From Flavobacterium lacisediminis (GTDB taxonomy: Bacteria > Bacteroidota > Bacteroidia > Flavobacteriales > Flavobacteriaceae): a stretch of DNA of 64,000 bases. Both the position numbers and the translations under genes were made by a program. The stretch's first letter is position 1. The number at the start of each line of letters is the position of its first letter. Of this stretch, positions 1 to 64,000 are shown piece after piece. A model generated the notes under the pieces. That model searched no databases, had not been told where the DNA came from, and saw only the letters and a program-made list of their open reading frames with translations. The stretch covers positions 248,001 to 312,000 of the forward strand of contig NZ_JAPCIO010000003.1 in assembly GCF_025909975.1 (NCBI RefSeq), written 5' to 3'.

Positions 1-202
1 TTTCAAAGATAGTTCCAAAGAAAACTAAGTAAAGTGCAAATACAATTGTCCAATAAAAATTAGTTTGCGAAATTTTAAAATAATCAAATTGAGCATAATG
101 TCCAATTAATGCTAAAGTTAGCAATGTAAAAAACACATCCATTGCACGCAATAATATTTTGCGCTCTGAAATTTCAAAATGTATTTTTTGGGATGCACTC
201 AT
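1..202 (-). CDS. Polyprenyl glycosylphosphotransferase, N-terminal part (partial)
   Basis: This gene runs off the left edge of the window; only the first 67 codons are present, starting at an ATG at 200-202. The visible part begins MSASQKIHFEISERKILLRAMDV and continues into two hydrophobic stretches. That layout is typical of the amino-terminal membrane domain of long-form bacterial sugar transferases (the WcaJ/WbaP-type initiators that load the first hexose-1-phosphate onto undecaprenyl phosphate). The family assignment rests on resemblance of this start to flavobacterial homologues that I know. The catalytic PF02397 domain would lie outside the window, so the enzyme's integrity cannot be judged. 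It lies downstream of the glycosyltransferase at 376, after a 173-base gap, and so may be transcribed separately. Confidence 0.7.
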   Translation of the reverse strand, partial: MSASQKIHFEISERKILLRAMDVFFTLLTLALIGHYAQFDYFKISQTNFYWTIVFALYLVFFGTIFE

Positions 203-375
203 TTTATTATTATTCTAACGCAAAGTAACGAATTTAAAAGAAATAAGGAAACACCTATTACTTTTTTATCAATATAATAATAGTGCAAAGCATTATCATT
301 CGTAAATTTGACTAAATGTAGTATTTTTACTAGTTTATTAAAGAAACTTTAAAAAAATTTAATATTAAAGTAAAA

Positions 376-1383
376 TTATTTCAATAAGGAAACCCAGCTT
401 TGCTTTACTAATTCCCAATTCATTTGCTCTATAAAAGTTCTGGCATTAGTAATTAATAAATTAGATTTTGATTTGTTTTCTAATAAATCCAACACTGCCT
501 TTGTCATGGCCGTAGTGTCATTATCAGGAATCAATAAGGCATTTACTTCATCTGTCAATAAAAACGGAATCCCACCAACTTTAGTGCTTATTACTGGCAA
601 ACCTAATGCCATTGCCTCCATAACACTAACAGGAGTATTATCAAAATGTGTTGTATTGATAAAAATATCATGTTTAGAAGCTAATTTCCACCACTCTTCT
701 TTTGTTAATTGACCTGTAAAATCGACAGAAACGCCCATGGACTCAGCAAAATCTTTAGTGGTTTGTAAACTTCCATCTTTATCGGGTCCTACCATAGTTA
801 AAGTAGCGGAAGGGTATTTTTCCTGTAATTGTTTCAAAACTTTTACTGCCATTTTTGGATTATAAATGGAAGAAAAAGCACGAACCCATAGTAATTTTGG
901 AGCTAATTCAGTTCGCACTTTAAATTCGTACTTTTCAATTTCAATAGCGTTTGGAATATGGATTACATTATCAAAACCTTCTTTTTCAAAAGCCTGCTTC
1001 AAATACTCTGATGGCGCTACATTTTTATATGCATTTGCAAACACCTTTTTAGATAATGTAGGATTCTTTTTCAAGCGATTCGGTAAATCGCCACCATGTA
1101 AAATAGGAATATACTTAACATTAAAAAAACTTGCCAACTGACTACATAAAAAGGCATACCAAAAAGCTTTTGTGCTATAGGTATCAATCAAAATATAAGA
1201 TACTTGTTTGTGATACAAAATAACAGACCACATCATATCCAACATACGTAATGGGAAAGACTTTTTTTCAGAAGCGTAAAACACATAAATTCCCTCCTGC
1301 TCTAGTTGAAGTCCTAAAGTTTCAATAGTGGTTTTATTATAGCCATGCTTACTTAACCGATTCCCTAGGTACAGAATTTTCAT
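376..1383 (-). CDS. Glycosyltransferase family 4
   Basis: A 335-residue cytoplasmic GT-B enzyme that would transfer a sugar from a nucleotide donor onto the growing lipid-linked glycan. The carboxy-terminal half shows the GT4 donor-site pattern NTTHFDNTPVSVMEAMALGLPV followed by STKVGG, with the E-x7-E type glutamates that bind the nucleotide sugar. The amino-terminal half has the weaker acceptor-domain signature, including the LHGGDLPNR segment. The ATG start is inside the end of the upstream polymerase-like gene (35-base overlap), which argues for translational coupling. Donor and linkage cannot be read from sequence. No signal peptide or membrane segment is evident. Confidence 0.88.
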   Translation of the reverse strand: MKILYLGNRLSKHGYNKTTIETLGLQLEQEGIYVFYASEKKSFPLRMLDMMWSVILYHKQVSYILIDTYSTKAFWYAFLCSQLASFFNVKYIPILHGGDLPNRLKKNPTLSKKVFANAYKNVAPSEYLKQAFEKEGFDNVIHIPNAIEIEKYEFKVRTELAPKLLWVRAFSSIYNPKMAVKVLKQLQEKYPSATLTMVGPDKDGSLQTTKDFAESMGVSVDFTGQLTKEEWWKLASKHDIFINTTHFDNTPVSVMEAMALGLPVISTKVGGIPFLLTDEVNALLIPDNDTTAMTKAVLDLLENKSKSNLLITNARTFIEQMNWELVKQSWVSLLK

Positions 1384-2701
1384 CTACAAATTGAACTTTT
1401 AATAATGATAAGGCATACACAAAAGCAGGTGCTGCCAAACGCATGGCCGCATGATTTATGGTGAGTATCCAAAAAACAACGAAAGAAAAAAGAAAAATAT
1501 TCTGCTTGTTATTAAAATATAAAGCTAATGGAGTAGTAAGTAAAATTATTAATCCTAATAGACCTAATGATCCGTGTTCGGCTAACATTCTCGTAATTTC
1601 ATTATGAGAGGCGGCTTCAATTCCAGTTGTTTCTTCTCTATATTCTTTATTTTTACCTACTCCTACACCAAAAATAGGATTATCTAAGAACATATTAAAT
1701 TCTGACTCTATTAATTTTTCTCTACCTGTTAGCTTACTTTCTTTTACTCTTCCTTTTGCATCTTGATTTGCATAACGCTTATCAATTAAACCACTTGTTT
1801 GAAGTGAGCTATAAGTCCAAACTCCCAAAAAAGCAACAAAACCAAGCACAACAAATATGACAATTTTGTTTTTTGCTTTTGAGTTGGTGTTAAAAAACAA
1901 GTAAATCATCAAAAGAATAATCATTAAAACCCCAGTAATTATTCCTCCTCTTGAAAAAGTAACAATTCCTCTAAAACTTATGAATAGAAACAAAATCAAA
2001 TTGATTAATAAAATTCCTTTTGTTTTTGAACTTAGAACAATCTTTGTGAAGAAAAGAAAAATACCTAAACCTAAAATCGTAGAAACCTGATTAGGTCCAA
2101 ATCCTCCAGAAGTTTTAAAATTAGACTGCGTATTAAACACCACTTCTTTTACACTTGGCGTGTACAAATACATAAATACTAATGTAGCTATTAAAGGAAA
2201 GGCCAGCATGTCTATGATGGTCAATACTTGTTTAAGCGTTACTTTTCTTTGATAACAATAAATCGCACAAACAGTCAAACAAACTGGTCCTACAATATTG
2301 AAAGTAATGGCTTTTCTAATATCTGTCTCATAATCTAATGTAAAAAATGAAAGAATGACACTTGGGAGTAATAACAAACCAAAAATCCAATATAAGATAG
2401 CGTTTTTGGAAAATCCTCTAAAAAGCATTCCTATAATCAAGATTCCCATTACGCCATATTTAGCATACTGTTCAAAAATGATACCTTGAGTCATGCGCAA
2501 AAAAACCTCTGCCCCCACTATGTAAGCTGCTACATATAAAGCTTCATTATTGGAATTTTTCCTTAAAATCACATAGCGAAAACCAACCAAAATAATAGTA
2601 ACCGCATACACTTTTGAAATTGGTGGAACAAAAAAAATTGCCAATCCAATTAGAACGTGTATAATTACAAACTTTAAATACTGTAGGGTTTCGCTATTCA
2701 T
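1349..2701 (-). CDS. O-antigen polymerase/ligase-like membrane protein (Wzy/WaaL type)
   Basis: A 450-residue protein made almost entirely of hydrophobic helices (roughly ten or more), with one large hydrophilic loop at about residues 300-375. The loop contains GREKLIESEFNMFLDNPIFG, then GVG and ASHNEITRMLAEHGSLGLLG. The G-x-G, SHN and E-x-G-x-x-G elements are the signature of the Wzy_C/O-antigen ligase family. Members either polymerise lipid-linked repeat units or ligate glycan to lipid A-core at the periplasmic face; sequence alone does not decide which. It overlaps the start of the next gene by 35 bases, and its ATG overlaps the stop of the preceding gene by 4 bases. No Wzx flippase is visible in the window, which is odd if this is a Wzy polymerase. 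Confidence 0.85.
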   Translation of the reverse strand: MNSETLQYLKFVIIHVLIGLAIFFVPPISKVYAVTIILVGFRYVILRKNSNNEALYVAAYIVGAEVFLRMTQGIIFEQYAKYGVMGILIIGMLFRGFSKNAILYWIFGLLLLPSVILSFFTLDYETDIRKAITFNIVGPVCLTVCAIYCYQRKVTLKQVLTIIDMLAFPLIATLVFMYLYTPSVKEVVFNTQSNFKTSGGFGPNQVSTILGLGIFLFFTKIVLSSKTKGILLINLILFLFISFRGIVTFSRGGIITGVLMIILLMIYLFFNTNSKAKNKIVIFVVLGFVAFLGVWTYSSLQTSGLIDKRYANQDAKGRVKESKLTGREKLIESEFNMFLDNPIFGVGVGKNKEYREETTGIEAASHNEITRMLAEHGSLGLLGLIILLTTPLALYFNNKQNIFLFSFVVFWILTINHAAMRLAAPAFVYALSLLKVQFVDENSVPRESVK

Positions 2702-3789
2702 AAGTTTTTTTGATAGGCATCAATAATTTTTTGAATCACTTTTTCAGGTGCGTAATTTGCTTTTACAAAAGTATTCAAATTTTTAGCTAGACCATCATTT
2801 TTATGAGATTCATTTGCTATTTTAATAAGAGCGCTTTGAAGTTGCGCTTCATTATCTGACGCTATTAAATAACCTGTTACTTCATTCTGAATAATTGTAC
2901 TGCAATAGCCTACATTTGAACTAATAACAGTTAATCCAGCCATTCCATATTCCAATAAAGTTACAGGAAACCCTTCATAACTTGAGACTAAAATCCCCAC
3001 TTTTGCTTGATTCAAAATTGATTTTACATCATTGCAAGAACCATAAATAAAAACAGCCTCTTTTAAATTATTTTGTTTGATAAAATCTTTCAAATCCTCT
3101 GAATAATCGTCTAACTTATCTTTTCCTATTAAATGCAACGTCCAACCTTCATTAGCTATTTTACTAGCTAAAAATGATTTTAATGCTAAAATATGATTTT
3201 TAGGATGATGAAGATTAGCTAAAAATACGATTCTTTTATTTGGAGTTCCATTTAAAATGGTAACGGGAATTTCGACTTCTGAATCCGAAGTAAAATTGGA
3301 AAGAAACTCCACATTTTTAACCCATAATTTTTTTTGTGCCCAATCTTTTAGTGCTTCATTCACTGTAAAAACACAACTAAAAAAAACAGAAAAAAAACGA
3401 AGCAAAAAATAACCTTCTTGAGATTTAACGCGATTTCCAAAATGATCGTGCCAAAAAATTTGAACAGACGGCATCGTTAACTTTAGTAAAACAGCGAAAA
3501 AATAAGAGCTTCCATGAGCGTGAACTGTATTTACTTTATTTGTTTTTATAAAAGTTCTTAAACGAAATAACGCGCTAAAGTCAATAGCCTTCATTTTATT
3601 TACAAAAGCATATCCTACTTTTTTATTGATTGTATTTTTCAAACCACCTTCCAATCGGGTAACAACCAATCCTGAAAAAGCTACTTCCTCTGCAAGCCTA
3701 TTCGCAATAGTTACTGCCATACGCTCAGCTCCGCCAGGTTCTAGACTATCAATTAATTGAATAACACGTATTTCTTTGGAAAAAGCCAA
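2698..3789 (-). CDS. Glycosyltransferase family 4 (TTG start)
   Basis: A 363-residue GT-B glycosyltransferase. The amino terminus has LIDSLEPGGAERMAVTIA, the classical GT4 acceptor-domain motif with the GGAER loop, and VHAHGS near residue 90. The carboxy-terminal half carries the donor motif SSYEGFPVTLLEYGMAGLTV. The start is TTG at 3787-3789: an in-frame stop lies three codons upstream and no ATG precedes the GGAER motif, so TTG is the only reasonable start. It ends 4 bases inside the next gene's start. Its upstream gap of 126 bases has no convincing promoter. The transferred sugar is unknown. Confidence 0.87.
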   Translation of the reverse strand: MAFSKEIRVIQLIDSLEPGGAERMAVTIANRLAEEVAFSGLVVTRLEGGLKNTINKKVGYAFVNKMKAIDFSALFRLRTFIKTNKVNTVHAHGSSYFFAVLLKLTMPSVQIFWHDHFGNRVKSQEGYFLLRFFSVFFSCVFTVNEALKDWAQKKLWVKNVEFLSNFTSDSEVEIPVTILNGTPNKRIVFLANLHHPKNHILALKSFLASKIANEGWTLHLIGKDKLDDYSEDLKDFIKQNNLKEAVFIYGSCNDVKSILNQAKVGILVSSYEGFPVTLLEYGMAGLTVISSNVGYCSTIIQNEVTGYLIASDNEAQLQSALIKIANESHKNDGLAKNLNTFVKANYAPEKVIQKIIDAYQKNL

Positions 3790-3915
3790 TGATAATTACT
3801 TATTTAGTTGAGGATGTAAAAATAGAAAAAAATAGAAAGAAGAAGGACAAGTTCAAAGACAAAATCAATAATACTTTCAATTAAAGATTTCTATTAAAAA
3901 TAAGTATAAATTTAA

Positions 3916-5043
3916 CTATTCTTTGAGCAATTTGCTGATTTCCGTTTCAAACTTATCTGTGGTAAATTGTCTAGACCAAACTTGTCCATCAGTTGCCATT
4001 TTTTGATATAATTCTTGGTTGTTTATAATAGTTGTTATTTTACTAATATCTTGATTTAATTCTTCTTTTAAAATCACACCTCTATTTCCATTTCCCATCA
4101 TATAGGGAACACAAGAAACAGGGGATGCTATTGGCACACAACCCCAAAACATAGCTTCCGCTACTACTTTTGGCCAACCTTCACTTTTTGAAGGCAAAAT
4201 TAAAAAATGACTATTTTGATACCCTTTTAAAACCGTTTCTTTAGTTTGATTTCCTTTTAAAGTTACAATACTTTCTAAATTATTTTGGGCTATATAAAGT
4301 TCTAATTCTTTTCGTAAAACACCTTCTCCATAAAGTTCAAGTATTACTTTTTCCCCTCTTTTATTCAACTCTTCAACAAGTTGAATAACATACAAAGGCT
4401 GTTTCCCTTTAGATAGCGTTCCAACAAATAAAAACTTAATTACTTCATTATTGACACTTCTTATTTCACAACTTGAATTTCTTACTTCATTCTCACTATA
4501 AGTAGCAGTAAAAAATGATTTAATATTCTTTGTGCTTCCTTCCCATTTGCCATAAACTAAAACCTGCATATTTCGAGTTAAAAAAGTATTGGATAAAATC
4601 CATTTTTGAAGACGATAACTCCAAGGTTGTTTACTTTTTGGATCCCAATTTCCTGCATATTTTGCAGTTTTTTGTTTATTAGGAAATAATATTTGAACTA
4701 GAGCTCCTATTAATCCCATGTTACCGGGACAACGTAAGTGAATATGGTCGGCTTGAGCCATTGCTATGTAAACTACTTTAAATAATATAGGGAGCTTAAA
4801 TATCGTTTTTATTATATTTTGTAATGAAGTAATTTCAAACTCAAGAACATCAATAAATTGAAGTTTGGAATGAATATATTTTTCATGAATTGGATTTATA
4901 GGTCCTTCAACGAGAGGAGCTACCACTTGAACCTCATCAACATATTTGAACCAAATATTCATTTCACGGATATAGGGAGCATAACCAAAATATTGATTAT
5001 CACTTTTTATATGCTGAACATGAGTTATTATACAAATTCTCAT
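3916..5043 (-). CDS. Glycosyltransferase family 4
   Basis: A 375-residue GT-B protein. The donor-binding half shows FVGTLSKGKQPLYVIQL around residues 210-225 and LPSKSEGWPKVVAEAMFWGC further on, the GT4 pattern with paired glutamates. The amino-terminal half contains HLRCPGNMG. Its ATG at 5041-5043 forms a TAATG junction with the stop of the preceding gene, so the two are translationally coupled. It is probably one of the cytoplasmic enzymes assembling the repeat unit. Substrates cannot be predicted. Confidence 0.86.
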   Translation of the reverse strand: MRICIITHVQHIKSDNQYFGYAPYIREMNIWFKYVDEVQVVAPLVEGPINPIHEKYIHSKLQFIDVLEFEITSLQNIIKTIFKLPILFKVVYIAMAQADHIHLRCPGNMGLIGALVQILFPNKQKTAKYAGNWDPKSKQPWSYRLQKWILSNTFLTRNMQVLVYGKWEGSTKNIKSFFTATYSENEVRNSSCEIRSVNNEVIKFLFVGTLSKGKQPLYVIQLVEELNKRGEKVILELYGEGVLRKELELYIAQNNLESIVTLKGNQTKETVLKGYQNSHFLILPSKSEGWPKVVAEAMFWGCVPIASPVSCVPYMMGNGNRGVILKEELNQDISKITTIINNQELYQKMATDGQVWSRQFTTDKFETEISKLLKE

Positions 5044-6185
5044 TAATGAATACTTTTATAAAATATAATATCTTTTAAAACAATAGTTTTAATTTCAAAT
5101 TGTTGTAAAACTGATTGCCTTCCTTTTTTTGCTATTTCTTGTGCTTTTTGGGGGTTACTTAAAACTTGAATAATAGTATTAGCGATTTCTCTTGGTTCGT
5201 GGGGATTGCATAACCAACCTGTTTCACCATTAGCAATCACTTCGGGACCTGGTCCTAATTTTGTAAAGATTACGGGTTTCTCCATTGCCATGGCTTCTGG
5301 AGCTACTAATCCTAAGGTTTCCATATGGGAAGGAAATACACAAACGGCAGCTTTTACATAGATATTTGGAATTTCTGCGAAAGATACAGCACCATGAAAA
5401 ATAACATCCTTAGCATATTCACCCAATTTTGGTAATTCTATTTCTTGTAGCATTTTGACATAAGAACTTCCATCTGGAAACAACCAATCTCTTCCATATA
5501 AATTCAAAATAGCATTCGGAAATTTTTCTTTCACTTCTGGAAAAGATTGAATCAATTGACGTACCCCTTTCTTCTCACAAATAGTCCCAGCAAAAGTGAT
5601 ATTATTCACTTCAATTGCTACATCTTTAGGCTGAAACAATTGGCTATTAATTGGGTTAAAAATAACTTCTATTGGCTTGTTATGATAACTTAAATACTTA
5701 GAAGTATGGCTTTTAACATAATTGGAAACCGCGATAAAAGCATCTGCCTTTTTAAAAGAGCGTTTTTCTTGAAATCCTTTCCACCAATTAATCCCTCTAT
5801 TTTCTCCTTCAGCAAAAAAATGATGGCCGCCATGTAAGCGAATGATGTATTTTATATCTTTTATTTTTGGTAAAAATGCAAAAGATAATTCGGCTCCTTC
5901 TACTATATCAATCGGATTTTTCTTATGAATTGCAGCAATAGTTTTGGAAATATTTTTTGAATTGAAATACCAAGCCAATCCTTTTACTTTACTTTTTTGA
6001 ATTCGAATTACGTTAACACCATTAACATTTTCGGTTTCATCTGAAAGCACATAATTTAAACCCACAACGGTAACTCGAATTCCTTTACCCACTAAGGCTT
6101 CCGCCATAGTTTTTACAAAACTACCCAAACCTCCATGTGGAAAGCCTGCTTTTGGATATTCGTTGGTTAAGAAACAGATGTGCAT
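5043..6185 (-). CDS. Glycosyltransferase family 4
   Basis: A 380-residue GT-B enzyme. It begins with MHICFLTNEYP followed by HGGLGSFVKTMAEAL, the typical GT4 amino-terminal glycine-rich loop. It has FAGTICEKKGVRQLIQSFPE at the start of the donor domain and FPSHMETLGLVAPEAMAMEK with GPGPEVI at the nucleotide-sugar site. A one-base TAATG overlap joins it to the gene at 3916, and it follows directly after the stop of the gene at 6186. It belongs to the contiguous glycosyltransferase block at the distal end of the locus. The sugar it transfers is unknown. Confidence 0.87.
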   Translation of the reverse strand: MHICFLTNEYPKAGFPHGGLGSFVKTMAEALVGKGIRVTVVGLNYVLSDETENVNGVNVIRIQKSKVKGLAWYFNSKNISKTIAAIHKKNPIDIVEGAELSFAFLPKIKDIKYIIRLHGGHHFFAEGENRGINWWKGFQEKRSFKKADAFIAVSNYVKSHTSKYLSYHNKPIEVIFNPINSQLFQPKDVAIEVNNITFAGTICEKKGVRQLIQSFPEVKEKFPNAILNLYGRDWLFPDGSSYVKMLQEIELPKLGEYAKDVIFHGAVSFAEIPNIYVKAAVCVFPSHMETLGLVAPEAMAMEKPVIFTKLGPGPEVIANGETGWLCNPHEPREIANTIIQVLSNPQKAQEIAKKGRQSVLQQFEIKTIVLKDIIFYKSIH

Positions 6186-7568
6186 TTAGTTAATTATTGA
6201 ATTTGTTACTGCATTGGATGAAGTATCATAATCTCCTAATACTTTCTCTATCCAAATATTTGTTGATTGATTCCATTTCAAATCTGTAAGCAATTGATTT
6301 ATTTCTTCTTTTTGCTGCCACCAAATAACAACATTTTTATTGGGCATACTTTTAAAATGCTGAAATTTATAAATTATTTTTACAGACCAATCTGGATTTA
6401 CCTTTGTATTCTGATCATAATCTATATATATACATGGTTTATCAAACATCCCAAAATCAAAAGCCATAGTAGAACCTAAATTTATTACCAAATCACTGTA
6501 ATACACTGTTGAAACTAATAACTTAACATCCTCAGGTAATGGATAAATAGTTGTCCAACTACTATTTGGCTCAAAATTCCACAAAGGTGGCGCTTGCTTT
6601 ATTAAATTAGGATATTTTGAAATTATTTTATCAAATCTACCTGAAATATCTACAGGACATCTTCTCAATAAAATTTGATATTTATTATCTAAATTATTTT
6701 TAATTAACTCATCTGCTAAATCATCCAAGTATTGTGGATCATCTGGACAAGTTAACACATCATCTCCTGAATAACAAATAATTTTTTTATTTGTATCCAA
6801 ACTATATCTTTTATAAAAATCATCTTTAGGGATAATATTTTCGGGGTTTTGGTAACATTCAAACTGAGGAGTCCCTGTAACAAAAATTTGGTCTGAAACA
6901 ATTTCTGGATAATATAATTTCAATTCTTCCTTCATATAATCGGACCAAACCAAATATTTATCAGCTTGCAATGCCATTCTTGCTTTTGGTAAATTATCCC
7001 AAGAATAAATCACAGTGATAGTTTCAATCCCTAAATCTTTTGCGGCAGCGAAAACAGTAGCACATTGCACACCTCTTTGATGCGAACAAAATATTTTTTC
7101 AGGAGCTACCTCTATAAGAATTTTTCTTATATCGGAATAAAAAAATGTATTTCTTATAGCTTTTTGATACCTCTTTTCAAGCTTTAAAATACTCTTGTAA
7201 TTAGTAAAACCCATCGAGACCATCTCAATACACTTATAAAATAATGATTTAAAAAAACCTTTATGATTGGTTTTCCAATTGGTTAAAATAGATGGATTAT
7301 TTACTAATTTAGCATTATATTTCAAACGTGACAAGCAAATTAATTCTCTAAGAAACTTTTCTTTTAAAGATTCTGAATATTTAGGAATTGTTAAAGAATT
7401 TTGAATGTTTGTGATTTCTTTTACTCCTTGTTCTGTTTTATCATCAAACGCATGAAACAAAACCAATTCATCTTCGGCACCCTTAAAAACATTAGAATAT
7501 AAATAATTTCGAATCCCTACTCCATCCGGGAAAAGTAACATTATTTTTTTATTAAAAGATTTTGACAT
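6186..7568 (-). CDS. Probable GT-B-fold surface carbohydrate transferase of unknown specificity
   Basis: A 460-residue protein that I do not recognise as a named family. It starts KKIMLLFPDGVGIRNYLYS. In the middle it has FCSHQRGVQCATVFAAAKDL and ITVIYSWDNLPKA, and later VWSDYMKEEL and FVTGTPQFECY. Near the carboxy terminus it has STVYYSDLVINLGSTMAFD followed by DKPCIYIDYD. The order (a His-containing acceptor half, GTPQF at the interdomain turn, then a serine/asparagine-rich donor loop ahead of DKPC) resembles GT-B enzymes and CDP-glycerol glycerophosphotransferase-like proteins. It lies between the acylation pairs and a run of GT4 genes. It may transfer sialic acid or another charged unit, but that is inference from context only. 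Confidence 0.55.
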   Translation of the reverse strand: MSKSFNKKIMLLFPDGVGIRNYLYSNVFKGAEDELVLFHAFDDKTEQGVKEITNIQNSLTIPKYSESLKEKFLRELICLSRLKYNAKLVNNPSILTNWKTNHKGFFKSLFYKCIEMVSMGFTNYKSILKLEKRYQKAIRNTFFYSDIRKILIEVAPEKIFCSHQRGVQCATVFAAAKDLGIETITVIYSWDNLPKARMALQADKYLVWSDYMKEELKLYYPEIVSDQIFVTGTPQFECYQNPENIIPKDDFYKRYSLDTNKKIICYSGDDVLTCPDDPQYLDDLADELIKNNLDNKYQILLRRCPVDISGRFDKIISKYPNLIKQAPPLWNFEPNSSWTTIYPLPEDVKLLVSTVYYSDLVINLGSTMAFDFGMFDKPCIYIDYDQNTKVNPDWSVKIIYKFQHFKSMPNKNVVIWWQQKEEINQLLTDLKWNQSTNIWIEKVLGDYDTSSNAVTNSIIN

Positions 7569-7631
7569 TCGATATTAATTTATTCAAACAAAAATACAGA
7601 TAATACTAGAAGTTTTTTTAACAAAAATAAA

Positions 7632-8528
7632 TTACTTACGGTTAGCATTTCGAATCGTATTAAATTGGACAGCAAAATCTTCGGAACATTGGGTTCTACC
7701 CAAACTGTTCACATGTAAATTATCATAAAAAAGACTATCTACCGAAATAAAATCGGAATGATTTACAAAGTAATCCTTCGCATTCGATTTTACCGAATTT
7801 TTATAAAGTGGTGATTGGTACAAAACCAATGTTATTCCCTGTTTCTGACAAAAATCTTTTATTTTTTTGAAATAAGGATTATTAAATTGCATTGCTGTGG
7901 TCGTTGCTTCTGCTTGTATTGGAGCTCCTAAATTAGGATAGCTGTAATTTCCTTTTTCATCAAAACGATTGCGTTTTTCTGGTTTCAAAATGGTGAATAG
8001 AGAAGGATAAAAAAGTTCCGTATTGTAATAACTAACACCCACCAAAGGAAAATAAGTCGCATATTTTAAAACCGGAAAACCCTCATATGGAATAGTTTGA
8101 TAATATTCACGAACTGCGGTTGTGTTACGTTCCGACAAGAAACGATAATCGTTATTATTCAAAACTGGATTTTCATTTGCTAAATCCCAAGGCGTTACTG
8201 CTAAAACCAGATAATCCGTTGTTTTTTGTTGTTGGTAGAAAAATTGCAACATCAAATAATGGGAACTCAAAGCGGAATCATCCATGCTAATATTCAAACC
8301 CTTTGTTTTTAATTTTTCGTCGATTAATTTCGTATCTAACGTAGTTAACCCGGTGCTAGAACCTAACACCACATAATCAAAATGTTTTTCTTTTACCCCA
8401 TTTTTAACAAATTGAGGTTTATATAAATTCGATTTCCCAATAAAATATAAAGACAGCCAAGCGATTCCATTTCCAATTAAGAGAATGAAAAAAGTATAAA
8501 GCACTATTTTAGTTAAAAACTTTTTCAT
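7632..8528 (-). CDS. SGNH-type membrane-anchored esterase/acyltransferase partner (DltD/AlgX-like)
   Basis: A 298-residue protein with a single amino-terminal hydrophobic anchor (about residues 7-30) and an extracytoplasmic SGNH-hydrolase-like domain. The nucleophile block is VVLGSSTGL with GSS at 56-58, and the catalytic Asp/His pair is YDNLHVNSLG with Asp269 and His272. In alginate, cellulose and teichoic acid systems, such proteins work with an MBOAT membrane protein to move an acyl group onto the exported polysaccharide. Here the partner gene (8528-9955) precedes it with a one-base TAATG overlap. The pair is one of two tandem copies. The acyl group and acceptor sugar are unknown. Confidence 0.8.
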   Translation of the reverse strand: MKKFLTKIVLYTFFILLIGNGIAWLSLYFIGKSNLYKPQFVKNGVKEKHFDYVVLGSSTGLTTLDTKLIDEKLKTKGLNISMDDSALSSHYLMLQFFYQQQKTTDYLVLAVTPWDLANENPVLNNNDYRFLSERNTTAVREYYQTIPYEGFPVLKYATYFPLVGVSYYNTELFYPSLFTILKPEKRNRFDEKGNYSYPNLGAPIQAEATTTAMQFNNPYFKKIKDFCQKQGITLVLYQSPLYKNSVKSNAKDYFVNHSDFISVDSLFYDNLHVNSLGRTQCSEDFAVQFNTIRNANRK

Positions 8529-9955
8529 TAGAATTGAAAATAAATAAAGTCCATTTGATTTTTAAAACTTCCCATAAAGAAAATTAACAACACTAAAAGC
8601 AAAGCACCAAAAGCAGAGATTTTAGGTAATTCTCTTTTTTTGATAACCCAAACTAATTCTTGCATAGATAAAATTCCGATAGCCAAAACACTTAAACCAA
8701 AAATCATCAAATTCGCATTAGTTTTATAGAATAAAGATAATCCTAAACTATTCAATTCCAACATATGAGCTAAATATTGAAAAGCATCAGCAATAGAATC
8801 CGCTCTAAAAAATACCCAACCAATACACACGACTAAGAAAGTAACTCCAATTTTAGCAAAATCGAGCCAACCATAGGATTTGGTAATCAAATGGCTTCTG
8901 TTTACATTAAATAGTAATAACGGCAAAAACATTAAGGCGTGAAATAAACCCCAAACCACATAAGTCCAATTGGCGCCATGCCAAAAACCACTTACCAAAA
9001 AGATAATCATAACGTTTCGAATTTGAAACCCTTGTGAACCTTTTGAACCGCCAAGCGGAATATAAATATAATCGCGAAACCATGTAGATAAAGAAATGTG
9101 CCAACGACGCCAAAATTCGGCAATATCACGCGAAAAGTAAGGGAACTTAAAATTCACCATTAAATCAAATCCAAAAAGTTTAGATAATCCTATAGCAATG
9201 TCTGAATATCCTGAAAAATCACCATAAATTTGGAAGGCGAAGAACACCATTCCAAAAAACAATTCGCCACTAGAATAAACTTCTGGATTTTCAAAAATCT
9301 TGTTTACAAAAAAAGCACAGTTATCCGCAACTACTACTTTTTTGAACATCCCCCAAATAATCAATTTGACACCATCCACCGCATTTTGATACTCAAATGT
9401 TCGGTTTTTATAAAACTGAGGTAATAAATGAGAAGCTCTTTCAATTGGACCCGCTACTAATTGTGGAAAAAAAGTTACGAAAGCGGCAAAATCGATAAAA
9501 CTTTTTGTAGGTTTCATTTCCTTTCGGTATACATCAATGGTGTAACTTAAGGTTTGGAACGTATAAAACGAAATTCCTACTGGAAGTATAACATTTAATG
9601 TACTGGCTTCCATTGTAATTCCAACACTTGACCAAGCTTCTATCCAACTTGCCACGAAAAAATTGTAATATTTAAAGAAACCTAACATCCCCAGATTCCC
9701 CACTAAACTAATTCCTAAAAGTAATTTTCGTTTTTTGGAAATGGATGTTTTTCCTAATTGTATAGCAATAAAATAATCTAAAAAAGTACTAGCGATAATT
9801 AAGGATAAAAAACGCCAATCCCACCAACCATAGAAAATATAACTAGCTACCAATAACAATACATTTTGTGCTCGTAATTGGTTTTTAAATACAAACCAAT
9901 ACAAGAAAAAAACAGTAGGCAGAAAAAGTAAAAATTCTATCGAGTTAAAAAGCAT
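8528..9955 (-). CDS. MBOAT family O-acyltransferase (AlgI/DltB-like), copy 1
   Basis: A 475-residue polytopic membrane protein of the membrane-bound O-acyltransferase family. The hallmark motifs are present: IYGDFSGYSDIAIG (about 243-256), FWRRWHISLSTWFRDYIYIP (281-300, His286) and VSGFWHGANW (321-330, His326, the likely catalytic histidine). Such proteins pass an acyl group, usually acetyl, across the inner membrane for esterification of a periplasmic polysaccharide. It is directly coupled to the SGNH protein at 7632. It aligns without gaps with the second MBOAT at 10837 over at least the first 330 residues, so the two are paralogues. Confidence 0.92.
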   Translation of the reverse strand: MLFNSIEFLLFLPTVFFLYWFVFKNQLRAQNVLLLVASYIFYGWWDWRFLSLIIASTFLDYFIAIQLGKTSISKKRKLLLGISLVGNLGMLGFFKYYNFFVASWIEAWSSVGITMEASTLNVILPVGISFYTFQTLSYTIDVYRKEMKPTKSFIDFAAFVTFFPQLVAGPIERASHLLPQFYKNRTFEYQNAVDGVKLIIWGMFKKVVVADNCAFFVNKIFENPEVYSSGELFFGMVFFAFQIYGDFSGYSDIAIGLSKLFGFDLMVNFKFPYFSRDIAEFWRRWHISLSTWFRDYIYIPLGGSKGSQGFQIRNVMIIFLVSGFWHGANWTYVVWGLFHALMFLPLLLFNVNRSHLITKSYGWLDFAKIGVTFLVVCIGWVFFRADSIADAFQYLAHMLELNSLGLSLFYKTNANLMIFGLSVLAIGILSMQELVWVIKKRELPKISAFGALLLVLLIFFMGSFKNQMDFIYFQF

Positions 9956-9958
9956 GTA

Positions 9959-10837
9959 CTATTTTTTAAATAAATCTTCAATAATTTTAGTGGTGTACAA
10001 CCTTGCTCCTTTATCATTTAAATGCCCGCAAGAGGAAAAGTATTCATCTCCCTCTACTACATGTTCGTACTCTTTGATTTCAGGATACAACGCTTTCACT
10101 TTTTTAAAATATTCCATTCCTTTTACATTCGAACACATAGGAGTCGTTACTGCTATCAAATTGATATTATTAGCATTACAAATTTGCTTAATTTCTTCGA
10201 AATAACGGTTACGTAAAGGCACTAAACTTTCAATATTGTTATTCATGTTGGCTTTAGGATTATATCCAAGCGGATAATACCCATTATTTGCCAAGGTATT
10301 GGTCGGTTCGTTTACCAAGGTTTTACACCAAGCTCTAAAACCTACTTTAGCATCAAATTGTATGTAACGATAAAACGGCACATAATACAATTCGGTAAAA
10401 TCGGGTTCGTTTTTAAAATGTTCTGCAATAGTATTCGATTGATGCATAAACGGCATGAAACGTCCAAAAGTACCATCATCGCGTTTTTCGTTGGACAGAT
10501 TTAAATCCGTTTCTACTATGACGTTTTTTATTTCCCAACCGCGCTCTATCATCAATTTTAGTATCAAAGAAGTTTCAAACAAATGGGCACCACTCATTCC
10601 GAAATTAAAGGTTTTCAACCCTTCTTTTTCAAACAATTCCGAAACAAAATGGTTATTCGCTCTTGAAGTTCCTAAAATAATAACATCATAGTTTTGAGGT
10701 TTCGAATTGACAACATTTTCTACTTTATTTCGAGTTTCCGATTGGGCAAAAACAGTGGTATAAATGAAATCTAATGCAAAAGCGGAGAGCAAAAGCACAA
10801 CTATTATTTTTCCGATAAAAACTAAAAACTGTTTCAT
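9959..10837 (-). CDS. SGNH-type membrane-anchored protein, copy 2, with altered catalytic Asp
   Basis: A 292-residue protein with an amino-terminal membrane anchor (about residues 4-25) and an SGNH-like extracytoplasmic domain. The nucleophile block is IILGTSRANNH with Ser58. The carboxy-terminal block reads SSCGHLNDKG with His272. The family normally has Asp-x-x-His; here the residue three before the histidine is Ser269, which occupies the position of Asp269 in the neighbouring copy. It could use another acid (Asp263 or Asp275 are nearby) or have changed activity. It is joined by a TAATG overlap to the MBOAT gene at 10837. It may act in O-acylation of the exported glycan or may recognise acyl-donor complexes without hydrolytic activity. 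Confidence 0.75.
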   Translation of the reverse strand: MKQFLVFIGKIIVVLLLSAFALDFIYTTVFAQSETRNKVENVVNSKPQNYDVIILGTSRANNHFVSELFEKEGLKTFNFGMSGAHLFETSLILKLMIERGWEIKNVIVETDLNLSNEKRDDGTFGRFMPFMHQSNTIAEHFKNEPDFTELYYVPFYRYIQFDAKVGFRAWCKTLVNEPTNTLANNGYYPLGYNPKANMNNNIESLVPLRNRYFEEIKQICNANNINLIAVTTPMCSNVKGMEYFKKVKALYPEIKEYEHVVEGDEYFSSCGHLNDKGARLYTTKIIEDLFKK

Positions 10838-12270
10838 TAGAATTGGAAATAAATAAATTCTTTATAATCGGAATACACGCCTAAAGCTAATAAAGCCATA
10901 ATCGCTAAGGTTACTTTTATCCAACTTGCTTTTCCTGATAAAGGCTCTACTTTAGTACGATTTAACCATTCAACAAATACAAAAATCATTACCAAAAATA
11001 GTAATTCAAAATTATAACGTTCGTTACTCAAATATTGCGAATCAAAATGGAAATCGGTCACCATTTTTTGGATATATCCGACAGCTTCAGTCATTGATTT
11101 TGCTCTAAAGAAAATCCACGCAATTGTAGTTAAAGCAAAAGTACCTAAAATATTCAAAATGGTTTTTACACTGCTTATATTCCAACCCATTTCAATTTCG
11201 CCCATATTGGAACGATTCTTATTTTGCAATAACAAAGGCAAGAAATAAATTGCATTCAATAAGCCCCAAATAATAAACGTCCAATTGGCTCCATGCCAGA
11301 ATCCGCTCACTAGGAAAATGATAAAAGTATTTCTCACTTTCATCCACATGCCACCTTGACTTCCGCCTAACGGAATGTACAAATAATCGCGAAACCATGA
11401 TGATAATGAGATATGCCAACGACGCCAAAATTCAGCAATATCTCTAGAAAAATAAGGATAGTTGAAATTCTTTAATAAATCGATTCCAAATAATTTAGAT
11501 GTTCCCAATGCAATATCAGAATACCCTGAAAAATCACCATAAATTTGGAAGGCAAAATAAACAGCTCCTAAAATTAATGATAAAGAATTCATGGATTCGT
11601 AATTATCAAAAACAGCATTGGCATAAGTGGCACAACTATCCGCAATAACCACTTTTTTGACCAATCCCCAAATAATTTGATAAACACCTTCTTTGGCTTT
11701 TTCAAAATTAAAATGGCGTTTGATTTTTACTTGTGGTAATAAATGGGTAGCTCTTTCAATAGGTCCAGCAACCAAAAGTGGAAAGTAACTTACAAATAAC
11801 GAATAATCGATAAAATTGCGTTCGGCGGTGATGCGTTTGTAATAAATATCAATTACATATGACAAGCCATGAAACGTATAAAAGGATATTCCAACAGGAA
11901 GTATTAATTTTAATAGAACAGGATTTGTTTGAAATCCAAAACCATGCAACAAATCGGCAAAAGATTGCGCAAAAAAATCGTAGTATTTAAATACACCTAA
12001 AAACCCTAAGTTAATCCCAATAGTTAACCACAACCAAAACTTTCGTTTTTTATCGGTCATGCTGTTTTCCATCATAATAGCACTGAAGTAATCAAGCAAA
12101 GTAGAAAACACCAATAAAAACAAAAAACGCCAATCCCAACACGAGTAAAAATAATAACTCGCTACAATCAATACCGCATTTTGAGTAGTTTTATTTTTAT
12201 TAAATACTACCCAATACAGTAAAAATACAATAGGCAAAAAAAGGGCAAAGGATAAAGAGTTGAAAAACAT
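10837..12270 (-). CDS. MBOAT family O-acyltransferase (AlgI/DltB-like), copy 2
   Basis: A 477-residue polytopic membrane protein. Its motifs are IYGDFSGYSDIALG, FWRRWHISLSSWFRDYLYIP (His286) and VSGFWHGANW (His326), at the same residue numbers as in copy 1. This gap-free correspondence shows a recent or strongly constrained duplication. It should export an acyl group for the SGNH partner at 9959, whose start overlaps its stop by one base. Its own ATG follows the neuC stop immediately, so neuC, MBOAT, SGNH, MBOAT and SGNH are probably one transcript. The link to neuC suggests, but does not prove, that sialic acid is the acyl acceptor. Confidence 0.91.
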   Translation of the reverse strand: MFFNSLSFALFLPIVFLLYWVVFNKNKTTQNAVLIVASYYFYSCWDWRFLFLLVFSTLLDYFSAIMMENSMTDKKRKFWLWLTIGINLGFLGVFKYYDFFAQSFADLLHGFGFQTNPVLLKLILPVGISFYTFHGLSYVIDIYYKRITAERNFIDYSLFVSYFPLLVAGPIERATHLLPQVKIKRHFNFEKAKEGVYQIIWGLVKKVVIADSCATYANAVFDNYESMNSLSLILGAVYFAFQIYGDFSGYSDIALGTSKLFGIDLLKNFNYPYFSRDIAEFWRRWHISLSSWFRDYLYIPLGGSQGGMWMKVRNTFIIFLVSGFWHGANWTFIIWGLLNAIYFLPLLLQNKNRSNMGEIEMGWNISSVKTILNILGTFALTTIAWIFFRAKSMTEAVGYIQKMVTDFHFDSQYLSNERYNFELLFLVMIFVFVEWLNRTKVEPLSGKASWIKVTLAIMALLALGVYSDYKEFIYFQF

Positions 12271-13395
12271 TTAACTATCTCTAAATTGTTTTTGATGATT
12301 TAATTGCCAAATATCCTCATTTAATAGGGATTTCAAAAATAATTCGGCGCTATTTCCTTTTCCGAAATCGCTTTCTGTTGGTTGTATTTTATGAGTATCT
12401 ATAACATTCAGAGCATTAGAAATACTTACCGATGTATAATCTACATTGATTATGTCGGCGTGAAGTGCCCTATTTTGTTGACGTGTTCCAATATTGATAA
12501 TCGGTAACCCATAATAAGGAGCTTCTCTAATACCTGCACTACTATTACCAATAATGAATTGTGATTTTTTTAATAAGGTTAAAAAATATTCAAATCGCAA
12601 AGAAGGAAAAATACGGAATCGAGGATTGTCTTTTAATTTCTGATACGCTTTTAATATGGTTTGACTTCCTAAATCGTTATTGGGATACACTACCACATAA
12701 TTATGATAATCTGCTAATAAAGCATCTACAAAATTATCCGCATATTCCTGCATAAATTTTGCTTCTGTAGTTACTGGATGGAACATCGCAACCGCATAAG
12801 TATCAAATGCAATTTCATAATACTGTTTTGCTGTTTCTAAATTGGGCAGTGTATCAGAAAACATGATATCTACATCAGGAGAACCGATTGTAAAAATGGC
12901 ATTTTCTAATTCTCCCATTTGAATCAAACGTTTTTTGGCTTGTTTGTTAGAAACAAAGTGCACGTGACTCATTTTACTGGTAGAATGACGAATCAACTCA
13001 TCAATGGTTCCAGAGACTTCTCCACCTTCAATATGGGCTACTAAAATATTATTCAAACTTCCAACAATAGCTCCTGCTAACGCTTCTACCCTATCGCCAT
13101 GAATGACAATCATATCAGGGTCACACGATTTTACATAAGTAGAAAGTCCTTCGATGGTCTTAGCTAAAGTCAAATCCATTGTGGTTTCGTGGGTGTGATT
13201 TTCAAACGTGTGAATATTAGAAAAGCCACATCTCTCCACTTCTAACAAGGTATAACCATATTCCTTTTGCAAGTGCATACCCGTAACAAAAATAAAAGGT
13301 TCAAATTCGGGATGTACTTCCAAAATTTGAATCAAGGATTTTATTTTACCAAAATCGGCACGCGTACCGGTAAGAAATAGGATTTTTTTGGACAT
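12271..13395 (-). CDS. neuC: UDP-N-acetylglucosamine 2-epimerase, hydrolysing (NeuC)
   Basis: A 374-residue GT-B-fold enzyme that releases UDP from UDP-GlcNAc and yields N-acetylmannosamine, the first step of sialic acid synthesis. It begins KKILFLTGTRADFGKIKSL. It carries IVIHGDRVEALAGA with the family's HGDR element, LVAHIEGGEVSGTIDELIRH, and FIIGNSSAGIREAP near the carboxy terminus, all characteristic of hydrolysing 2-epimerases. Length matches the family. A legionaminic-type homologue (LegG) acting on a diamino sugar is the main alternative, but the adjacent NeuB resembles the true sialate synthase. A -7 promoter element lies just upstream at 13418-13425. The gene heads the transcript with the acylation genes. 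Confidence 0.88.
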   Translation of the reverse strand: MSKKILFLTGTRADFGKIKSLIQILEVHPEFEPFIFVTGMHLQKEYGYTLLEVERCGFSNIHTFENHTHETTMDLTLAKTIEGLSTYVKSCDPDMIVIHGDRVEALAGAIVGSLNNILVAHIEGGEVSGTIDELIRHSTSKMSHVHFVSNKQAKKRLIQMGELENAIFTIGSPDVDIMFSDTLPNLETAKQYYEIAFDTYAVAMFHPVTTEAKFMQEYADNFVDALLADYHNYVVVYPNNDLGSQTILKAYQKLKDNPRFRIFPSLRFEYFLTLLKKSQFIIGNSSAGIREAPYYGLPIINIGTRQQNRALHADIINVDYTSVSISNALNVIDTHKIQPTESDFGKGNSAELFLKSLLNEDIWQLNHQKQFRDS

Positions 13396-13417
13396 TTTGT
13401 AAATGGCTATTGCGTTG

Positions 13418-13425
13418 CAAATATA
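13418..13425 (-). promoter_or_regulatory. Candidate -7 promoter element upstream of neuC
   Basis: Read on the minus strand, the sequence is TATATTTG followed by C, a full match to the Bacteroidota housekeeping -7 consensus TAnnTTTG. It ends about 22 bases before the neuC ATG, implying a short leader. No TTG was found at the expected upstream distance, so this rests on the -7 element alone. Confidence 0.45.
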
Positions 13426-13434
13426 GTTATTTTT

Positions 13435-13473
13435 ACAAGACCTGATACGTTTTAAAAACCTGTCAGGTCTTGT
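13435..13473. repeat. Imperfect palindrome between neuB and neuC
   Basis: An inverted repeat with perfect 11-base outer arms (ACAAGACCTGA at 13435-13445, TCAGGTCTTGT at 13463-13473) and a partly matching inner part around a T-rich/A-rich centre. Neither strand shows a clean uridine run after the stem, so it is not a standard intrinsic terminator. Similar AACCTGTCAGGTCTTG palindromes are, from memory, dispersed in Flavobacterium genomes. It lies in the only sizeable gap of the sialic acid cluster, between the neuB stop and the neuC promoter. Confidence 0.7.
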
Positions 13474-13485
13474 AATTATATGTAA

Positions 13486-14526
13486 TTACTCAAAATCACC
13501 AAAATCCAATTGCTCATCATTAGCAATATCTCTTGTTGCTTTTTTACCTAATAACGAATCAAAATGTTCTGCTAAGATTTTACCAGTACCTGGTCGCTTT
13601 ACCCAAATGTTTTCTTTTGTTAACATTTCTCCTTTTTGGATAGAGGCAATGGAACAAACCGTTGCAAAAGCGAAATCAATTGTAACTTGTTCTTCGTCTG
13701 CTGGTTTTTTTGTTCCGCCACGCATTTGCGCCATTTCGGCACTATTGATGATTAATTCTTTACACGCTTGTTCATCCATACTACATACAATGTCTGGACC
13801 TGTTCGGTTCATGTGATCAGTAAAATGGCGTTCTAAAATGGCTGCTCCTAAAGCTACTGCTCCTAAACATGCGTTATTATTTAGGGTGTGATCAGATAAT
13901 CCAAAAACTTTATCAGGGAACGCTTGATGCATTTCCATCATGGCACCAAATCGTACTAAATGAATTGGGGTTGGGTATAAATTGGTAGTATGTAATAAGG
14001 CAACTGGAATATTGTGTTTATCAAAAATAGCTACTGCTTTTTGAATACTATCTATAGTATTCATTCCGGTACTCAAAATAACAGGTTTCCCAAAAGAAGC
14101 AATATGCTCTAATAACGGATAATTATTACATTCACCCGAACCAATTTTATAGGCCGGAATATCAAATTTTTTCAAACGTTCAGCAGCAGCACGGGAAAAA
14201 GGAGTTGAGATAAAAATCATGCCTTTGCTTTCGACATAATTTTTCAATTCTAGTTCCTCTTCTTCGTTTAAAGCACAACGTTCCATAATTTCATAAATAG
14301 ACACGTCGGCATTTCCTGGAATGACTTTTTTAGCAGCGCCACTCATTTCGTCAGCTACGATATGGGTTTGGTGTTTCACTACCTCAACACCTGCTCTATG
14401 AGCTGCATCTACCATTTCTTTGGCTACTTGAAGTGAACCTTCATGATTAATACCGATTTCGGCAATAACTAATGGTGGAAAATCGGGTCCTATTTTTCTT
14501 CCTGCTATTTCTATGTAGGGATTCAT
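13486..14526 (-). CDS. neuB: N-acetylneuraminate synthase (NeuB)
   Basis: A 346-residue enzyme that condenses phosphoenolpyruvate with N-acetylmannosamine to form N-acetylneuraminic acid. The TIM-barrel domain (about residues 1-280) has [56 protein letters not shown] and LSDHT; a SAF antifreeze-like domain (about 285-346) closes the protein with [11 protein letters not shown] and LGKKATRDI. The [16 protein letters not shown] and GPDIVCSMD blocks agree closely with what I remember of Campylobacter jejuni NeuB1, the true sialate synthase, rather than with the legionaminate or pseudaminate synthases. It lies between neuA and neuC; the palindrome at 13435 separates it from neuC. Confidence 0.9.
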
Positions 14527-14551
14527 ATATTTAGTGATTAGTGAATAGTAA

Positions 14552-15217
14552 TTAGTGTATAGTTTTATTTAAAAGAAATTCTGCGTAACCAAAATCTTCT
14601 TGTGTATCGATATCTACATTAGCAAAAGGATGATTCACTTCTAATGGAAAAGCATCTTTTGTAATGATTTCATTATTTAATATTACAGATGCTTTTGTAA
14701 TGTAAAGCAACCCATTTTCATAATACAAAGGTTCTAAATCTTGACTGCGTTGCCCTACTTCATAATTGTAAGGAATGAATTTATGGTTTGTAATTTTTCC
14801 TAATTTATGATGACTTCGTGAAACGGTAAACAAACTATCTACTTGTTTTTCTTGAAAAATCGTAAAAGCTTCTTGTAATAGATTTTTTGGTCTCAGTGGA
14901 TTGGTAGCTTGCAACAGTATTACATTTTCAACTGCTCCATGAATTGATTCTAAAACATGCTTTAAAGCTGAAACAGTGGGTTCCAAATCTCCTGAAATTT
15001 CTTGAGGTCTATCAATTACTACAGCACCATATTGCAAAGCTATTTCTTTTATAGCCACGTCATCGGTAGAAACATAAATCACATCGATAAAATCATACTG
15101 TTTAGCATATAAAATACTGTGTGCCAACAAAGGAATTTCTCCCAATAGTTTTATGTTTTTTCCAGGTAAACGTTTAGAACCTCCTCGTGCTGGGATGATG
15201 GCTATGGATTTACTCAT
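14552..15217 (-). CDS. neuA: Acylneuraminate cytidylyltransferase (NeuA)
   Basis: A 221-residue nucleotidyltransferase that activates sialic acid with CTP to CMP-sialate. It opens [18 protein letters not shown] (residues 4-21), the CMP-sialate synthetase nucleotide-binding loop. It continues with [18 protein letters not shown] and [16 protein letters not shown] near the end; the last carries the metal-binding aspartates. The length fits the short single-domain bacterial form without an esterase extension. It precedes neuB by 25 bases and overlaps the acyltransferase at 15210 by 8 bases. A CMP-legionaminate activity is possible but less likely given the NeuB type. Confidence 0.88.
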
Positions 15218-15842
15218 AAATACTATGTCTGTTTGAAAAATCTTTAAAAAATAAAGGTTTTATTTTTTCTATTTCCAATTCTGATTTATTCCACCATTGT
15301 AATGTTTCTATCTCTTGAATAATGGTATCAGAAAAACGTTTACGAATTTCTTTAGCTGGAACTCCTGCAACAATACTATAAGGCGCAACATCTTTTGTAA
15401 TTACACTTCCTGCTGCTAAAATTGCTCCATTCCCAATAGTTACATTCCCAACAACAATAACACCATGCCCTATCCAAACATCATGTCCTATCATAATATT
15501 ATTTTCTTCTTTTAACTGCTTTAATTCACCTTTAAATAAATTTTGATTGATGTAAGTAGTCATATATGATATAGGATGATTTGTTGCATGCAATGCTACA
15601 TCAACACCTAACTGACAATATTTTCCTATAGAAATAGTGCCTCCTAAAAGATTTCTATAACCTAAAGTGGTTGCATAACCTATTTTGATATTACCCGAAA
15701 AATTACAACCATCAGGCACAGCATTTTTTCCTTCAAAAGTTACATTTTGAATTCCTTTTGAAAAACCTGAAAGAATAACTTTATCAGTTTTTTTAATTGA
15801 ATTTAAAAAAAAATAAAGAATTTTTTTAACAAATAAACGCAT
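15210..15842 (-). CDS. CatB-like hexapeptide-repeat O-acetyltransferase
   Basis: A 210-residue left-handed beta-helix acetyltransferase of the xenobiotic acyltransferase type. It has IGKYCQLGVDVALHATNHPI, then NNIMIGHDVWIGHGVIVVGN, and AAGSVITKDVAPYSIVAGVP. The histidine in HATNHP is the likely catalytic base. I chose the ATG at 15840-15842; a TTG six codons upstream would overlap the preceding gene. It overlaps neuA by 8 bases, so it may acetylate sialic acid, its precursor or another sugar of the repeat unit. No membrane segment is convincing, so it should act in the cytoplasm with acetyl-CoA. Confidence 0.82.
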   Translation of the reverse strand: MRLFVKKILYFFLNSIKKTDKVILSGFSKGIQNVTFEGKNAVPDGCNFSGNIKIGYATTLGYRNLLGGTISIGKYCQLGVDVALHATNHPISYMTTYINQNLFKGELKQLKEENNIMIGHDVWIGHGVIVVGNVTIGNGAILAAGSVITKDVAPYSIVAGVPAKEIRKRFSDTIIQEIETLQWWNKSELEIEKIKPLFFKDFSNRHSIYE

Positions 15843-15849
15843 AGTTTCA

Positions 15850-16842
15850 TTATTTAACAAAAAACTTTTTTAGCAATGAGGCAACTTTAGATTTAAAAAA
15901 ATATGGTATAAAATCAACTAATTTCTTTTTATTCTTAATATTTATGTCGTGAAATGAAAATTCAGACTCTTTAAAATTTAAAATTGTTTTTAATTTTGTC
16001 TCAGCCCATTCCTTCTCTAAAATATTGCCCATATGCCAAACATATGCTTTAGGAGAAGATAATCTCCATAAGCCTGATTTGTCAAAAGGAATATCTAAAT
16101 AAATTGCTTCTGTACCTCCTGAAGCACCTATATATGTTTTTTCTTTTGGCACATACTTTAATGTTGGTGATTTTCGAATTGTACAACAAAAATGACCTGC
16201 TCCAATAATATAATTTTCATCACTTTTAACGCATAAGATTTTATCTTCAAACATTTTATTTGTAAATACTAAATCCCTCCCTATACTTCTATGAAAATGC
16301 TCCAAATCTTCGAATGAACATACTTCATTTACTTGTTTTTTATTAAAAATAACTTGCCAAAAATTAGAAACAATAGTAGCGTCGGCATGAGAATAATTAT
16401 TTGGCGTTGGATTCATAGAGACAAAACCTGCCTGGGGTATATTTTTAAACATTTGAAAGGTTTGAAAAAGCCATCCTTTATCAAAAAAAACATCCGCATC
16501 AGAATATGTAATAAATTCTTCAAAACTTGCTCTTGTTTCAGTTATGATAGCATTCATTTTCCCAACATTATCTTTGTTAAAAATTACCCTATCGATTTTA
16601 CCTTTAAAATATAAGTCATTCAAATAATTATTTACTTCCTCCGAACATCCATTTGAAATTAATGAAATTACTGTATCTTTATTTATTGTCGACAATAGAG
16701 ATTCAATACAAACTTTTAAAACATTAAAAGAATCTTTAAAATAACCTTCATTATTAGGTATATATATAGGAATTATAACCCTATGTGAAGCTTCATTTAT
16801 ATTTATAATCTTATTTGAATTTGGATTAAAACCTATTCGCAT
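15850..16842 (-). CDS. Glycosyltransferase family 2
   Basis: A 330-residue GT-A glycosyltransferase. After an unusual 20-residue leader it shows VIIPIYIPNNEG, then SLISNGCSEEV and FNKDNVGKMNAI, and the metal-binding YSDADVFFDKGW (D-x-D) around residue 118. Later IGAGHFCCTIR and a Trp/His-rich YVWHMGN follow. The organisation is that of GT2 enzymes with the GTA fold; the GTA centre is recognisable but the amino-terminal part is more divergent than in neighbouring GT2 genes. It lies between the CatB-like acetyltransferase and the CapD-like dehydratase. Confidence 0.82.
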   Translation of the reverse strand: MRIGFNPNSNKIININEASHRVIIPIYIPNNEGYFKDSFNVLKVCIESLLSTINKDTVISLISNGCSEEVNNYLNDLYFKGKIDRVIFNKDNVGKMNAIITETRASFEEFITYSDADVFFDKGWLFQTFQMFKNIPQAGFVSMNPTPNNYSHADATIVSNFWQVIFNKKQVNEVCSFEDLEHFHRSIGRDLVFTNKMFEDKILCVKSDENYIIGAGHFCCTIRKSPTLKYVPKEKTYIGASGGTEAIYLDIPFDKSGLWRLSSPKAYVWHMGNILEKEWAETKLKTILNFKESEFSFHDINIKNKKKLVDFIPYFFKSKVASLLKKFFVK

Positions 16843-16843
16843 T

Positions 16844-17770
16844 TTATTTTATATAAAAATTATTCTCTTTTAATTTTTTATAAAGATTCTCTTTAGAAAC
16901 AACAACATTCTCACTTGAGAATTCATTAAATTCTACACTTGAATTATCATAAATATTATGATAATGCATCATATATAAATTTGTTTTTTTATCTAGATAG
17001 GTTCTAGGAACTTCTTCTCTAGAAATCATAATTTCATGGATTTTTTCAGAAATTCTAGGTACTCCTTCTGTATATTTCAATCCAAACTCTTCCTGGTATA
17101 TTTCAAACAAATCTTTCACCTTAAAACTTGGAATATTCGGAATGATATTAAATCCTGTAAACTCAAAAGAATTTTTAATTAAGGTTACTGCTTCTTCCAC
17201 ATCAATCATGAAACGAGTCATTTCTTTTGAATATAATTTTAACTCATACTTATTTTGTATTGAGTCTAAAATTAACGGAATAATACTTCCGGTTGAATTT
17301 AAAACATTTCCATAAATTGCAGTAGTTAATTTTACATTCGAGTTTTCTGCATTTACAATAAAAGCTTCCCCTCCAATGAACTTCATTGAACCATATAAGG
17401 TTGTAGCAGCTCTACTTTTATCTGAAGAAATAAAACATGCCGCTTTGAAATTATTTTCTTCTGCTACATTTCTTGAATTAATTGCTCCGTTTATGATAGT
17501 TCTTATTGCTACATCGACATTTTGATCTACTGCTTCTATTTGTTTTAAGGAAGCGGCAAAAATCCCATAATCATGCCCTTTAGCTGCTTTATTCATTAAT
17601 TTGAAATCGGCAACATCTCCAATTACACACCTAATTTTAGGAAACTGTTTTTTTAAATAATAATGTTTCGCCTCATCTCTGCTGTAAATAGTAATTTCAG
17701 CTTCATCATAAAAACGTTTAACAATTTCTCTTCCTAAGTAGCCTGCACCTCCTGTTATAAATAATCTCAC
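16844..17770 (-). CDS. CapD/PseB-like nucleotide-sugar 4,6-dehydratase (GTG start)
   Basis: A 308-residue SDR enzyme of the polysaccharide biosynthesis protein family (PF02719), which acts on UDP-GlcNAc. It starts MRLFITGGAGYLG, giving the NAD-binding Gly-rich loop at residues 7-13. The active-site block is ISSDKSRAATTLYGSMK, with Asp117, Lys118, Tyr126 and Lys130 spaced as in inverting dehydratases of the FlaA1/PseB type. The start codon is GTG at 17768-17770; it places the Rossmann loop correctly and no ATG is available. It follows the CapF-like reductase by 3 bases, suggesting a joint route towards a 6-deoxy-HexNAc such as FucNAc or QuiNAc. The exact product is not resolved. Confidence 0.8.
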   Translation of the reverse strand: MRLFITGGAGYLGREIVKRFYDEAEITIYSRDEAKHYYLKKQFPKIRCVIGDVADFKLMNKAAKGHDYGIFAASLKQIEAVDQNVDVAIRTIINGAINSRNVAEENNFKAACFISSDKSRAATTLYGSMKFIGGEAFIVNAENSNVKLTTAIYGNVLNSTGSIIPLILDSIQNKYELKLYSKEMTRFMIDVEEAVTLIKNSFEFTGFNIIPNIPSFKVKDLFEIYQEEFGLKYTEGVPRISEKIHEIMISREEVPRTYLDKKTNLYMMHYHNIYDNSSVEFNEFSSENVVVSKENLYKKLKENNFYIK

Positions 17771-17773
17771 TTC

Positions 17774-18475
17774 TTAAATTTTATAATTTGTATAATCTAA
17801 ATATGTTTGAAACAAATGTAATTCTAATTCGTTATTTATCACAGGAAACTTATTTAAATTAACTGCATTTCTAAATTCAACTAATTTCAAATACACTTCT
17901 TCAACTGAAATTTCTGTATATGTAATCTCATTTTGTTCTAATGTACCTATTATAGCCACAACATTGTCAATATAATTCAATTTTACTAAATTCTTATTAT
18001 GCTGTATTTCTAGATCATTATGTATATTATAGCAAAAAGTAGCAACAAATGATGTTTTATAAGGTTTAGCATATCTTCCGAATATATTAGGCAACTTATA
18101 GCTAACAAAATTACTATCCACTTCTAAACAATATCTTTTAAACAATTCTTTAGATTCTCGTTTAGCAATACCATATGGTGTTTCTAAATCTTCTTGTATA
18201 GAAGATAAAAAGACTACATTGACCTTATTTTCAATATTTTTCAAACCATCTATAGTAGCTATTGCTAACTTACGATTTTCTTCTAAAATTTCATTTGGAT
18301 CAGAACTTCTATGCAAAAAGGCACCATGAATTAACCAATCCAATTCTTTTAAATCAGAAAGCTTAGACAAATAATCTCGACCAAGTTCAATTACTTCATA
18401 TTTTAGAATATGTCTAAAATAATTCATTAAATGAATCCCAACGAATCCTTTTTCTCCTGTAATAGCTATTTTCAT
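17774..18475 (-). CDS. CapF/FnlB/WbjC-like SDR reductase without the cupin domain
   Basis: A 233-residue SDR protein. It has ITGEKGFVGIHL at 5-16, FLSSIQEDLETPYGIAK at 89-105 with catalytic Tyr101 and Lys105, and YKLPNIFGRYAKPYKTSFVA followed by TFCYNIHND. The SSIQ...PYG, LPN-FG-KPY and VATFCYNI blocks are those of CapF, the bifunctional enzyme of UDP-L-FucNAc synthesis that I know to be about 370 residues long. Here the protein stops soon after the SDR core, so the carboxy-terminal cupin epimerase domain is missing. Either a separate epimerase supplies that step or a different deoxysugar is made. The 278-base gap upstream (18476-18753) is AT-rich with no feature I can name. Confidence 0.75.
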   Translation of the reverse strand: MKIAITGEKGFVGIHLMNYFRHILKYEVIELGRDYLSKLSDLKELDWLIHGAFLHRSSDPNEILEENRKLAIATIDGLKNIENKVNVVFLSSIQEDLETPYGIAKRESKELFKRYCLEVDSNFVSYKLPNIFGRYAKPYKTSFVATFCYNIHNDLEIQHNKNLVKLNYIDNVVAIIGTLEQNEITYTEISVEEVYLKLVEFRNAVNLNKFPVINNELELHLFQTYLDYTNYKI

Positions 18476-18753
18476 ATTACAAATTGAAGATTTTTTTTTA
18501 TTTTAGTCATTTAAAGCTCTTATTAGAAATTAAAAGTCTATTTTAATTAAACATTACAATAGGCAATAGATACTATATTTTAAAATAGAATTAATGTTGT
18601 ATATTTTTTTCGTCACCATTTTATAAATTAAAACCATTTGAACTATAAAAAATCACACAAACAAGGTGTAATTAAAAATTAAAATATAGTTCTTATACAA
18701 ATCTAATAAATAATGTAACTTCTATAATATGAAAGTGCACTATTATCTTATAA

Positions 18754-19647
18754 TTAATGTTTTAAAAGTCTTTTTAAAAAAATTTTCACATTGTTCTTAT
18801 TTAAAAACCAGATATTAGAAATTTTAAAAACATTTAAAATAACCAGAATAAAAGTAGTTTTATTTAATTCTTTCAATTGCATAAAACAAAGTTTGTTTTT
18901 TAACAGACTATAATCATCACTACTTAATCTATTTGTTTTATGATAAAAATCTATAACATTTTTCAAATATAATGGTAAATTTATGTACTCTTTTGTTTGC
19001 GAAGATATATTTTCATTATGAATTCTATAATAAACCATTGGGTTGTCTAAATAATAAAATTTAGTTTCAAAAGAACAACGAGTCCAAAATTCTACATCTT
19101 CTCCAGCTGCAGGCATTTCTTCATTAAAATACCCTACTTTATCTACTACTTCTTTTCTCACAAAAGATGTAGGCATCATTACAGTCCAATTACCTATCAT
19201 TCTCATTTTAACATCACCATGCTTAACTTCTGGTTTTCCGGGACGGCCAACTATTTTACCTTGTAAAATTCCTTCATTATTAATTACTTCACAACAACCA
19301 TGAACCAAACCAAATTCTGGGTTTTGTTCTAATATTTGGACTTGTTTCTCTAATTTATTAGGCAACCAAATATCATCATCATCAACAAATGCTATGTATT
19401 TCCCTACAGCTTTACTAATTCCAATATTTCTAGGCTTTGAGGGTCCTCCACTATTTGGAATTTTAACATATGCTACCTTTTCGTATTTTTCACATAGCAA
19501 TAAATTATCATCTCCAGGGGTTCCATCATCTATAACAATAACCTCGTAATCTTTAAAATTTTGATTTTTTATACTATCTAAAGTTAACTTTAAATATTGA
19601 GTCCTATTGTATGTAGGAATAATTATGCTTACCAAAAGATTTTGCAT
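18754..19647 (-). CDS. Glycosyltransferase family 2
   Basis: A 297-residue GT-A enzyme. It opens VSIIIPTYNRTQYLKLTLDS, with VIDDGTPGD near residue 40, NSGGPSKPRNIGIS, and the D-x-D site AFVDDDDIWLPNK around residue 95. A GEDVEFWTR segment near residue 182 is the usual general-base region of GT2 enzymes. It is separated from the gene at 19654 by only six bases. It should add a sugar to the lipid-linked intermediate at the cytoplasmic face. Specificity is unknown. Confidence 0.88.
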   Translation of the reverse strand: MQNLLVSIIIPTYNRTQYLKLTLDSIKNQNFKDYEVIVIDDGTPGDDNLLLCEKYEKVAYVKIPNSGGPSKPRNIGISKAVGKYIAFVDDDDIWLPNKLEKQVQILEQNPEFGLVHGCCEVINNEGILQGKIVGRPGKPEVKHGDVKMRMIGNWTVMMPTSFVRKEVVDKVGYFNEEMPAAGEDVEFWTRCSFETKFYYLDNPMVYYRIHNENISSQTKEYINLPLYLKNVIDFYHKTNRLSSDDYSLLKNKLCFMQLKELNKTTFILVILNVFKISNIWFLNKNNVKIFLKRLLKH

Positions 19648-19653
19648 TTTTTT

Positions 19654-20586
19654 TTATAAATTAAATTTAGAAAAAATAAATCTAAACAAATATTTTATGA
19701 ATTTTAAACGTATTCTTAAAAAACCAAACCCTTTAAGATTTATAATTTGTGTCAATGAAATCTTCCCTTTTTTAAATTTAAGCCACCAAACTTCATTTAT
19801 ATACTTTTCAATAAAAACATTAATCTTAGATTCATCTGGATACATGTTTAGATAACCCAGATACTCTTCAAACAATAATTCTCTTTTTGAAAAACTAATT
19901 TTAGTTGTGGTTGATTCTGGATGGCGTCTGAAATTATTTAACTTTTTATTTAAAAAAATAATATCCTTTTTTTGAATAAGCCATGTCCAAAAAAACAAAT
20001 CTGACATTTGTCTGTAATTAAATGTCTCGTCTGGAATAGCAATTTTGGGTCTACGAAACACAACACTACTACCATTAGTTATTAAAGGATTGAAAGGAAA
20101 ACTGTTAATTACAATGTCATTTGACACTATGCCGAATGAGTCATTTGGAATATTTAATAGTGATGTTCTTTTCCTACTATCGTACAAATAATTACATTCT
20201 TGATCAACATAATTACTAGTACAAAAAACTAAAGGCAATGAACTGTTTTTATCCAACATACTAACGGATTCCTCTAAAAAGGATGGATCTGAATAATCAT
20301 CTGTTTCAGCTATCCATACATATTCGGTTTCAACAAGCTCTAATCCTTTTCTCCATGAATTATAACCACTCCCAGAATTGATTTCATTTACAATAAAATA
20401 TTTGACTTTAAAACTTGGATTATCTTCAATAAATTTTGTAATAATTTCTACACTATTATCAGTTGATTTATCATCAATAATAATTGCTTCCCAATCTTTA
20501 TAAGTCTGATTGGCAATGGTTGTTAAACGATCCATCAAAAATTGACCGTGATTATAACTTGGAACTATTATTGAGACTTGTGTCAT
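19654..20586 (-). CDS. Glycosyltransferase family 2 (IAETDDY subgroup)
   Basis: A 310-residue GT-A glycosyltransferase. Motifs are VSIIVPSYNHGQFLMDRL, IIIDDKSTDNSVEII, NSGSGYNSWRKGLEL and VWIAETDDYSDPSFLEE with the D-x-D site. It shares the unusual IAETDDY site and the N-x-G-x-x-x-x-W-x-K-G block with the gene at 27684, so the two are paralogues inside the same locus. Its carboxy-terminal part is rich in lysine and aromatic residues, a pattern compatible with membrane association. The sugar it transfers is not predictable. Confidence 0.87.
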   Translation of the reverse strand: MTQVSIIVPSYNHGQFLMDRLTTIANQTYKDWEAIIIDDKSTDNSVEIITKFIEDNPSFKVKYFIVNEINSGSGYNSWRKGLELVETEYVWIAETDDYSDPSFLEESVSMLDKNSSLPLVFCTSNYVDQECNYLYDSRKRTSLLNIPNDSFGIVSNDIVINSFPFNPLITNGSSVVFRRPKIAIPDETFNYRQMSDLFFWTWLIQKKDIIFLNKKLNNFRRHPESTTTKISFSKRELLFEEYLGYLNMYPDESKINVFIEKYINEVWWLKFKKGKISLTQIINLKGFGFLRIRLKFIKYLFRFIFSKFNL

Positions 20587-20616
20587 TGAAGAATATTATA
20601 TTTATTAAATTTTATT

Positions 20617-21537
20617 TCATCTAGAAAGCAAACGACGAATAGCTTTTTCAAAAATAAATTTAGAAAATTTTAAAATTCCAATAGTTTTAAAAAACTTTTT
20701 CACGATAAGTCCAGTTAAATAACTATTAGATTTCTTAATTTCATTTAAACGATTTCTATATTTAATATCTGATGTGTAATACCTAGATATTAAATTTGAA
20801 CTGAAAATATAGAATTCCTCATGCGTTAATATACTCTTGAAACAATCAACAACTTTTAATTGGTTATCATCAATACCAATAGTCATCATTCTGCCTTCTG
20901 GATTCATTCTGTAATAAGCCAATGGTTTGTTAATAAAAATAAATTTATCTTGTTTCTTAAATAATTGAACCCATACCACCCAATCCTCTTGAGCTGATAG
21001 ATTTTCAGGGAATCGAATTGCTTCAAATAATGATGCTTCAAAAAAACCACATTGCATTTGAATAGAAAAAGAAACATTCCATTCTGTCAAAAATCCTTGA
21101 ACTGAAAAAAAACGCTTATCTAATTCGCAAAAAGGAGGGAAAATTTTCTTTGAATCATTTGAAATCATTTCAAAATTTGAGATAACTATCTCTAAACCTT
21201 TATTTTCCGAAGTCAAAAGTTCATTTAATGATGCTTCAATTTTAAAATCATTTAAAAGATCATCGGCATCTAAAAATTGCAAATATTTGCCTTTAGCCTT
21301 TTCAATTCCTAAATTTCTTGCACTACTTACCCCACCATTATCTTTATAAATATAAATAAATCTCGGATCTTTTTTTGTGAAACCTGATATTATTGTTGCC
21401 GAATCATCGCTACTACCATCATCAACTATTATACATTCCCAATTTGTATGGGTCTGTTTACAAACTGACTCAAGTGTTTCATTTAAGTACTTGGCCTGGT
21501 TATAACAAGGAATTATAATAGAAACTAATACACTCAT
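20617..21537 (-). CDS. Glycosyltransferase family 2
   Basis: A 306-residue GT-A enzyme. It has VSIIIPCYNQAKYLNETLES, IIVDDGSSDDSATII, GGVSSARNLGIEKAKGKYLQ and FLDADDLLND (D-x-D) near residues 90-97, followed by SAQEDWVVWVQL with the E-D-W general-base region. These are standard GT2 features. Its ATG overlaps the stop of the gene at 21537 by one base, so the two are probably translated together. Donor and acceptor are unknown. Confidence 0.9.
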   Translation of the reverse strand: MSVLVSIIIPCYNQAKYLNETLESVCKQTHTNWECIIVDDGSSDDSATIISGFTKKDPRFIYIYKDNGGVSSARNLGIEKAKGKYLQFLDADDLLNDFKIEASLNELLTSENKGLEIVISNFEMISNDSKKIFPPFCELDKRFFSVQGFLTEWNVSFSIQMQCGFFEASLFEAIRFPENLSAQEDWVVWVQLFKKQDKFIFINKPLAYYRMNPEGRMMTIGIDDNQLKVVDCFKSILTHEEFYIFSSNLISRYYTSDIKYRNRLNEIKKSNSYLTGLIVKKFFKTIGILKFSKFIFEKAIRRLLSR

Positions 21538-22589
21538 TACTCTTTCATTATTTTATTAAAAAACAAATCATATTCACTTGCAATCCTTTCAGGATGAAAT
21601 CTGTTTTTGATTTCTAAATATTCACTTGAATTAAAATAACTAGTTATTTTATCACTGGTTATTTCTTTAATTACATCTTTATAGTTTCTAGTTTTTAAAT
21701 CTAAGACGGGAAAACTAAAACTATTAGCAACTTCTGTCAAATTACCTATTTTAGGGATTACCATGGGCTTATCAAATGTAAGTCCTAAAAACAAATTTCC
21801 TGAATTTAAATTTCTTAATCTTGGAATAACAATTAAGGAAGACTTTTTAACTAAATCGATCATGTAAGGATATTCGATAAAATTATATCCAAAAAAATAC
21901 TGTTCTTTCTTAATTGGAAAACAATATAAGAACATCATTAGCCACTTATATATTTTTCTTGTTCTGTATGGCAAAAAAGATGGCAATTGCCAAAATGGAA
22001 ACATGTTAGGTACAACTAACAATTTGTTTTTATTTGGAATTTTTTTAAAAACTTCAAGAATTAGCTTAACTTCTTCTTTTGACCTAATTGCTCCAATTAC
22101 TACTACTATAAATTTTCCATCAAAATTTAAAGCAATTTTTTCTTCTATATTTTTAGTAATAAAATTGTTACGTAAACTCTCATATAGTGGATGATAAATA
22201 ACAGTATGCTGGCTATTTTTAGAAAAAAACTTTTTATTGTTTTCTAATGAAAATTGACCTAAATGAATTACACCATCAACATATTTGTATATTAATTCAA
22301 ATAAATATCCAAATTTATTATCTTCATCATAATGCGATTTATCATCATTTAATATTAAAATAATCTTAGCATTTTCTTTCCACTTTTTAATTTCAAACTC
22401 AAGTTCAGTTAATTGATTTTGAGTTGGCATTTTAAAATCAAAAATTGCCTCGGGGAATTGAATATTTACAATATCACAACTTGTATCAAACTCATTATAT
22501 TGCCCAAAAACAAATTCGTTTTTTGAAAAATTAATTATCTCATCAAAATAAACATTCCTATCTTTTTTATGTGGTATAAATACTTTCAT
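21537..22589 (-). CDS. GT-B-fold glycosyltransferase (mannosyltransferase-like)
   Basis: A 350-residue protein from the ATG at 22587-22589; a TTG three codons upstream is also possible. The amino-terminal half is divergent. The carboxy-terminal half has FIVVVIGAIRSKEEVKLILE, then LVVPNMFPFWQLPS, SSLIVIPRLRNLNSGNLFLG and FDKPMVIPKIGNLTE. The SGNLFLGLTFDKPMVIP-type donor loop resembles GT-B enzymes related to GumI-type beta-mannosyltransferases. It lies inside a run of GT2 genes. Assignment to GT-B is fairly safe; the mannosyl specificity is only a suggestion from the resemblance. Confidence 0.72.
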   Translation of the reverse strand: MKVFIPHKKDRNVYFDEIINFSKNEFVFGQYNEFDTSCDIVNIQFPEAIFDFKMPTQNQLTELEFEIKKWKENAKIILILNDDKSHYDEDNKFGYLFELIYKYVDGVIHLGQFSLENNKKFFSKNSQHTVIYHPLYESLRNNFITKNIEEKIALNFDGKFIVVVIGAIRSKEEVKLILEVFKKIPNKNKLLVVPNMFPFWQLPSFLPYRTRKIYKWLMMFLYCFPIKKEQYFFGYNFIEYPYMIDLVKKSSLIVIPRLRNLNSGNLFLGLTFDKPMVIPKIGNLTEVANSFSFPVLDLKTRNYKDVIKEITSDKITSYFNSSEYLEIKNRFHPERIASEYDLFFNKIMKE

Positions 22590-22662
22590 ACAATTCAACT
22601 AATACTTCTTGATAGAAATTACATTGATAAATTAAAATTATATAATTACTCAAAAATCATTC

Positions 22663-23514
22663 TTACTTTAATACTTCTTTGAGTTTTTTCTTAGAAAACA
22701 ATACGATATAAACTCTAAAGAAAAGTGAAACCCATTTTTTTCCTAATCTGGTTTCTTCTATTTCTTTAAGCATTTTAAACCTGTTGGAATTCAATAAGCT
22801 TCTATTTTTATTCAGTTCGAGTCTATTTGAAACCAATTCTTTATAATCATTCAAAAAAGGTTTAAAGTATTCATTCAACACTTGATTCCTTTCCTTTGAA
22901 TTATCTTGTAAAAAACTAATTCCATCTAAATAAAAAACGGATAGAAAACCATCTACTTTTAAATAACTACAATTATATTTAAATAATGCTAAAATGCAAA
23001 ATTTCCAATCAGATACTATTTTCAAGCTTTCATCATAAAGTCCAACAACATCAAAAACACTTTTTTTAATGTAGGTATTGGAATGAGATAATGAGCTTGT
23101 ATACATATGTGAAAAATCTATTTCAGCAGGAAATTTAACTACTCCTGAAATATTATCTCCCACTCTATATTCGTCAAAAAAAACCATATCATACTCATTT
23201 GCAAAAGAATGATATTGTTCCAAAACTTGACTATTATAAAAATGATCACCACTATTCAAAAAAAGCAAATATTCTCCATTTGCTGCATTGATACCTTTAT
23301 TCATTGCATTATAAATACCTTTATCTGGTTCACTAACCCAGTAATCTATGTATTTACTTTGACTTTCTATATAATCAGCGCTACCATCAATCGAGCCACC
23401 ATCAATAACTATGTACTCAAACTCTTTCCAAGTTTGATTTATAACACTTTCTAAAGTTTTCTTTAGTCCATCAAGGTTATTGTAATTAATAGTTATTATC
23501 GATAAAATGGGCAT
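22663..23514 (-). CDS. Glycosyltransferase family 2 (WcaE-like subgroup)
   Basis: A 283-residue GT-A enzyme from the ATG at 23512-23514; a TTG start six codons earlier is possible. It has [50 protein letters not shown] and [10 protein letters not shown] at the metal site. The IDGGS-x-DGS, EPDKG and LNSGD combination is typical of GT2 enzymes of the colanic acid WcaE type and is shared with the gene at 25711. It overlaps the 3' end of gmd by 29 bases, so the two genes are coupled. Proximity to gmd and fcl makes a fucosyl-transferring role plausible but unproven. Confidence 0.86.
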
Positions 23515-24586
23515 TGTTTGATTTTTTTTCAATTTCTAAATCTGACACTATCATTTCTTTAACTAAGCCAGCTAAATCATATTTAGGTTTCCAATTTAAT
23601 ACAGTATTGGCTTTAGTTGGATTTCCAATTAACAAATCTACCTCAGTAGGTCTATAATATTTAGGATCCACTTTTACCACTACTTTACCAATTGGCAATT
23701 GATATTGAGGATTATTACAAGCAACTACAGTTCCTACTTCATTTTCATTTTCACCTGAAAAATTTAATTCAATTCCACATTCAGCAAATGCCATAGAAAC
23801 AAAATCTCGGACATAAGTTGTTTTACCGGTTGCAATTACAAAATCTTCGGGTTTATCTTGTTGTAACATTAACCACATTGCTTCTACATAATCTTTTGCA
23901 TGTCCCCAATCGCGTTGTGCATTCAGATTACCTAAATATAAACAATCTTGTTTTTTTAAAGCAATTCGGGCTACAGCCATAGTAATTTTTCTGGTAACAA
24001 ATGTTTCACCTCTTCTAGGAGATTCATGATTGAATAAAATTCCATTGCATGCAAACATATTGTACGCTTCCCTATAATTTTTAGTAATCCAAAAACCATA
24101 AATTTTTGCTACTCCATAAGGAGAACGAGGATAAAAAGGTGTGGTTTCCGACTGAGGTACTTCTTGCACTAATCCGTAAAGTTCTGAAGTAGAAGCTTGA
24201 TAAATTCTAGTCTTGTGGGTTAACCCTAAAATTCTAATCGCTTCTAAAATTCTTAGCGTTCCGATACCGTCAACATTTGCCACGTATTCTGGAGAATCAA
24301 AACTAACTTTTACATGAGACATTGCACCCAAATTGTAAATCTCGTCAGGTTGAACTTCCTGAATTATTCTAATTATATTAGTAGAATCTGTTAAATCACC
24401 ATAATGCAATTTAAAATTGACATTTTTTTCGTGTAAGTCCATATATAAATGGTCAATTCGTTGCGTGTTAAAAGATGACGCTCTTCTTTTAACACCATGA
24501 ACCTCATATCCTTTTTCTAATAATAACTCAGCCAAATACGATCCGTCTTGACCTGTAATTCCCGTTACTAAAGCTCTTTTCTTCAT
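23486..24586 (-). CDS. gmd: GDP-mannose 4,6-dehydratase
   Basis: A 366-residue SDR enzyme that converts GDP-D-mannose to GDP-4-keto-6-deoxymannose, the first step of GDP-L-fucose synthesis. It opens [20 protein letters not shown], with NADP-binding Gly residues and the GDP-mannose dehydratase-specific [20 protein letters not shown]. The catalytic YGVAK has Tyr157 and Lys161. [17 protein letters not shown] and [20 protein letters not shown] are family hallmarks. The length is normal, with a short non-conserved tail that overlaps the following glycosyltransferase. Fcl at 24659 completes the pathway. Confidence 0.95.
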
Positions 24587-24658
24587 TAGTTATCTTTAAT
24601 TTATCTTCTAATATTTATCTCTTACTAACAAGTTGTAAACATACTTATAATTTGTAAT

Positions 24659-25582
24659 TTAAGATAAAAATTTTTCTTTATATACTTTTAAAACCCCTTC
24701 TTCTAATGATATTGATGCATTCCAACCCATTTTATTTATTTTAGAAACATCCATTAACTTTCTTGGAGTACCATTTGGCTTTTCAGAGTCCCATACTACT
24801 TCACCTTCATAGCCAACACATTTTTTGACTAATAAAGACAAATCTTTTATTGGTAAATCAACACCTGTACCTACATTAATATGGCCTGATTCTTCATACT
24901 TGCTGATAAGAAAAAAACAAGCTTCTGCTAAATCATCTACATGTAAAAACTCCCTTTTTGGAGAGCCATCTCCCCACAAAACCACTTTCGATTCACCATT
25001 AACTTTGGCTTCGTGGAATTTTCTCAACATCGCTGGTAAGACATGTGAATTTTGTAAATCATAATTATCGTTAGGTCCATATAAATTAGTTGGCATAGCA
25101 GATATAAAATTACAATTGTATTGACTTCTGTATGCATCACACATTTTTATTCCTGCTATTTTAGCAATAGCATAAGGCTCATTAGTTGGCTCTAATTCTC
25201 CTGTTAACAAATATTCCTCTTTCAAAGGTTGAGGGGCCAACTTTGGATAAATACAACTTGAACCTAAAAACAATAGCTTTTTTACATTATGTAAGTAACT
25301 TTGATGAATAATATTATTTTGAATCATCAAATTGTCATATAAAAATTCTGCTCTATAAATATTATTCGCGTGAATACCGCCCACTTTTGCAGCAGCTAGA
25401 AACACATATTCTGGCTGTTCTTGTGCAAAAAAAGTAGCGACATCGGTAGTGTTTCGCAAATCAAGTTCAGCTGAAGAACGTGTTACTATATTACAAAAAC
25501 CTTTGCTTAACAGATTTCTGTGAATAGCACTTCCTACCATCCCATTATGACCTGCTATATAAATCTTCGAATTAATTTCCAT
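24659..25582 (-). CDS. fcl: GDP-L-fucose synthase
   Basis: A 307-residue SDR epimerase/reductase that turns GDP-4-keto-6-deoxymannose into GDP-L-fucose. The NADP loop is IYIAGHNGMVGSAI, followed by AAAKVGGIHANN. The catalytic region is FLGSSCIYPKLAPQP with EEYLLTGELEPTNEPYAIAK, giving Tyr137 and Lys141. PTNLYGPNDNYD and GDGSPKREFLHVDDLAEA follow as expected. It precedes gmd in transcription, separated by 72 bases. Together the two genes show that L-fucose, or a derivative made from it, is part of the glycan. A 128-base gap separates it from the glycosyltransferase at 25711. Confidence 0.95.
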   Translation of the reverse strand: MEINSKIYIAGHNGMVGSAIHRNLLSKGFCNIVTRSSAELDLRNTTDVATFFAQEQPEYVFLAAAKVGGIHANNIYRAEFLYDNLMIQNNIIHQSYLHNVKKLLFLGSSCIYPKLAPQPLKEEYLLTGELEPTNEPYAIAKIAGIKMCDAYRSQYNCNFISAMPTNLYGPNDNYDLQNSHVLPAMLRKFHEAKVNGESKVVLWGDGSPKREFLHVDDLAEACFFLISKYEESGHINVGTGVDLPIKDLSLLVKKCVGYEGEVVWDSEKPNGTPRKLMDVSKINKMGWNASISLEEGVLKVYKEKFLS

Positions 25583-25710
25583 TGTTCATTATTACATCGT
25601 AAAAATATACGAAATTAGTGGTTATTTTTTTACTATCTAGGCTTTTTATATTATTACTTTAATTGCACTCTATTTATTTAGAATATTGATACAATCAAAA
25701 AAGAAAAACA

Positions 25711-26610
25711 TTATAAACCTTTTATAAAAAATTCTTGTTTTACCCTATCAAAAAATATCATAGGCGGATAATTAAAATACCTTTTCTTCTTTTGAATCAT
25801 TTTTGAATAGAAAAAATTATTTATAATTTTCTTTACAAAAACAAATTTCACTTCCTTAACTAAAGTATTATATTTTTTTATCTCTTGTATTAGTTTCTTT
25901 TCTTCAATTGGAATATTATTTTCAACTTCTTCCTGAATTTTTGCTTGTGCTTCTTTTATATATAAATCTAAAAAATCTAACGATAACTGATTTTTAGATC
26001 GTTGTCTAAAGCCTCCTAAAAGCGCTTGAGTAACAAATAATTTCTCATATCTAAAAAAACGAAGCCATAATTCTAAATCACCAGCATATTTTAAATCAGT
26101 TGCTAATTTACTACCCGAAGTCTCCCACAAAGAACGTCTCCAAAAAGTGGATTCTTGCTGAATCCATTCAAAATTACCTAAATAATAATCTAATTTAGAC
26201 CATCTTTTAAAATCGCTTACCGCTACTGTTCTTCCCATTTCATCAAAAGTTGATGGAATACCTTGAATCCAATTAACATCTTTAAAATTAAAAAGTTCAG
26301 CCACGATAAATAAAGCTTTTGGATGGTATAAATCATCAGAATTTAACCACGCCATAATTTCACCTGTTGATTTATCAAATCCTTTTTGAATAGCATCATA
26401 CAGGCCTTTATCAGGTTCACTTATCCAATAAGCTAACTGACTTTCATATTTTTTTATAATCGCAACTGAATTATCTGAACTTCCTCCATCAATAATGATA
26501 TACTCTAAATTGGGATAATTTTGAGACAAAACGGATAGAATCGTTTCTTCAAGAAATTCACCTCCATTATAATTTGGTGTTACTATTGATATTTTGGGAA
26601 AGTTCTTCAT
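25711..26610 (-). CDS. Glycosyltransferase family 2 (WcaE-like subgroup)
   Basis: A 299-residue GT-A enzyme; I chose the ATG at 26608-26610 over a GTG three codons upstream. It has ISIVTPNYNGGEFLEETILS, IIIDGGSSDNSVAIIKKYES, WISEPDKGLYDAIQKGFDKS and AWLNSDDLYHPKALF. QQESTFWRRSLWE in the middle is typical of this GT2 group. It resembles the gene at 22663 in the IDGGS and EPDKG blocks. The last 50 residues are basic and aromatic. It lies just before the fucose genes in the direction of reading towards lower coordinates. Confidence 0.87.
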   Translation of the reverse strand: MKNFPKISIVTPNYNGGEFLEETILSVLSQNYPNLEYIIIDGGSSDNSVAIIKKYESQLAYWISEPDKGLYDAIQKGFDKSTGEIMAWLNSDDLYHPKALFIVAELFNFKDVNWIQGIPSTFDEMGRTVAVSDFKRWSKLDYYLGNFEWIQQESTFWRRSLWETSGSKLATDLKYAGDLELWLRFFRYEKLFVTQALLGGFRQRSKNQLSLDFLDLYIKEAQAKIQEEVENNIPIEEKKLIQEIKKYNTLVKEVKFVFVKKIINNFFYSKMIQKKKRYFNYPPMIFFDRVKQEFFIKGL

Positions 26611-26627
26611 CAAAATCACTAATATCT

Positions 26628-27491
26628 TTAAGAATTATTATTGTTATTATTTTCAATATGTTTTAACCAGAATTCTTTATTACCGCCATAACAATGATCT
26701 TCACGATACCAAGCATGGCAACCAAAAGGAAGTCCATTTAATTTACTATATAAGAAACAAGGCTCTCTGTCCCAACAAAAACCTAAAACTGATTCAACAG
26801 TTGGAGCAGTCAATATTTTATATTTTAAATTCAACTCCATGAATAAAACATCCTCATTCGCATTAAAATTAGCTATAAAATATTTCAAACTATTCTTTAG
26901 ACTAAAAAACTTAAATGGTATTTTAAACATTCCTATTAAAAATGCTTTATTCCCTAACTTTAGATTTGCTTGATTCTCTATTATTAGCTGTTTCACAGAC
27001 TTTAAAGGATACTTTTGGGTTGAAAAAACTTTAATTATTGAATCAATTTTACGCAATGAAAACCCTCCATTTCCAGGAAACCAAAATTTAGCTCCTAAAT
27101 TGGGATCGCCATGATAATCTTCAAACCATATTCCACCTATATAATCAAACCCTTTTTTTGCCCAATCTAACAATTCATCTCTAAAAACATAGCAATCTGT
27201 TTGATAAATGAGCATATATTTAAATTTTTCAAAAGTCTTGTAAAAATGATGACTTAACAACAGTCTATTATAACCATTTAAACTTTCAAAATAAAAATCA
27301 TCAAAAAAAACAAAATTTGTTATACTTGGAAATTTATTTTTATAATAATCAAGATTTATTTTTTTAGAACAAATGAAATGTATTGAATAATCAGAAAGCA
27401 ACTTAACACATTGTTCAACAGATTGAACTTCAAAAACATTTAATGCTTCTTTATAAATTGGAATAACAACACAAATTTCTTTTTTGTTCAT
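26628..27491 (-). CDS. DUF5672-type putative glycosyltransferase
   Basis: A 287-residue protein with no classical GT2 or GT4 motifs. It begins ICVVIPIYKEALNVFEVQSV and contains MLIYQTDCYVFRDELLDWAK with a possible D-x-Y-V-F metal site near residue 117. WFPGNGGFSLRKIDSII follows, then FCWDREPCFLYSK and a closing FGCHAWYRED. The YIGG, GNGGFSLRK and HAWY blocks are, from memory, the features of the DUF5672 family found in polysaccharide loci. It is flanked by GT2 genes, consistent with a transferase role. The activity has not been established from sequence. Confidence 0.7.
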   Translation of the reverse strand: MNKKEICVVIPIYKEALNVFEVQSVEQCVKLLSDYSIHFICSKKINLDYYKNKFPSITNFVFFDDFYFESLNGYNRLLLSHHFYKTFEKFKYMLIYQTDCYVFRDELLDWAKKGFDYIGGIWFEDYHGDPNLGAKFWFPGNGGFSLRKIDSIIKVFSTQKYPLKSVKQLIIENQANLKLGNKAFLIGMFKIPFKFFSLKNSLKYFIANFNANEDVLFMELNLKYKILTAPTVESVLGFCWDREPCFLYSKLNGLPFGCHAWYREDHCYGGNKEFWLKHIENNNNNNS

Positions 27492-27683
27492 CTTGATTTA
27501 ACACACTTAAATTGATTTTATTTTTAATTAAAATTTGATAAAATCAATATTTTTTTCTCCTATAGTTTTTTAAAAAACTTATTTATCAAAACTAGTTTAA
27601 ATATTTTATAAAAATTAATTAAACTCACTGACTTCATATAAAAAAGAAGTAAAACAAATTATTATAAAATCTTTTTTTAATCG

Positions 27684-28676
27684 TTAAGTAAATACTTTTT
27701 TTATTTTCTTAAGTATTCTTTTTTTTACATTATGACGGTTTAAATAAACATCATAAACTGTTAACATCATTAAATATCCTTTTAACTTTTTCCCAGACTG
27801 AATAAGCAACAACGCTTTTTCATAGATAATAAAATTACGTTTAATAAAATTATTTCTTTCTTTAATTTTATCATAATTTGAAATTTTTATTTTCTCCAAA
27901 TAATGCATCAAAACAAAACGTAATTTATATTCTATATTCATAAAAGTTATTCTATTTTCTGCTTGTATAGCTTTAGCAATTACACTAGTTTGATGATATC
28001 TAAAATTATTTAAAGAATCACTTATAAATGCAACTTTTTTGTTCACTATCAATTTAAAATAAAACATCCAATCACCACAATATCTAAATTCTCTACCTAT
28101 ATCAAAATGTTTATTTATGTCTACATCCTCTCTTCTAAAAACTACAGCACTTGCATTAGGAATTACATTTCTATAAATTAAGTATTTTTCAATAAATTCA
28201 TTACTATCTATAATAAAATCATTAAGAAATAACGATTTATCTAAATCATCAGTTTGTGTAATCCAACTTCCTGTAACTACACCTTTTTCATTTACTCTAT
28301 TTGATTGGCAATAAGCCAAAACTACTTGCGAATCCTTTTGAAAAGGTTTTACTAATTTTTCTAAGAAATAAATATCGCAATAATCGTCTGTTTCTGCAAT
28401 CCAAATTAACTCTCCTTTAGCTATTTTAATTCCCTTTACCCATTGCTCAAAAGTATTCCCTGTATTAACTTTATTAAAAACACATGAAGTAACTTTAATA
28501 TGCTCTTTATACTTGTTTAGCACTAATAAGCTATTATCAGTACTACAATCGTCCATTAAAATAACTTCGAAATTAGAATATGTTTGATTAAAAATACTTT
28601 CTAAGCGTTGTTCTAGGTATTTTTCATGATTGTAATTTGGAACAATTACAGTAACTAAAGGATTTTTTAATTCCAT
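27684..28676 (-). CDS. Glycosyltransferase family 2 (IAETDDY subgroup)
   Basis: A 330-residue GT-A enzyme. Motifs are VTVIVPNYNHEKYLEQRLES, VILMDDCSTDNSLLVL, NTGNTFEQWVKGIKIAKGEL and IWIAETDDYCDIYFLEK. The IAETDDY site and the CGDWMFYFKL region match the paralogue at 19654. It overlaps the upstream gene at 28667 by 10 bases. The carboxy terminus is strongly lysine-rich. Substrate unknown; it probably acts at the cytoplasmic face of the membrane. The 192-base gap below it holds only AT-rich sequence. Confidence 0.87.
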   Translation of the reverse strand: MELKNPLVTVIVPNYNHEKYLEQRLESIFNQTYSNFEVILMDDCSTDNSLLVLNKYKEHIKVTSCVFNKVNTGNTFEQWVKGIKIAKGELIWIAETDDYCDIYFLEKLVKPFQKDSQVVLAYCQSNRVNEKGVVTGSWITQTDDLDKSLFLNDFIIDSNEFIEKYLIYRNVIPNASAVVFRREDVDINKHFDIGREFRYCGDWMFYFKLIVNKKVAFISDSLNNFRYHQTSVIAKAIQAENRITFMNIEYKLRFVLMHYLEKIKISNYDKIKERNNFIKRNFIIYEKALLLIQSGKKLKGYLMMLTVYDVYLNRHNVKKRILKKIKKVFT

Positions 28677-29680
28677 AACCTTTTCTTAATTCTTTTAAAA
28701 ACAATTGCTATGAGTTGTTTAGATGTATATGCATCTATAGTTGAATTATTTATTATTGTAGCTTTGTCTCTCAATAAAGTAAAAAGAATTTCTTCTTCAA
28801 CGGCTTTACAGGTATTTAAAAGTGATAAATCTGAAGGAGATATTTCATTTTTAAACCTTTTTATAAAATTAGATATTCTTGTGTTTAATATTTTTGTCGT
28901 TAAAGGAAATTTTGACATAGCACTCACAATTAAAGCATGTGTTTGAGCTGTTTTCAAATTTCTGAAATACTCTGTTTTAGCGCTCCATATTCCAACTCCT
29001 TCTCTGTAGACCGCCATTTCTTCCTCTAAATACTTTAGTTTACCATGTTCTGACAATAGCATGTACATAAAATAATCGCCTATTGGAGTTAAAGAAAACT
29101 CAGGCGGAAACTCTTTAATTATGTTTCTAAAAACCACAGAAGGCGTGTGAATATAGTTTCCTAAACGCGCTAACGTTTCTTGTGATTCATAGTTTTCAGG
29201 AACTTTAGTTATAAAATCTTCAACAAACTCGCCATTGGGTTTCAAAATTTTAATTTTATGAAAACTTAAAACATAATCTGGATTAGCTTCTAAAAAATCA
29301 ACTTGTTTTTGGAGTTTGTAAGGATCTGTCCAGTAGTCGTCGCCTTCTAATAATGCAACGTATTTGGTTCCGCTATTAAAACAATGTTTGTATATCCGCA
29401 ATGCATTTTGAGTTCCTCCAACATTTATTTCATTCAAAAAAAGTTCAATTCTACTTGAGTACTTTTCTTTAAGTTTAATACAAATTTCACGAGTTTTGTC
29501 ATTTGATAAATCCTCTCCAATGTATAATTTATAATTAAAGTTGGTTTTTTGCATCATAACAGATTCTATTGCCTCTTCAATGTATAGTTCTTGATTATAA
29601 GTAACCATCCAAATTGATAAAAGAGGCGCTTTATTCCCAGACTGCATATCCAAATCCAGTTTTTCCAAATCCATTACCAT
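28667..29680 (-). CDS. Glycosyltransferase family 2
   Basis: A 337-residue GT-A enzyme. After a short leader it has LLSIWMVTYNQELYIEEAIE, IGEDLSNDKTREI, NVGGTQNALRIYKHCFNSGT and YVALLEGDDYWTDPYKLQKQ with the metal site. These features place it with GT2 enzymes of the LEGDDYW type common in Bacteroidota and streptococcal capsule loci. The ATG at 29678-29680 overlaps the beta-propeller gene by 50 bases; later ATG codons at residues 3 and 12 would shorten this. The extended overlap is unusual for the locus. Confidence 0.86.
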   Translation of the reverse strand: MVMDLEKLDLDMQSGNKAPLLSIWMVTYNQELYIEEAIESVMMQKTNFNYKLYIGEDLSNDKTREICIKLKEKYSSRIELFLNEINVGGTQNALRIYKHCFNSGTKYVALLEGDDYWTDPYKLQKQVDFLEANPDYVLSFHKIKILKPNGEFVEDFITKVPENYESQETLARLGNYIHTPSVVFRNIIKEFPPEFSLTPIGDYFMYMLLSEHGKLKYLEEEMAVYREGVGIWSAKTEYFRNLKTAQTHALIVSAMSKFPLTTKILNTRISNFIKRFKNEISPSDLSLLNTCKAVEEEILFTLLRDKATIINNSTIDAYTSKQLIAIVFKRIKKRLWN

Positions 29681-30554
29681 TGTACAACATTATTAAATTA
29701 TTGTCATTTTTAAAAACATACGGATAAGATATCATTTCAGAATCCCAACCTTCACTTGATATATCAATACCGGCCTTATCGTCCTTTCTAACCCAATCCT
29801 TTCCATTTAATGATTCAGCATAACCAATTTTATAACTGTTCGTGATGTTATTTCTATAATCCGATTTTTTTCTTTTTCCAAACCACATTTTGTATTTACC
29901 ATCTTCCTTAATTACTGCTGCGCTTACTAATCCGCCTTCATCATCATTTAATTCAATTGCAACTTTTCCTGTTTGATTCCAAGTAATACCGTCTAATGAT
30001 TCTGCATATTTTATGTTATAGACTGGTTCTGGTTTACCATCAAATCTCTCCCACTTAATACAGGACAAATACCACATTTTGAAAGTATCATCCTCCAAAG
30101 TAACAAAAGAAGTCCCAGAGAAATAAGGTTCAATAAAATTTACTGAAATTATTGGTCCTTCAGAAAGCTTTTTAAACACTTTACCACCATCATCACTAAT
30201 GGCTAATCCAACTGCATTTTGAAAAGGAACAGTTCCTCTTGTAGTCCAACCAATATAATAAAGGTATTTCTTATTTCCAACAGTTATAATTGATGATGGC
30301 ATTATTCCAGAGTCATCAAATGATCCTAAATTACCTAATTCAAATAATGGTGCGGTATGTTCATAAATAATTTTTTTAGGATTATTTTTTTCAACTTCTA
30401 TGTAAGAAACATTACTTCTACCTGATACATCTCTTGTAGAATAATACACTCTAATTCTGTCTTCCAACAAATCAACTACAGGCACTTGTGCATGGCTTTT
30501 ATTCCAATCAAATTGTCCATTAACATTATATATATTGCCTTTCTTAATCCACAT
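29631..30554 (-). CDS. Five-bladed beta-propeller glycosidase-like protein, cytoplasmic
   Basis: A 307-residue protein with repeated beta-blade motifs rather than a transferase fold. Visible elements are DWNKSHAQVPVVDLLEDRIR, VYYSTRD, GSFDDSGIMPSSII, KYLYYIGWTTRG, FKMWYLSCIKWERF, NIKYAESLDGITWNQ and KMWFGKRKKS, and the IGYAESLNGKDW blade recurs at the end. Such KMWY/YAESxDGxxW blades are found in the GH32/GH43/GH68/GH130-like furanosidase fold. There is no signal peptide, so it should be cytosolic. It may trim, transfer or phosphorolyse a glycan intermediate or bind a sugar without catalysis. Its place between NeuD-like and GT2 genes is unexpected. Confidence 0.68.
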   Translation of the reverse strand: MWIKKGNIYNVNGQFDWNKSHAQVPVVDLLEDRIRVYYSTRDVSGRSNVSYIEVEKNNPKKIIYEHTAPLFELGNLGSFDDSGIMPSSIITVGNKKYLYYIGWTTRGTVPFQNAVGLAISDDGGKVFKKLSEGPIISVNFIEPYFSGTSFVTLEDDTFKMWYLSCIKWERFDGKPEPVYNIKYAESLDGITWNQTGKVAIELNDDEGGLVSAAVIKEDGKYKMWFGKRKKSDYRNNITNSYKIGYAESLNGKDWVRKDDKAGIDISSEGWDSEMISYPYVFKNDNNLIMLYNGNGFGKTGFGYAVWE

Positions 30555-30555
30555 T

Positions 30556-31209
30556 TTATAACTCTTTTGTTGATTTTTCAGACTTAATTGCAGGATTTCC
30601 TTTATACAATCCCCAAGGCTCAGTATTTTTAATAATACTTGCAGCCATTGCTACAAATGTACCTTCAGCTAGAGTAATTCCATCCCTAATAGTGGCATTA
30701 ACGCCTAAAGTGCAATAATTTTCAACAACGCAATGTCCAGATAAAACAACATGTGAAGTAAACATTACATGGTTTTTTATAACAGAATGATGTCCAATAT
30801 GATTTCCACTCCACAAAATAACATTATTACCTATTGATGTAAAAGGTTGAATCGTGTTATTTTCTAAAATAAAACAATTATCACCAATAGCATTATCAAA
30901 GGTAGTCGCTTTACTACTTATATAACTTATGAGTTTATATCCTTTTTGTTTGATATCATTATATACTTTTTCACGCAATCTATTCATTTGCTGAGGAGAC
31001 ATTGGTGCAAAAAAATCATATTCTGATGGAGGATATATCTTTTCAACAGTTTCAAAAGATACTATTGGTAAATTTTTAAAATTCTTAGCTTCTGGGATAT
31101 ATTTTTCATTTACACAAAATGCTACTACTTCATGATCAGAATCATTTTCCAAATAATAATGTGCTAATTCTGCAAAATCCTGAATTCCGAAAATAATAAC
31201 TTTTGCCAT
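30556..31209 (-). CDS. NeuD/PglD-like acyltransferase
   Basis: A 217-residue protein with an amino-terminal Rossmann-like sugar-binding part (KVIIFGIQDFAELAHYYLEN) and a left-handed beta-helix from about residue 95. The helix carries AIGDNCFILENNTIQPFTSI, WSGNHIGHHSVI, SHVVLSGHCVVE and TLGVNATIRDGITL. The histidine pair in NHIGHHS is the usual catalytic site of NeuD and PglD. These enzymes acetylate sialic acid precursors or UDP-4-amino sugars with acetyl-CoA. Here it is next to an aminotransferase, WbqC and methyltransferase module, so acylation of an amino sugar is more likely than sialate modification. Confidence 0.78.
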   Translation of the reverse strand: MAKVIIFGIQDFAELAHYYLENDSDHEVVAFCVNEKYIPEAKNFKNLPIVSFETVEKIYPPSEYDFFAPMSPQQMNRLREKVYNDIKQKGYKLISYISSKATTFDNAIGDNCFILENNTIQPFTSIGNNVILWSGNHIGHHSVIKNHVMFTSHVVLSGHCVVENYCTLGVNATIRDGITLAEGTFVAMAASIIKNTEPWGLYKGNPAIKSEKSTKEL

Positions 31210-31214
31210 CTTGA

Positions 31215-31850
31215 TTATTTTTTTAAAACATAAACTGTATATTCATACAAGCCGTAATCATTTCTTATGATATAATTTCGTGATAAATTTTTACATAAAA
31301 AATCACTTAGCAAGTCATGAGATACATGAAACAAATCTTCTCTTTCCCAATCCACATTTTTTGACATCACATTAAATGCAATACCTTTTGAAGATTTTTC
31401 GTAAACTAATGTTAACAATTTTGTGAAATACTCCCACATTTGATCAAAAGTTAATTCTCGTTTTTCTGTAAAAACGCCGTTCATAACAATGTAGTCGAAA
31501 GTTGGTATGCTAGATTCATTTTCAAGAATATCGCTACAATAAAAATCGATATCAGGAAATTTATTTTGAGCTACATCAACAAATTTTTGAGAAATATCTA
31601 ATCCTGAATATTTAATATCTGAATACTGATTCTTATTTATATACTCTAATAAATGAGCTGTTCCACATCCAAAATCCAATAATTTAGAGGAGGTTAAATT
31701 TAGTTCATCAAACTTAATTATATCTAACATGACCTTGTATCTTGTGTCAACATCTTCTATCTTAGGCCAATCCACACCTAAATGTGTATCTCCATGTTTC
31801 GCTAAACATTCTTCGTAGTGAGAAATTATGTCGTTATAAGGTTTTTTCAT
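31215..31850 (-). CDS. Class I SAM-dependent methyltransferase
   Basis: A 211-residue protein. SAM-binding motif I is KLLDFGCGTAHLLEYI around residue 57-70, followed by YSGLDISQKFVDVAQNKFPD and DIDFYCSDILEN and the post-II YIVMNGVFTEKR. This is a small soluble Rossmann methyltransferase. It is 2 bases from WbqC and 5 bases from the NeuD-like gene, so it belongs to the same co-transcribed modification module. It may methylate a sugar or a nucleotide-linked amino sugar, for example as part of chain-end capping, though the acceptor is unknown. Confidence 0.82.
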   Translation of the reverse strand: MKKPYNDIISHYEECLAKHGDTHLGVDWPKIEDVDTRYKVMLDIIKFDELNLTSSKLLDFGCGTAHLLEYINKNQYSDIKYSGLDISQKFVDVAQNKFPDIDFYCSDILENESSIPTFDYIVMNGVFTEKRELTFDQMWEYFTKLLTLVYEKSSKGIAFNVMSKNVDWEREDLFHVSHDLLSDFLCKNLSRNYIIRNDYGLYEYTVYVLKK

Positions 31851-31852
31851 AA

Positions 31853-32551
31853 CTAAATTAATTCAAATTTATTCAATAACATTCTTGTATCTTCCAGTGA
31901 ATTAAACATAATTACATCAATAATTGATAACCATGGTTTAAACTCATTTTTAAATTGCTTATATATTATATTCTCAGATTTAATAAATTTTAAATCTATA
32001 TTCTTTACTTGAAAATTATCTTGTATATATAATTCAATCCCACCAATAGCATTAATATATTGATTTGCTCCTAATTGAATGCAAATATCAATAATTTTAT
32101 TCTCACCTCTTAAGTCATTATTCTTAACAATTTCAGATGACATTACTAACTTCGTGTTTAGGTTTAAATACTCACACAAGTTTTGTAAAGAATTCTGAAT
32201 ATACAGAGCTAAATTTAATTCATCAAAGCTAATTATTTTCTCTATAAGAGGATATACATCTTGATAAAAAGGTGCTTTTTTATAGGACAAACTAATGGTT
32301 TTTAAAAGATCTGTCTTCCATTTATCTAAATCAGAGATAAATATTTCATTGATTAGTTTATTCTGACTCACATTTTGAAGCGGTATACTAAACAAATAGG
32401 GTGTATTATTCACTAAAATAGTATTTCTATTAATCCAACCTTTTTTTATAAAATTTACATCATCGTAAATTACGAATACATCAGAATTCGCAATTAATTG
32501 AAAATACCCAATGTATGGAAAAAAGTAAGGCTGCATTATGGAAACTTTCAT
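31853..32551 (-). CDS. WbqC family protein
   Basis: A 232-residue protein of the WbqC family (PF08889). It starts VSIMQPYFFPYIGYFQLIAN and continues with DVFVIYDDVNFIKKGWINRN, which are the most conserved blocks of the family. The biochemical activity of WbqC proteins is not firmly known; they occur in O-antigen loci beside aminotransferases and methyltransferases, and a role in N-acylation of amino sugars has been considered. Its ATG overlaps the stop of the DegT aminotransferase by one base, tying the two steps together. Confidence 0.88.
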   Translation of the reverse strand: MKVSIMQPYFFPYIGYFQLIANSDVFVIYDDVNFIKKGWINRNTILVNNTPYLFSIPLQNVSQNKLINEIFISDLDKWKTDLLKTISLSYKKAPFYQDVYPLIEKIISFDELNLALYIQNSLQNLCEYLNLNTKLVMSSEIVKNNDLRGENKIIDICIQLGANQYINAIGGIELYIQDNFQVKNIDLKFIKSENIIYKQFKNEFKPWLSIIDVIMFNSLEDTRMLLNKFELI

Positions 32552-33624
32552 TACAAACCACTATTAATAGTTGAAACAATTCGTTTTAAATCATTTTCAT
32601 CTAATCCAACATACAAAGGCAAACAAAGTGTTCTTGCTGCAATACTTTCTGAAACAGGCATACTTGTATTTTCAATGTAATTAATGGTATTCAAAGAAGG
32701 ATAAAAATAACGTCTTGGAAAAATCTGTTCCGCATTCAAAGCCTTTTGCACTTGCAATAAGCTAGCTTCATCTTTAAAAACAACAGGGTAATAACTGTAG
32801 TTCCATTGCGTATTCGCTCTCATTTTCAAGGTTTGAATTTGGGACAAATCTAAATTTTCATTATAGAAATCTACAACTCTTTTACGCTCTGATAGTATAG
32901 TTTCCATGTGAGAGAAAACAGCTAATCCCATTGCCGCTTGGAGCTCTGAAATTTTACCATTAATTCCTAAACCATGAAACGCTAAGGGTCCGTCATGTCC
33001 AAAATTATGGCTGTAAAACAATTGGTGTTGCAAAGCTTTATCTTTTGCAAACAAAGCGCCACCTTCACCGGTATGGAACAATTTGGTTGCGTGAAAACTA
33101 CACGTACTTACATCGCCATATTCAAAAATAGATTTTCCATTACAGGTTACACCAAAGGCATGGGCTGCATCGTAGATTACTTTTAAATAGTGCTTTTGAG
33201 CAATTGCTTCTATAGCTTCCACATGGCATGGATTACCAAAAACATGTGTAGCTAAAATACAAGTCGTTTTATCAGTTATAGCGGCTTCAATTTTAGTTTC
33301 ATCTATAGTTAAGTATTCTGGATGAATATCTACAAAAACAGGCGTGCAATTTTCCCACACGATAGCTGCTGAAGTAGCTACATAACTAAAAGGTGTGGTT
33401 ATAATTTCACCTCCATTGCCAAGTAACTTTAAAGCAATTTGAATGGGAATAGTACCGTTATTGGTAACTAATATATGATCAACTGATAAGTAGTTTTTTA
33501 GTTTTTCCTCTAATTCTAATACCAATTCTCCGCGATTGGTTAACCATTGGTTTTTCCAGATGCGTTGCAATTGTTCTTGGTATTCTTCTATAGGAGGAAA
33601 AAAAGTTTTGGTTACGTTGATCAT
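32551..33624 (-). CDS. DegT/DnrJ/EryC1/StrS-family sugar aminotransferase
   Basis: A 357-residue PLP-dependent enzyme that aminates a nucleotide-linked ketosugar. It has WKNQWLTNRGELVLELEEKL at the start, ITTPFSYVATSAAIVWENC and FVDIHPEYLTID. DAAHAFGV (about 152-159) binds the pyridoxal ring, and CSFHATKLFHTGEGG has the Schiff-base Lys181. The length is normal. It heads the module of WbqC, methyltransferase and NeuD-like genes, which suggests a route to an N-acylated or otherwise modified amino-dideoxysugar. The 4-keto substrate would come from a dehydratase such as the CapD-like enzyme at 16844 or one elsewhere. Confidence 0.88.
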   Translation of the reverse strand: MINVTKTFFPPIEEYQEQLQRIWKNQWLTNRGELVLELEEKLKNYLSVDHILVTNNGTIPIQIALKLLGNGGEIITTPFSYVATSAAIVWENCTPVFVDIHPEYLTIDETKIEAAITDKTTCILATHVFGNPCHVEAIEAIAQKHYLKVIYDAAHAFGVTCNGKSIFEYGDVSTCSFHATKLFHTGEGGALFAKDKALQHQLFYSHNFGHDGPLAFHGLGINGKISELQAAMGLAVFSHMETILSERKRVVDFYNENLDLSQIQTLKMRANTQWNYSYYPVVFKDEASLLQVQKALNAEQIFPRRYFYPSLNTINYIENTSMPVSESIAARTLCLPLYVGLDENDLKRIVSTINSGL

Positions 33625-34406
33625 ATAGCAAAATCTATTTTGTAACTGTCAATAATTCCTCCTTTTTTTATGAACGCTAATTCTACTAACCATAAAACTT
33701 GTGGCTGGAACGGACGGTTTAAATCGGTAATTTCAAATAAAGAATACCCCTTTTTGTCCATGTAATCTACCATTTTTAACAAAGTATTATCAAATTCTTT
33801 GCAAAACATAGCGGCTTCAACTAAAAAAACCTCAGTTTTTCCCATCAAATCAGAAGCGCCCTCTAATACGTTAATATCTAGACCTTCTGCATCGATCTTA
33901 ACTAAATCAGGAAAAGGTAAAGTTGCATTTTTAGCCACTATTTCGTTTAATGTAACGATAGGAATTTCCACTTGTTTGAACCCTCCAGCTTTTGCTTCTT
34001 CTTCTGTATATCTAAAAGAACAACTATCATCTCGATTAACTATGGTAAACATAAATGATCCTGATTTGTCTCCTGCGCCAACTGCATTAAATGTAACTTT
34101 TGAATTGGAGTCTAAAATATCTTGTAAAGACGGTTTTAACCATTCTTGTGGCTCTATTAATGTATAATATGCCTCTGGAAAATACTTTAATGTTTCACGA
34201 GTCCAAGTCCCATGATTAGCTCCTACATCAATAATGTGTTTTGGAGTAAATCCCATCTGTTTAATATTGTCAAAAAAGATTTCTAAAAGTGAATTCTTTT
34301 CAAAAGCCTCTTTTGCATAAACTATTTGCTGCCCTCTTACATAACCCAACCTTTTGGCTATTGGATTAAAAAATTTAATTGCTATTTTTTTAATAATCTT
34401 TTTCAA
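33621..34406 (-). CDS. FkbM family methyltransferase (TTG start)
   Basis: A 261-residue SAM-dependent O-methyltransferase. It has HIIDVGANHGTWTRETLKYF (motif I, about residue 57) and YTLIEPQEWLKP, then FNAVGAGDKSGSFMFTIVNR, IPIVTLNEIV, DLVKIDAEGLDINVLEGAS and VFLVEAAMF. The KIDAEGLD-N-L-G block is diagnostic of the FkbM family. The apparent start is TTG at 34404-34406, 11 bases after the wzt stop, since no in-frame ATG lies nearby. It may methylate a terminal sugar, which would fit the Wzt carbohydrate-binding domain immediately upstream. Confidence 0.85.
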   Translation of the reverse strand: MKKIIKKIAIKFFNPIAKRLGYVRGQQIVYAKEAFEKNSLLEIFFDNIKQMGFTPKHIIDVGANHGTWTRETLKYFPEAYYTLIEPQEWLKPSLQDILDSNSKVTFNAVGAGDKSGSFMFTIVNRDDSCSFRYTEEEAKAGGFKQVEIPIVTLNEIVAKNATLPFPDLVKIDAEGLDINVLEGASDLMGKTEVFLVEAAMFCKEFDNTLLKMVDYMDKKGYSLFEITDLNRPFQPQVLWLVELAFIKKGGIIDSYKIDFAI

Positions 34407-34417
34407 CGTAATTTTCT

Positions 34418-35677
34418 TTATAAATTAACCCATTCAAAAACAGGCTTGATAAATCCTGGTTCTTTTCCCATCCACCCACCAAGTGGCCTAGGTCCTTCTT
34501 GTATTGTAAAAGCCATAATATCTGGTTCGTGAAAAACAGCTCTTTTAGCATCTTCAATAATATATAAATCTAAGTAATAATTTCCAATATTTAAAAACCC
34601 TTTTGGAAAAGAGCAAACCAAATGATTATTTCCTTTTCTGAGTGGTGTAACTCCAGAAGTTGAAAATGTAAACAACGCTTCTCCATTACTATCTTTTAAC
34701 ACATAAGTCAAATGCAATCGCTCAGGCTGTGTTTTAATATTAATATCCGTTTGGAATTCTAACTCATGGTATTCGTCAAGAATTTCATCGGAAGTTAAAC
34801 CTTTAGGATTAATACTTATTTCATTTATTTTAAGTGTTTCAAAATCGAAATCATTCCCAAATTTCTTATGGTTCAAACTATCAGATTCACCTGCTAAATA
34901 ATTAGCTACTGCAATATCGGCCGACCCTTGATATAAAATACCTCCATTTTTTAAAACAATGCCCGAATTACATAAACTCTTCACCGCCGCCATATTATGA
35001 CTCACAAACAATACCGTTCTTCCTTCCCCTTTACTTACGGCGTTCATTTTGCCCAAACACTTCTTTTGAAACTCAGCATCTCCTACTGCCAACACCTCAT
35101 CTACAATTAAAATCTCGGATTCTAAATGAGCTGCTACCGCAAAAGCCAAACGCACGTACATACCAGAAGAATAGCGCTTTACAGGTGTATCAATATACCG
35201 CTCTACCCCCGAAAAAGCAATAATTTCATCCAACTTTCGGGTGATTTCGTGCTTACGCATTCCTAAGATTGCACCGTTTAAATAGATATTTTCTCTTCCA
35301 GTCATCTCAGGATGAAAACCCGTTCCTACTTCTAACAAAGAAGCAATTCTTCCTTTGGTGTAAATTTTACCCGTTGTAGGTTGGGTTACCTGACTTAATA
35401 TTTTTAATAAAGTAGATTTTCCAGCCCCATTACGACCAATAATCCCCACTGAATCGCCTTGGTTGATTTCAAAATTGATATCGCGCAAACTCCAAACATA
35501 ATCGCTTTCGCCTTTGCTACTTCTATCATTGGCTTCTCCAATTTTCAAAAAAGGGTCTTCTTTACCACGCAAATTGTACCACCAACGTTTCATATCGTCT
35601 TTAACGGTTCCCGTGCCAACGAGTCCGAGACGATATTGCTTGGAAATATGTTCTGCTTTTATTACTACTTTACTCAT
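34418..35677 (-). CDS. wzt: Polysaccharide ABC exporter ATP-binding protein with glycan-binding C-domain (Wzt)
   Basis: A 419-residue ATPase that drives export of lipid-linked polysaccharide across the inner membrane. The nucleotide-binding domain (about 1-255) has Walker A GRNGAGKST at 81-89, the signature SSGMYVRLAFA near 170-180 and Walker B ILIVDE at 189-194. A separate domain (about 260-419) carries FETLKINEISI, HLTYVLKDSNGEALFTFSTS and GPRPLGGWMGKEPG, resembling the Wzt carbohydrate-binding domain that reads the chain end in E. coli O8 and O9a. Its presence suggests export of a terminally modified chain. Its ATG follows the wzm stop after a 95-base gap holding direct repeats. Confidence 0.92.
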   Translation of the reverse strand: MSKVVIKAEHISKQYRLGLVGTGTVKDDMKRWWYNLRGKEDPFLKIGEANDRSSKGESDYVWSLRDINFEINQGDSVGIIGRNGAGKSTLLKILSQVTQPTTGKIYTKGRIASLLEVGTGFHPEMTGRENIYLNGAILGMRKHEITRKLDEIIAFSGVERYIDTPVKRYSSGMYVRLAFAVAAHLESEILIVDEVLAVGDAEFQKKCLGKMNAVSKGEGRTVLFVSHNMAAVKSLCNSGIVLKNGGILYQGSADIAVANYLAGESDSLNHKKFGNDFDFETLKINEISINPKGLTSDEILDEYHELEFQTDINIKTQPERLHLTYVLKDSNGEALFTFSTSGVTPLRKGNNHLVCSFPKGFLNIGNYYLDLYIIEDAKRAVFHEPDIMAFTIQEGPRPLGGWMGKEPGFIKPVFEWVNL

Positions 35678-35685
35678 TATTTATT

Positions 35686-35741
35686 CAAAATTCAACATCC
35701 GTTAATCAAAATTCAACATCCGTTAATCAAAATTCAACATT
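35686..35741. repeat. 21-base tandem repeat between wzm and wzt
   Basis: Two exact copies of the 21-base unit CAAAATTCAACATCCGTTAAT lie at 35686-35706 and 35707-35727, followed by a third copy cut after CAAAATTCAACAT (35728-35740). The repeat occupies the gap between the wzm stop at 35773 and the wzt start at 35677. AT-rich short-unit repeats of this look occur between genes in Flavobacterium genomes. It may alter spacing or readthrough between the two exporter genes. No coding role is visible. Confidence 0.8.
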
Positions 35742-35772
35742 CAAAACCCGCAACTTTAAACCCTCAAACCAC

Positions 35773-36630
35773 CTATACTGTATCCATAAAAGTCTTCTGT
35801 GTCTTGTTAAACACCAAAACCCCAACAGCTAAAATAACAATTGAAAATATTGAAGGATAAACTAAATCTGAAATTGTAAACTCTCCTACACCTAAATAGG
35901 CATAACGCATATAATCAAACAAGCCTACCAATGGATTAAGTTCTACTACCCATTGGTAATTTTGTGGAACCGATGAACTTGGATAAATTACCGGTGTTGC
36001 ATACATAAACAACTGCACTCCAAAACCAATTAACTGATTCAAATCTTTATATTTTGTGGTCATAGAAGACAATATCAAGCCAATCCCCATGGAAATCAAT
36101 GCCATTAGTATAATGATGAAAGGAGTTAACAATATCCAACTATTAGGTTGTATTTCATTCTGAAAAGTAAAATATCCAACAAAACTAACAAACAATAAAA
36201 ACTGTACTGCAAATTTCATCAAATTGGAAATCACTATCGTTAGTGGCATAATTAATCTAGGGAAATACACCTTACCAAAAATGCTCGCATTGGCATTAAA
36301 AACACCAGAAACAGTAGTTAAACAAGTAGAAAAGTAGTTCCACAGTGTGATTCCAGCCATGTAAAAAATAATTTTTGGTGCTCCATCTGTTGATAATTGC
36401 GCCACATTTCCGAAGATAATGGTGAAAGTTATCGTCGTTAGTAAAGGCTGAATAAAAAACCATAAAGGTCCTAAAATTGTCTGTTTGTAAACCGTAACAA
36501 AATCTCTACGTACAAACAATACCAACAAATCACGGTAATGCCAAATTTCTTTCAGATTAATATCAAAAAGAGAATGTCTTGATTCAATTACGGAATCCCA
36601 TTGTTCAGCTGTAGTATTTTTTTGACTCAT
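35773..36630 (-). CDS. wzm: Polysaccharide ABC exporter permease (Wzm)
   Basis: A 285-residue ABC-2 type membrane protein with about six transmembrane helices. It contains DLLVLFVRRDFVTVYKQTIL, LGPLWFFIQPLLTTITFTII, then YMAGITLWNYFSTCL and NPLVGLFDYMRYAYLG. The KQTxLGPLWFxIQPL block and the NPL...F.YMR element are characteristic of the polysaccharide ABC-2 permeases (PF01061). It forms the membrane channel for undecaprenyl-linked chains, powered by Wzt. Its own promoter is proposed at 36676-36705, in the divergent gap with the CpsB-like gene. This is the first gene of the second large transcript. Confidence 0.92.
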   Translation of the reverse strand: MSQKNTTAEQWDSVIESRHSLFDINLKEIWHYRDLLVLFVRRDFVTVYKQTILGPLWFFIQPLLTTITFTIIFGNVAQLSTDGAPKIIFYMAGITLWNYFSTCLTTVSGVFNANASIFGKVYFPRLIMPLTIVISNLMKFAVQFLLFVSFVGYFTFQNEIQPNSWILLTPFIIILMALISMGIGLILSSMTTKYKDLNQLIGFGVQLFMYATPVIYPSSSVPQNYQWVVELNPLVGLFDYMRYAYLGVGEFTISDLVYPSIFSIVILAVGVLVFNKTQKTFMDTV

Positions 36631-36675
36631 TAACTCAAATTAATTGGGAAGTCTTAACAAGTAAAACCTAGTGCT

Positions 36676-36705
36676 CAAATTTAAACTTTTTTAGTGGAAG
36701 CACAA
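36676..36705 (-). promoter_or_regulatory. Promoter of the wzm transcript
   Basis: On the minus strand a TTG (36703-36705) is followed after 19 bases by TAAATTTG (36676-36683). Both elements and the spacing match the Bacteroidota consensus TTG-N17-23-TAnnTTTG. The wzm ATG lies about 46 bases further on. It is divergent from the CpsB-like gene's promoter at 36803. Confidence 0.65.
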
Positions 36706-36802
36706 ACTTTATTAAATAAACTCTTTTTTAAATATCAAATTCAAGCTCAAATTGAAAAATCAAAATCAGCTTAAAACATAAAACAAACAATAAAATAATT
36801 CG

Positions 36803-36810
36803 TAATTTTG
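36803..36810 (+). promoter_or_regulatory. Candidate -7 element upstream of the CpsB-like gene
   Basis: TAATTTTG followed by C matches TAnnTTTG. It lies 16 bases before the ATG at 36827, so the transcript leader would be very short. A well placed TTG is missing upstream, so this is based on the -7 element alone. Confidence 0.45.
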
Positions 36811-36826
36811 CGCAAAATTGCTAATC

Positions 36827-37552
36827 ATGTTGTCTTTTTTCAAAAGCAGACCTAAACTTGCTGAATTAATTCCTTCAGGATATGTGGATATTCATTCTCA
36901 TATTTTACCAGGAATAGATGATGGCGCTTCAACTTTAAATGACACTCAATTTCTTTTAGAAGAAATGAAACAATTGGGATTTACTAAAGTAACAACAACA
37001 CCTCACACCATGAATAATGTGTGGGACAATACACCCAAAACCATTGAGAATGCTCTTACAAAAGTAAAATCGAACTTAGCTTTGCCTTTTGAGATTCAAG
37101 CAGCTTCTGAATATTTATTAGACGAATCTGTAATAACTAAAGCAAAAAATAAAGAACTTTTAACTTTAAAAGGAAATTTTGTGCTCGTGGAATTATCCTA
37201 TTTGAATGCTCCTTTCCAACTTTACGATTTTCTTTACCAATTACAACTTTCTGGATATCACGTCGTTTTAGCACATCCAGAACGTTATTCTTATTTTCAT
37301 TCCAATAAAAAAGAATATCAAAAATTGAAAAAGGCAGGTTGTTTGTTTCAATTGAACCTTTTGTCAACTGTTGGATATTATGGAAAAGATGCTGCCGATA
37401 TAGCAAATTATCTATTAAAAAAAGAGATGTACGATTTTACAGGTTCTGATATTCACCACAAAAATCACATCAAAGCATTTCAAAGTAAGATTGTAGGAAA
37501 CAATGGAGAAAGAATTACAGAAATAATGAAGAAAAATAGTTTTTTCAAGTAG
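36827..37552 (+). CDS. CpsB/CapC-type PHP-domain tyrosine-protein phosphatase
   Basis: A 241-residue protein, on the opposite strand to the rest of the locus. I chose the ATG at 36827; an earlier TTG (36818) would overlap the promoter. It starts SFFKSRPKLAELIPSGYVDI, then DIHSHILPGIDDGAST, the metal-binding HxH-D pattern of PHP-domain phosphatases. TTPHTMNNVW, AHPERYSYF and TGSDIHHKNH supply further metal ligands. In Gram-positive capsule systems CpsB removes phosphate from the tyrosine kinase that controls chain length; the Wzc here at 42999 is the probable target. It meets the PglE-like gene tail to tail with only six bases between stops. Confidence 0.88.
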   Translation: MLSFFKSRPKLAELIPSGYVDIHSHILPGIDDGASTLNDTQFLLEEMKQLGFTKVTTTPHTMNNVWDNTPKTIENALTKVKSNLALPFEIQAASEYLLDESVITKAKNKELLTLKGNFVLVELSYLNAPFQLYDFLYQLQLSGYHVVLAHPERYSYFHSNKKEYQKLKKAGCLFQLNLLSTVGYYGKDAADIANYLLKKEMYDFTGSDIHHKNHIKAFQSKIVGNNGERITEIMKKNSFFK

Positions 37553-37558
37553 TTTTTA

Positions 37559-38686
37559 TCATATAAAAAACGAACGTATTGCTTCTTTAATACGGTTGAA
37601 ATCTTCCTCAGACAAATTAGAACCCGAAGGCAAGCACAAACCGTTATCGAATAATTTATCAGTTAAATCATTTCCAAAATACAAATTATCTTGAAACAAA
37701 GGTTGTAAATGCATTGGTTTCCAAACTGGTCGCGATTCGATATTATTTTTTTCTAAATGTAAGCGTAATGCTTCTCTTTGACTATATGATGCTAATTGAA
37801 TTACATTTAACCAATGATTCGAAATAAAATTTTCATTTGGTTCCTGATGCAAAGTAGCTTCTGAAATAGTATCAAAAAGCTGTTGATAGAACGTATTATT
37901 TTGGCGTCTTAATTGTAAGTGATTTTGAAGCACTTCCAATTGTCCCAAACCAATACTTGCTGAGATATTACTCATTCGGTAATTATACCCCATTTGTTTA
38001 TGCTCATAATGAACGGCGTCTTCTTTAGCTTGTGTCGCTAAAAATATTGCTTTCTTCTTATCTACATCAGAATGACTAATCAAAGCGCCGCCTCCTGAAG
38101 TTGTAATTATTTTATTTCCATTGAAAGATAAAACTCCAAAATCGCCAAGAGTTCCACATGGTTTATTGTTATAAAAACTCCCTAATGCTTCCGCTGCGTC
38201 TTCTAGAATTGGTATATTATATTTCTTTGAAAGCGCAATAATTTCATCCATTTTAGCAGGCATGCCGTATAAATGTACAACTGCAATAGCTTTAGGTCGA
38301 ATTCCATTTTTCAATCGATTTAGAATAGCTTCTTCTAATGCAATGGGACACATGTTCCAAGTCTCTTTTTCACTCCCAACAAAAACTGGTGTAGCACCTA
38401 GATAAAGAACAGGATTTACTGATGCAACAAATGTTAAGCTTTGACACAAAACCTCATCATCTTTTTGTACTCCGAGTAATTGTAATCCTAAATGAATAGC
38501 AGCCGTTCCCGATTGTAAAGCGGTAACCTGAATGTTCTCTTTAAAGAAATTTTCTAAACCCCTTTCGAATAAATCAATATGAGGACCTGCCGGTACAATC
38601 CAATTATCTTGAAAAGCCTTAGCAATATAAGTTTGCTCATTTCCTCCCATATGAGGCGGCGATAAAAGGATTTTTTTTAGATTCAT
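37559..38686 (-). CDS. PglE-like UDP-sugar aminotransferase
   Basis: A 375-residue DegT-family PLP enzyme. It has KKILLSPPHMGGNEQTYIAK, VTALQSGTAAIHLGLQLLGV, LCQSLTFVASVNPVLYLGAT, VVHLYGMPAKMDEIIALSKK and LEDAAEALGSFYNNKPCGTL. The PLP lysine is Lys192 in FGVLSFNGNKIITTSGGG. The FNGNKI-TTSGGG and LLSPPHMGG-E blocks are those of PglE, which makes UDP-4-amino-bacillosamine precursor from the UDP-4-keto-6-deoxy-GlcNAc. The neighbouring PglC-like gene fits. No PglD acetyltransferase lies between them, unlike the usual pgl order; the NeuD-like protein at 30556 is a candidate. Confidence 0.88.
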   Translation of the reverse strand: MNLKKILLSPPHMGGNEQTYIAKAFQDNWIVPAGPHIDLFERGLENFFKENIQVTALQSGTAAIHLGLQLLGVQKDDEVLCQSLTFVASVNPVLYLGATPVFVGSEKETWNMCPIALEEAILNRLKNGIRPKAIAVVHLYGMPAKMDEIIALSKKYNIPILEDAAEALGSFYNNKPCGTLGDFGVLSFNGNKIITTSGGGALISHSDVDKKKAIFLATQAKEDAVHYEHKQMGYNYRMSNISASIGLGQLEVLQNHLQLRRQNNTFYQQLFDTISEATLHQEPNENFISNHWLNVIQLASYSQREALRLHLEKNNIESRPVWKPMHLQPLFQDNLYFGNDLTDKLFDNGLCLPSGSNLSEEDFNRIKEAIRSFFI

Positions 38687-38702
38687 AACTGCTTTCTACT
38701 AA

Positions 38703-39305
38703 TTACCATTGCCCTTCAAAAGGTTCGATTGAAATTCCGTTTTGTGGACGGCTTTTTTTGAAATCAAAAAGGGTAATAAAAGTTAAAAATAGTATTTTAC
38801 AGTCAAAAAGAAAAGAAATATGTTGCACATAATATACATCTAAGTCAAAACGTTCTTCCCAAGTTAAAGCATTTCGCCCTTTTACTTGAACATAACCCGT
38901 GATTCCAGGTAACACTTGATGTCTTTTATTTTGGTAATCGGAATATAAATGGGCATAATCCGTCAACAAAGGTCTTGGACCAACTAGACTCATATTCCCT
39001 TTCAATACATTGATAAGTTGTGGCAATTCATCTAAGGATGTAGCTCTAAGAAATTTTCCAAAGGATGAAATACGATCATCATCTGGCAATAATTTCCCAT
39101 TAGAATCACGTTCATCAGACATAGTTTGGAATTTATAAATAAAAAATCGTTTTTGATCTTTACCTACTCGAGTTTGAATAAAGAAAACTTTCTTTTGGTA
39201 GAAAAAAAGTATCGAAACAACTATAATAAAAATAGGACTTACAAACAAAAAAGCCATCAATGCGACTATTTTATCTAGCACTATTTTTATTCCATTTTGA
39301 TACAT
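38703..39305 (-). CDS. PglC-like initiating phosphoglycosyltransferase
   Basis: A 200-residue monotopic enzyme of the bacterial sugar transferase family (PF02397), which transfers a sugar-1-phosphate from a UDP donor to undecaprenyl phosphate. It has one re-entrant hydrophobic segment near residues 12-32, then IQTRVGKDQKRFFIYKFQTM, RISSFGKFLRATSLDELPQL, NVLKGNMSLVGPRPLLTDYA and GITGYVQVKGRNALTWEERF. The DELPQLxNVLKGxMSLVGPRP block is the catalytic hallmark. It is the short form lacking the amino-terminal domain seen in the partial gene at 1-202. Adjacent to the PglE-like gene, it may start synthesis with diacetamidobacillosamine. Confidence 0.92.
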   Translation of the reverse strand: MYQNGIKIVLDKIVALMAFLFVSPIFIIVVSILFFYQKKVFFIQTRVGKDQKRFFIYKFQTMSDERDSNGKLLPDDDRISSFGKFLRATSLDELPQLINVLKGNMSLVGPRPLLTDYAHLYSDYQNKRHQVLPGITGYVQVKGRNALTWEERFDLDVYYVQHISFLFDCKILFLTFITLFDFKKSRPQNGISIEPFEGQW

Positions 39306-39312
39306 AAATTAG

Positions 39313-40590
39313 TTATAATCGCCCATCCACTTTTCCCTTCAAAAATCCTTTAACATCATATACTACATTAGCAGTTTTAGTTAATGAAGCAATATCTATT
39401 GTTGCAAATTCTTTATGAGAAACGCCTAAAACAACCGCATCAAATTTAGAATCAGGTAATTTCTGAGTTGTTTCAATACCATATTCATGTTTTACTTCTT
39501 CTGGTTTTGCCCATGGGTCATAAATAGTGATATGGATTCCGTATTCTTTTAAAGCGTGAACAATATCAACTATTTTCGTGTTTCGAACGTCAGGGCAATT
39601 TTCCTTGAAAGTCACTCCTAAAAGTAATAGTTGTGCTTCATGAAGTACGATTTCTTTTTTAATCATCAACTTCACCACTTGCGAAGCTACATATTCTCCC
39701 ATACTATCATTCATACGACGACCCGCTAAAATAATTTCAGGATGATAGCCTGCTTCTAAAGCTTTTTGTGCTAAGTAATAAGGATCTACTCCGATACAAT
39801 GTCCACCTACCAAACCTGGTTTAAATGGAAGAAAATTCCATTTGGTCCCAGCAGCCTCTAAAACTGCTTGTGTGTCAATTTCTAAAATATTGAAAATCTT
39901 AGCCAATTCGTTAACAAAAGCAATATTAATATCTCGTTGTGAATTTTCAATTACTTTTGCTGCTTCCGCTACTTTAATAGTTGGTGCTAAATGTGTTCCA
40001 GCAGTTACCACACTATTATATAAAGCATCAACTTTTTTCCCAATCTCTGGAGTAGAACCTGCGGTTACTTTTAATATTTTTTCAACAGTATGTTCCTTGT
40101 CTCCTGGATTTATTCGCTCTGGTGAATAACCTGCAAAAAAATCTTCATTGAATTTTAATCCCGATAATTTTTCTAAAACTGGCACACATTCATCTTCAGT
40201 TACACCAGGATAGACCGTCGATTCATAAATTACTATATCTCCCTTTTTCAAGACTTTTGCAACCGTTTCACTAGCCTTATAAAGTGGCGTTAAATCGGGT
40301 TTATTGTGTTTGTCAACAGGTGTTGGAACTGTTACAATATAATAATTGCAATCTGCAATATCCGTTAATTGATTAGAACAATACAATCCATTTTCACTAG
40401 AAGATTGAGCAACCAAAACCGATTTTAACAACGCTTCTTCTACTTCCAATGTTAAATCAATTCCCTGATTCAATTCAGAAATACGTTGTTGATTGATATC
40501 GAAACCAACTACAGCATATTTTGTAGCAAAAAGCCTTGCCAATGGCAAACCAACATATCCTAAACCTATTATTGCAATTTTTACACTCAT
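39313..40590 (-). CDS. tviB: Nucleotide-sugar dehydrogenase, UDP-N-acetylglucosamine/galactosamine type (TviB/WbpA-like)
   Basis: A 425-residue oxidoreductase that oxidises a UDP-HexNAc at C6 to the uronic acid. It begins KIAIIGLGYVGLPLARLFAT, has VTVPTPVDKHNKPDL, YESTVYPGVTEDECVPVLEK and GYSPERINPGDKEH. The catalytic cysteine is near residue 263 in LVGGHCIGVDPYYLA. PGDKEH, PVDK and GVTEDEC are typical of the TviB/WbpA group. The WbpP/TviC-like epimerase at 41993 lies two genes away. A one-base TAATG overlap couples it to the gene at 40590. Confidence 0.88.
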   Translation of the reverse strand: MSVKIAIIGLGYVGLPLARLFATKYAVVGFDINQQRISELNQGIDLTLEVEEALLKSVLVAQSSSENGLYCSNQLTDIADCNYYIVTVPTPVDKHNKPDLTPLYKASETVAKVLKKGDIVIYESTVYPGVTEDECVPVLEKLSGLKFNEDFFAGYSPERINPGDKEHTVEKILKVTAGSTPEIGKKVDALYNSVVTAGTHLAPTIKVAEAAKVIENSQRDINIAFVNELAKIFNILEIDTQAVLEAAGTKWNFLPFKPGLVGGHCIGVDPYYLAQKALEAGYHPEIILAGRRMNDSMGEYVASQVVKLMIKKEIVLHEAQLLLLGVTFKENCPDVRNTKIVDIVHALKEYGIHITIYDPWAKPEEVKHEYGIETTQKLPDSKFDAVVLGVSHKEFATIDIASLTKTANVVYDVKGFLKGKVDGRL

Positions 40591-41981
40591 TATCTCGACC
40601 CTATTCCTTGGTATACAAAACCAATTTTTTCTAAAGCTTGTTTGTCTAATATATTTCTTCCATCAAAAACGAAGGCAGGCTTCAACATATTATCATATAT
40701 TTTTTGCCAATCGTAAGTTTTAAATTCGTCCCATTCTGTCAATACTGCAATTGCATGTGCATTTTTACAAGCGTCATAAGCACTAGAAGCTACTTGAACT
40801 CCTTTATTATTAGCTTCTTCTGAACGCGTTTCTAAATAATTCAAATCGAATTGAATTTGATCTTCCTCTACTTTTGGATCAAAAACAGCTATTGTAGCTT
40901 GCTCACTTAACAAATCATCTGCTACATAAATAGCTGCAGATTCTCTTGTGTCGTTAGTATCTTTTTTGAATGCCCATCCTAAGAAAGCAATTTTTTTACC
41001 CGAAACCGTATTGTATAACGTTTTGATAATATTTTTTGCGAAACGTCTTTTTTGGTGGTCATTCATGATAATCACTTGCTCCCAATAATCTGCCACTTCA
41101 TTTAATCCATAGGATTTGGCAATATAAACTAAATTCAAAATATCTTTTTGAAAACAAGAACCACCAAAACCAACAGAAGATTTCAAGAATTTTGAACCAA
41201 TACGACTATCCATACCAATAGCTCTTGCTACTTCGTTAACGTCAGCACCTGTTTTTTCACACAACTCACTCAATGCATTAATAGAAGAAACACGTTGCGC
41301 TAAGAAAGCATTTGCCGTTAATTTAGACAATTCCGATGACCAAACATTAGTAGTTAAAATTCTATCCTTTGGAACCCAATTAGCATAAATATCAACCAAA
41401 GCTTGAATTGCTTTTTGACCTTCCAATGTAACATCTCCTCCAATTAAAACTCGGTCTGGAGCAAACAAATCTTCAATAGCAGTTCCTTCTGCTAAGAATT
41501 CAGGATTAGATAAAATTTGGAAATTTACGCCATTACCCGTATGCTCTAAAATATCTTTAATAGCTTGCGCAGTACGCACAGGCAAAGTCGATTTTTCAAC
41601 TACAATTTTATCTGTTTTTGAAACACGTGCTATTTGTCGCGCACACAACTCAATGTATTTTAAATCGGCTGCCATTCCTTTTCCTACACCATAAGTTTTA
41701 GTTGGCGTATTCACCGAAATAAAAATCATATCTGCTTCATCAATTGCTTTATCAACTTCAGTTGAAAAGAATAAATTTCTTCCTCTAGCCTCAGCCACTA
41801 CATTACTTAATCCTGGCTCATATATAGGAATATTATTAACATCTTTATCATTCCACGCTGAAATTCTTTTTTCATTTAAATCAACAACAGTGACTTTTAT
41901 ATGAGGACATTTTTGAGCAATAACTGCCATCGTTGGTCCGCCAACATATCCTGCACCGATACAACAGATATTTTTAATCAT
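40590..41981 (-). CDS. ugd: UDP-glucose 6-dehydrogenase
   Basis: A 463-residue NAD-dependent enzyme that oxidises UDP-glucose to UDP-glucuronate. The amino terminus is [20 protein letters not shown]. It has [54 protein letters not shown] and [20 protein letters not shown]. The catalytic cysteine is at about residue 276 in [20 protein letters not shown]. The long PGLxxVVxxxRGxNLFFST segment and GGPTMAVIA start match the eukaryote-like subgroup found in Bacteroidota. It provides UDP-glucuronic acid for the glycan. It overlaps the TviB-like gene by one base at its stop. Confidence 0.9.
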
Positions 41982-41992
41982 TATATTATCTT

Positions 41993-42976
41993 TTATTTTT
42001 TTAAATTATTCCAATACCAATTTACCGCCTCTTTCAAGCCTTCTTTCATTGAAAATTTAGGACTATAATTTAGTAATTCTTTTGCTTTGTCTATACTTGC
42101 CAATGAATGAGGTATATCACCTATTCTATTTTGTCCATAAATAATTGGAACATTAGCTATTTCTTTATCATATGCTGACAAAAACTCTTTTAACGAATTT
42201 ACTAATTCATTTAAAGTTGTTCTTTCTCCAAAAGCGGTATTATAAACTGTATTAATAGCATTTGAATTTTCAGTCAACATTGCCAATTCATTCATTTGAA
42301 TTACATTATCAATATAAGTAAAATCGCGAGAATAATTACCGTCACCATTAATTATAGGACTTTCATAATTCAGAAATTGGGCTACAAATTTAGGTATTAC
42401 TGCTGCATAAGCACCATTTGGATCTTGATTTCTTCCAAAAACATTAAAATATCTTAATCCGATAGTTTCAATCCCGTAGGTTTTACTAAATACATCGGCA
42501 TATAATTCATTGACATACTTAGTTACTGCATAAGGAGAAAGAGGTTTTCCTATAATATCTTCCATTTTAGGCAATGATTCTGAATCTCCATAAGTAGAAG
42601 AACTAGCTGCATAAATAAACCTTTTTACATTAGCTTCTCGAGCAGCTACTAACATATTTAAAAACCCCGAAACATTAACATCATTCGAAGTAATAGGATC
42701 ATTGATTGAACGAGGAACACTTCCTAAAGCTGCTTGATGTAACACATAATCTACTCCAAAAACCGCTTGTTTACAAGTTTCAATATTTCTAATATCGCCC
42801 TCTATTAAAGTAAAATTTGGATTTGATAAAAATGACACAATGTTGTGACGATATCCTGTGGAAAAATTATCCAAACAAACTACCTCATTATTTTCTAAAA
42901 AATACGAACAAAGATTGGAACCGATAAATCCTGCACCACCTGTAATAAGTATTTTTTTGTTTACAATTTTTGTCAT
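41993..42976 (-). CDS. tviC: UDP-N-acetylglucosamine(uronate) C4-epimerase (WbpP/TviC-like)
   Basis: A 327-residue SDR epimerase. It has [33 protein letters not shown] and [20 protein letters not shown]. The [20 protein letters not shown] block (about 82-101) is diagnostic of the TviC/WbpP group. The catalytic residues are SSS around 125-127, with Tyr149 and Lys153 in [27 protein letters not shown] follows. With the TviB-like dehydrogenase it would give UDP-GalNAc or UDP-GalNAcA from UDP-GlcNAc. It lies 11 bases upstream of ugd. Confidence 0.9.
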
Positions 42977-42998
42977 TTATAACGCTTAAGAATAGTTG

Positions 42999-45470
42999 TT
43001 AACTATTTTTCTGAAACTTATCTAAAACTTTTCTCCATCCCGATTTAGGTTTTACTTCATCATGATAAGCTTCTCCATAAGCTCCATATCCGTAACCATA
43101 ACCATAGCCATAACCATATCCATAACCGTATTTAGCTTTGTTTTCAAAACCATTAAACACTATACTAATGTTATTTAATTCACCTCTTTTGTGTTTATCA
43201 TTAACAACATTTAACATACCTTTCTTAGTAAAACCTTGTCTAGTAACATACAATGTAGCATCGCAAAAATGGGCCAACTCTAGAGCATCAGAAACTAATC
43301 CAACTGGAGGTGTATCCAATACAATATAATCGTATTTTGTTTTTAAGTCTTGAATCATTTCACCCATTGCTTCACTCATCAATAATTCTGAAGGATTTGG
43401 TGGTATTGGTCCTGACGGAATAACATCTAAATTAGGAATATGTGTTTTTTGAATTACTTCATCAATTGTTTTTTGCCCAATTAAGTAATTTACTACTCCA
43501 GTAATATTATCAATATTAAAATCTCCGAAAATTCTTGGTTTTCTTAAATCCAAACCTACAATTACGGTTTTTTTATCGCTCAGCGCAAAAACAGTTGCTA
43601 AATTGATAGAACAAAATGTTTTTCCTTCACCACTTACTGAAGATGTTAACATTAAAATTTTCGCCCCTTCTTTTTGTTGTTTTTTGTACATAAACTGCAA
43701 CGAAGAACGTATAGCTCTAAATGACTCGGCTAATGGAGATTTAGGCTTTTCAAAAACAGATAGATTGTTTTCAGTGTTTTTCTTACCAATAACTCCAATT
43801 ACTGGTATCGCAGTTAGTTTTCTAATATCTTCGGTTGTATTTATACTATTATCAAGCAATACCATAACAAATATTACCAATAGAGGTAATAAAAAACCTA
43901 ACATTGCTGCTAAAATATAATTGATACTTGTTTTAGGACCTCTTAATCCTCCACCAACATCTTTTGCAGGATCCAAAAATTTAATATCAGAAATATTTGC
44001 GGCTTTTACGATTTCTGCTTCACTTCTTTTTTCTAAAAAAGTGCCGTATATCTTATCCTTTAAATTGTACTTTCTGGTAATTTTAATATGTTCTTGCTTA
44101 TTTTCTGGCAATAAACTCGCTTCTCCTTCTGCTTTAGCAATATTTTTGTTTAACATTGATAAATCTAAAGAAAGAGCACTTTTAGCACTTGAAATATTTT
44201 CAAGCAATACTTTTTTAATAGATTCCATCTCAACATCAAAGTCAGAAAATAATTTTTTATTTTTAACTGAATATGACATATTAGCACGTTCAGTAGAAAG
44301 TTGAATTAATTTTGATACATTTCCAATAATATTTGGATCATCAATACCAGCAACTGCTGGTGCAGGTAATTTAGCATAATCAGTAGTTTTATCTAAATAG
44401 TTTTTCAAAAGATTATAGTATGCTATTTTTCTATTAACTCCATCTTTTTGAATATCAAATTCAGATAATTTTGTACTTAAAATACTTCCTCCGCTCTCCA
44501 CATCCAATTCAAAAAAGTTTTTACCTTTTCTAAATTCCTTCAATTCATTCTCTGCTTCTTTGATTTGACCCTCCATTTCTTTCAAGGTACTATCAATAAA
44601 AACTATTGTATTATTAGCGAACTGATTTTTACTATCCAACTGAACTTTTCTCAAAACATCAACAGTAGTATTTAAATACTCTACTAACCTATATTTATTA
44701 TTTCCATCTAATTGCAAACGCACAACAGATAAAGCTTTTGCGTCTGCACTTACATCTATTCCTCTATAAGAAGCAACTGTACCATTAAAGTCGTCAAAAC
44801 GCAAATAATATTCTTGATTAATATAATCAAATGCTTCCGGTTTTATATTTAATTTAAAATATAAAAATGGCAAATCAACTAATTCGTTTATTTTAAATGT
44901 CTTTTTATATTCCCCTCCAGAAACATTTACAGGCTTAACTGTTAAATCAGAATATTGAATCAAAGAAGCTGATGTAGCTTGACCAAAATCTACACTTAAT
45001 TCATAAAGGGAAGGAGAAAGAAATTTAATTTTTATAAGTTGTCCAAATAATTGACCTCTTGATTTATCAATATCTACATAAAATGGAACTTCTCCGTAGG
45101 CATCTTGAAAATAATACTCTCCTTGCTTCAAATACTGAATATAATATTGTAATTTATCTACTACTATTTCATTATGTGATCTAGACTTTAAAGTTGTAAT
45201 AATAGTTTGAACTTTATCAGATGTACCTCCCCAATTAAAAACCAAACTAGTATTAGAAGTAAAGAAAGGATTATTTTCATCTTCTACAACAATTAAAGAC
45301 TCCATTCCATAAACACTTTCTTTTCTTATATTAACATTATAAGCAATTGTAAAAGAAATTATTAATGACAACACAAACCATTTCCAATATCCCACAATTT
45401 TCAATAGAAATCCTTTGAAATCAAACGAATTTTGTGATTCGAAAAAATTAAAATCTTTAGTATCTAGCAT
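42999..45470 (-). CDS. wzc: Polysaccharide co-polymerase and tyrosine autokinase (Wzc)
   Basis: An 823-residue inner-membrane protein controlling chain length and export. Two transmembrane segments flank a periplasmic Wzz domain: about residues 30-47 and about 515-540 (INYILAAMLGFLLPLLVIFV). The cytoplasmic BY-kinase has Walker A SSVSGEGKT at about 607-615, Walker A' VGLDLRKPR near 640 and Walker B YDYIVLDTPP near 713-720. The carboxy terminus is an extreme tyrosine cluster of eight YG dipeptides followed by AYGEAY, the substrate of autophosphorylation. It pairs with Wza at 45476 and the PHP phosphatase at 36827. The YG repeat is more regular than in most Wzc proteins I know. Confidence 0.94.
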   Translation of the reverse strand: MLDTKDFNFFESQNSFDFKGFLLKIVGYWKWFVLSLIISFTIAYNVNIRKESVYGMESLIVVEDENNPFFTSNTSLVFNWGGTSDKVQTIITTLKSRSHNEIVVDKLQYYIQYLKQGEYYFQDAYGEVPFYVDIDKSRGQLFGQLIKIKFLSPSLYELSVDFGQATSASLIQYSDLTVKPVNVSGGEYKKTFKINELVDLPFLYFKLNIKPEAFDYINQEYYLRFDDFNGTVASYRGIDVSADAKALSVVRLQLDGNNKYRLVEYLNTTVDVLRKVQLDSKNQFANNTIVFIDSTLKEMEGQIKEAENELKEFRKGKNFFELDVESGGSILSTKLSEFDIQKDGVNRKIAYYNLLKNYLDKTTDYAKLPAPAVAGIDDPNIIGNVSKLIQLSTERANMSYSVKNKKLFSDFDVEMESIKKVLLENISSAKSALSLDLSMLNKNIAKAEGEASLLPENKQEHIKITRKYNLKDKIYGTFLEKRSEAEIVKAANISDIKFLDPAKDVGGGLRGPKTSINYILAAMLGFLLPLLVIFVMVLLDNSINTTEDIRKLTAIPVIGVIGKKNTENNLSVFEKPKSPLAESFRAIRSSLQFMYKKQQKEGAKILMLTSSVSGEGKTFCSINLATVFALSDKKTVIVGLDLRKPRIFGDFNIDNITGVVNYLIGQKTIDEVIQKTHIPNLDVIPSGPIPPNPSELLMSEAMGEMIQDLKTKYDYIVLDTPPVGLVSDALELAHFCDATLYVTRQGFTKKGMLNVVNDKHKRGELNNISIVFNGFENKAKYGYGYGYGYGYGYGYGAYGEAYHDEVKPKSGWRKVLDKFQKNS

Positions 45471-45475
45471 ATCAA

Positions 45476-46270
45476 TTACAATGTTTTAGACAACACTAAT
45501 AATGTTGTAATTAAAGAAATAGCTGTCATTATTGTTGCAACTGATTGCATTCCGGTAACTCCAGTTCCCCAAGATTTTTGCTTCAAAGGTTTTATAATGA
45601 TATAATCATTAGGTTGAATATAAAAATATGGTGAATTTACCGCATTAGCATCCGTTAAATCAATACTATATGTTTCAAAACCGTGTGCAAACTTTCTGAT
45701 AATCTGCACATCTTTACGATTACCAGTGATATTAATATCACCTGAATTAGCAATAGCTTCCATTATTGTTGCACGATCTTGATACAACACTCCCATTCCT
45801 GGGCTATTAATTTCTCCATTGATAGTATATCGTAATCCTGCTAGTTTAACCGTAACAAAAATATTAGCTTCTTTTTTAAAGTAATCTTCTAACAATTGTT
45901 TTTCAACTTTTTGCCTTACTTCATCTGTTGTATAACCTAATACATTTAATTCCCCTAAAATAGGCACTCTAATGTTTCCATGATCATCAACAGTATATCC
46001 ATCGAAATATAAACTTTGCGGTGATTTTTGAGTTTGACCAGAGCCACCAGAAGATGTAGAAAACATATCCACCAACTTTTGATCCAATGCTTTAATAGAA
46101 ATACTTATTACATCATTTGTTTGAATCCTGTAAGGCTTTGAAACCTCTTGAGAAACTTTAATGGAATCCGATTTTGTTGTGGCATTAGGCTGTAAATACG
46201 TTAAATCCTTAGTAGAAATACAAGAAGTTAGTAAAACCGTAAATAAGGCCAAAAAAACTATTTTTTTCAT
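45476..46270 (-). CDS. wza: Outer-membrane polysaccharide export lipoprotein (Wza)
   Basis: A 264-residue lipoprotein with a signal peptide ending in the lipobox LLTSC (Cys17). It has YRIQTNDVISISIKALDQKL of the poly-export domain, YTVDDHGNIRVPILGELNVL, FVTVKLAGLRYTINGEINSP and MGVLYQDRATIMEAIANSGD, which make up the PES and SLBB parts. A hydrophobic carboxy-terminal helix (about 237-262) could span the outer membrane as in E. coli Wza. It is the first gene of the large minus-strand cluster, five bases before wzc. A -7 promoter element lies at 46346-46353. Confidence 0.92.
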   Translation of the reverse strand: MKKIVFLALFTVLLTSCISTKDLTYLQPNATTKSDSIKVSQEVSKPYRIQTNDVISISIKALDQKLVDMFSTSSGGSGQTQKSPQSLYFDGYTVDDHGNIRVPILGELNVLGYTTDEVRQKVEKQLLEDYFKKEANIFVTVKLAGLRYTINGEINSPGMGVLYQDRATIMEAIANSGDINITGNRKDVQIIRKFAHGFETYSIDLTDANAVNSPYFYIQPNDYIIIKPLKQKSWGTGVTGMQSVATIMTAISLITTLLVLSKTL

Positions 46271-46345
46271 GAGTAAACTATACTGATACTGTTTGCAATT
46301 TATAAATAAAAGTATTTAAAAAGCAAACCACACTAAATTAGGTAA

Positions 46346-46353
46346 CAAATATA
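46346..46353 (-). promoter_or_regulatory. Candidate promoter of the wza-wzc transcript
   Basis: On the minus strand the sequence is TATATTTG, a full TAnnTTTG match, about 76 bases before the wza ATG. No TTG sits at the usual upstream distance. The position, in the gap ahead of the first gene of the polysaccharide cluster, supports it as the main promoter of the locus. Confidence 0.5.
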
Positions 46354-46405
46354 GTTTTTACAATTAAAATAAAGAAGTTATTCCTGATTTTTGATTAAAA
46401 TTTTG

Positions 46406-47026
46406 TCAATATGGCTTAATTGAAGTTTCAAATGGAATTCTATTTAACAAACTTCTACCTAAAGTTACCTCGTCTGCATACTCCAATTCATCACCAACAG
46501 CAATTCCTCTTGCAATAGTTGATGTTTTAACTTGATATTCTTTAATCTGTCTGTAAATATAAAAATTAGTAGTATCTCCTTCCATAGTGGAACTTAATGC
46601 AAAAATAATTTCAGAAACATTACCTTCTTTTACTTTGTCAACTAATGCCGTAATTTTTAATTGACTTGGACCGACACCTTCAATAGGCGAAATTTTTCCA
46701 CCAAGTACATGATAAACCCCTTTAAACATTCCTGTATTTTCTAACGCCATAACATCACGAACATCTTCCACTACACAAATAATCGTCTTATCACGGGAAG
46801 AATTGGAACAAATTCCGCAAACATCTGCATCTGAAATGGTGTTGCATTCTTTACAATATTGAATATCATTACGCATGGCTGTTAAAGCTGAAGACAATAT
46901 TTCTGTCTGTTCTGCAGGTTGTTTTAATAAATGCAAAACCAATCGTAATGCCGTTCTTTTACCAATTCCTGGTAATTGAGACATTTCGTTAACCGCATTT
47001 TCTAATAATTTTGAAGGCAATTCCAT
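46406..47026 (-). CDS. recR: Recombination protein RecR
   Basis: A 206-residue DNA repair protein that works with RecO and RecF to load RecA at gaps. It has [20 protein letters not shown] with the helix-hairpin-helix, then a four-cysteine zinc site at Cys58, Cys61, Cys70 and Cys73, and the Toprim domain beginning [20 protein letters not shown]. The final FETSIKPY closes the protein. Length is normal. It marks the border of the polysaccharide locus: it precedes wza on the same strand, but has no part in glycan synthesis. Confidence 0.96.
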
Positions 47027-47166
47027 TTAACAAAAGTAAAAAAAAGTTAGGAGATAGAAGTTGGGAGTTAGGAGTTTCCCAAAAATAATTACAAAAGAAT
47101 TTTCTTTTGACTTCTCGCTTCAAACTTCTATCTTTTTCCTATTTTAGCGCAAATAAAAACCAATCT

Positions 47167-48663
47167 ATGTCTTCAGGAACTATTTTAGCTATCATTATTA
47201 TTTATTTCGGAATTCTTATTCTTATATCCAATTTTGTAAGTAAAAAAGACAGCAGTAACGATGCTTTTTTTAAGGCGAATAAAAACGCAAAATGGTATTT
47301 AGTTGCTTTTGGTATGATTGGAACTGCACTTTCTGGTGTTACCTTTATATCTGTTCCGGGTGAAGTCGGAAATCCTGATTTGCAGTTTAAATATTTCCAA
47401 TTTGTATTAGGAAATGCGATAGGTTTTATCATTATCGCAACTGTCTTACTTCCACTTTATTATCGAATGAATTTGACTTCGATTTATAGTTATATTGAGC
47501 AACGATTAGGTGTTGTAAGTTACAAAACAGCAGCCACTATTTTCTTGATTAGTAGAACTATTGGTTCGGCTTTTCGCTTGTATTTAGTGGTAATTGTGTT
47601 GCAACGTTTTGTTTTTGACGAATACAACATTCCGTTTGCAGTGACGGTTTTAATCTCATTAGCCTTAATATTTGCTTACACCTATCGTGGCGGATTAAAA
47701 ACGATTATTATTACCGATACTTTACAAACCTTTTTCTTAGTATCATCGGTATTTTTGACGATTATTTTTATTTGTAACAGCTTGGATTATAGTTTTACCG
47801 AAGCTTTTGAAGCCGTAAAAAACAGCAATTATTCTAAAGTTTTCTTTTATGAGGATTATTTGAAAGGAAACTATGTTGTGAAACAAATTTTAGGCGGAAT
47901 CTTTGTAACCATTGCCATGGTAGGATTAGACCAAGATTTAATGCAAAAGAATCTAAGTTGCAAAAACATTGGCGAAGCGCAAAAAAACATGTTTACGTTT
48001 ACCGGAATCTTTGTAATTATCAACATTTTCTTTTTAAGTGTTGGTGCTTTACTTTATTTATATGCCGAGAAAAACGGCATTTCGGTTCCTATGGTAGATG
48101 GTGTAAAACGTACGGATTTGTTATTTCCTGAAATTGCTTTCAATCATTTGAATATTATTCCAGCAGTTGTTTTCTTATTAGGATTGACCGCCGCCACTTT
48201 TGCCACAACTGATTCGGCTTTAACTGCTTTAACTACTTCTTTTTGTGTTGATTTCTTAGGAATGGATAAAGCAGAAAATCAAAACAAGCCTAATGTAGTT
48301 AGAACACGTCACTTGGTACATGTTGCCTTTTCATTATTGATGTTTTTAGTGATTATCATTTTTAATTCATTGAATGACAAATCGGTAGTAACCATGATTT
48401 TCAAAGTTGCTAGTTACACGTATGGTCCACTTTTAGGATTATATGCTTTTGGATTGTTTATGAAATCAAAAACCGTTCACGATAAATTAGTTCCAATTAT
48501 CTGTATAATTTCTCCATTAGTTTGCTTTTTATTAGCAAAAAATTCAGCGGCTCTTTTTGGAGATTACGTAATTGACAATGAACTAATCATTGTAAACGGA
48601 ATCATAACGTTTATTGGATTGTTGTTAATCAGTAAACCTGCTACAAGTCAAACTAAATTTTAA
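47167..48663 (+). CDS. Sodium/solute symporter (SSS family)
   Basis: A 498-residue inner-membrane transporter with about 13 helices that couples sodium entry to solute uptake. I start it at the ATG at 47167 (MSSGTILAI); an upstream in-frame TTG at 47107 adds only polar residues before the first helix. Family features are GTALSGVTFISVPGEVGNPD at about residue 57-76, SRTIGSAFRLYLVVIVLQRF, YRGGLKTIIITDTLQTFFLV and GLTAATFATTDSALTALTTS. The last includes the sodium-binding serine/threonine region. The substrate cannot be read; the nearest types carry sugars, sialic acid or inositol-like solutes. Its stop overlaps that of the gene at 48660. Confidence 0.88.
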   Translation: MSSGTILAIIIIYFGILILISNFVSKKDSSNDAFFKANKNAKWYLVAFGMIGTALSGVTFISVPGEVGNPDLQFKYFQFVLGNAIGFIIIATVLLPLYYRMNLTSIYSYIEQRLGVVSYKTAATIFLISRTIGSAFRLYLVVIVLQRFVFDEYNIPFAVTVLISLALIFAYTYRGGLKTIIITDTLQTFFLVSSVFLTIIFICNSLDYSFTEAFEAVKNSNYSKVFFYEDYLKGNYVVKQILGGIFVTIAMVGLDQDLMQKNLSCKNIGEAQKNMFTFTGIFVIINIFFLSVGALLYLYAEKNGISVPMVDGVKRTDLLFPEIAFNHLNIIPAVVFLLGLTAATFATTDSALTALTTSFCVDFLGMDKAENQNKPNVVRTRHLVHVAFSLLMFLVIIIFNSLNDKSVVTMIFKVASYTYGPLLGLYAFGLFMKSKTVHDKLVPIICIISPLVCFLLAKNSAALFGDYVIDNELIIVNGIITFIGLLLISKPATSQTKF

Positions 48664-49016
48664 TATTGATTGGTTGCCAATAATACCAAAGTACAAGCTA
48701 CTTCATACTGAATATTATTTGTTTCCAATATTTTATAAAATTCAGGGTTTTCAGTTCCTGGATTAAAAATAACGCGTCTTGGTTTTAACGATAAAATATA
48801 GTCGTAATAGTCTTGTTGTGCTTTTGGATTGAGATATAAAGTCACAGTATCAACCGCATGAAAATCTAGTTTCTCTGTTTCAATTGGAATATCAAACGCC
48901 ATTCCTTTTTTGGCTCCAATTGCCACCACTTGATGACTTTTATCTACTAAATTATGAATGGCTTTATAAGAATAACGTTCTTTATTTGTGGAAGCTCCTA
49001 TTACTAATGTTTTCAT
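48660..49016 (-). CDS. CoA-binding domain protein (YccU-like)
   Basis: A 118-residue small Rossmann-fold protein of the CoA_binding_2 family. It opens KTLVIGASTNKERYSYKAIH with the dinucleotide-binding loop, followed by VVAIGAKKGMAFDIPIETEK, DTVTLYLNPKAQQDYYDYIL and VIFNPGTENPEFYKILE. The NPGTEN-PE block is the family hallmark. The cellular function is not established. It converges with the symporter gene and shares the four bases TTAA at 48660-48663 with its stop. Confidence 0.85.
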   Translation of the reverse strand: MKTLVIGASTNKERYSYKAIHNLVDKSHQVVAIGAKKGMAFDIPIETEKLDFHAVDTVTLYLNPKAQQDYYDYILSLKPRRVIFNPGTENPEFYKILETNNIQYEVACTLVLLATNQY

Positions 49017-49118
49017 GATTATATATTTTACAAGCTAAAGTTACGAATAAATAAACAAATAATAAAAATTTGCTAAAGTCTGAATTGGAAAAGAAATTTG
49101 AAGTAATTTTAAACAAAA

Positions 49119-49550
49119 ATGCTTTACAATATTTCATACAAAGACCCAAAAATTGAAAGAGAAATCAATGAATTAGTAGGCAAATCTTATTCTTTAATTG
49201 AAAACCTTAAAAAAGGCGGAATAGGCTCTCCAAAATTATTCATCACTCGATGCAGTGCTGCTATTTATGATTTATTACATGTAAATAACACTGTAAAATT
49301 CTGTAATATTGAATTGCGCCCAAAAGGAATTATAATTGGTTTTCAATCAAGATTAGATGTATATTCATTAGTTATTCCTTATTACAAGTTAGTACTATTT
49401 AAACCTGGAAACTCGATTACTTTTCATATAGACCAACATTATATTAGTGTTGATTGTTCAAAAAACAGCAAAGGAGTTCAAAAATTCATAAATAAGCTTG
49501 AATTGGAAAAAGAGAAAAACACCTACTATTCTCCTCTAGATGTTTACTAA
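49119..49550 (+). CDS. Hypothetical protein, Flavobacteriaceae-type
   Basis: A 143-residue protein that I do not recognise. It has no signal peptide or membrane helix. It contains an amphipathic amino-terminal helix (about residues 9-33), then mixed beta-strands such as IELRPKGIIIGFQSRLDVYS and LVIPYYKLVLFKPGNSITFH. These suggest a small beta-sandwich or PH-like fold (inference from hydrophobic periodicity). The carboxy terminus is charged (KLELEKEKN). It stands alone between two unrelated genes with its own gaps of about 100 bases on each side. Codon use appears normal. Confidence 0.65.
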   Translation: MLYNISYKDPKIEREINELVGKSYSLIENLKKGGIGSPKLFITRCSAAIYDLLHVNNTVKFCNIELRPKGIIIGFQSRLDVYSLVIPYYKLVLFKPGNSITFHIDQHYISVDCSKNSKGVQKFINKLELEKEKNTYYSPLDVY

Positions 49551-49629
49551 TTGTTTTAGCTTACGTTTTCTAAACTTAAAAGTAATCTAGATTTTTTTTT
49601 GAATCAAAAATAAAATAATTACCTTGTAC

Positions 49630-49637
49630 TATATTTG
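49630..49637 (+). promoter_or_regulatory. Candidate -7 element upstream of the MarC-like gene
   Basis: TATATTTG matches TAnnTTTG and lies 13 bases before the ATG at 49651. A clear TTG at the right distance was not found. The element also overlaps the codons of a longer in-frame reading from TTG at 49624, supporting the later ATG start. Confidence 0.45.
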
Positions 49638-49650
49638 TAAAAATTTTACG

Positions 49651-50274
49651 ATGGAATTATTCATTTATTTATTCGCCGCTTTATTCTCAGTATTAAATCC
49701 TATTGGAACAGTTCCTATTTTTGTTGCTTTAACCGAAGGCTACACGAGTGCTGAAAGAGCTAAAGTTTCATTAATTACAAGTCTTAACGTTCTAATCATC
49801 TTGCTGATTTCATTTTTTATAGGACAATACGTATTAAGCTTTTTTGGGATCACGATTACAGCTTTACGAATTGCAGGAGGAATCATTATTACTAGTTCTG
49901 GATTTGGATTATTAAATGGAAACTTCAGTAAAAACAAAGGAATCAACAAAAAAGTGCAAAAAGAAGTACAAAACAGAACACATATTGCCTTAACACCTCT
50001 AGCTATGCCTATGTTAGCGGGACCAGGTTCAATTTCATTACTTATTGCCTATTATCAAGAACACAATACTACATCTGAAATTATAATTTCAACGATTTCA
50101 ATTACTGTTGTTGCTGCTACAATTTATTTAGTACTCCGCAGTGCACATTTTTTAGCTAAAATGTTAGGTTCGTCTGGAATCGTAGCAATATCTAGAATCA
50201 TTGGTTTCTTAACAATTGCAATTGGTATTCAATACATTATAAGTGCTATTTTAACTATTGTTAGAGGTATTTAA
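49651..50274 (+). CDS. MarC family integral membrane protein
   Basis: A 207-residue protein with six transmembrane helices. It has YLFAALFSVLNPIGTVPIFV at the start, AALRIAGG-like sequence (TALRIAGGIIITSSGFGLLN) in the middle, and TPLAMPMLAGPGSISLLIAY. The NPIGTVPIF and PLAMPMLAGPGSI blocks are the conserved MarC signatures. I chose the ATG at 49651; the longer reading starts at TTG in the promoter. The family's substrate is not established, and the old link to multiple antibiotic resistance is not supported. Confidence 0.9.
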   Translation: MELFIYLFAALFSVLNPIGTVPIFVALTEGYTSAERAKVSLITSLNVLIILLISFFIGQYVLSFFGITITALRIAGGIIITSSGFGLLNGNFSKNKGINKKVQKEVQNRTHIALTPLAMPMLAGPGSISLLIAYYQEHNTTSEIIISTISITVVAATIYLVLRSAHFLAKMLGSSGIVAISRIIGFLTIAIGIQYIISAILTIVRGI

Positions 50275-50302
50275 AAGTTTCCTTTTGTACCTTTAATAAA
50301 AA

Positions 50303-51724
50303 ATGCGAATTTTATTAACAGGTTCTAACGGTTATGTGGGACGAAGATTACTCCCAGAACTTCTATCTCAAGGTCATGAGGTAATTTGTTGTGTTCGTGA
50401 TAAAAACCGACTTGGATTAGACAAAACCACTCAAGAAAGAATTACCATTTGGGAAGTTGATTTCTTACACCCAATAAACCTAAACAATCTTCCTAAAAAG
50501 ATTGATGTAGCTTATTATTTAATCCACTCCATGACATCTTCTACTTCCGATTTTGATGTTATGGAAGGAAAATCAGCTCACAATTTCAATTTGTACATGA
50601 ACGAAATTGGCGTTAAGCAAGTTATTTATTTGAGTGGAATAGTCAACAACTCCGAACTTTCCAAACACTTACAATCAAGAAAAAACGTTGAGGATATATT
50701 ATTTGAAGGTAATTTCAATACCACTGTCCTTCGTGCGGGAATTATTGTAGGTTCTGGAAGTTCATCATTTGAAATTATTCGAGATTTGTGTGAAAAATTG
50801 CCTATAATGATTACTCCAAAATGGGTTTTAACAAAATGTCAACCTATTGCAATTCGCGATGTTATTCATTATTTAACTGGAGTTTTACTTAAGGAAGAAC
50901 ATTATAATAAATCCTACGATATTGGCGGGCCTAATGTGATTACGTACAAAGAAATGATGCTTTTGTATTCCAAAACAAGAGGCATCAAACTTTGGATTTT
51001 TACACTTCCTGTAATGTCGCCAAAGCTTTCTTCTTATTGGTTGTATTTTGTAACTTCAACATCTTATAAATTAGCTGTAAACCTAGTTGATAGTATGAAA
51101 ATGGAAGTCGTTTGCCAAAATAATAATCTTCAAAAAGCATTAGAAATAAAACCCATTACTTATGTTGAAGCTATAAAATTGGCATTTTTAAAAATGGAAC
51201 AAAATCTCGTTATTTCTAGCTGGAAAGATAGTTTAGTAAGTAGCCGATTTAATGAAAATTTTTCTGAATTTATTCAAATTCCTACTTATGGATGTTTGAA
51301 AGATCATAAAATAAAATCGGTAACCAATGTTGAAAAAACGCTTGATAATATTTGGTCTATAGGTGGTGATAAAGGTTGGTATTACGGAAATTGGATGTGG
51401 AAAATCCGTGGTATTTTAGATAAACTTTTTGGCGGTGTAGGTTTGAGAAGAGGCCGAACACATCCAACTCATTTAGACAATGGAGACGCACTTGACTTTT
51501 GGCGTGTTTTAGTAGCCAACAAAGAAGAAAAAAGATTACTTCTTTATGCCGAAATGCGATTACCTGGAGAGGCTTGGCTAGAATTTAGAATAGACAACGA
51601 AAACAAACTCCATCAAATTGCAACTTTTAGACCTAAAGGATTATTAGGGCGACTATATTGGTACAGTTTAGTTCCTTTTCATTTTTTTATTTTTGGAGGC
51701 ATGATTAAAAATATTACCAAATAA
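50303..51724 (+). CDS. SDR oxidoreductase fused to DUF2867
   Basis: A 473-residue protein in two parts. The first 300 residues are an NmrA/SDR-like NAD-binding domain: RILLTGSNGYVGRRLLPELL, YYLIHSMTS, QVIYLSGIVNN and LRAGIIVGSGSSSFEIIRDL. The last 165 residues form a DUF2867 domain with IGGDKGWYYGNWMWKIRGIL, RRGRTHPTHLDNGDALDFWR, LLLYAEMRLPGEAWLEFRID and RPKGLLGRLYWYSLVPFHFF. This fusion is known in several bacterial groups, but its reaction is not established. It follows the MarC gene by 28 bases on the same strand, and a strong terminator follows at 51725. Confidence 0.85.
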   Translation: MRILLTGSNGYVGRRLLPELLSQGHEVICCVRDKNRLGLDKTTQERITIWEVDFLHPINLNNLPKKIDVAYYLIHSMTSSTSDFDVMEGKSAHNFNLYMNEIGVKQVIYLSGIVNNSELSKHLQSRKNVEDILFEGNFNTTVLRAGIIVGSGSSSFEIIRDLCEKLPIMITPKWVLTKCQPIAIRDVIHYLTGVLLKEEHYNKSYDIGGPNVITYKEMMLLYSKTRGIKLWIFTLPVMSPKLSSYWLYFVTSTSYKLAVNLVDSMKMEVVCQNNNLQKALEIKPITYVEAIKLAFLKMEQNLVISSWKDSLVSSRFNENFSEFIQIPTYGCLKDHKIKSVTNVEKTLDNIWSIGGDKGWYYGNWMWKIRGILDKLFGGVGLRRGRTHPTHLDNGDALDFWRVLVANKEEKRLLLYAEMRLPGEAWLEFRIDNENKLHQIATFRPKGLLGRLYWYSLVPFHFFIFGGMIKNITK

Positions 51725-51770
51725 AAAAATCCCAAATTCTGATTAAAGTTAGAATTTGGGATTTTTGTTT
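51725..51770 (+). terminator. Rho-independent terminator after the SDR-DUF2867 gene
   Basis: A perfect 16-base stem (AAAAATCCCAAATTCT at 51725-51740, AGAATTTGGGATTTTT at 51751-51766) with a 10-base loop, followed by GTTTT. The arms end in A and T runs on both sides, so it could also stop transcription coming from the convergent gene at 51801. Confidence 0.9.
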
Positions 51771-51800
51771 TATTAAAAAACACTAGAAATGACGTTAAAG

Positions 51801-52736
51801 TTATTCTCTTGGCAAGAAAATTTCTGCCATCATACAACGAGCACTTCCACCACCACAAGCTTCAATAGTATCTAAACTTGAACTTACTATTGTTACATGT
51901 TCTTCTAATTGTGCAATTTGCTTTTTAGTTAAACTTTGATGTGCCGATGCACTCATGATTAAATACCTTCTATCATCGGTTCCTTTTACTTCTAACATAT
52001 TTCCAGCGAAATTATTCACTTGATCTTCAGTTATCAAGATTACTTCTTTTTCGTCGCCTTTTAAACTATCTAAGACCATTTTACGTTCTTTCTTATCGTC
52101 AATACAATCCGCACAAATAACTGCAAAAGTTTCGCCAACACACATAATTACGTTTGTATGATAAATATGTTTTCTTTCTCCGTTTACGGTTTGAAACGCT
52201 TCAAATATTACAGGAGTAAATTCGAAATCTTCACAAAATTCAATAAATAATTCTTCGTCAGCTCTTGGTGATAAAGCACAATACGCTTTCCCATTAGCTC
52301 TATCCAAAACAATACTTCCTGTTCCTTCTAAGAAAATATTATCATCTTCAGCTGAAGTATAATCCATAATCTCATTGATTACAAAACCTTCTTCTTCCAA
52401 ATGATCTAAAACATCTTCTCTTCTTTCTAATCGGCGATTTTCGGCAAACATAGGATATAAAACTACATCTCCATTTTCATGAAATGAAATCCAATTGTTT
52501 GGAAAAATACTGTCAGGTGTATCAGGACTTAAGGTATCTTCCACCACTACAACATTTAATCCTATCATTCTTAATTTTTGAACGAAAGTATCAAATTCTT
52601 CTTGTGCTTTTGCATTAACAGAAGATGGTGTTAAATTATCTAATACTTTTTGGTAATAATTATTTACAGCCGTTTGTTCATTCATTCGGAATGCTACCGG
52701 ACGAATCATCAATATGGAATTAGTTGTTTGGTTCAT
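51801..52736 (-). CDS. ctlX: CtlX-like citrulline/guanidino hydrolase
   Basis: A 311-residue enzyme of the amidinotransferase (arginine deiminase-like) superfamily. I place the start at the ATG at 52734-52736; the longer reading has no plausible start context. It has ILMIRPVAFRMNEQTAVNNY, FPNNWISFHENGDVVLYPMF with RRLERRED, IFLEGTGSIVLDRANGKAYC and SPRADEELF. The catalytic histidine is likely His193 in HIYHTNVI, and the nucleophile Cys301 lies in GGGSARCMMAEIFLP at the end. The NNW-SFH and GGGSxRCMxAEI blocks mark the CtlX group. It follows the amidinotransferase at 52788 after a 51-base gap with a small hairpin. Confidence 0.86.
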   Translation of the reverse strand: MNQTTNSILMIRPVAFRMNEQTAVNNYYQKVLDNLTPSSVNAKAQEEFDTFVQKLRMIGLNVVVVEDTLSPDTPDSIFPNNWISFHENGDVVLYPMFAENRRLERREDVLDHLEEEGFVINEIMDYTSAEDDNIFLEGTGSIVLDRANGKAYCALSPRADEELFIEFCEDFEFTPVIFEAFQTVNGERKHIYHTNVIMCVGETFAVICADCIDDKKERKMVLDSLKGDEKEVILITEDQVNNFAGNMLEVKGTDDRRYLIMSASAHQSLTKKQIAQLEEHVTIVSSSLDTIEACGGGSARCMMAEIFLPRE

Positions 52737-52752
52737 GTTTATTTTTGTTTTT

Positions 52753-52772
52753 AGACATTCTATGCAATGTCT
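52753..52772 (-). other. Small inverted repeat ahead of ctlX
   Basis: AGACATT (52753-52759) and AATGTCT (52766-52772) can pair around a six-base loop in the gap between the two guanidino-enzyme genes. On the minus strand the stem is followed by A-rich sequence, so it is not an intrinsic terminator. It may be an RNA hairpin or an operator-like palindrome. Confidence 0.3.
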
Positions 52773-52787
52773 GTACATTATTTATTC

Positions 52788-53702
52788 TTAATCTCGAATC
52801 AAAGGCAATGTTGAACATCGTAACAAACCTTCTTGTTTAGCAATTTCGGCATACGGAATTTCTTCTACTGTAAATCCGTTTTCACGTAACCAGTTGTTTA
52901 ATCTGGTGAAATTCTTTTCAGAAACTACAACATCGGGAGCAATGGAAAACACATTTGAATTCATGTGATACATTTCTTCTCTTTCGATATGGAATAAATT
53001 CTCTTTTCCGAATAAATTCACCAAAAACATATAATCAGCTTCTTCACGAAAACCACTTTTATAGATGATTCCTTTGTTTGTTCCAACAGGTTGAAAACAA
53101 CAATCCAAATGCAAAGCATTATCGCGAGGTTCAATTTTCGACTTTACTAAGTCAAATGCTTTCACAATTTTATTTGGAAACAATGCTTTAATATAATCTA
53201 CACCTTGAGTATTAGTTCTTGCGGTAATATAATCTTTATAATCCGAACCTTTGTAAGTTCCGATAAAAATATACTCGTTCCAAGGCATTACATCACCACC
53301 TTCAATATGCACTTCATCTGGCGGACGTACTACTTTTTTAGGATCAATTTGATCGATTACGTATTGAATAGCGTCTAATTCACGCTCTCTGTCTGGTAAA
53401 ATATTGGCTTTAATAAAGATATCATCGATTACAAATCCGATATCTCTGGCGAAAATTTGGTTGTAATTTTCAATAATTTGAGGTCTGAAGACTTTTACAT
53501 CATATTTCTGGAACACTTTATTAAAAGCTTCCATTTCGTTTACCATATCGGCTTCAACAGGATAGGTACCGGCTTTAATGTGCTCTAATGATTTTGGATC
53601 ATAAGCTTCTTCGATTGTAGGTGTTGGACCATTACTAACAGCAGTTCCTAACACCACTGCCCTTAATCGAGAAGTTTCGTTTTTTACATTTAATTGTAAC
53701 AT
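52788..53702 (-). CDS. Arginine deiminase/dimethylargininase-like amidinotransferase
   Basis: A 304-residue beta/alpha-propeller enzyme that acts on a guanidino group. It has AVVLGTAVSNGPTPTIEEAY, QIFARDIGFVIDDIFIKANI, VHIEGGDVMPWNEYIFIG (Glu134, Asp137), ALHLDCCFQPVGTNKGIIY (His198, Asp200) and the nucleophile GLLRCSTLPLIRD (Cys296). The Cys-His-Glu set is that of hydrolases such as dimethylargininase and arginine deiminase rather than true transferases. The exact substrate cannot be told; arginine or methylarginine are likely. It stands directly upstream of ctlX on the same strand, and a -7 element is at 53719-53726. Confidence 0.83.
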   Translation of the reverse strand: MLQLNVKNETSRLRAVVLGTAVSNGPTPTIEEAYDPKSLEHIKAGTYPVEADMVNEMEAFNKVFQKYDVKVFRPQIIENYNQIFARDIGFVIDDIFIKANILPDRERELDAIQYVIDQIDPKKVVRPPDEVHIEGGDVMPWNEYIFIGTYKGSDYKDYITARTNTQGVDYIKALFPNKIVKAFDLVKSKIEPRDNALHLDCCFQPVGTNKGIIYKSGFREEADYMFLVNLFGKENLFHIEREEMYHMNSNVFSIAPDVVVSEKNFTRLNNWLRENGFTVEEIPYAEIAKQEGLLRCSTLPLIRD

Positions 53703-53718
53703 AGCATATGGCTTTTGG

Positions 53719-53726
53719 CAAATATA
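53719..53726 (-). promoter_or_regulatory. Candidate -7 element upstream of the amidinotransferase gene
   Basis: On the minus strand the sequence is TATATTTGCC, matching TAnnTTTG. It lies 17 bases before the ATG at 53700-53702. No TTG at the preferred spacing was found. Confidence 0.42.
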
Positions 53727-53782
53727 GAAAAAGGAAACGAGATTATTAATTAGTCAATCGTTATAAATTTATATCAAATTGA

Positions 53783-53811
53783 TTGTATTTGCGTATAAAT
53801 GATTAAATTTG
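53783..53811 (+). promoter_or_regulatory. Promoter of the LEA-like gene
   Basis: TTG (53783-53785) and TAAATTTG (53804-53811) are separated by 18 bases, a good fit to TTG-N17-23-TAnnTTTG. The ATG at 53837 follows after 25 bases. This region is divergent from the amidinotransferase promoter. Confidence 0.6.
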
Positions 53812-53836
53812 AGAAAACTATAAAAAACAATTTATC

Positions 53837-54208
53837 ATGGGATTATCGAATTTTTTTAGTTCTCTTTTTGGAAAAGCAAAAGAGAAAGCGGAAATAGCGA
53901 AAGAAAACTTAAGCGAAGTAGCAGAAAATGTTGCTGAAAAAGCTGCAGATGTAGCTGAAGACGTAAAAGAAACAGTTGAAAACGTAGCCGAAAAAGCAGC
54001 TCAAAAACTGGAAGAATTAAAAGTGAATGAAAAAGTAGCTGATGTAATAGAGACTGCAAAAGAAAAAACCGCTGAGGCTGCGGGTTGGGTTGAAGAAAAA
54101 GCGCACAACTTAAAAGAATCATTACAAAATGCAGCTGAAACTGTAGAAGACAAAGTAGAAGATTTAACAGGAAGTACAGAAGAGAAAGAACAAAAACCTG
54201 CTGAATAA
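53837..54208 (+). CDS. LEA/apolipoprotein-like amphipathic helical protein
   Basis: A 123-residue protein made of one long charged helix. After a short hydrophobic start (MGLSNFFSSLFGKAKEKAEI) it carries repeats of the type AENVAEKAADVAEDVKETVE and AEKAAQKLEELK with a period of about 11 residues, ending in an acidic tail (EEKEQKPAE). The bias to Ala, Glu, Lys and Val is typical of LEA-like or apolipoprotein-like helices, which may protect membranes or proteins in stress. No cysteine or proline sits inside the helix. It has its own promoter and a terminator at 54228. Confidence 0.72.
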   Translation: MGLSNFFSSLFGKAKEKAEIAKENLSEVAENVAEKAADVAEDVKETVENVAEKAAQKLEELKVNEKVADVIETAKEKTAEAAGWVEEKAHNLKESLQNAAETVEDKVEDLTGSTEEKEQKPAE

Positions 54209-54227
54209 ATACTAAACTAATAAAAGC

Positions 54228-54258
54228 AAAAATCCCACCTTACAGTGGGATTTTTTTA
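54228..54258. terminator. Bidirectional terminator between the LEA-like gene and gltA
   Basis: An 11-base perfect stem (AAAAATCCCAC at 54228-54238, GTGGGATTTTT at 54245-54255) closes a six-base loop, with T residues after the stem on the plus strand. The genes on either side converge, so it can serve both. Confidence 0.88.
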
Positions 54259-54261
54259 TGA

Positions 54262-55545
54262 TTATCTGTCTTTTACTTCTTTAAAAGGACGTAATGTATA
54301 ACCTGTATAAACTTGTCTTGGACGACCAATTGGTTCTTTGTTAATTCTCATTTCTTTCCATTGAGCAATCCAACCTGGTAAACGACCAATAGCAAATAAA
54401 ACTGTAAACATTTCAACTGGGATTCCCATAGCTCTGTAGATAATTCCTGAATAGAAATCTACGTTTGGATATAAGTTTCTTGATTTGAAATATTCGTCTT
54501 CTAAAGCTACTTTTTCTAATTGTTTTGCAATATCTAATAATGGATCATCAACTCCTAATGAATTTAATACATCATCAGCTGCTTTTTTAATGATAGTTGC
54601 TCTTGGATCAAAGTTTTTATAAACTCTATGTCCGAATCCCATTAAACGGAATGGATCGTCTTTGTCTTTTGCTTTTAAAACGAATTTAGCTACATCACCA
54701 CCATTATCATGGATTTCTTGTAACATTTCTAATACTGCTTGATTAGCCCCTCCGTGAAGTGGTCCCCAAAGTGCAGAAACTCCAGCCGAAATTGAAGCAA
54801 ATAAACCAGCATGAGAAGAACCCACAATTCTTACTGTAGAAGTAGAACAGTTTTGTTCGTGATCTGCATGTAAGATGAATAATTTATCTAAAGCAGCTAC
54901 TACTTTTGGATCTGCTTTGTAAGGTCCTGTTGGTAATTCAAACATTAAACGCATGAAATTATCAACATATCCTTTTGTATTATCGTAATAATTTAATGGA
55001 TATCCCATTGATTTTCTATAAGTCCATGTAGCAATTACTAAGAATTTACCCATAGTTTTACAAACTGCTTCATACATTTCTTTTTCGTTGTGAGGATTCA
55101 CAGCTTTAGGATTGAAGGCAGTTAAAGCACTTGTTAATGAAGCTAAAACACCCATTGGATGAGCCGTTTTTGGAAAGCCATCAATGATGTTTTTCATTTC
55201 TTCATTAACCAATGTATATTTGCGAATATCGTTTTCGAATTTTTCTAATTGTGCTGCTGTTGGAAGTTCTCCAAAAATCAACAAATAAGAAACTTCTAAG
55301 AAATCAGCTTTATCAGCTAAATCTTCGATTGAATATCCTCTGTAACGTAAAATCCCTTCTTCACCATCTAAGAAAGTAATTTCACTTGTACATGAACCTG
55401 AGTTTTTATAACCAGGATCAATTGTAATAGCACCAGATGCACTACGCAACTTGTCTATATCGATAGCAACCTCATTCTCAGTTCCCACAATTACTGGAAA
55501 CTCATACTTTTTGCCATCAAGCTCTAATATTGCAGTTTTTGACAT
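54262..55545 (-). CDS. gltA: Citrate synthase
   Basis: A 427-residue enzyme that condenses oxaloacetate and acetyl-CoA as the first step of the TCA cycle. It starts TAILELDGKKYEFPVIVGTE, has SCTSEITFLDGEEGILRYRG and HADHEQNCSTSTVRIVGSSH. The active-site block is LWGPLHGGANQAVLEML, with a further site in LMGFGHRVYKNFDPRATIIK containing the catalytic histidine. VDFYSGIIYRAMGIP completes the family set. The length agrees with the Gram-negative type II form. It is the last of the carA-eno-gltA series, with its terminator at 54228. Confidence 0.97.
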   Translation of the reverse strand: MSKTAILELDGKKYEFPVIVGTENEVAIDIDKLRSASGAITIDPGYKNSGSCTSEITFLDGEEGILRYRGYSIEDLADKADFLEVSYLLIFGELPTAAQLEKFENDIRKYTLVNEEMKNIIDGFPKTAHPMGVLASLTSALTAFNPKAVNPHNEKEMYEAVCKTMGKFLVIATWTYRKSMGYPLNYYDNTKGYVDNFMRLMFELPTGPYKADPKVVAALDKLFILHADHEQNCSTSTVRIVGSSHAGLFASISAGVSALWGPLHGGANQAVLEMLQEIHDNGGDVAKFVLKAKDKDDPFRLMGFGHRVYKNFDPRATIIKKAADDVLNSLGVDDPLLDIAKQLEKVALEDEYFKSRNLYPNVDFYSGIIYRAMGIPVEMFTVLFAIGRLPGWIAQWKEMRINKEPIGRPRQVYTGYTLRPFKEVKDR

Positions 55546-55654
55546 ATTATTTATATGATATTTTATGATAAAATTAATGTGAATTGCGAATTTAACAAAT
55601 AATAATCAAACAATAAAGAAATTATCTATAATTTATGGTTAAATAATATACATG

Positions 55655-55690
55655 AAAAAATCCTGTTACAAATTGATTGCAACAGGATTT
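55655..55690 (-). terminator. Terminator after eno
   Basis: Stem arms at 55658-55670 (AAATCCTGTTACA) and 55678-55690 (TGCAACAGGATTT) pair at 12 of 13 positions around a seven-base loop. Read on the minus strand the stem is followed by six T residues, as expected of an intrinsic terminator. Confidence 0.85.
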
Positions 55691-55711
55691 AAAGTTTGTA
55701 TTTCAAAGAAA

Positions 55712-57022
<1,311 letters not shown>

Positions 57023-57043
57023 TTATTACCTTATGAATAATAA

Positions 57044-57051
57044 CAAATTTA
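57044..57051 (-). promoter_or_regulatory. Candidate -7 element upstream of eno
   Basis: On the minus strand TAAATTTG, a full match to TAnnTTTG, lies 37 bases before the eno ATG. A TTG occurs only at a longer than normal distance. The single element makes this moderate evidence. Confidence 0.45.
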
Positions 57052-57106
57052 TAATTTAAACTATAATGATATTGAAAAACTCAAAAAACTTATAAACGAT
57101 AACGTT

Positions 57107-58216
57107 TTAGTTGATTGAAGTTTTTATGTTTTCGATAAATTGATCAAATAAATAACTTGAATCGTGTGGTCCAGGACTTGCCTCAGGGTGATATTGTACT
57201 GAGAAACAATTTTTAGATTTCATTCTCATTCCCGCAACCGTTCCATCATTTAAGTGTTCGTGTGTTAATTCGAAATCTGGATGCTTATCAAGTTCTTCTC
57301 TTACAATAGCGAAACCATGATTTTGGGAGGTAATTTCACCTTTTCCTGTAATCATATTTTTTACCGGGTGATTAATTCCGCGGTGACCGTTAAACATTTT
57401 ATAAGTTGAAATTCCGTTAGCTAAACCAATGATTTGGTGCCCTAAACAGATTCCAAATAACGGTTTATTTTCGATTAAAATTTGTTTTGCTACTTCTTGT
57501 GCACATTCTAAAGGTTCTGGATCACCAGGTCCGTTTGACAAGAAATATCCATCAGGACTAAATGATTTTAAATCTTCATAAGAAGCGTTGTATGGGAAAA
57601 CTTTGATGTAGCAATCTCTCTTCGCTAAGTTTCTTAAAATATTGGTTTTGATTCCTAAATCTAAAGCAGAAATTTTATATTTAGCTGATTCATCTCCAAA
57701 GAAATAAGGTTCAGTTGTTGAAACTTTTGAAGCCAATTCCAAACCATTCATATCTGGAACCTGTGCTAATCTTTCTTTTAATTCTTCGATTGGAGTTCCA
57801 TCAGTACAAATAACAGCATTCATAGCACCGTTATCTCTTATATAACTTACCAATGCTCTTGTATCTACATCCGAAATTACGATAAGATTTTGTTTACTTA
57901 AATAATCGAAAAGACTTTCTGAAGCATCTACACGTGAATAATTAAAACTGAAATTTTTACAAACTAACCCAGAAATTTTAACTGAATCAGATTCAACTTC
58001 TTTGTCATTTACACCATAATTACCAATATGTGCATTGGTAGTAACCATGATTTGTCCAAAGTAAGAAGGATCTGTGAAAATCTCTTGATAACCTGTAGTT
58101 CCAGTATTAAAAGCGACTTCACCAAAAGTAACACCTTCAATTCCGATTGATTTTCCGTGAAAAATAGTACCGTCTTTAAGAAGTAAAACGGCTTTAGAAC
58201 GATTGTTGTATTTCAT
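57107..58216 (-). CDS. carA: Carbamoyl-phosphate synthase small subunit
   Basis: A 369-residue glutamine amidotransferase subunit that delivers ammonia to CarB for carbamoyl phosphate, used for arginine and pyrimidines. I start at the ATG at 58214-58216 (MKYNNRSKAVLLLKDG); a TTG eight codons upstream falls inside the promoter. The amino-terminal domain has GVTFGEVAFNTGTTGYQEIF and SYFGQIMVTTNAHIGNYGVN. The glutaminase domain has the nucleophile in KPLFGICLGHQIIGLANG, with GHRGINHPVKN and the His/Glu pair in SVQYHPEASPGPHDS. The carB partner is not in the window. A -7 element lies at 58238. Confidence 0.96.
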   Translation of the reverse strand: MKYNNRSKAVLLLKDGTIFHGKSIGIEGVTFGEVAFNTGTTGYQEIFTDPSYFGQIMVTTNAHIGNYGVNDKEVESDSVKISGLVCKNFSFNYSRVDASESLFDYLSKQNLIVISDVDTRALVSYIRDNGAMNAVICTDGTPIEELKERLAQVPDMNGLELASKVSTTEPYFFGDESAKYKISALDLGIKTNILRNLAKRDCYIKVFPYNASYEDLKSFSPDGYFLSNGPGDPEPLECAQEVAKQILIENKPLFGICLGHQIIGLANGISTYKMFNGHRGINHPVKNMITGKGEITSQNHGFAIVREELDKHPDFELTHEHLNDGTVAGMRMKSKNCFSVQYHPEASPGPHDSSYLFDQFIENIKTSIN

Positions 58217-58237
58217 TGTGTTGTGTTGTTGTGGGTG

Positions 58238-58245
58238 CAAATTTA
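58238..58245 (-). promoter_or_regulatory. Candidate -7 element upstream of carA
   Basis: On the minus strand the sequence TAAATTTGC matches the consensus. It ends 21 bases before the chosen ATG and overlaps the alternative TTG start, which supports the ATG. No TTG at the usual distance. Confidence 0.45.
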
Positions 58246-58287
58246 GTTATAAAAGTTGTTTTTAGAAAATGTTTGATTCGTAAAACC

Positions 58288-58322
58288 AAAAAAAAAGGAT
58301 AAACTTAAAAAAGTCTATCCTT
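58288..58322 (-). terminator. Terminator after rplQ
   Basis: Stem arms AAGGATAAACTT (58295-58306) and AAGTCTATCCTT (58311-58322) pair at 11 of 12 positions around a four-base loop. Read on the minus strand a run of T residues follows. It ends the long ribosomal protein transcript before carA. Confidence 0.85.
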
Positions 58323-58349
58323 ATTATTTTTACATGAATGGTTTCATGA

Positions 58350-58832
58350 TTATTCTGTAGCTTCAGTATTTTCAGAAGTTTCAGCTGCTGGAGCTTCAGG
58401 AGTACCTTCTGCTTTTTTAGCTTTTCCACGACGAGTCGTTTTCTTAACTTCTTTTTTACCACCGTTATACAAGGTGTTGAAATCTACTAATTCGATCATT
58501 GCCATGTCAGCGTTATCTCCTAAACGGTTACCTAACTTGATGATACGAGTGTATCCTCCTGGACGGTCACCAACTTTAGCAGCAACTTCTCTGAACAATT
58601 CAGTAACAGCATATTTATCTCTTAAATAAGCGAAAACTGTACGACGATTGTGAGTAGTATCTTCTTTTGATTTTGTTACTAACGGCTCAACGAATTGTTT
58701 TAAAGCTTTTGCTTTAGCAACAGTTGTGTTGATACGCTTATGTTCGATTAAAGAACAAGCCATATTAGCTAACATAGCTCTTCTATGTCCTTTTTGTCTA
58801 CTTAAATGATTGAATTTTTTTCCGTGTCTCAT
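58350..58832 (-). CDS. rplQ: 50S ribosomal protein L17
   Basis: A 160-residue large-subunit protein. It has [40 protein letters not shown] and [20 protein letters not shown] followed by [20 protein letters not shown]. These are the conserved L17 blocks. An additional carboxy-terminal tail rich in Lys, Ala, Glu and Thr (about residues 128-160) extends the usual length, as common in Bacteroidota. It follows rpoA at the end of the alpha operon, and a terminator lies at 58288. Confidence 0.97.
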
Positions 58833-58894
58833 GACGTGTTTTATTTATCTTCATCTTGCATCAATCCCTTATAGGAGCGCAAAATATGAAGCAA

Positions 58895-59887
58895 TTATTC
58901 TTTATCTAACTTGTATTTAGTTAAGTCCATACCGAAAGTAAGGTTTTTATTCGCCACTAACTCATCTAATTCAGTTAATGATTTTTTACCAAAATTACGG
59001 AACTTCATTAAGTCGTTCTTGTTGAAAGAAACTAAATCACCTAATGTATCAACTTCAGCCGCTTTTAAACAATTTAATGCTCTAACAGATAAGTCCATAT
59101 CAACTAATTTAGTTTTCAATAACTGTCTCATGTGAAGAGATTCTTCGTCATAAGACTCAGTTTGAGCAATTTCATCTGCCTCAAGAGTAATTCTTTCATC
59201 AGAGAACAACATAAAGTGGTGGATTAACGTCTTAGCTGCCTCAGTTAATGCATCTTTAGGATGGATAGAACCATCTGTAATGATTTCAAAAACTAATTTT
59301 TCATAATCTGTTTTTTGTTCCACACGGAAATTCTCAATAGCATATTTTACATTCTTTACTGGAGTGTAAATTGAATCTGTAAAAATAGTTCCTATTGGAG
59401 CATTTGATTTTTTGTTCTCTTCAGCTGGAACATATCCTCTACCTTTTTCGATAGAAAGTTCCATGTTGATAGATGTTTTGCTGTCTAAATTACAGATAAC
59501 TAAATCTGGATTTAAAACTTGAAAACCAGAGATGAATTTTTGAAAATCACCTGCAGTAATTTTATCTTTTCCGGAAAGAGCGATAGAAACAGATTCGTTA
59601 TCGATATCTTCAATTTGACGTTTGAAACGTACTTGTTTAAGATTTAAGATAATTTCTGTAACATCTTCAACTACACCAGAAATAGTAGAGAACTCATGTT
59701 CTACACCTTCTATTCTTACTGATGTAATTGCATATCCTTCTAGAGAAGAAAGCAAAACTCTTCTAAGTGCATTACCAACAGTCAATCCATAACCAGGTTC
59801 CAAAGGTCTAAATTCAAATTTACCTTCGAAATCCGTAGAATCGATCATGATAACTTTATCGGGCTTTTGAAAATTAAATATTGCCAT
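58895..59887 (-). CDS. rpoA: DNA-directed RNA polymerase subunit alpha
   Basis: A 330-residue subunit that starts RNA polymerase assembly and contacts promoter DNA and activators. I chose the ATG giving [20 protein letters not shown]; an earlier ATG six codons upstream lies closer to rpsD. The amino-terminal domain has [40 protein letters not shown] and [20 protein letters not shown]. The carboxy-terminal domain has [20 protein letters not shown]-like sequence and [20 protein letters not shown]. Full length for Bacteroidota. It lies in the standard rpsD-rpoA-rplQ order. Confidence 0.97.
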
Positions 59888-59908
59888 ACTTTCGACTAAA
59901 GTCAATTA

Positions 59909-60514
59909 TTATTTGTTATACAACTCAACGATTAGTTGTTCTTTAATATTTTCTGGAATCTGAAGTCTTTGAGGTACAGAAACAAAAGTACCTTCTTTAG
60001 TATCATTATTCCATGTAATCCACTCATAAACTTGAGAAGAACTTGCTAAAGAACGCTCGATAGCTTCAAGAGATTTTGATTTTTCACGTACAGCAACTTT
60101 GTCACCAGCTTTTAAGTGGTAAGAAGGTACATTAACAAGTTCACCGTTAACAGTGATATGTCTGTGAGATACAATTTGACGAGCTGCTCTACGAGAAGGA
60201 GCAACACCCATTCTGTAAACTACGTTATCTAAACGAGCTTCACATAATTGTAATAAGATTTCACCTGTTACTCCAGAAGCAGCAGATGCTTTTTTGAATA
60301 AATTTCTGAATTGTTTTTCTAAAATACCGTAAGTATATTTAGCTTTTTGCTTTTCCATTAACTGAACAGCATATTCAGATTTTTTACCTCTCTTTTTAGC
60401 TAAACCATGTTGCCCTGGAGGGTAATTTCTTTTTTCGAAGGCTTTGTCTTCTCCGAATATTGCTTCGCCAAATTTACGAGCAATCTTAGTTTTTGGACCA
60501 GTATATCTTGCCAT
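59909..60514 (-). CDS. rpsD: 30S ribosomal protein S4
   Basis: A 201-residue small-subunit protein that binds 16S rRNA early in assembly and in other bacteria also represses its own operon. It begins [20 protein letters not shown] and has [60 protein letters not shown] and the S4 RNA-binding domain [20 protein letters not shown]. Full length. The 84-base leader between rpsK and rpsD (60515-60598) can form a hairpin noted separately. Confidence 0.97.
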
Positions 60515-60531
60515 TTTAAAAAATTAAAAAA

Positions 60532-60583
60532 GGTAGGAATTATGAATTCAGGTCTTATATCCTTCGATAATTTTAAACCTACC
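60532..60583 (-). ncRNA. Candidate structured leader of rpsD
   Basis: In the 84-base gap ahead of rpsD, GGTAGG and AATTAT (60532-60543) can pair with ATAATT (60567-60572) and CCTACC (60578-60583), leaving a five-base bulge. The pairing gives a two-part stem around a 23-base loop just before the S4 start on the minus strand. Ribosomal protein S4 controls its own mRNA in other bacteria, so a regulatory leader is conceivable. The helices are AT-rich and no conservation can be tested here. Confidence 0.3.
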
Positions 60584-60598
60584 CGTGTTATACTTAAA

Positions 60599-60982
60599 TT
60601 ATACTCTTCTTCTTTTCGGAGGACGACATCCGTTGTGAGGCATTGGAGTTACATCAATGATTTCAGTAACTTCAACTCCTGAATTATGAATAGATCTAAT
60701 AGCAGATTCTCTACCATTTCCTGGACCTTTCACATAAACTTTCACTTTTTTAAGTCCAGCTTCAAGAGCTACTTTACTACAATCTTCTGCTGCCATTTGA
60801 GCTGCATAAGGAGTATTCTTTTTAGAACCTCTAAAGCCCATTTTACCAGCTGAAGACCAAGAAATAACTTCACCTTTCTTATTAGTCAAAGAAATAATGA
60901 TGTTGTTAAAAGTAGCATTAATATGTGCTTCTCCTGAAGATTCAACGATAACTTTACGTTTTTTTGCTGTTACTTTAGCCAT
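60599..60982 (-). CDS. rpsK: 30S ribosomal protein S11
   Basis: A 127-residue small-subunit protein of the platform. It has [60 protein letters not shown] and [20 protein letters not shown], ending [16 protein letters not shown]. All are hallmark S11 sequences, including the basic tail. Placed between rpsM and rpsD as in most Bacteroidota genomes, 11 bases after rpsM. Confidence 0.98.
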
Positions 60983-60993
60983 ATTATTACTTA

Positions 60994-61368
60994 TTATTTA
61001 GTTGCTTTTTTCTTGTTAGCAACAGTTTTTCTCTTACCTTTTCTAGTTCTAGAGTTGTTTTTAGTTCTTTGACCTCTTAATGGAAGTCCAGCTCTGTGAC
61101 GAATTCCTCTTTGACATCCGATATCCATTAAACGTTTGATGTTTAATTGAACTTCTGAACGCAATTCACCTTCAATTTTGAAATAAGAAACAGCATCACG
61201 GATTGCTCCGATCTCGTCGTCATTCCAATCTTGAACTTTCTTGTCTTCGCTCACTTGAGCTTTAGCTAATATATCTTTAGCTCTGCTTCTACCAATACCA
61301 AATATGTATGTTAAAGCAATGATTCCTCTTTTTTGTTTAGGTATATCTACCCCTGCAATTCTTGCCAT
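60994..61368 (-). CDS. rpsM: 30S ribosomal protein S13
   Basis: A 124-residue small-subunit head protein. It has [20 protein letters not shown] and [20 protein letters not shown] with the H2TH motif, then [20 protein letters not shown] and the conserved [20 protein letters not shown]. The basic lysine-rich tail ends at residue 124. Follows rpmJ by two bases in the alpha operon. Confidence 0.98.
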
Positions 61369-61370
61369 AA

Positions 61371-61487
61371 TTATCCTTGTCTTTGTTTAAATCTAGGATT
61401 CTTTTTGTTAATAACGTATAATCTTCCTTTTCTACGTACAATAATGCACTCGGCACTTCTCTTTTTAACTGATGCTCTTACTTTCAT
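61371..61487 (-). CDS. rpmJ: 50S ribosomal protein L36
   Basis: A 38-residue protein read directly from the sequence between infA and rpsM. It begins [20 protein letters not shown], continues [18 protein letters not shown] and stops at TAA (61371-61373). The VRxSxKKR-C-x-VxRRxG-YVI-NPRxKxRQG pattern is that of L36. Only one of the usual zinc cysteines is present (SAEC), so it is the C-minus type that needs no zinc. Too short for ordinary gene-length thresholds. The ATG is at 61485-61487. Confidence 0.95.
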
Positions 61488-61497
61488 TTTAATAGCT

Positions 61498-61713
61498 TTA
61501 GTATCTATAAGTAATTCTTGCTTTAGACAAATCATAAGGGCTCATTTCAAGTTTTACCTTGTCACCTGGTAACAATTTAATGTAATGCATACGCATTTTT
61601 CCAGAGATATGAGCAATTACAACATGTCCGTTTTCTAACTCTACACGAAACATCGCATTTGATAATGCTTCAATAATTGTTCCGTCTTGTTCTATTGCTG
61701 ATTGTTTTGCCAT
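61498..61713 (-). CDS. infA: Translation initiation factor IF-1
   Basis: A 71-residue OB-fold protein that binds the 30S A site during initiation. It starts [20 protein letters not shown] and continues [40 protein letters not shown] and [10 protein letters not shown]. This is the full IF-1 sequence for Bacteroidota. It follows secY by 5 bases, and rpmJ begins 10 bases after its stop. Confidence 0.98.
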
Positions 61714-61718
61714 AAAAA

Positions 61719-63062
61719 TTAAGCTACTGCTTTTCTATTTTTACCACTTTTCATCAAACCATCATAGTGTTTATTCAATAAATAAGAATTTATTTGCTGA
61801 ATAGTGTCTATTGCAACTCCAACCATGATTAGCAAAGAAGTACCACCATAAAAATAACCCCAAGCACCTTGTACTCCAAGTAAACTTACTGCAACAGCTG
61901 GGAACACAGCCACTAAAGCAAGAAATAATGATCCTGGAAAAGTGATTAATGACATAATTTTATCTAGGTAATCTCCGGTTTCAACACCTGGCTTAACACC
62001 TGGTATAAAACCTCCGCTTCTTTTTAAATCATCTGCCATCTTGTTAGTTGGTACAGTAATTGCGGTGTAAAAGTACGTAAAAATTACGATTAACAAAGCA
62101 AAAACTATATTATATACTAAACCGAATGGATCGTTGAACATTCCTGCAATAGAAAGTGCAGTATCTGATTCTTTAGCCAAACCAGAAACAGCAGCAGGAA
62201 TAAACATAATAGCTTGCGCAAAAATGATCGGCATAACACCTGATGCATTTAACTTTAATGGGATAAACTGTCTGTTACCACCCATCATGTCTTCTTCAAA
62301 ATCCCCAGAAACTGTACGTCTTGCATACTGTACTGGAATTTTTCTTACAGCCATTACTAATAAAATACATGCAATTATTACTAAGAACCAAAGTATTAAT
62401 TCGATTACAATCATCATAACACCTCCGTTTGCTTGAGAAGTTCTAGATGAAAACTCTTGAATAAATGCTTGTGGCATTCTTGCAATAATACCTACCATTA
62501 TCAATAAAGAAATACCATTACCAATACCTTTATCAGTAATTTTTTCTCCTAACCACATTGCAAAAATAGTCCCAGTAACTAAGATTAGTACTGAAGAGAA
62601 AATGAATGTTGGTCCAGTTAACATAAATGCTTCACCTGGTAAAGTTCTGTACAAGTTATAGATATAACCAGGACCTTGAACTAAAGTAATTAAGATTGTT
62701 AACCATCTTGTAATTTGGTTAATTTTCTTTCTACCACTTTCACCGTCTTTTTGTAATTTTTGTAAATATGGCACCGCAATTCCCATTAATTGAACTACGA
62801 TAGAAGCTGATATGTATGGCATGATACCCAATGCAAATACAGAAGCTTGCGAAAACGCACCTCCTGTAAATACATTAATTAACCATCCAATACCTTCATC
62901 AGTTTGGTTTGTAAGATTTGTCAATTTAGTAGCATCAATCCCCGGAAGGGTTACTTGAGCACCGAAACGGTACACTAATAATAATCCAAGAGTTAATAAA
63001 ATACGATTTTTTAACTCTTCGATTTTCCAAACGTTGATGAATGAATCTATAAATTTCTTCAT
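61719..63062 (-). CDS. secY: Preprotein translocase subunit SecY
   Basis: A 447-residue channel subunit of the Sec translocon with ten transmembrane helices. It has [20 protein letters not shown], the plug region, [40 protein letters not shown], the cytoplasmic loop [20 protein letters not shown], and [32 protein letters not shown] and [20 protein letters not shown] are in the C-terminal half. The length and helices agree with other Bacteroidota SecY. It lies between rplO and infA. Confidence 0.98.
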
Positions 63063-63074
63063 TTTACTAAAGGA

Positions 63075-63527
63075 TTATAAAGTTACAGCTTCTCCACCAG
63101 CAGCCTCGATAGCCGCTTTTGCAGATGCAGTAAATTTGTGAGCACTTACTTTAAGTTTTGTTTTTAGCTCACCTCTTCCTAAAATCTTTACTAAGCTATT
63201 TTTTGTAGCTAAACGAGTATCTACAAACACAGTAAAATCTACTGTATCGGTAACTACACCGTTATCTACTAATAATTGTAACGAATCAAGATTGATACCT
63301 TGATATTCTACTCTATTAATGTTCTTGAAACCAAACTTAGGCACACGTCTTTGAAGTGGCATTTGACCACCTTCAAAACCAATTTTCTTAGAATAACCAG
63401 AACGAGATTTTGCTCCTTTATGTCCACGTGCAGCGGTACCACCTTTTCCAGAACCTTCTCCTCTACCTACTCTTTTATTTTGATTGTGCGTAGAACCTTC
63501 AGCTGGTTGTAAGTTACTTAAATTCAT
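63075..63527 (-). CDS. rplO: 50S ribosomal protein L15
   Basis: A 150-residue large-subunit protein. It opens NLSNLQPAEGSTHNQNKRVG and has GRGEGSGKGGTAARGHKGAK, SRSGYSKKIGFEGGQMPLQR and RVPKFGFKNINRVEYQGINL, ending LKVSAHKFTASAKAAIEAAG. The glycine/lysine/arginine-rich amino terminus is typical. It follows rpmD by 12 bases and precedes secY by 12 bases, the standard spc-operon order. Confidence 0.98.
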   Translation of the reverse strand: MNLSNLQPAEGSTHNQNKRVGRGEGSGKGGTAARGHKGAKSRSGYSKKIGFEGGQMPLQRRVPKFGFKNINRVEYQGINLDSLQLLVDNGVVTDTVDFTVFVDTRLATKNSLVKILGRGELKTKLKVSAHKFTASAKAAIEAAGGEAVTL

Positions 63528-63539
63528 AACTGTATAGTG

Positions 63540-63722
63540 TTATTTAGTTTCTTCTACAGAAACTAAGTGTTTAACTTTATTTACCATTCCAAGGATAGCA
63601 GGATTTGCATCATGCTCAACAACCTGTCCCATTTTACGAAGACCTAAAGCTTCCAAAGTTCTCTTTTGATCAAGAGGACAATTGATTTTACTTCTTACTT
63701 GTTTTACTTTTAATTTTGCCAT
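63540..63722 (-). CDS. rpmD: 50S ribosomal protein L30
   Basis: A 60-residue large-subunit protein. It reads KLKVKQVRSKINCPLDQKRT, LEALGLRKMGQVVEHDANPA and ILGMVNKVKHLVSVEETK. The LGLRKMGQVVEH block is the L30 hallmark. It follows rpsE by 13 bases. Confidence 0.97.
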   Translation of the reverse strand: MAKLKVKQVRSKINCPLDQKRTLEALGLRKMGQVVEHDANPAILGMVNKVKHLVSVEETK

Positions 63723-63735
63723 GATTTCCTGTTGA

Positions 63736-64000
63736 TTAACCTTTGAATACTTTTTCTAAAGATACTCCTCTTTGTTTAGCTACCGTTAAAGCGCTTCTCA
63801 TTTGTAATAAAGCATCAAAAGTTGCTTTAACTACGTTATGAGGGTTTGAAGAACCTTGTGATTTAGATAATACATCGTGAACACCTACAGATTCTAATAC
63901 CGCACGAACAGCACCACCAGCAATAACTCCAGTACCGTGTGAAGCAGGCATTAAAAATACTCTAGCACCACCAAATTTACCTTTTTGCTCATGAGGAACA
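63736..64000 (-). CDS. rpsE: 30S ribosomal protein S5, C-terminal part (partial)
   Basis: The gene continues past the right edge; only the carboxy-terminal 87 or so residues are visible, with the reading frame open to the window end. It reads [20 protein letters not shown] at the edge, then [40 protein letters not shown] and [20 protein letters not shown]. These are the ribosomal S5 C-terminal domain. A shorter internal start at MPASHG is spurious. Position before rpmD agrees with the spc operon. Confidence 0.96.

Follow-up and report, generated by a model that had tools for sequence, protein, structure and literature searches.

What is known of bacterial sialic acid synthesis comes mainly from pathogens and commensals whose surfaces imitate host glycans. 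The neuABC (sia) genes of Neisseria meningitidis encode the same three activities as the pathway genes described here, and the classical sialyltransferases belong to families GT38, GT42, GT52 and GT80. CMP-ulosonate donors are also used by the retaining Kdo/Pse transferases (KpsC/KpsS, GT99 and GT107, with GT118 as the Pse member of the group), which combine a GT-B fold with a (K/R)xHP region. A further family, BFO_1060 (NCBIfam NF046086), consists of GT-B proteins of about 440–490 aa with an S-T motif, encoded in nonulosonate loci and mostly beside pseudaminate-type genes. It probably includes the T. forsythia GtfS/TFUB4_00887 nonulosonate transferases, and BFO_1060 is presumably the Tannerella enzyme that was knocked out. 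The term BFO_1060 is absent from the open-access literature searched. Among the best matches listed, the titles and abstract starts of open-access papers on Flavobacterium or Bacteroid(etes) sialic acid or nonulosonate transferases contained no description of an enzyme like the candidate proposed below.

We analyzed a 64,000-nucleotide stretch of the Flavobacterium lacisediminis genome (the window) carrying neuA, neuB and neuC in a surface-glycan locus (Table 1). In our reading, to which we assign a probability of roughly 0.7 on sequence grounds, the locus makes CMP-N-acetylneuraminate (CMP-Neu5Ac), and a transferase that we designate GTx moves the nonulosonate from CMP to a surface glycan. 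NeuC would hydrolyze UDP-GlcNAc to ManNAc, NeuB would condense ManNAc with phosphoenolpyruvate to the presumed product Neu5Ac, and NeuA would activate Neu5Ac with CTP. GTx would then transfer the nonulosonate, in a linkage and to an acceptor that we infer, onto the growing glycan made by the downstream glycosyltransferases, while the MBOAT/SGNH-like pairs would probably O-acylate the surface glycan, their putative target. The SGNH-like partner of MBOAT 1 had no match in a Pfam scan, and for the partner of MBOAT 2 nothing exceeded the cut-off in a family scan. The palindrome between neuB and neuC is a single site genome-wide, with up to three mismatches allowed.

Table 1 Features of the putative nonulosonate locus, with positions in the window
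Feature	Position	Strand	Basis
neuA, CMP-nonulosonate (CMP-Neu5Ac) synthetase, 221 aa	14552-15217	-	PF02348; best PDB 1eyr
neuB, predicted N-acetylneuraminate synthase, 346 aa including a SAF domain	13486-14526	-	TIGR03569; 1xuu; tree
Palindrome between neuB and neuC	13438-13470	.	Sequence
neuC, putative hydrolysing UDP-GlcNAc 2-epimerase, 374 aa	12271-13395	-	TIGR03568; best PDB 4zht
MBOAT O-acyltransferase 1	10837-12270	-	PF03062, 102.7 bits
SGNH-like partner of MBOAT 1 (named by eye)	9959-10837	-	Position; homologues after MBOAT in relatives
MBOAT O-acyltransferase 2	8528-9955	-	PF03062, 96.4 bits
SGNH-like partner of MBOAT 2 (named by eye)	7632-8528	-	Position
GTx, candidate CMP-nonulosonate (sialic acid) transferase, 460 aa, GT-B fold	6186-7568	-	
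GT4 glycosyltransferase next door to and co-conserved with GTx	5043-6185	-	PF00534
GT4 glycosyltransferase, conserved downstream module	3916-5043	-	
GT4 glycosyltransferase, conserved downstream module	2698-3789	-	
Wzy_C (O-antigen ligase/polymerase type) membrane protein	1349-2701	-	PF04932, 64.8 bits
GT4 glycosyltransferase, conserved downstream module	376-1383	-	
Bac_transf sugar-phosphate transferase, first bases; last gene of locus, runs beyond window	1-202	-	L002:17820-19202
LegC-like aminotransferase	37559-38686		378.4 bits (cut-off 420)
NeuD/PglB/VioB-type acetyltransferase	30556-31209		148.9 (cut-off 160.8)
GT2	15850-16842		

The initial annotation had read neuA, neuB and neuC as a full route to CMP-sialic acid, and the open reading frames, found at precisely the stated coordinates, the family models and the PDB relatives bear this out. 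NeuB narrowly passed the TIGR03569 equivalog model (403.3 bits, cut-off 399.65) and fell below the PseI cut-off (219.9 vs 340.25). It is 62.4% identical over 340 positions to the Neu5Ac synthase 1xuu, which we take to be from N. meningitidis, compared with 36.3% and 31.5% to PseI and SpsE. The NeuB motifs named in the initial annotation (16 protein letters and GPDIVCSMD) are present in the sequence; the solved enzyme 1xuu shares the first two and reads GPDIVCSMN at the third. A grouping with pseudaminate synthases, one outcome that would have spoken against the initial annotation, was not seen: in a tree for which the tool warned of long branches, NeuB fell in a 16-row clade with 1xuu (SH-aLRT 100), with PseI and SpsE outside. 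NeuC exceeded the TIGR03568 cut-off (413.9 vs 235.9 bits), its best PDB matches being the GNE epimerase domain 4zht (188.4 bits) and the diacetylbacillosamine epimerase 5xvs (175.1 bits). NeuA exceeded the Pfam CTP_transf_3 cut-off (93.2 vs 22.6 bits), with the CMP-N-acetylneuraminic acid synthetase 1eyr as best solved relative (E 1.3e-27); it passed none of the NCBIfam equivalogs, PseF being best at 142.6 against 205.7. The trio is not a chance assembly, since it was found together repeatedly in many relatives. Separately, a plasmid of Alistipes indistinctus carries neuABC, with a NeuB 69.7% identical to that of the window. GTx had no match in the plasmid collection, and neuB DNA had none in E. 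coli genomes.

As the initial annotation had stated, GT38, GT42, GT52 and GT80 are not represented: a Pfam scan of 39 proteins of the window (E ≤ 0.01 or E ≤ 0.1) gave no match to any of them. Unlike in N. meningitidis, no polysialyltransferase or LOS sialyltransferase of a known family was found, nor was a standard sialyltransferase seen in about 20 kb on each side, where open reading frames of at least 150 aa were inspected by eye and one was scanned. Between the two alternatives offered earlier, a known enzyme beyond the window or a new one among the unassigned transferases, the latter is favored and a gene can be named: the missing transferase is most likely GTx, as judged from sequence. 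It is not without relatives: profile comparison reveals remote homology to the BFO_1060 family. Using hhalign, GTx residues 149–460 aligned to BFO_1060-type proteins with a probability of 99.4% and E 2.9e-21 (alignment A2, nine rows, one of which, L191, lies under the family cut-off). Against the family model itself, GTx scored 51.1 bits, below the curated cut-off of 200, and 36 of 43 GTx members matched it at E ≤ 0.001.

GTx has the length, GT-B fold, S-T motif and nonulosonate-locus setting of the BFO_1060 family but differs from it at the motif histidine, where BFO_1060 proteins have KxHP and GTx R-x-C-P. The window protein reads R-R-C-P. Across the 43 members, R302 is invariant (43/43), P305 is nearly so (40/43), and position 304 is Cys in 23, Ser in 11, Val in 3, Ala in 2, Tyr in 2 and His in 2, so that 41 members, the window protein included, have no motif histidine; the member L079:10483-11871 has the full motif, R-P-H-P. 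The serine/threonine pair, a feature shared with the classical sialyltransferases along with the proposed donor CMP-Neu5Ac, is present throughout (S366 43/43, T/S367 43/43). The KpsC/KpsS, GT99 and GT107 group gave no direct sequence match to GTx, whereas the BFO_1060 profile weakly matched KpsC (E 0.046) and the BFO_1060 member L187 matched Capsule_synth (E 1.1e-5). Counting the KpsC match together with that of the GTx profile to TarL, a CDP-ribitol enzyme (E 1.4e-4), the donor site of GTx may be of the cytidine type. The predicted structure of GTx is a confident GT-B model. Its closest solved folds, like those of a BFO_1060 member with a weaker model (pLDDT 78.3), are chiefly UDP-GlcNAc 2-epimerases, and no classical sialyltransferase fold was among the 50 matches listed for either protein. 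With only generic GT-B neighbors, the fold search was dropped as proof of function.

GTx closely tracks NeuB. Among 395 genomes of the order, NeuB was present in all 57 genomes with GTx and in 75 of 338 without it (Fisher value 3e-32, ignoring relatedness). Among the NeuB matches listed, at least 52 of 59 GTx matches shared a contig with NeuB and at least 51 lay within 20 kb, the latter being 51 of the 52 same-contig copies. In the window's family, GTx was found in 0 of 15 genomes lacking NeuB and in all 20 that carry the NeuB type of the window; it was missing from 9 of the 61 NeuB genomes. Overall, that NeuB type was found in 25 genomes without regard to family limits, and GTx was missing from 5 of them, all outside the window's family, and at one such locus (L094) the seven scanned neighbors are housekeeping or other non-glycan genes. 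Type C NeuB occurred without GTx in the same stretch in L086, L087, L088, L091 and L093. At least one of neuA, neuB and neuC was found in 70 of 80 GTx-anchored loci (61 of 64 longer than 15 kb), and GTx adjoins nonulosonate pathways of three kinds: Neu5Ac-type, KDN-like and one with a second type of NeuB/NeuC. F. johnsoniae strain CI04 also has the module, there together with the type-B pathway. For BFO_1060 members over the cut-off, NeuB lay in the same stretch in 7 of 8 genomes; those loci are mostly pseudaminate-type, in contrast to the mostly Neu5Ac-type, second-type or KDN-like GTx loci. The GT2 gene was considered as the sialic acid transferase and set aside, being present in 33 of the 64 GTx loci longer than 15 kb.

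Physical linkage alone could explain this tracking, and we rejected co-occurrence by itself as proof for GTx because the neighboring GT4 gene, taken as control, co-occurs as tightly. Each of the 51 genomes in which it matched strongly also had GTx and NeuB, and it was present in 64 of 64 GTx loci longer than 15 kb, exceeding the neuA/B/C count. Sialyl transfer might accordingly fall to this GT4 or to another NDP-sugar-type transferase, with GTx adding a neighboring sugar. We consider this unlikely: the protein is an ordinary GT4, a family for which we know of no CMP-sugar donor, six genomes have GTx and NeuB without a strong GT4, and the BFO_1060 link belongs to GTx. Furthermore, the GTx tree follows pathway type better than the GT4-neighbor tree does. 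The comparison used 103 loci, the window included, after 3 of 106 were dropped at ≥97% GTx identity, and covered loci with both GTx and GT4, leaving aside those with mixed or pseudaminate-type NeuB. Pathway type changed 25 times on the GTx tree and 33 times on the GT4 tree (shuffle means 42.6 and 42.7), and the KDN-like type 2 and 9 times; maximum likelihood trees gave 25 vs 35 and 2 vs 9 changes. The Neu5Ac and second types were hardly separated by GTx (23 changes over 88 loci; GT4, 26). Where all four transferases were present (72 loci), GTx had a slight advantage, with 20 changes vs 23, 23 and 23 (shuffle mean 26.5–26.6, minimum 20–21).

A second alternative, which we regard as quite unlikely, takes the nonulosonate to be legionaminic acid or another relative of Neu5Ac. 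Consistent with this, the locus contains the LegC-like aminotransferase and the NeuD/PglB/VioB-type acetyltransferase, and NeuC is nearly as close to 5xvs as to 4zht. The legionaminate reading is nevertheless weakened by the identity and grouping of NeuB with 1xuu and by the failed cut-offs in the NCBIfam scan of window proteins, where the best scores were 132.2 of 475 bits for LegB and 378.4 of 420 for LegC. The LegC-like gene, moreover, adjoins a sugar-phosphate transferase gene, as if serving the first sugar.

It is improbable that GTx is instead a CDP-polyol or other phosphotransferase of the TagF/TarL kind. PF04464 was weakly matched by 22 of 43 GTx members, the TarL profile match is likewise weak, and TarL is among the closest folds (Z 20.2, 4.1 Å over 317 residues), but NeuA is the sole cytidylyltransferase recognized by Pfam among the 39 window proteins, and this reading leaves the tight GTx–NeuB association unexplained. 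Use of CMP-Neu5Ac by a classical sialyltransferase elsewhere is hardly credible, as the GT52, GT80 and GT38 models found nothing at E ≤ 1 in the 99.95% complete genome, even though the GT42 model, also without a match, had a control that matched nowhere, and GT97 and GT100 lay outside the model set.

We lean slightly towards a broader proposal: GTx may found a family of CMP-nonulosonate transferases, unclassified and widespread in Bacteroidota, whose members have mostly replaced the HP histidine (R-x-Cys/Ser-Pro), and a single conserved slot of a surface-glycan operon may take Neu5Ac, a second nonulosonate made by NeuB/NeuC, or KDN, depending on the upstream pathway cassette. If true, GTx would add a new sialyltransferase class to the tools of glycan synthesis and, with at least 591 relatives found in our scan, would serve as an anchor gene for the discovery of nonulosonate loci. 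A Neu5Ac route served by a dedicated transferase family throughout the flavobacteria, which include many environmental species, would widen the current picture of bacterial sialic acid synthesis.

The initial annotation had placed neuA, neuB and neuC in the window, and three ORFs with the coordinates tabulated below bear this out. The source genome comprises 2.86 Mb in 36 contigs and is 99.95% complete (window, C23:248001-312000). NeuC exceeded its NCBIfam equivalog cut-off (413.9 vs 235.9), while NeuB narrowly exceeded that of the NCBIfam N-acetylneuraminate synthase model (403.3 vs 399.65) and stayed below that of PseI (219.9 vs 340.25). NeuA is a cytidylyltransferase whose nearest PDB relative is a CMP-N-acetylneuraminic acid synthetase; it reached no NCBIfam equivalog, the best being PseF (142.6, cut-off 205.7). 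NeuB, which alone in the genome matches its Pfam family, is 62.4% identical to the Neu5Ac synthase 1xuu, which we take to be from N. meningitidis, 31.5% to the pseudaminate synthase 8h2c and 36.3% to SpsE (1vli). When 53 NeuB rows, with C. jejuni LegI and NeuB1 not among them, were placed by maximum likelihood (quick method, long branches meeting in the tree), NeuB fell in a 16-row clade with 1xuu (SH-aLRT 100), apart from 8h2c and 1vli, in agreement with its earlier reading as a Neu5Ac synthase. According to the available part of PMC7439481, SpsE belongs to a B. subtilis pathway that makes legionaminic acid. Window proteins scanned against NCBIfam did not reach the LegB or LegC cut-offs, and NeuC similarity does not separate ManNAc from diacetylbacillosamine routes. 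On sequence grounds, the neuA-neuB-neuC route is complete and probably Neu5Ac-making. A palindrome in the neuB-neuC gap has no other site in the genome with up to three mismatches, and is thus not a dispersed repeat here.

The families GT38, GT42, GT52 and GT80, reported missing from the window by the initial annotation, likewise had no match when 39 proteins of the window and one at its edge were scanned with Pfam. GT52, GT80 and GT38 had no match at E ≤ 1 in the whole genome; the GT42 search also returned none, but was uninformative, as no control genome matched either. The possibility of a standard sialyltransferase just outside was checked by eye among ORFs of ≥150 aa in flanks of ~20 kb, and none was seen: the low side carries a sugar-phosphate transferase followed by housekeeping genes, and the high side opens with ribosomal genes.

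Features of the locus (L002, the low-side flank, in its own numbering)
Feature	Coordinates	Strand
Wzy_C protein	1349-2701	
GT4 glycosyltransferase	5043-6185	-
GTx, 460-aa GT-B protein	6186-7568	-
Two tandem MBOAT + SGNH-like pairs	7632-12270	
neuC	12271-13395	-
Palindrome	13438-13470	
neuB	13486-14526	-
neuA	14552-15217	-
Short FnlA/PseB-like and WbcJ-like proteins	16844-18475	
Protein amid transferase run	29631-30554	
ABC-type glycan exporter	34418-36630	
Sugar-phosphate transferase	38703-39305	
Sugar-phosphate transferase	L002:17820-19202	

Context, remote homology and tree behaviour together make GTx the best candidate transferase for the CMP-nonulosonate of the locus, with a probability of about 0.7. 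It reached no Pfam or NCBIfam cut-off. The model that came closest, NF046086 ('BFO_1060 family glycosyltransferase'), gave 51 of the required 200 bits (E 1.1e-13) and matches nothing else in the genome. Among 395 genomes of the order, GTx was found in 57 (59 matches, E ≤ 1e-10) and NeuB in 132 (E ≤ 1e-20), NeuB being present in 57/57 genomes with GTx vs 75/338 without. A listed NeuB shares the contig with 52 of the 59 GTx matches, at ≤20 kb in 51, ≤10 kb in 47 and ≤3 kb in 24. Within the window's family, GTx occurs in 52/61 genomes with NeuB and 0/15 without. The window's NeuB type is present in 25 of the 395 genomes, 20 of which have GTx, namely all those in the window's family.

We compared 60 loci around GTx or NeuB matches, 49 of them with GTx, most loci having been picked for it. 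The closest relatives (e.g. locus L035) share the window's gene order: neuA-neuB-neuC, MBOAT, SGNH, GTx, GT4 genes and Wzy. Where GTx, NeuB and MBOAT occur together (30 loci), MBOAT lies only before GTx in 7, only after in 20 and on both sides in 3. The window's tandem MBOAT/SGNH-like pairs, between neuC and GTx, may O-acylate the glycan. Three pathway kinds adjoin GTx, the window's being type A. In type B, NeuB has ~30% identity and comes with its own NeuC; an ORF of 555-600 aa is present in 21/48 type B loci, and the one companion ORF tested, in L040, is asparagine-synthase-like. Type C has a NeuB of ~291 aa, with no SAF hit in L057, the one tested. In L057, NeuA carries a fused KdsC/KDN-9-phosphatase-like domain (TIGR01670, 127.1, cut-off 106.95; NF058599, 123.7, cut-off 180), which suggests that type C is a 9-phosphate route such as KDN. 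NeuC type agrees with NeuB type in single-type loci (A 54/54, B 44/45), and NeuC is absent from 21/21 single-type C loci. Type C loci with GTx are L055-L059, L061-L066, L155, L158, L160 and L167; this KDN-like route adjoins GTx in Flavobacteriaceae and Marinilabiliales/Bacteroidales records. A scan with the GTx alignment found at least 591 relatives in named genomes. By title, the best 80 comprise 79 from Bacteroidota and one Sulfurovum MAG, with neuA, neuB or neuC in 70/80 loci and in 61/64 of those >15 kb.

The 395 genomes were also searched for the adjacent GT4 as a control. Strong hits (E<1e-30) occurred in 51, all 51 with GTx and NeuB, and the GT4 was present in 64/64 of the GTx loci >15 kb among the best 80 of at least 591 relatives; six genomes had GTx and NeuB without a strong GT4. 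Co-occurrence therefore marks a module, not GTx alone. We then mapped one pathway label per locus (50 A, 38 B, 15 C) onto trees of 103 loci. Labels changed 25 times on the GTx tree and 33 times on the GT4 tree (shuffled labels averaged 42.6 and 42.7 and never fell below 34 and 35), or 25 vs 35 by maximum likelihood. For C against the rest, changes numbered 2 for GTx and 9 for GT4 by both methods; for A against B (88 loci), 23 and 26. Twelve bootstrap trees each gave 24-28 for GTx and 32-34 for GT4, and GTx was not better in 1/500 subsamples of 70 loci. Where all four transferases were present (72 loci), the gap was slight (GTx 20 vs 23, 23 and 23; shuffled means 26.5-26.6, minima 20-21). These counts indicate that GTx tracks pathway type best, mainly via type C, hardly telling A from B. 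Physical linkage could contribute, since GTx lies ≤250 bp from the NeuB match in several type C loci. Known sialyltransferases take CMP-Leg as well as CMP-Neu5Ac (PMC6388019, in the part available); should type B be legionaminate, a GTx shared by A and B loci would be consistent with this.

The AlphaFold2 model of GTx is a confident GT-B fold (pLDDT 91.8, pTM 0.89). Its nearest solved folds are UDP-GlcNAc 2-epimerases (5xvs_A, Z 23.1, 3.6 Å, 320 residues); TarL, a CDP-ribitol enzyme, is also among them (Z 20.2). Such neighbours of a predicted model indicate fold only. At the level of sequence profiles, GTx matches TarL at positions 309-386 of the profile (E 1.4e-4) and BFO_1060 weakly matches KpsC (E 0.046); TarL and KpsC both use cytidine nucleotides. 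Comparing profiles of 43 GTx and 9 BFO_1060-type sequences gave a probability of 99.4 (E 2.9e-21), placing GTx R302-x-C304-P305 opposite K-x-H-P and G-S366-T opposite E-S-T. As described in the available text of PMC12887879, (K/R)xHP is a motif that sialyltransferases share with retaining Kdo transferases; the His of the KrkA motif forms an essential hydrogen bond, and the first position is variable. The window GTx lacks this motif. Across the 43 members, Arg is kept in 43 and Pro in 40, and His is replaced in 41 (Cys 23, Ser 11). One member, in locus L079, keeps the full R-P-H-P, apparently the ancestral form of the motif.

The ABC exporter, the Wzy_C protein and two sugar-phosphate transferases suggest that the locus may encode two initiation steps or two glycans. 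The two short proteins, one FnlA/PseB-like (308 aa) and one WbcJ-like (233 aa), fall well below the model cut-offs (PseB 165.7/407.75, FnlA 114.4/730, reductase 118/500) and possibly represent a divergent 6-deoxy amino sugar route. The protein amid the transferase run matches DUF4185 and GINT1_N weakly, in both cases under the cut-off. An Alistipes indistinctus plasmid (L192, NZ_AP023050.1) carries neuABC, its NeuB 69.7% identical to the window's, and an N-acetyl sugar amidotransferase follows neuC; no sialyltransferase family was recognised in three nearby proteins scanned, and GTx had no match in the plasmid collection.

The BFO_ tags presumably follow the numbering of T. forsythia strain 92A2, and from tag numbering and locus position we infer that BFO_1060 belongs with the T. 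forsythia pair GtfS (445 aa) and TFUB4_00887 (442 aa). Knock-outs of these lose a terminal Pse or Leg derivative, and D/E-D/E-G and HP motifs are described for both (PMC6388019, PMC6120980, in the parts available). BFO_1060 members over cut-off occur in 8/198 genomes of the phylum, with NeuB in the same stretch for seven (L185-L190 and L079); the stretch around the eighth, L184, holds no NeuB, PseB-like or PseC-like gene. By BLAST to window proteins, L185-L188 and L190 carry PseB-like and PseC-like genes and L189 a PseC-like gene. L191 has a relative below cut-off, with NeuB. The NeuBs of L079, L185, L187, L190 and L191 lie inside the PseI tree clade, that of L079 exceeding the PseI model cut-off (507.0 vs 340.25). 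L079 (G064:C1:158500-178400) combines this PseI and one BFO_1060 member with another NeuB/NeuC/NeuA set and a pair of GTx members, one of them the R-P-H-P protein, and is well suited to testing donor specificity.
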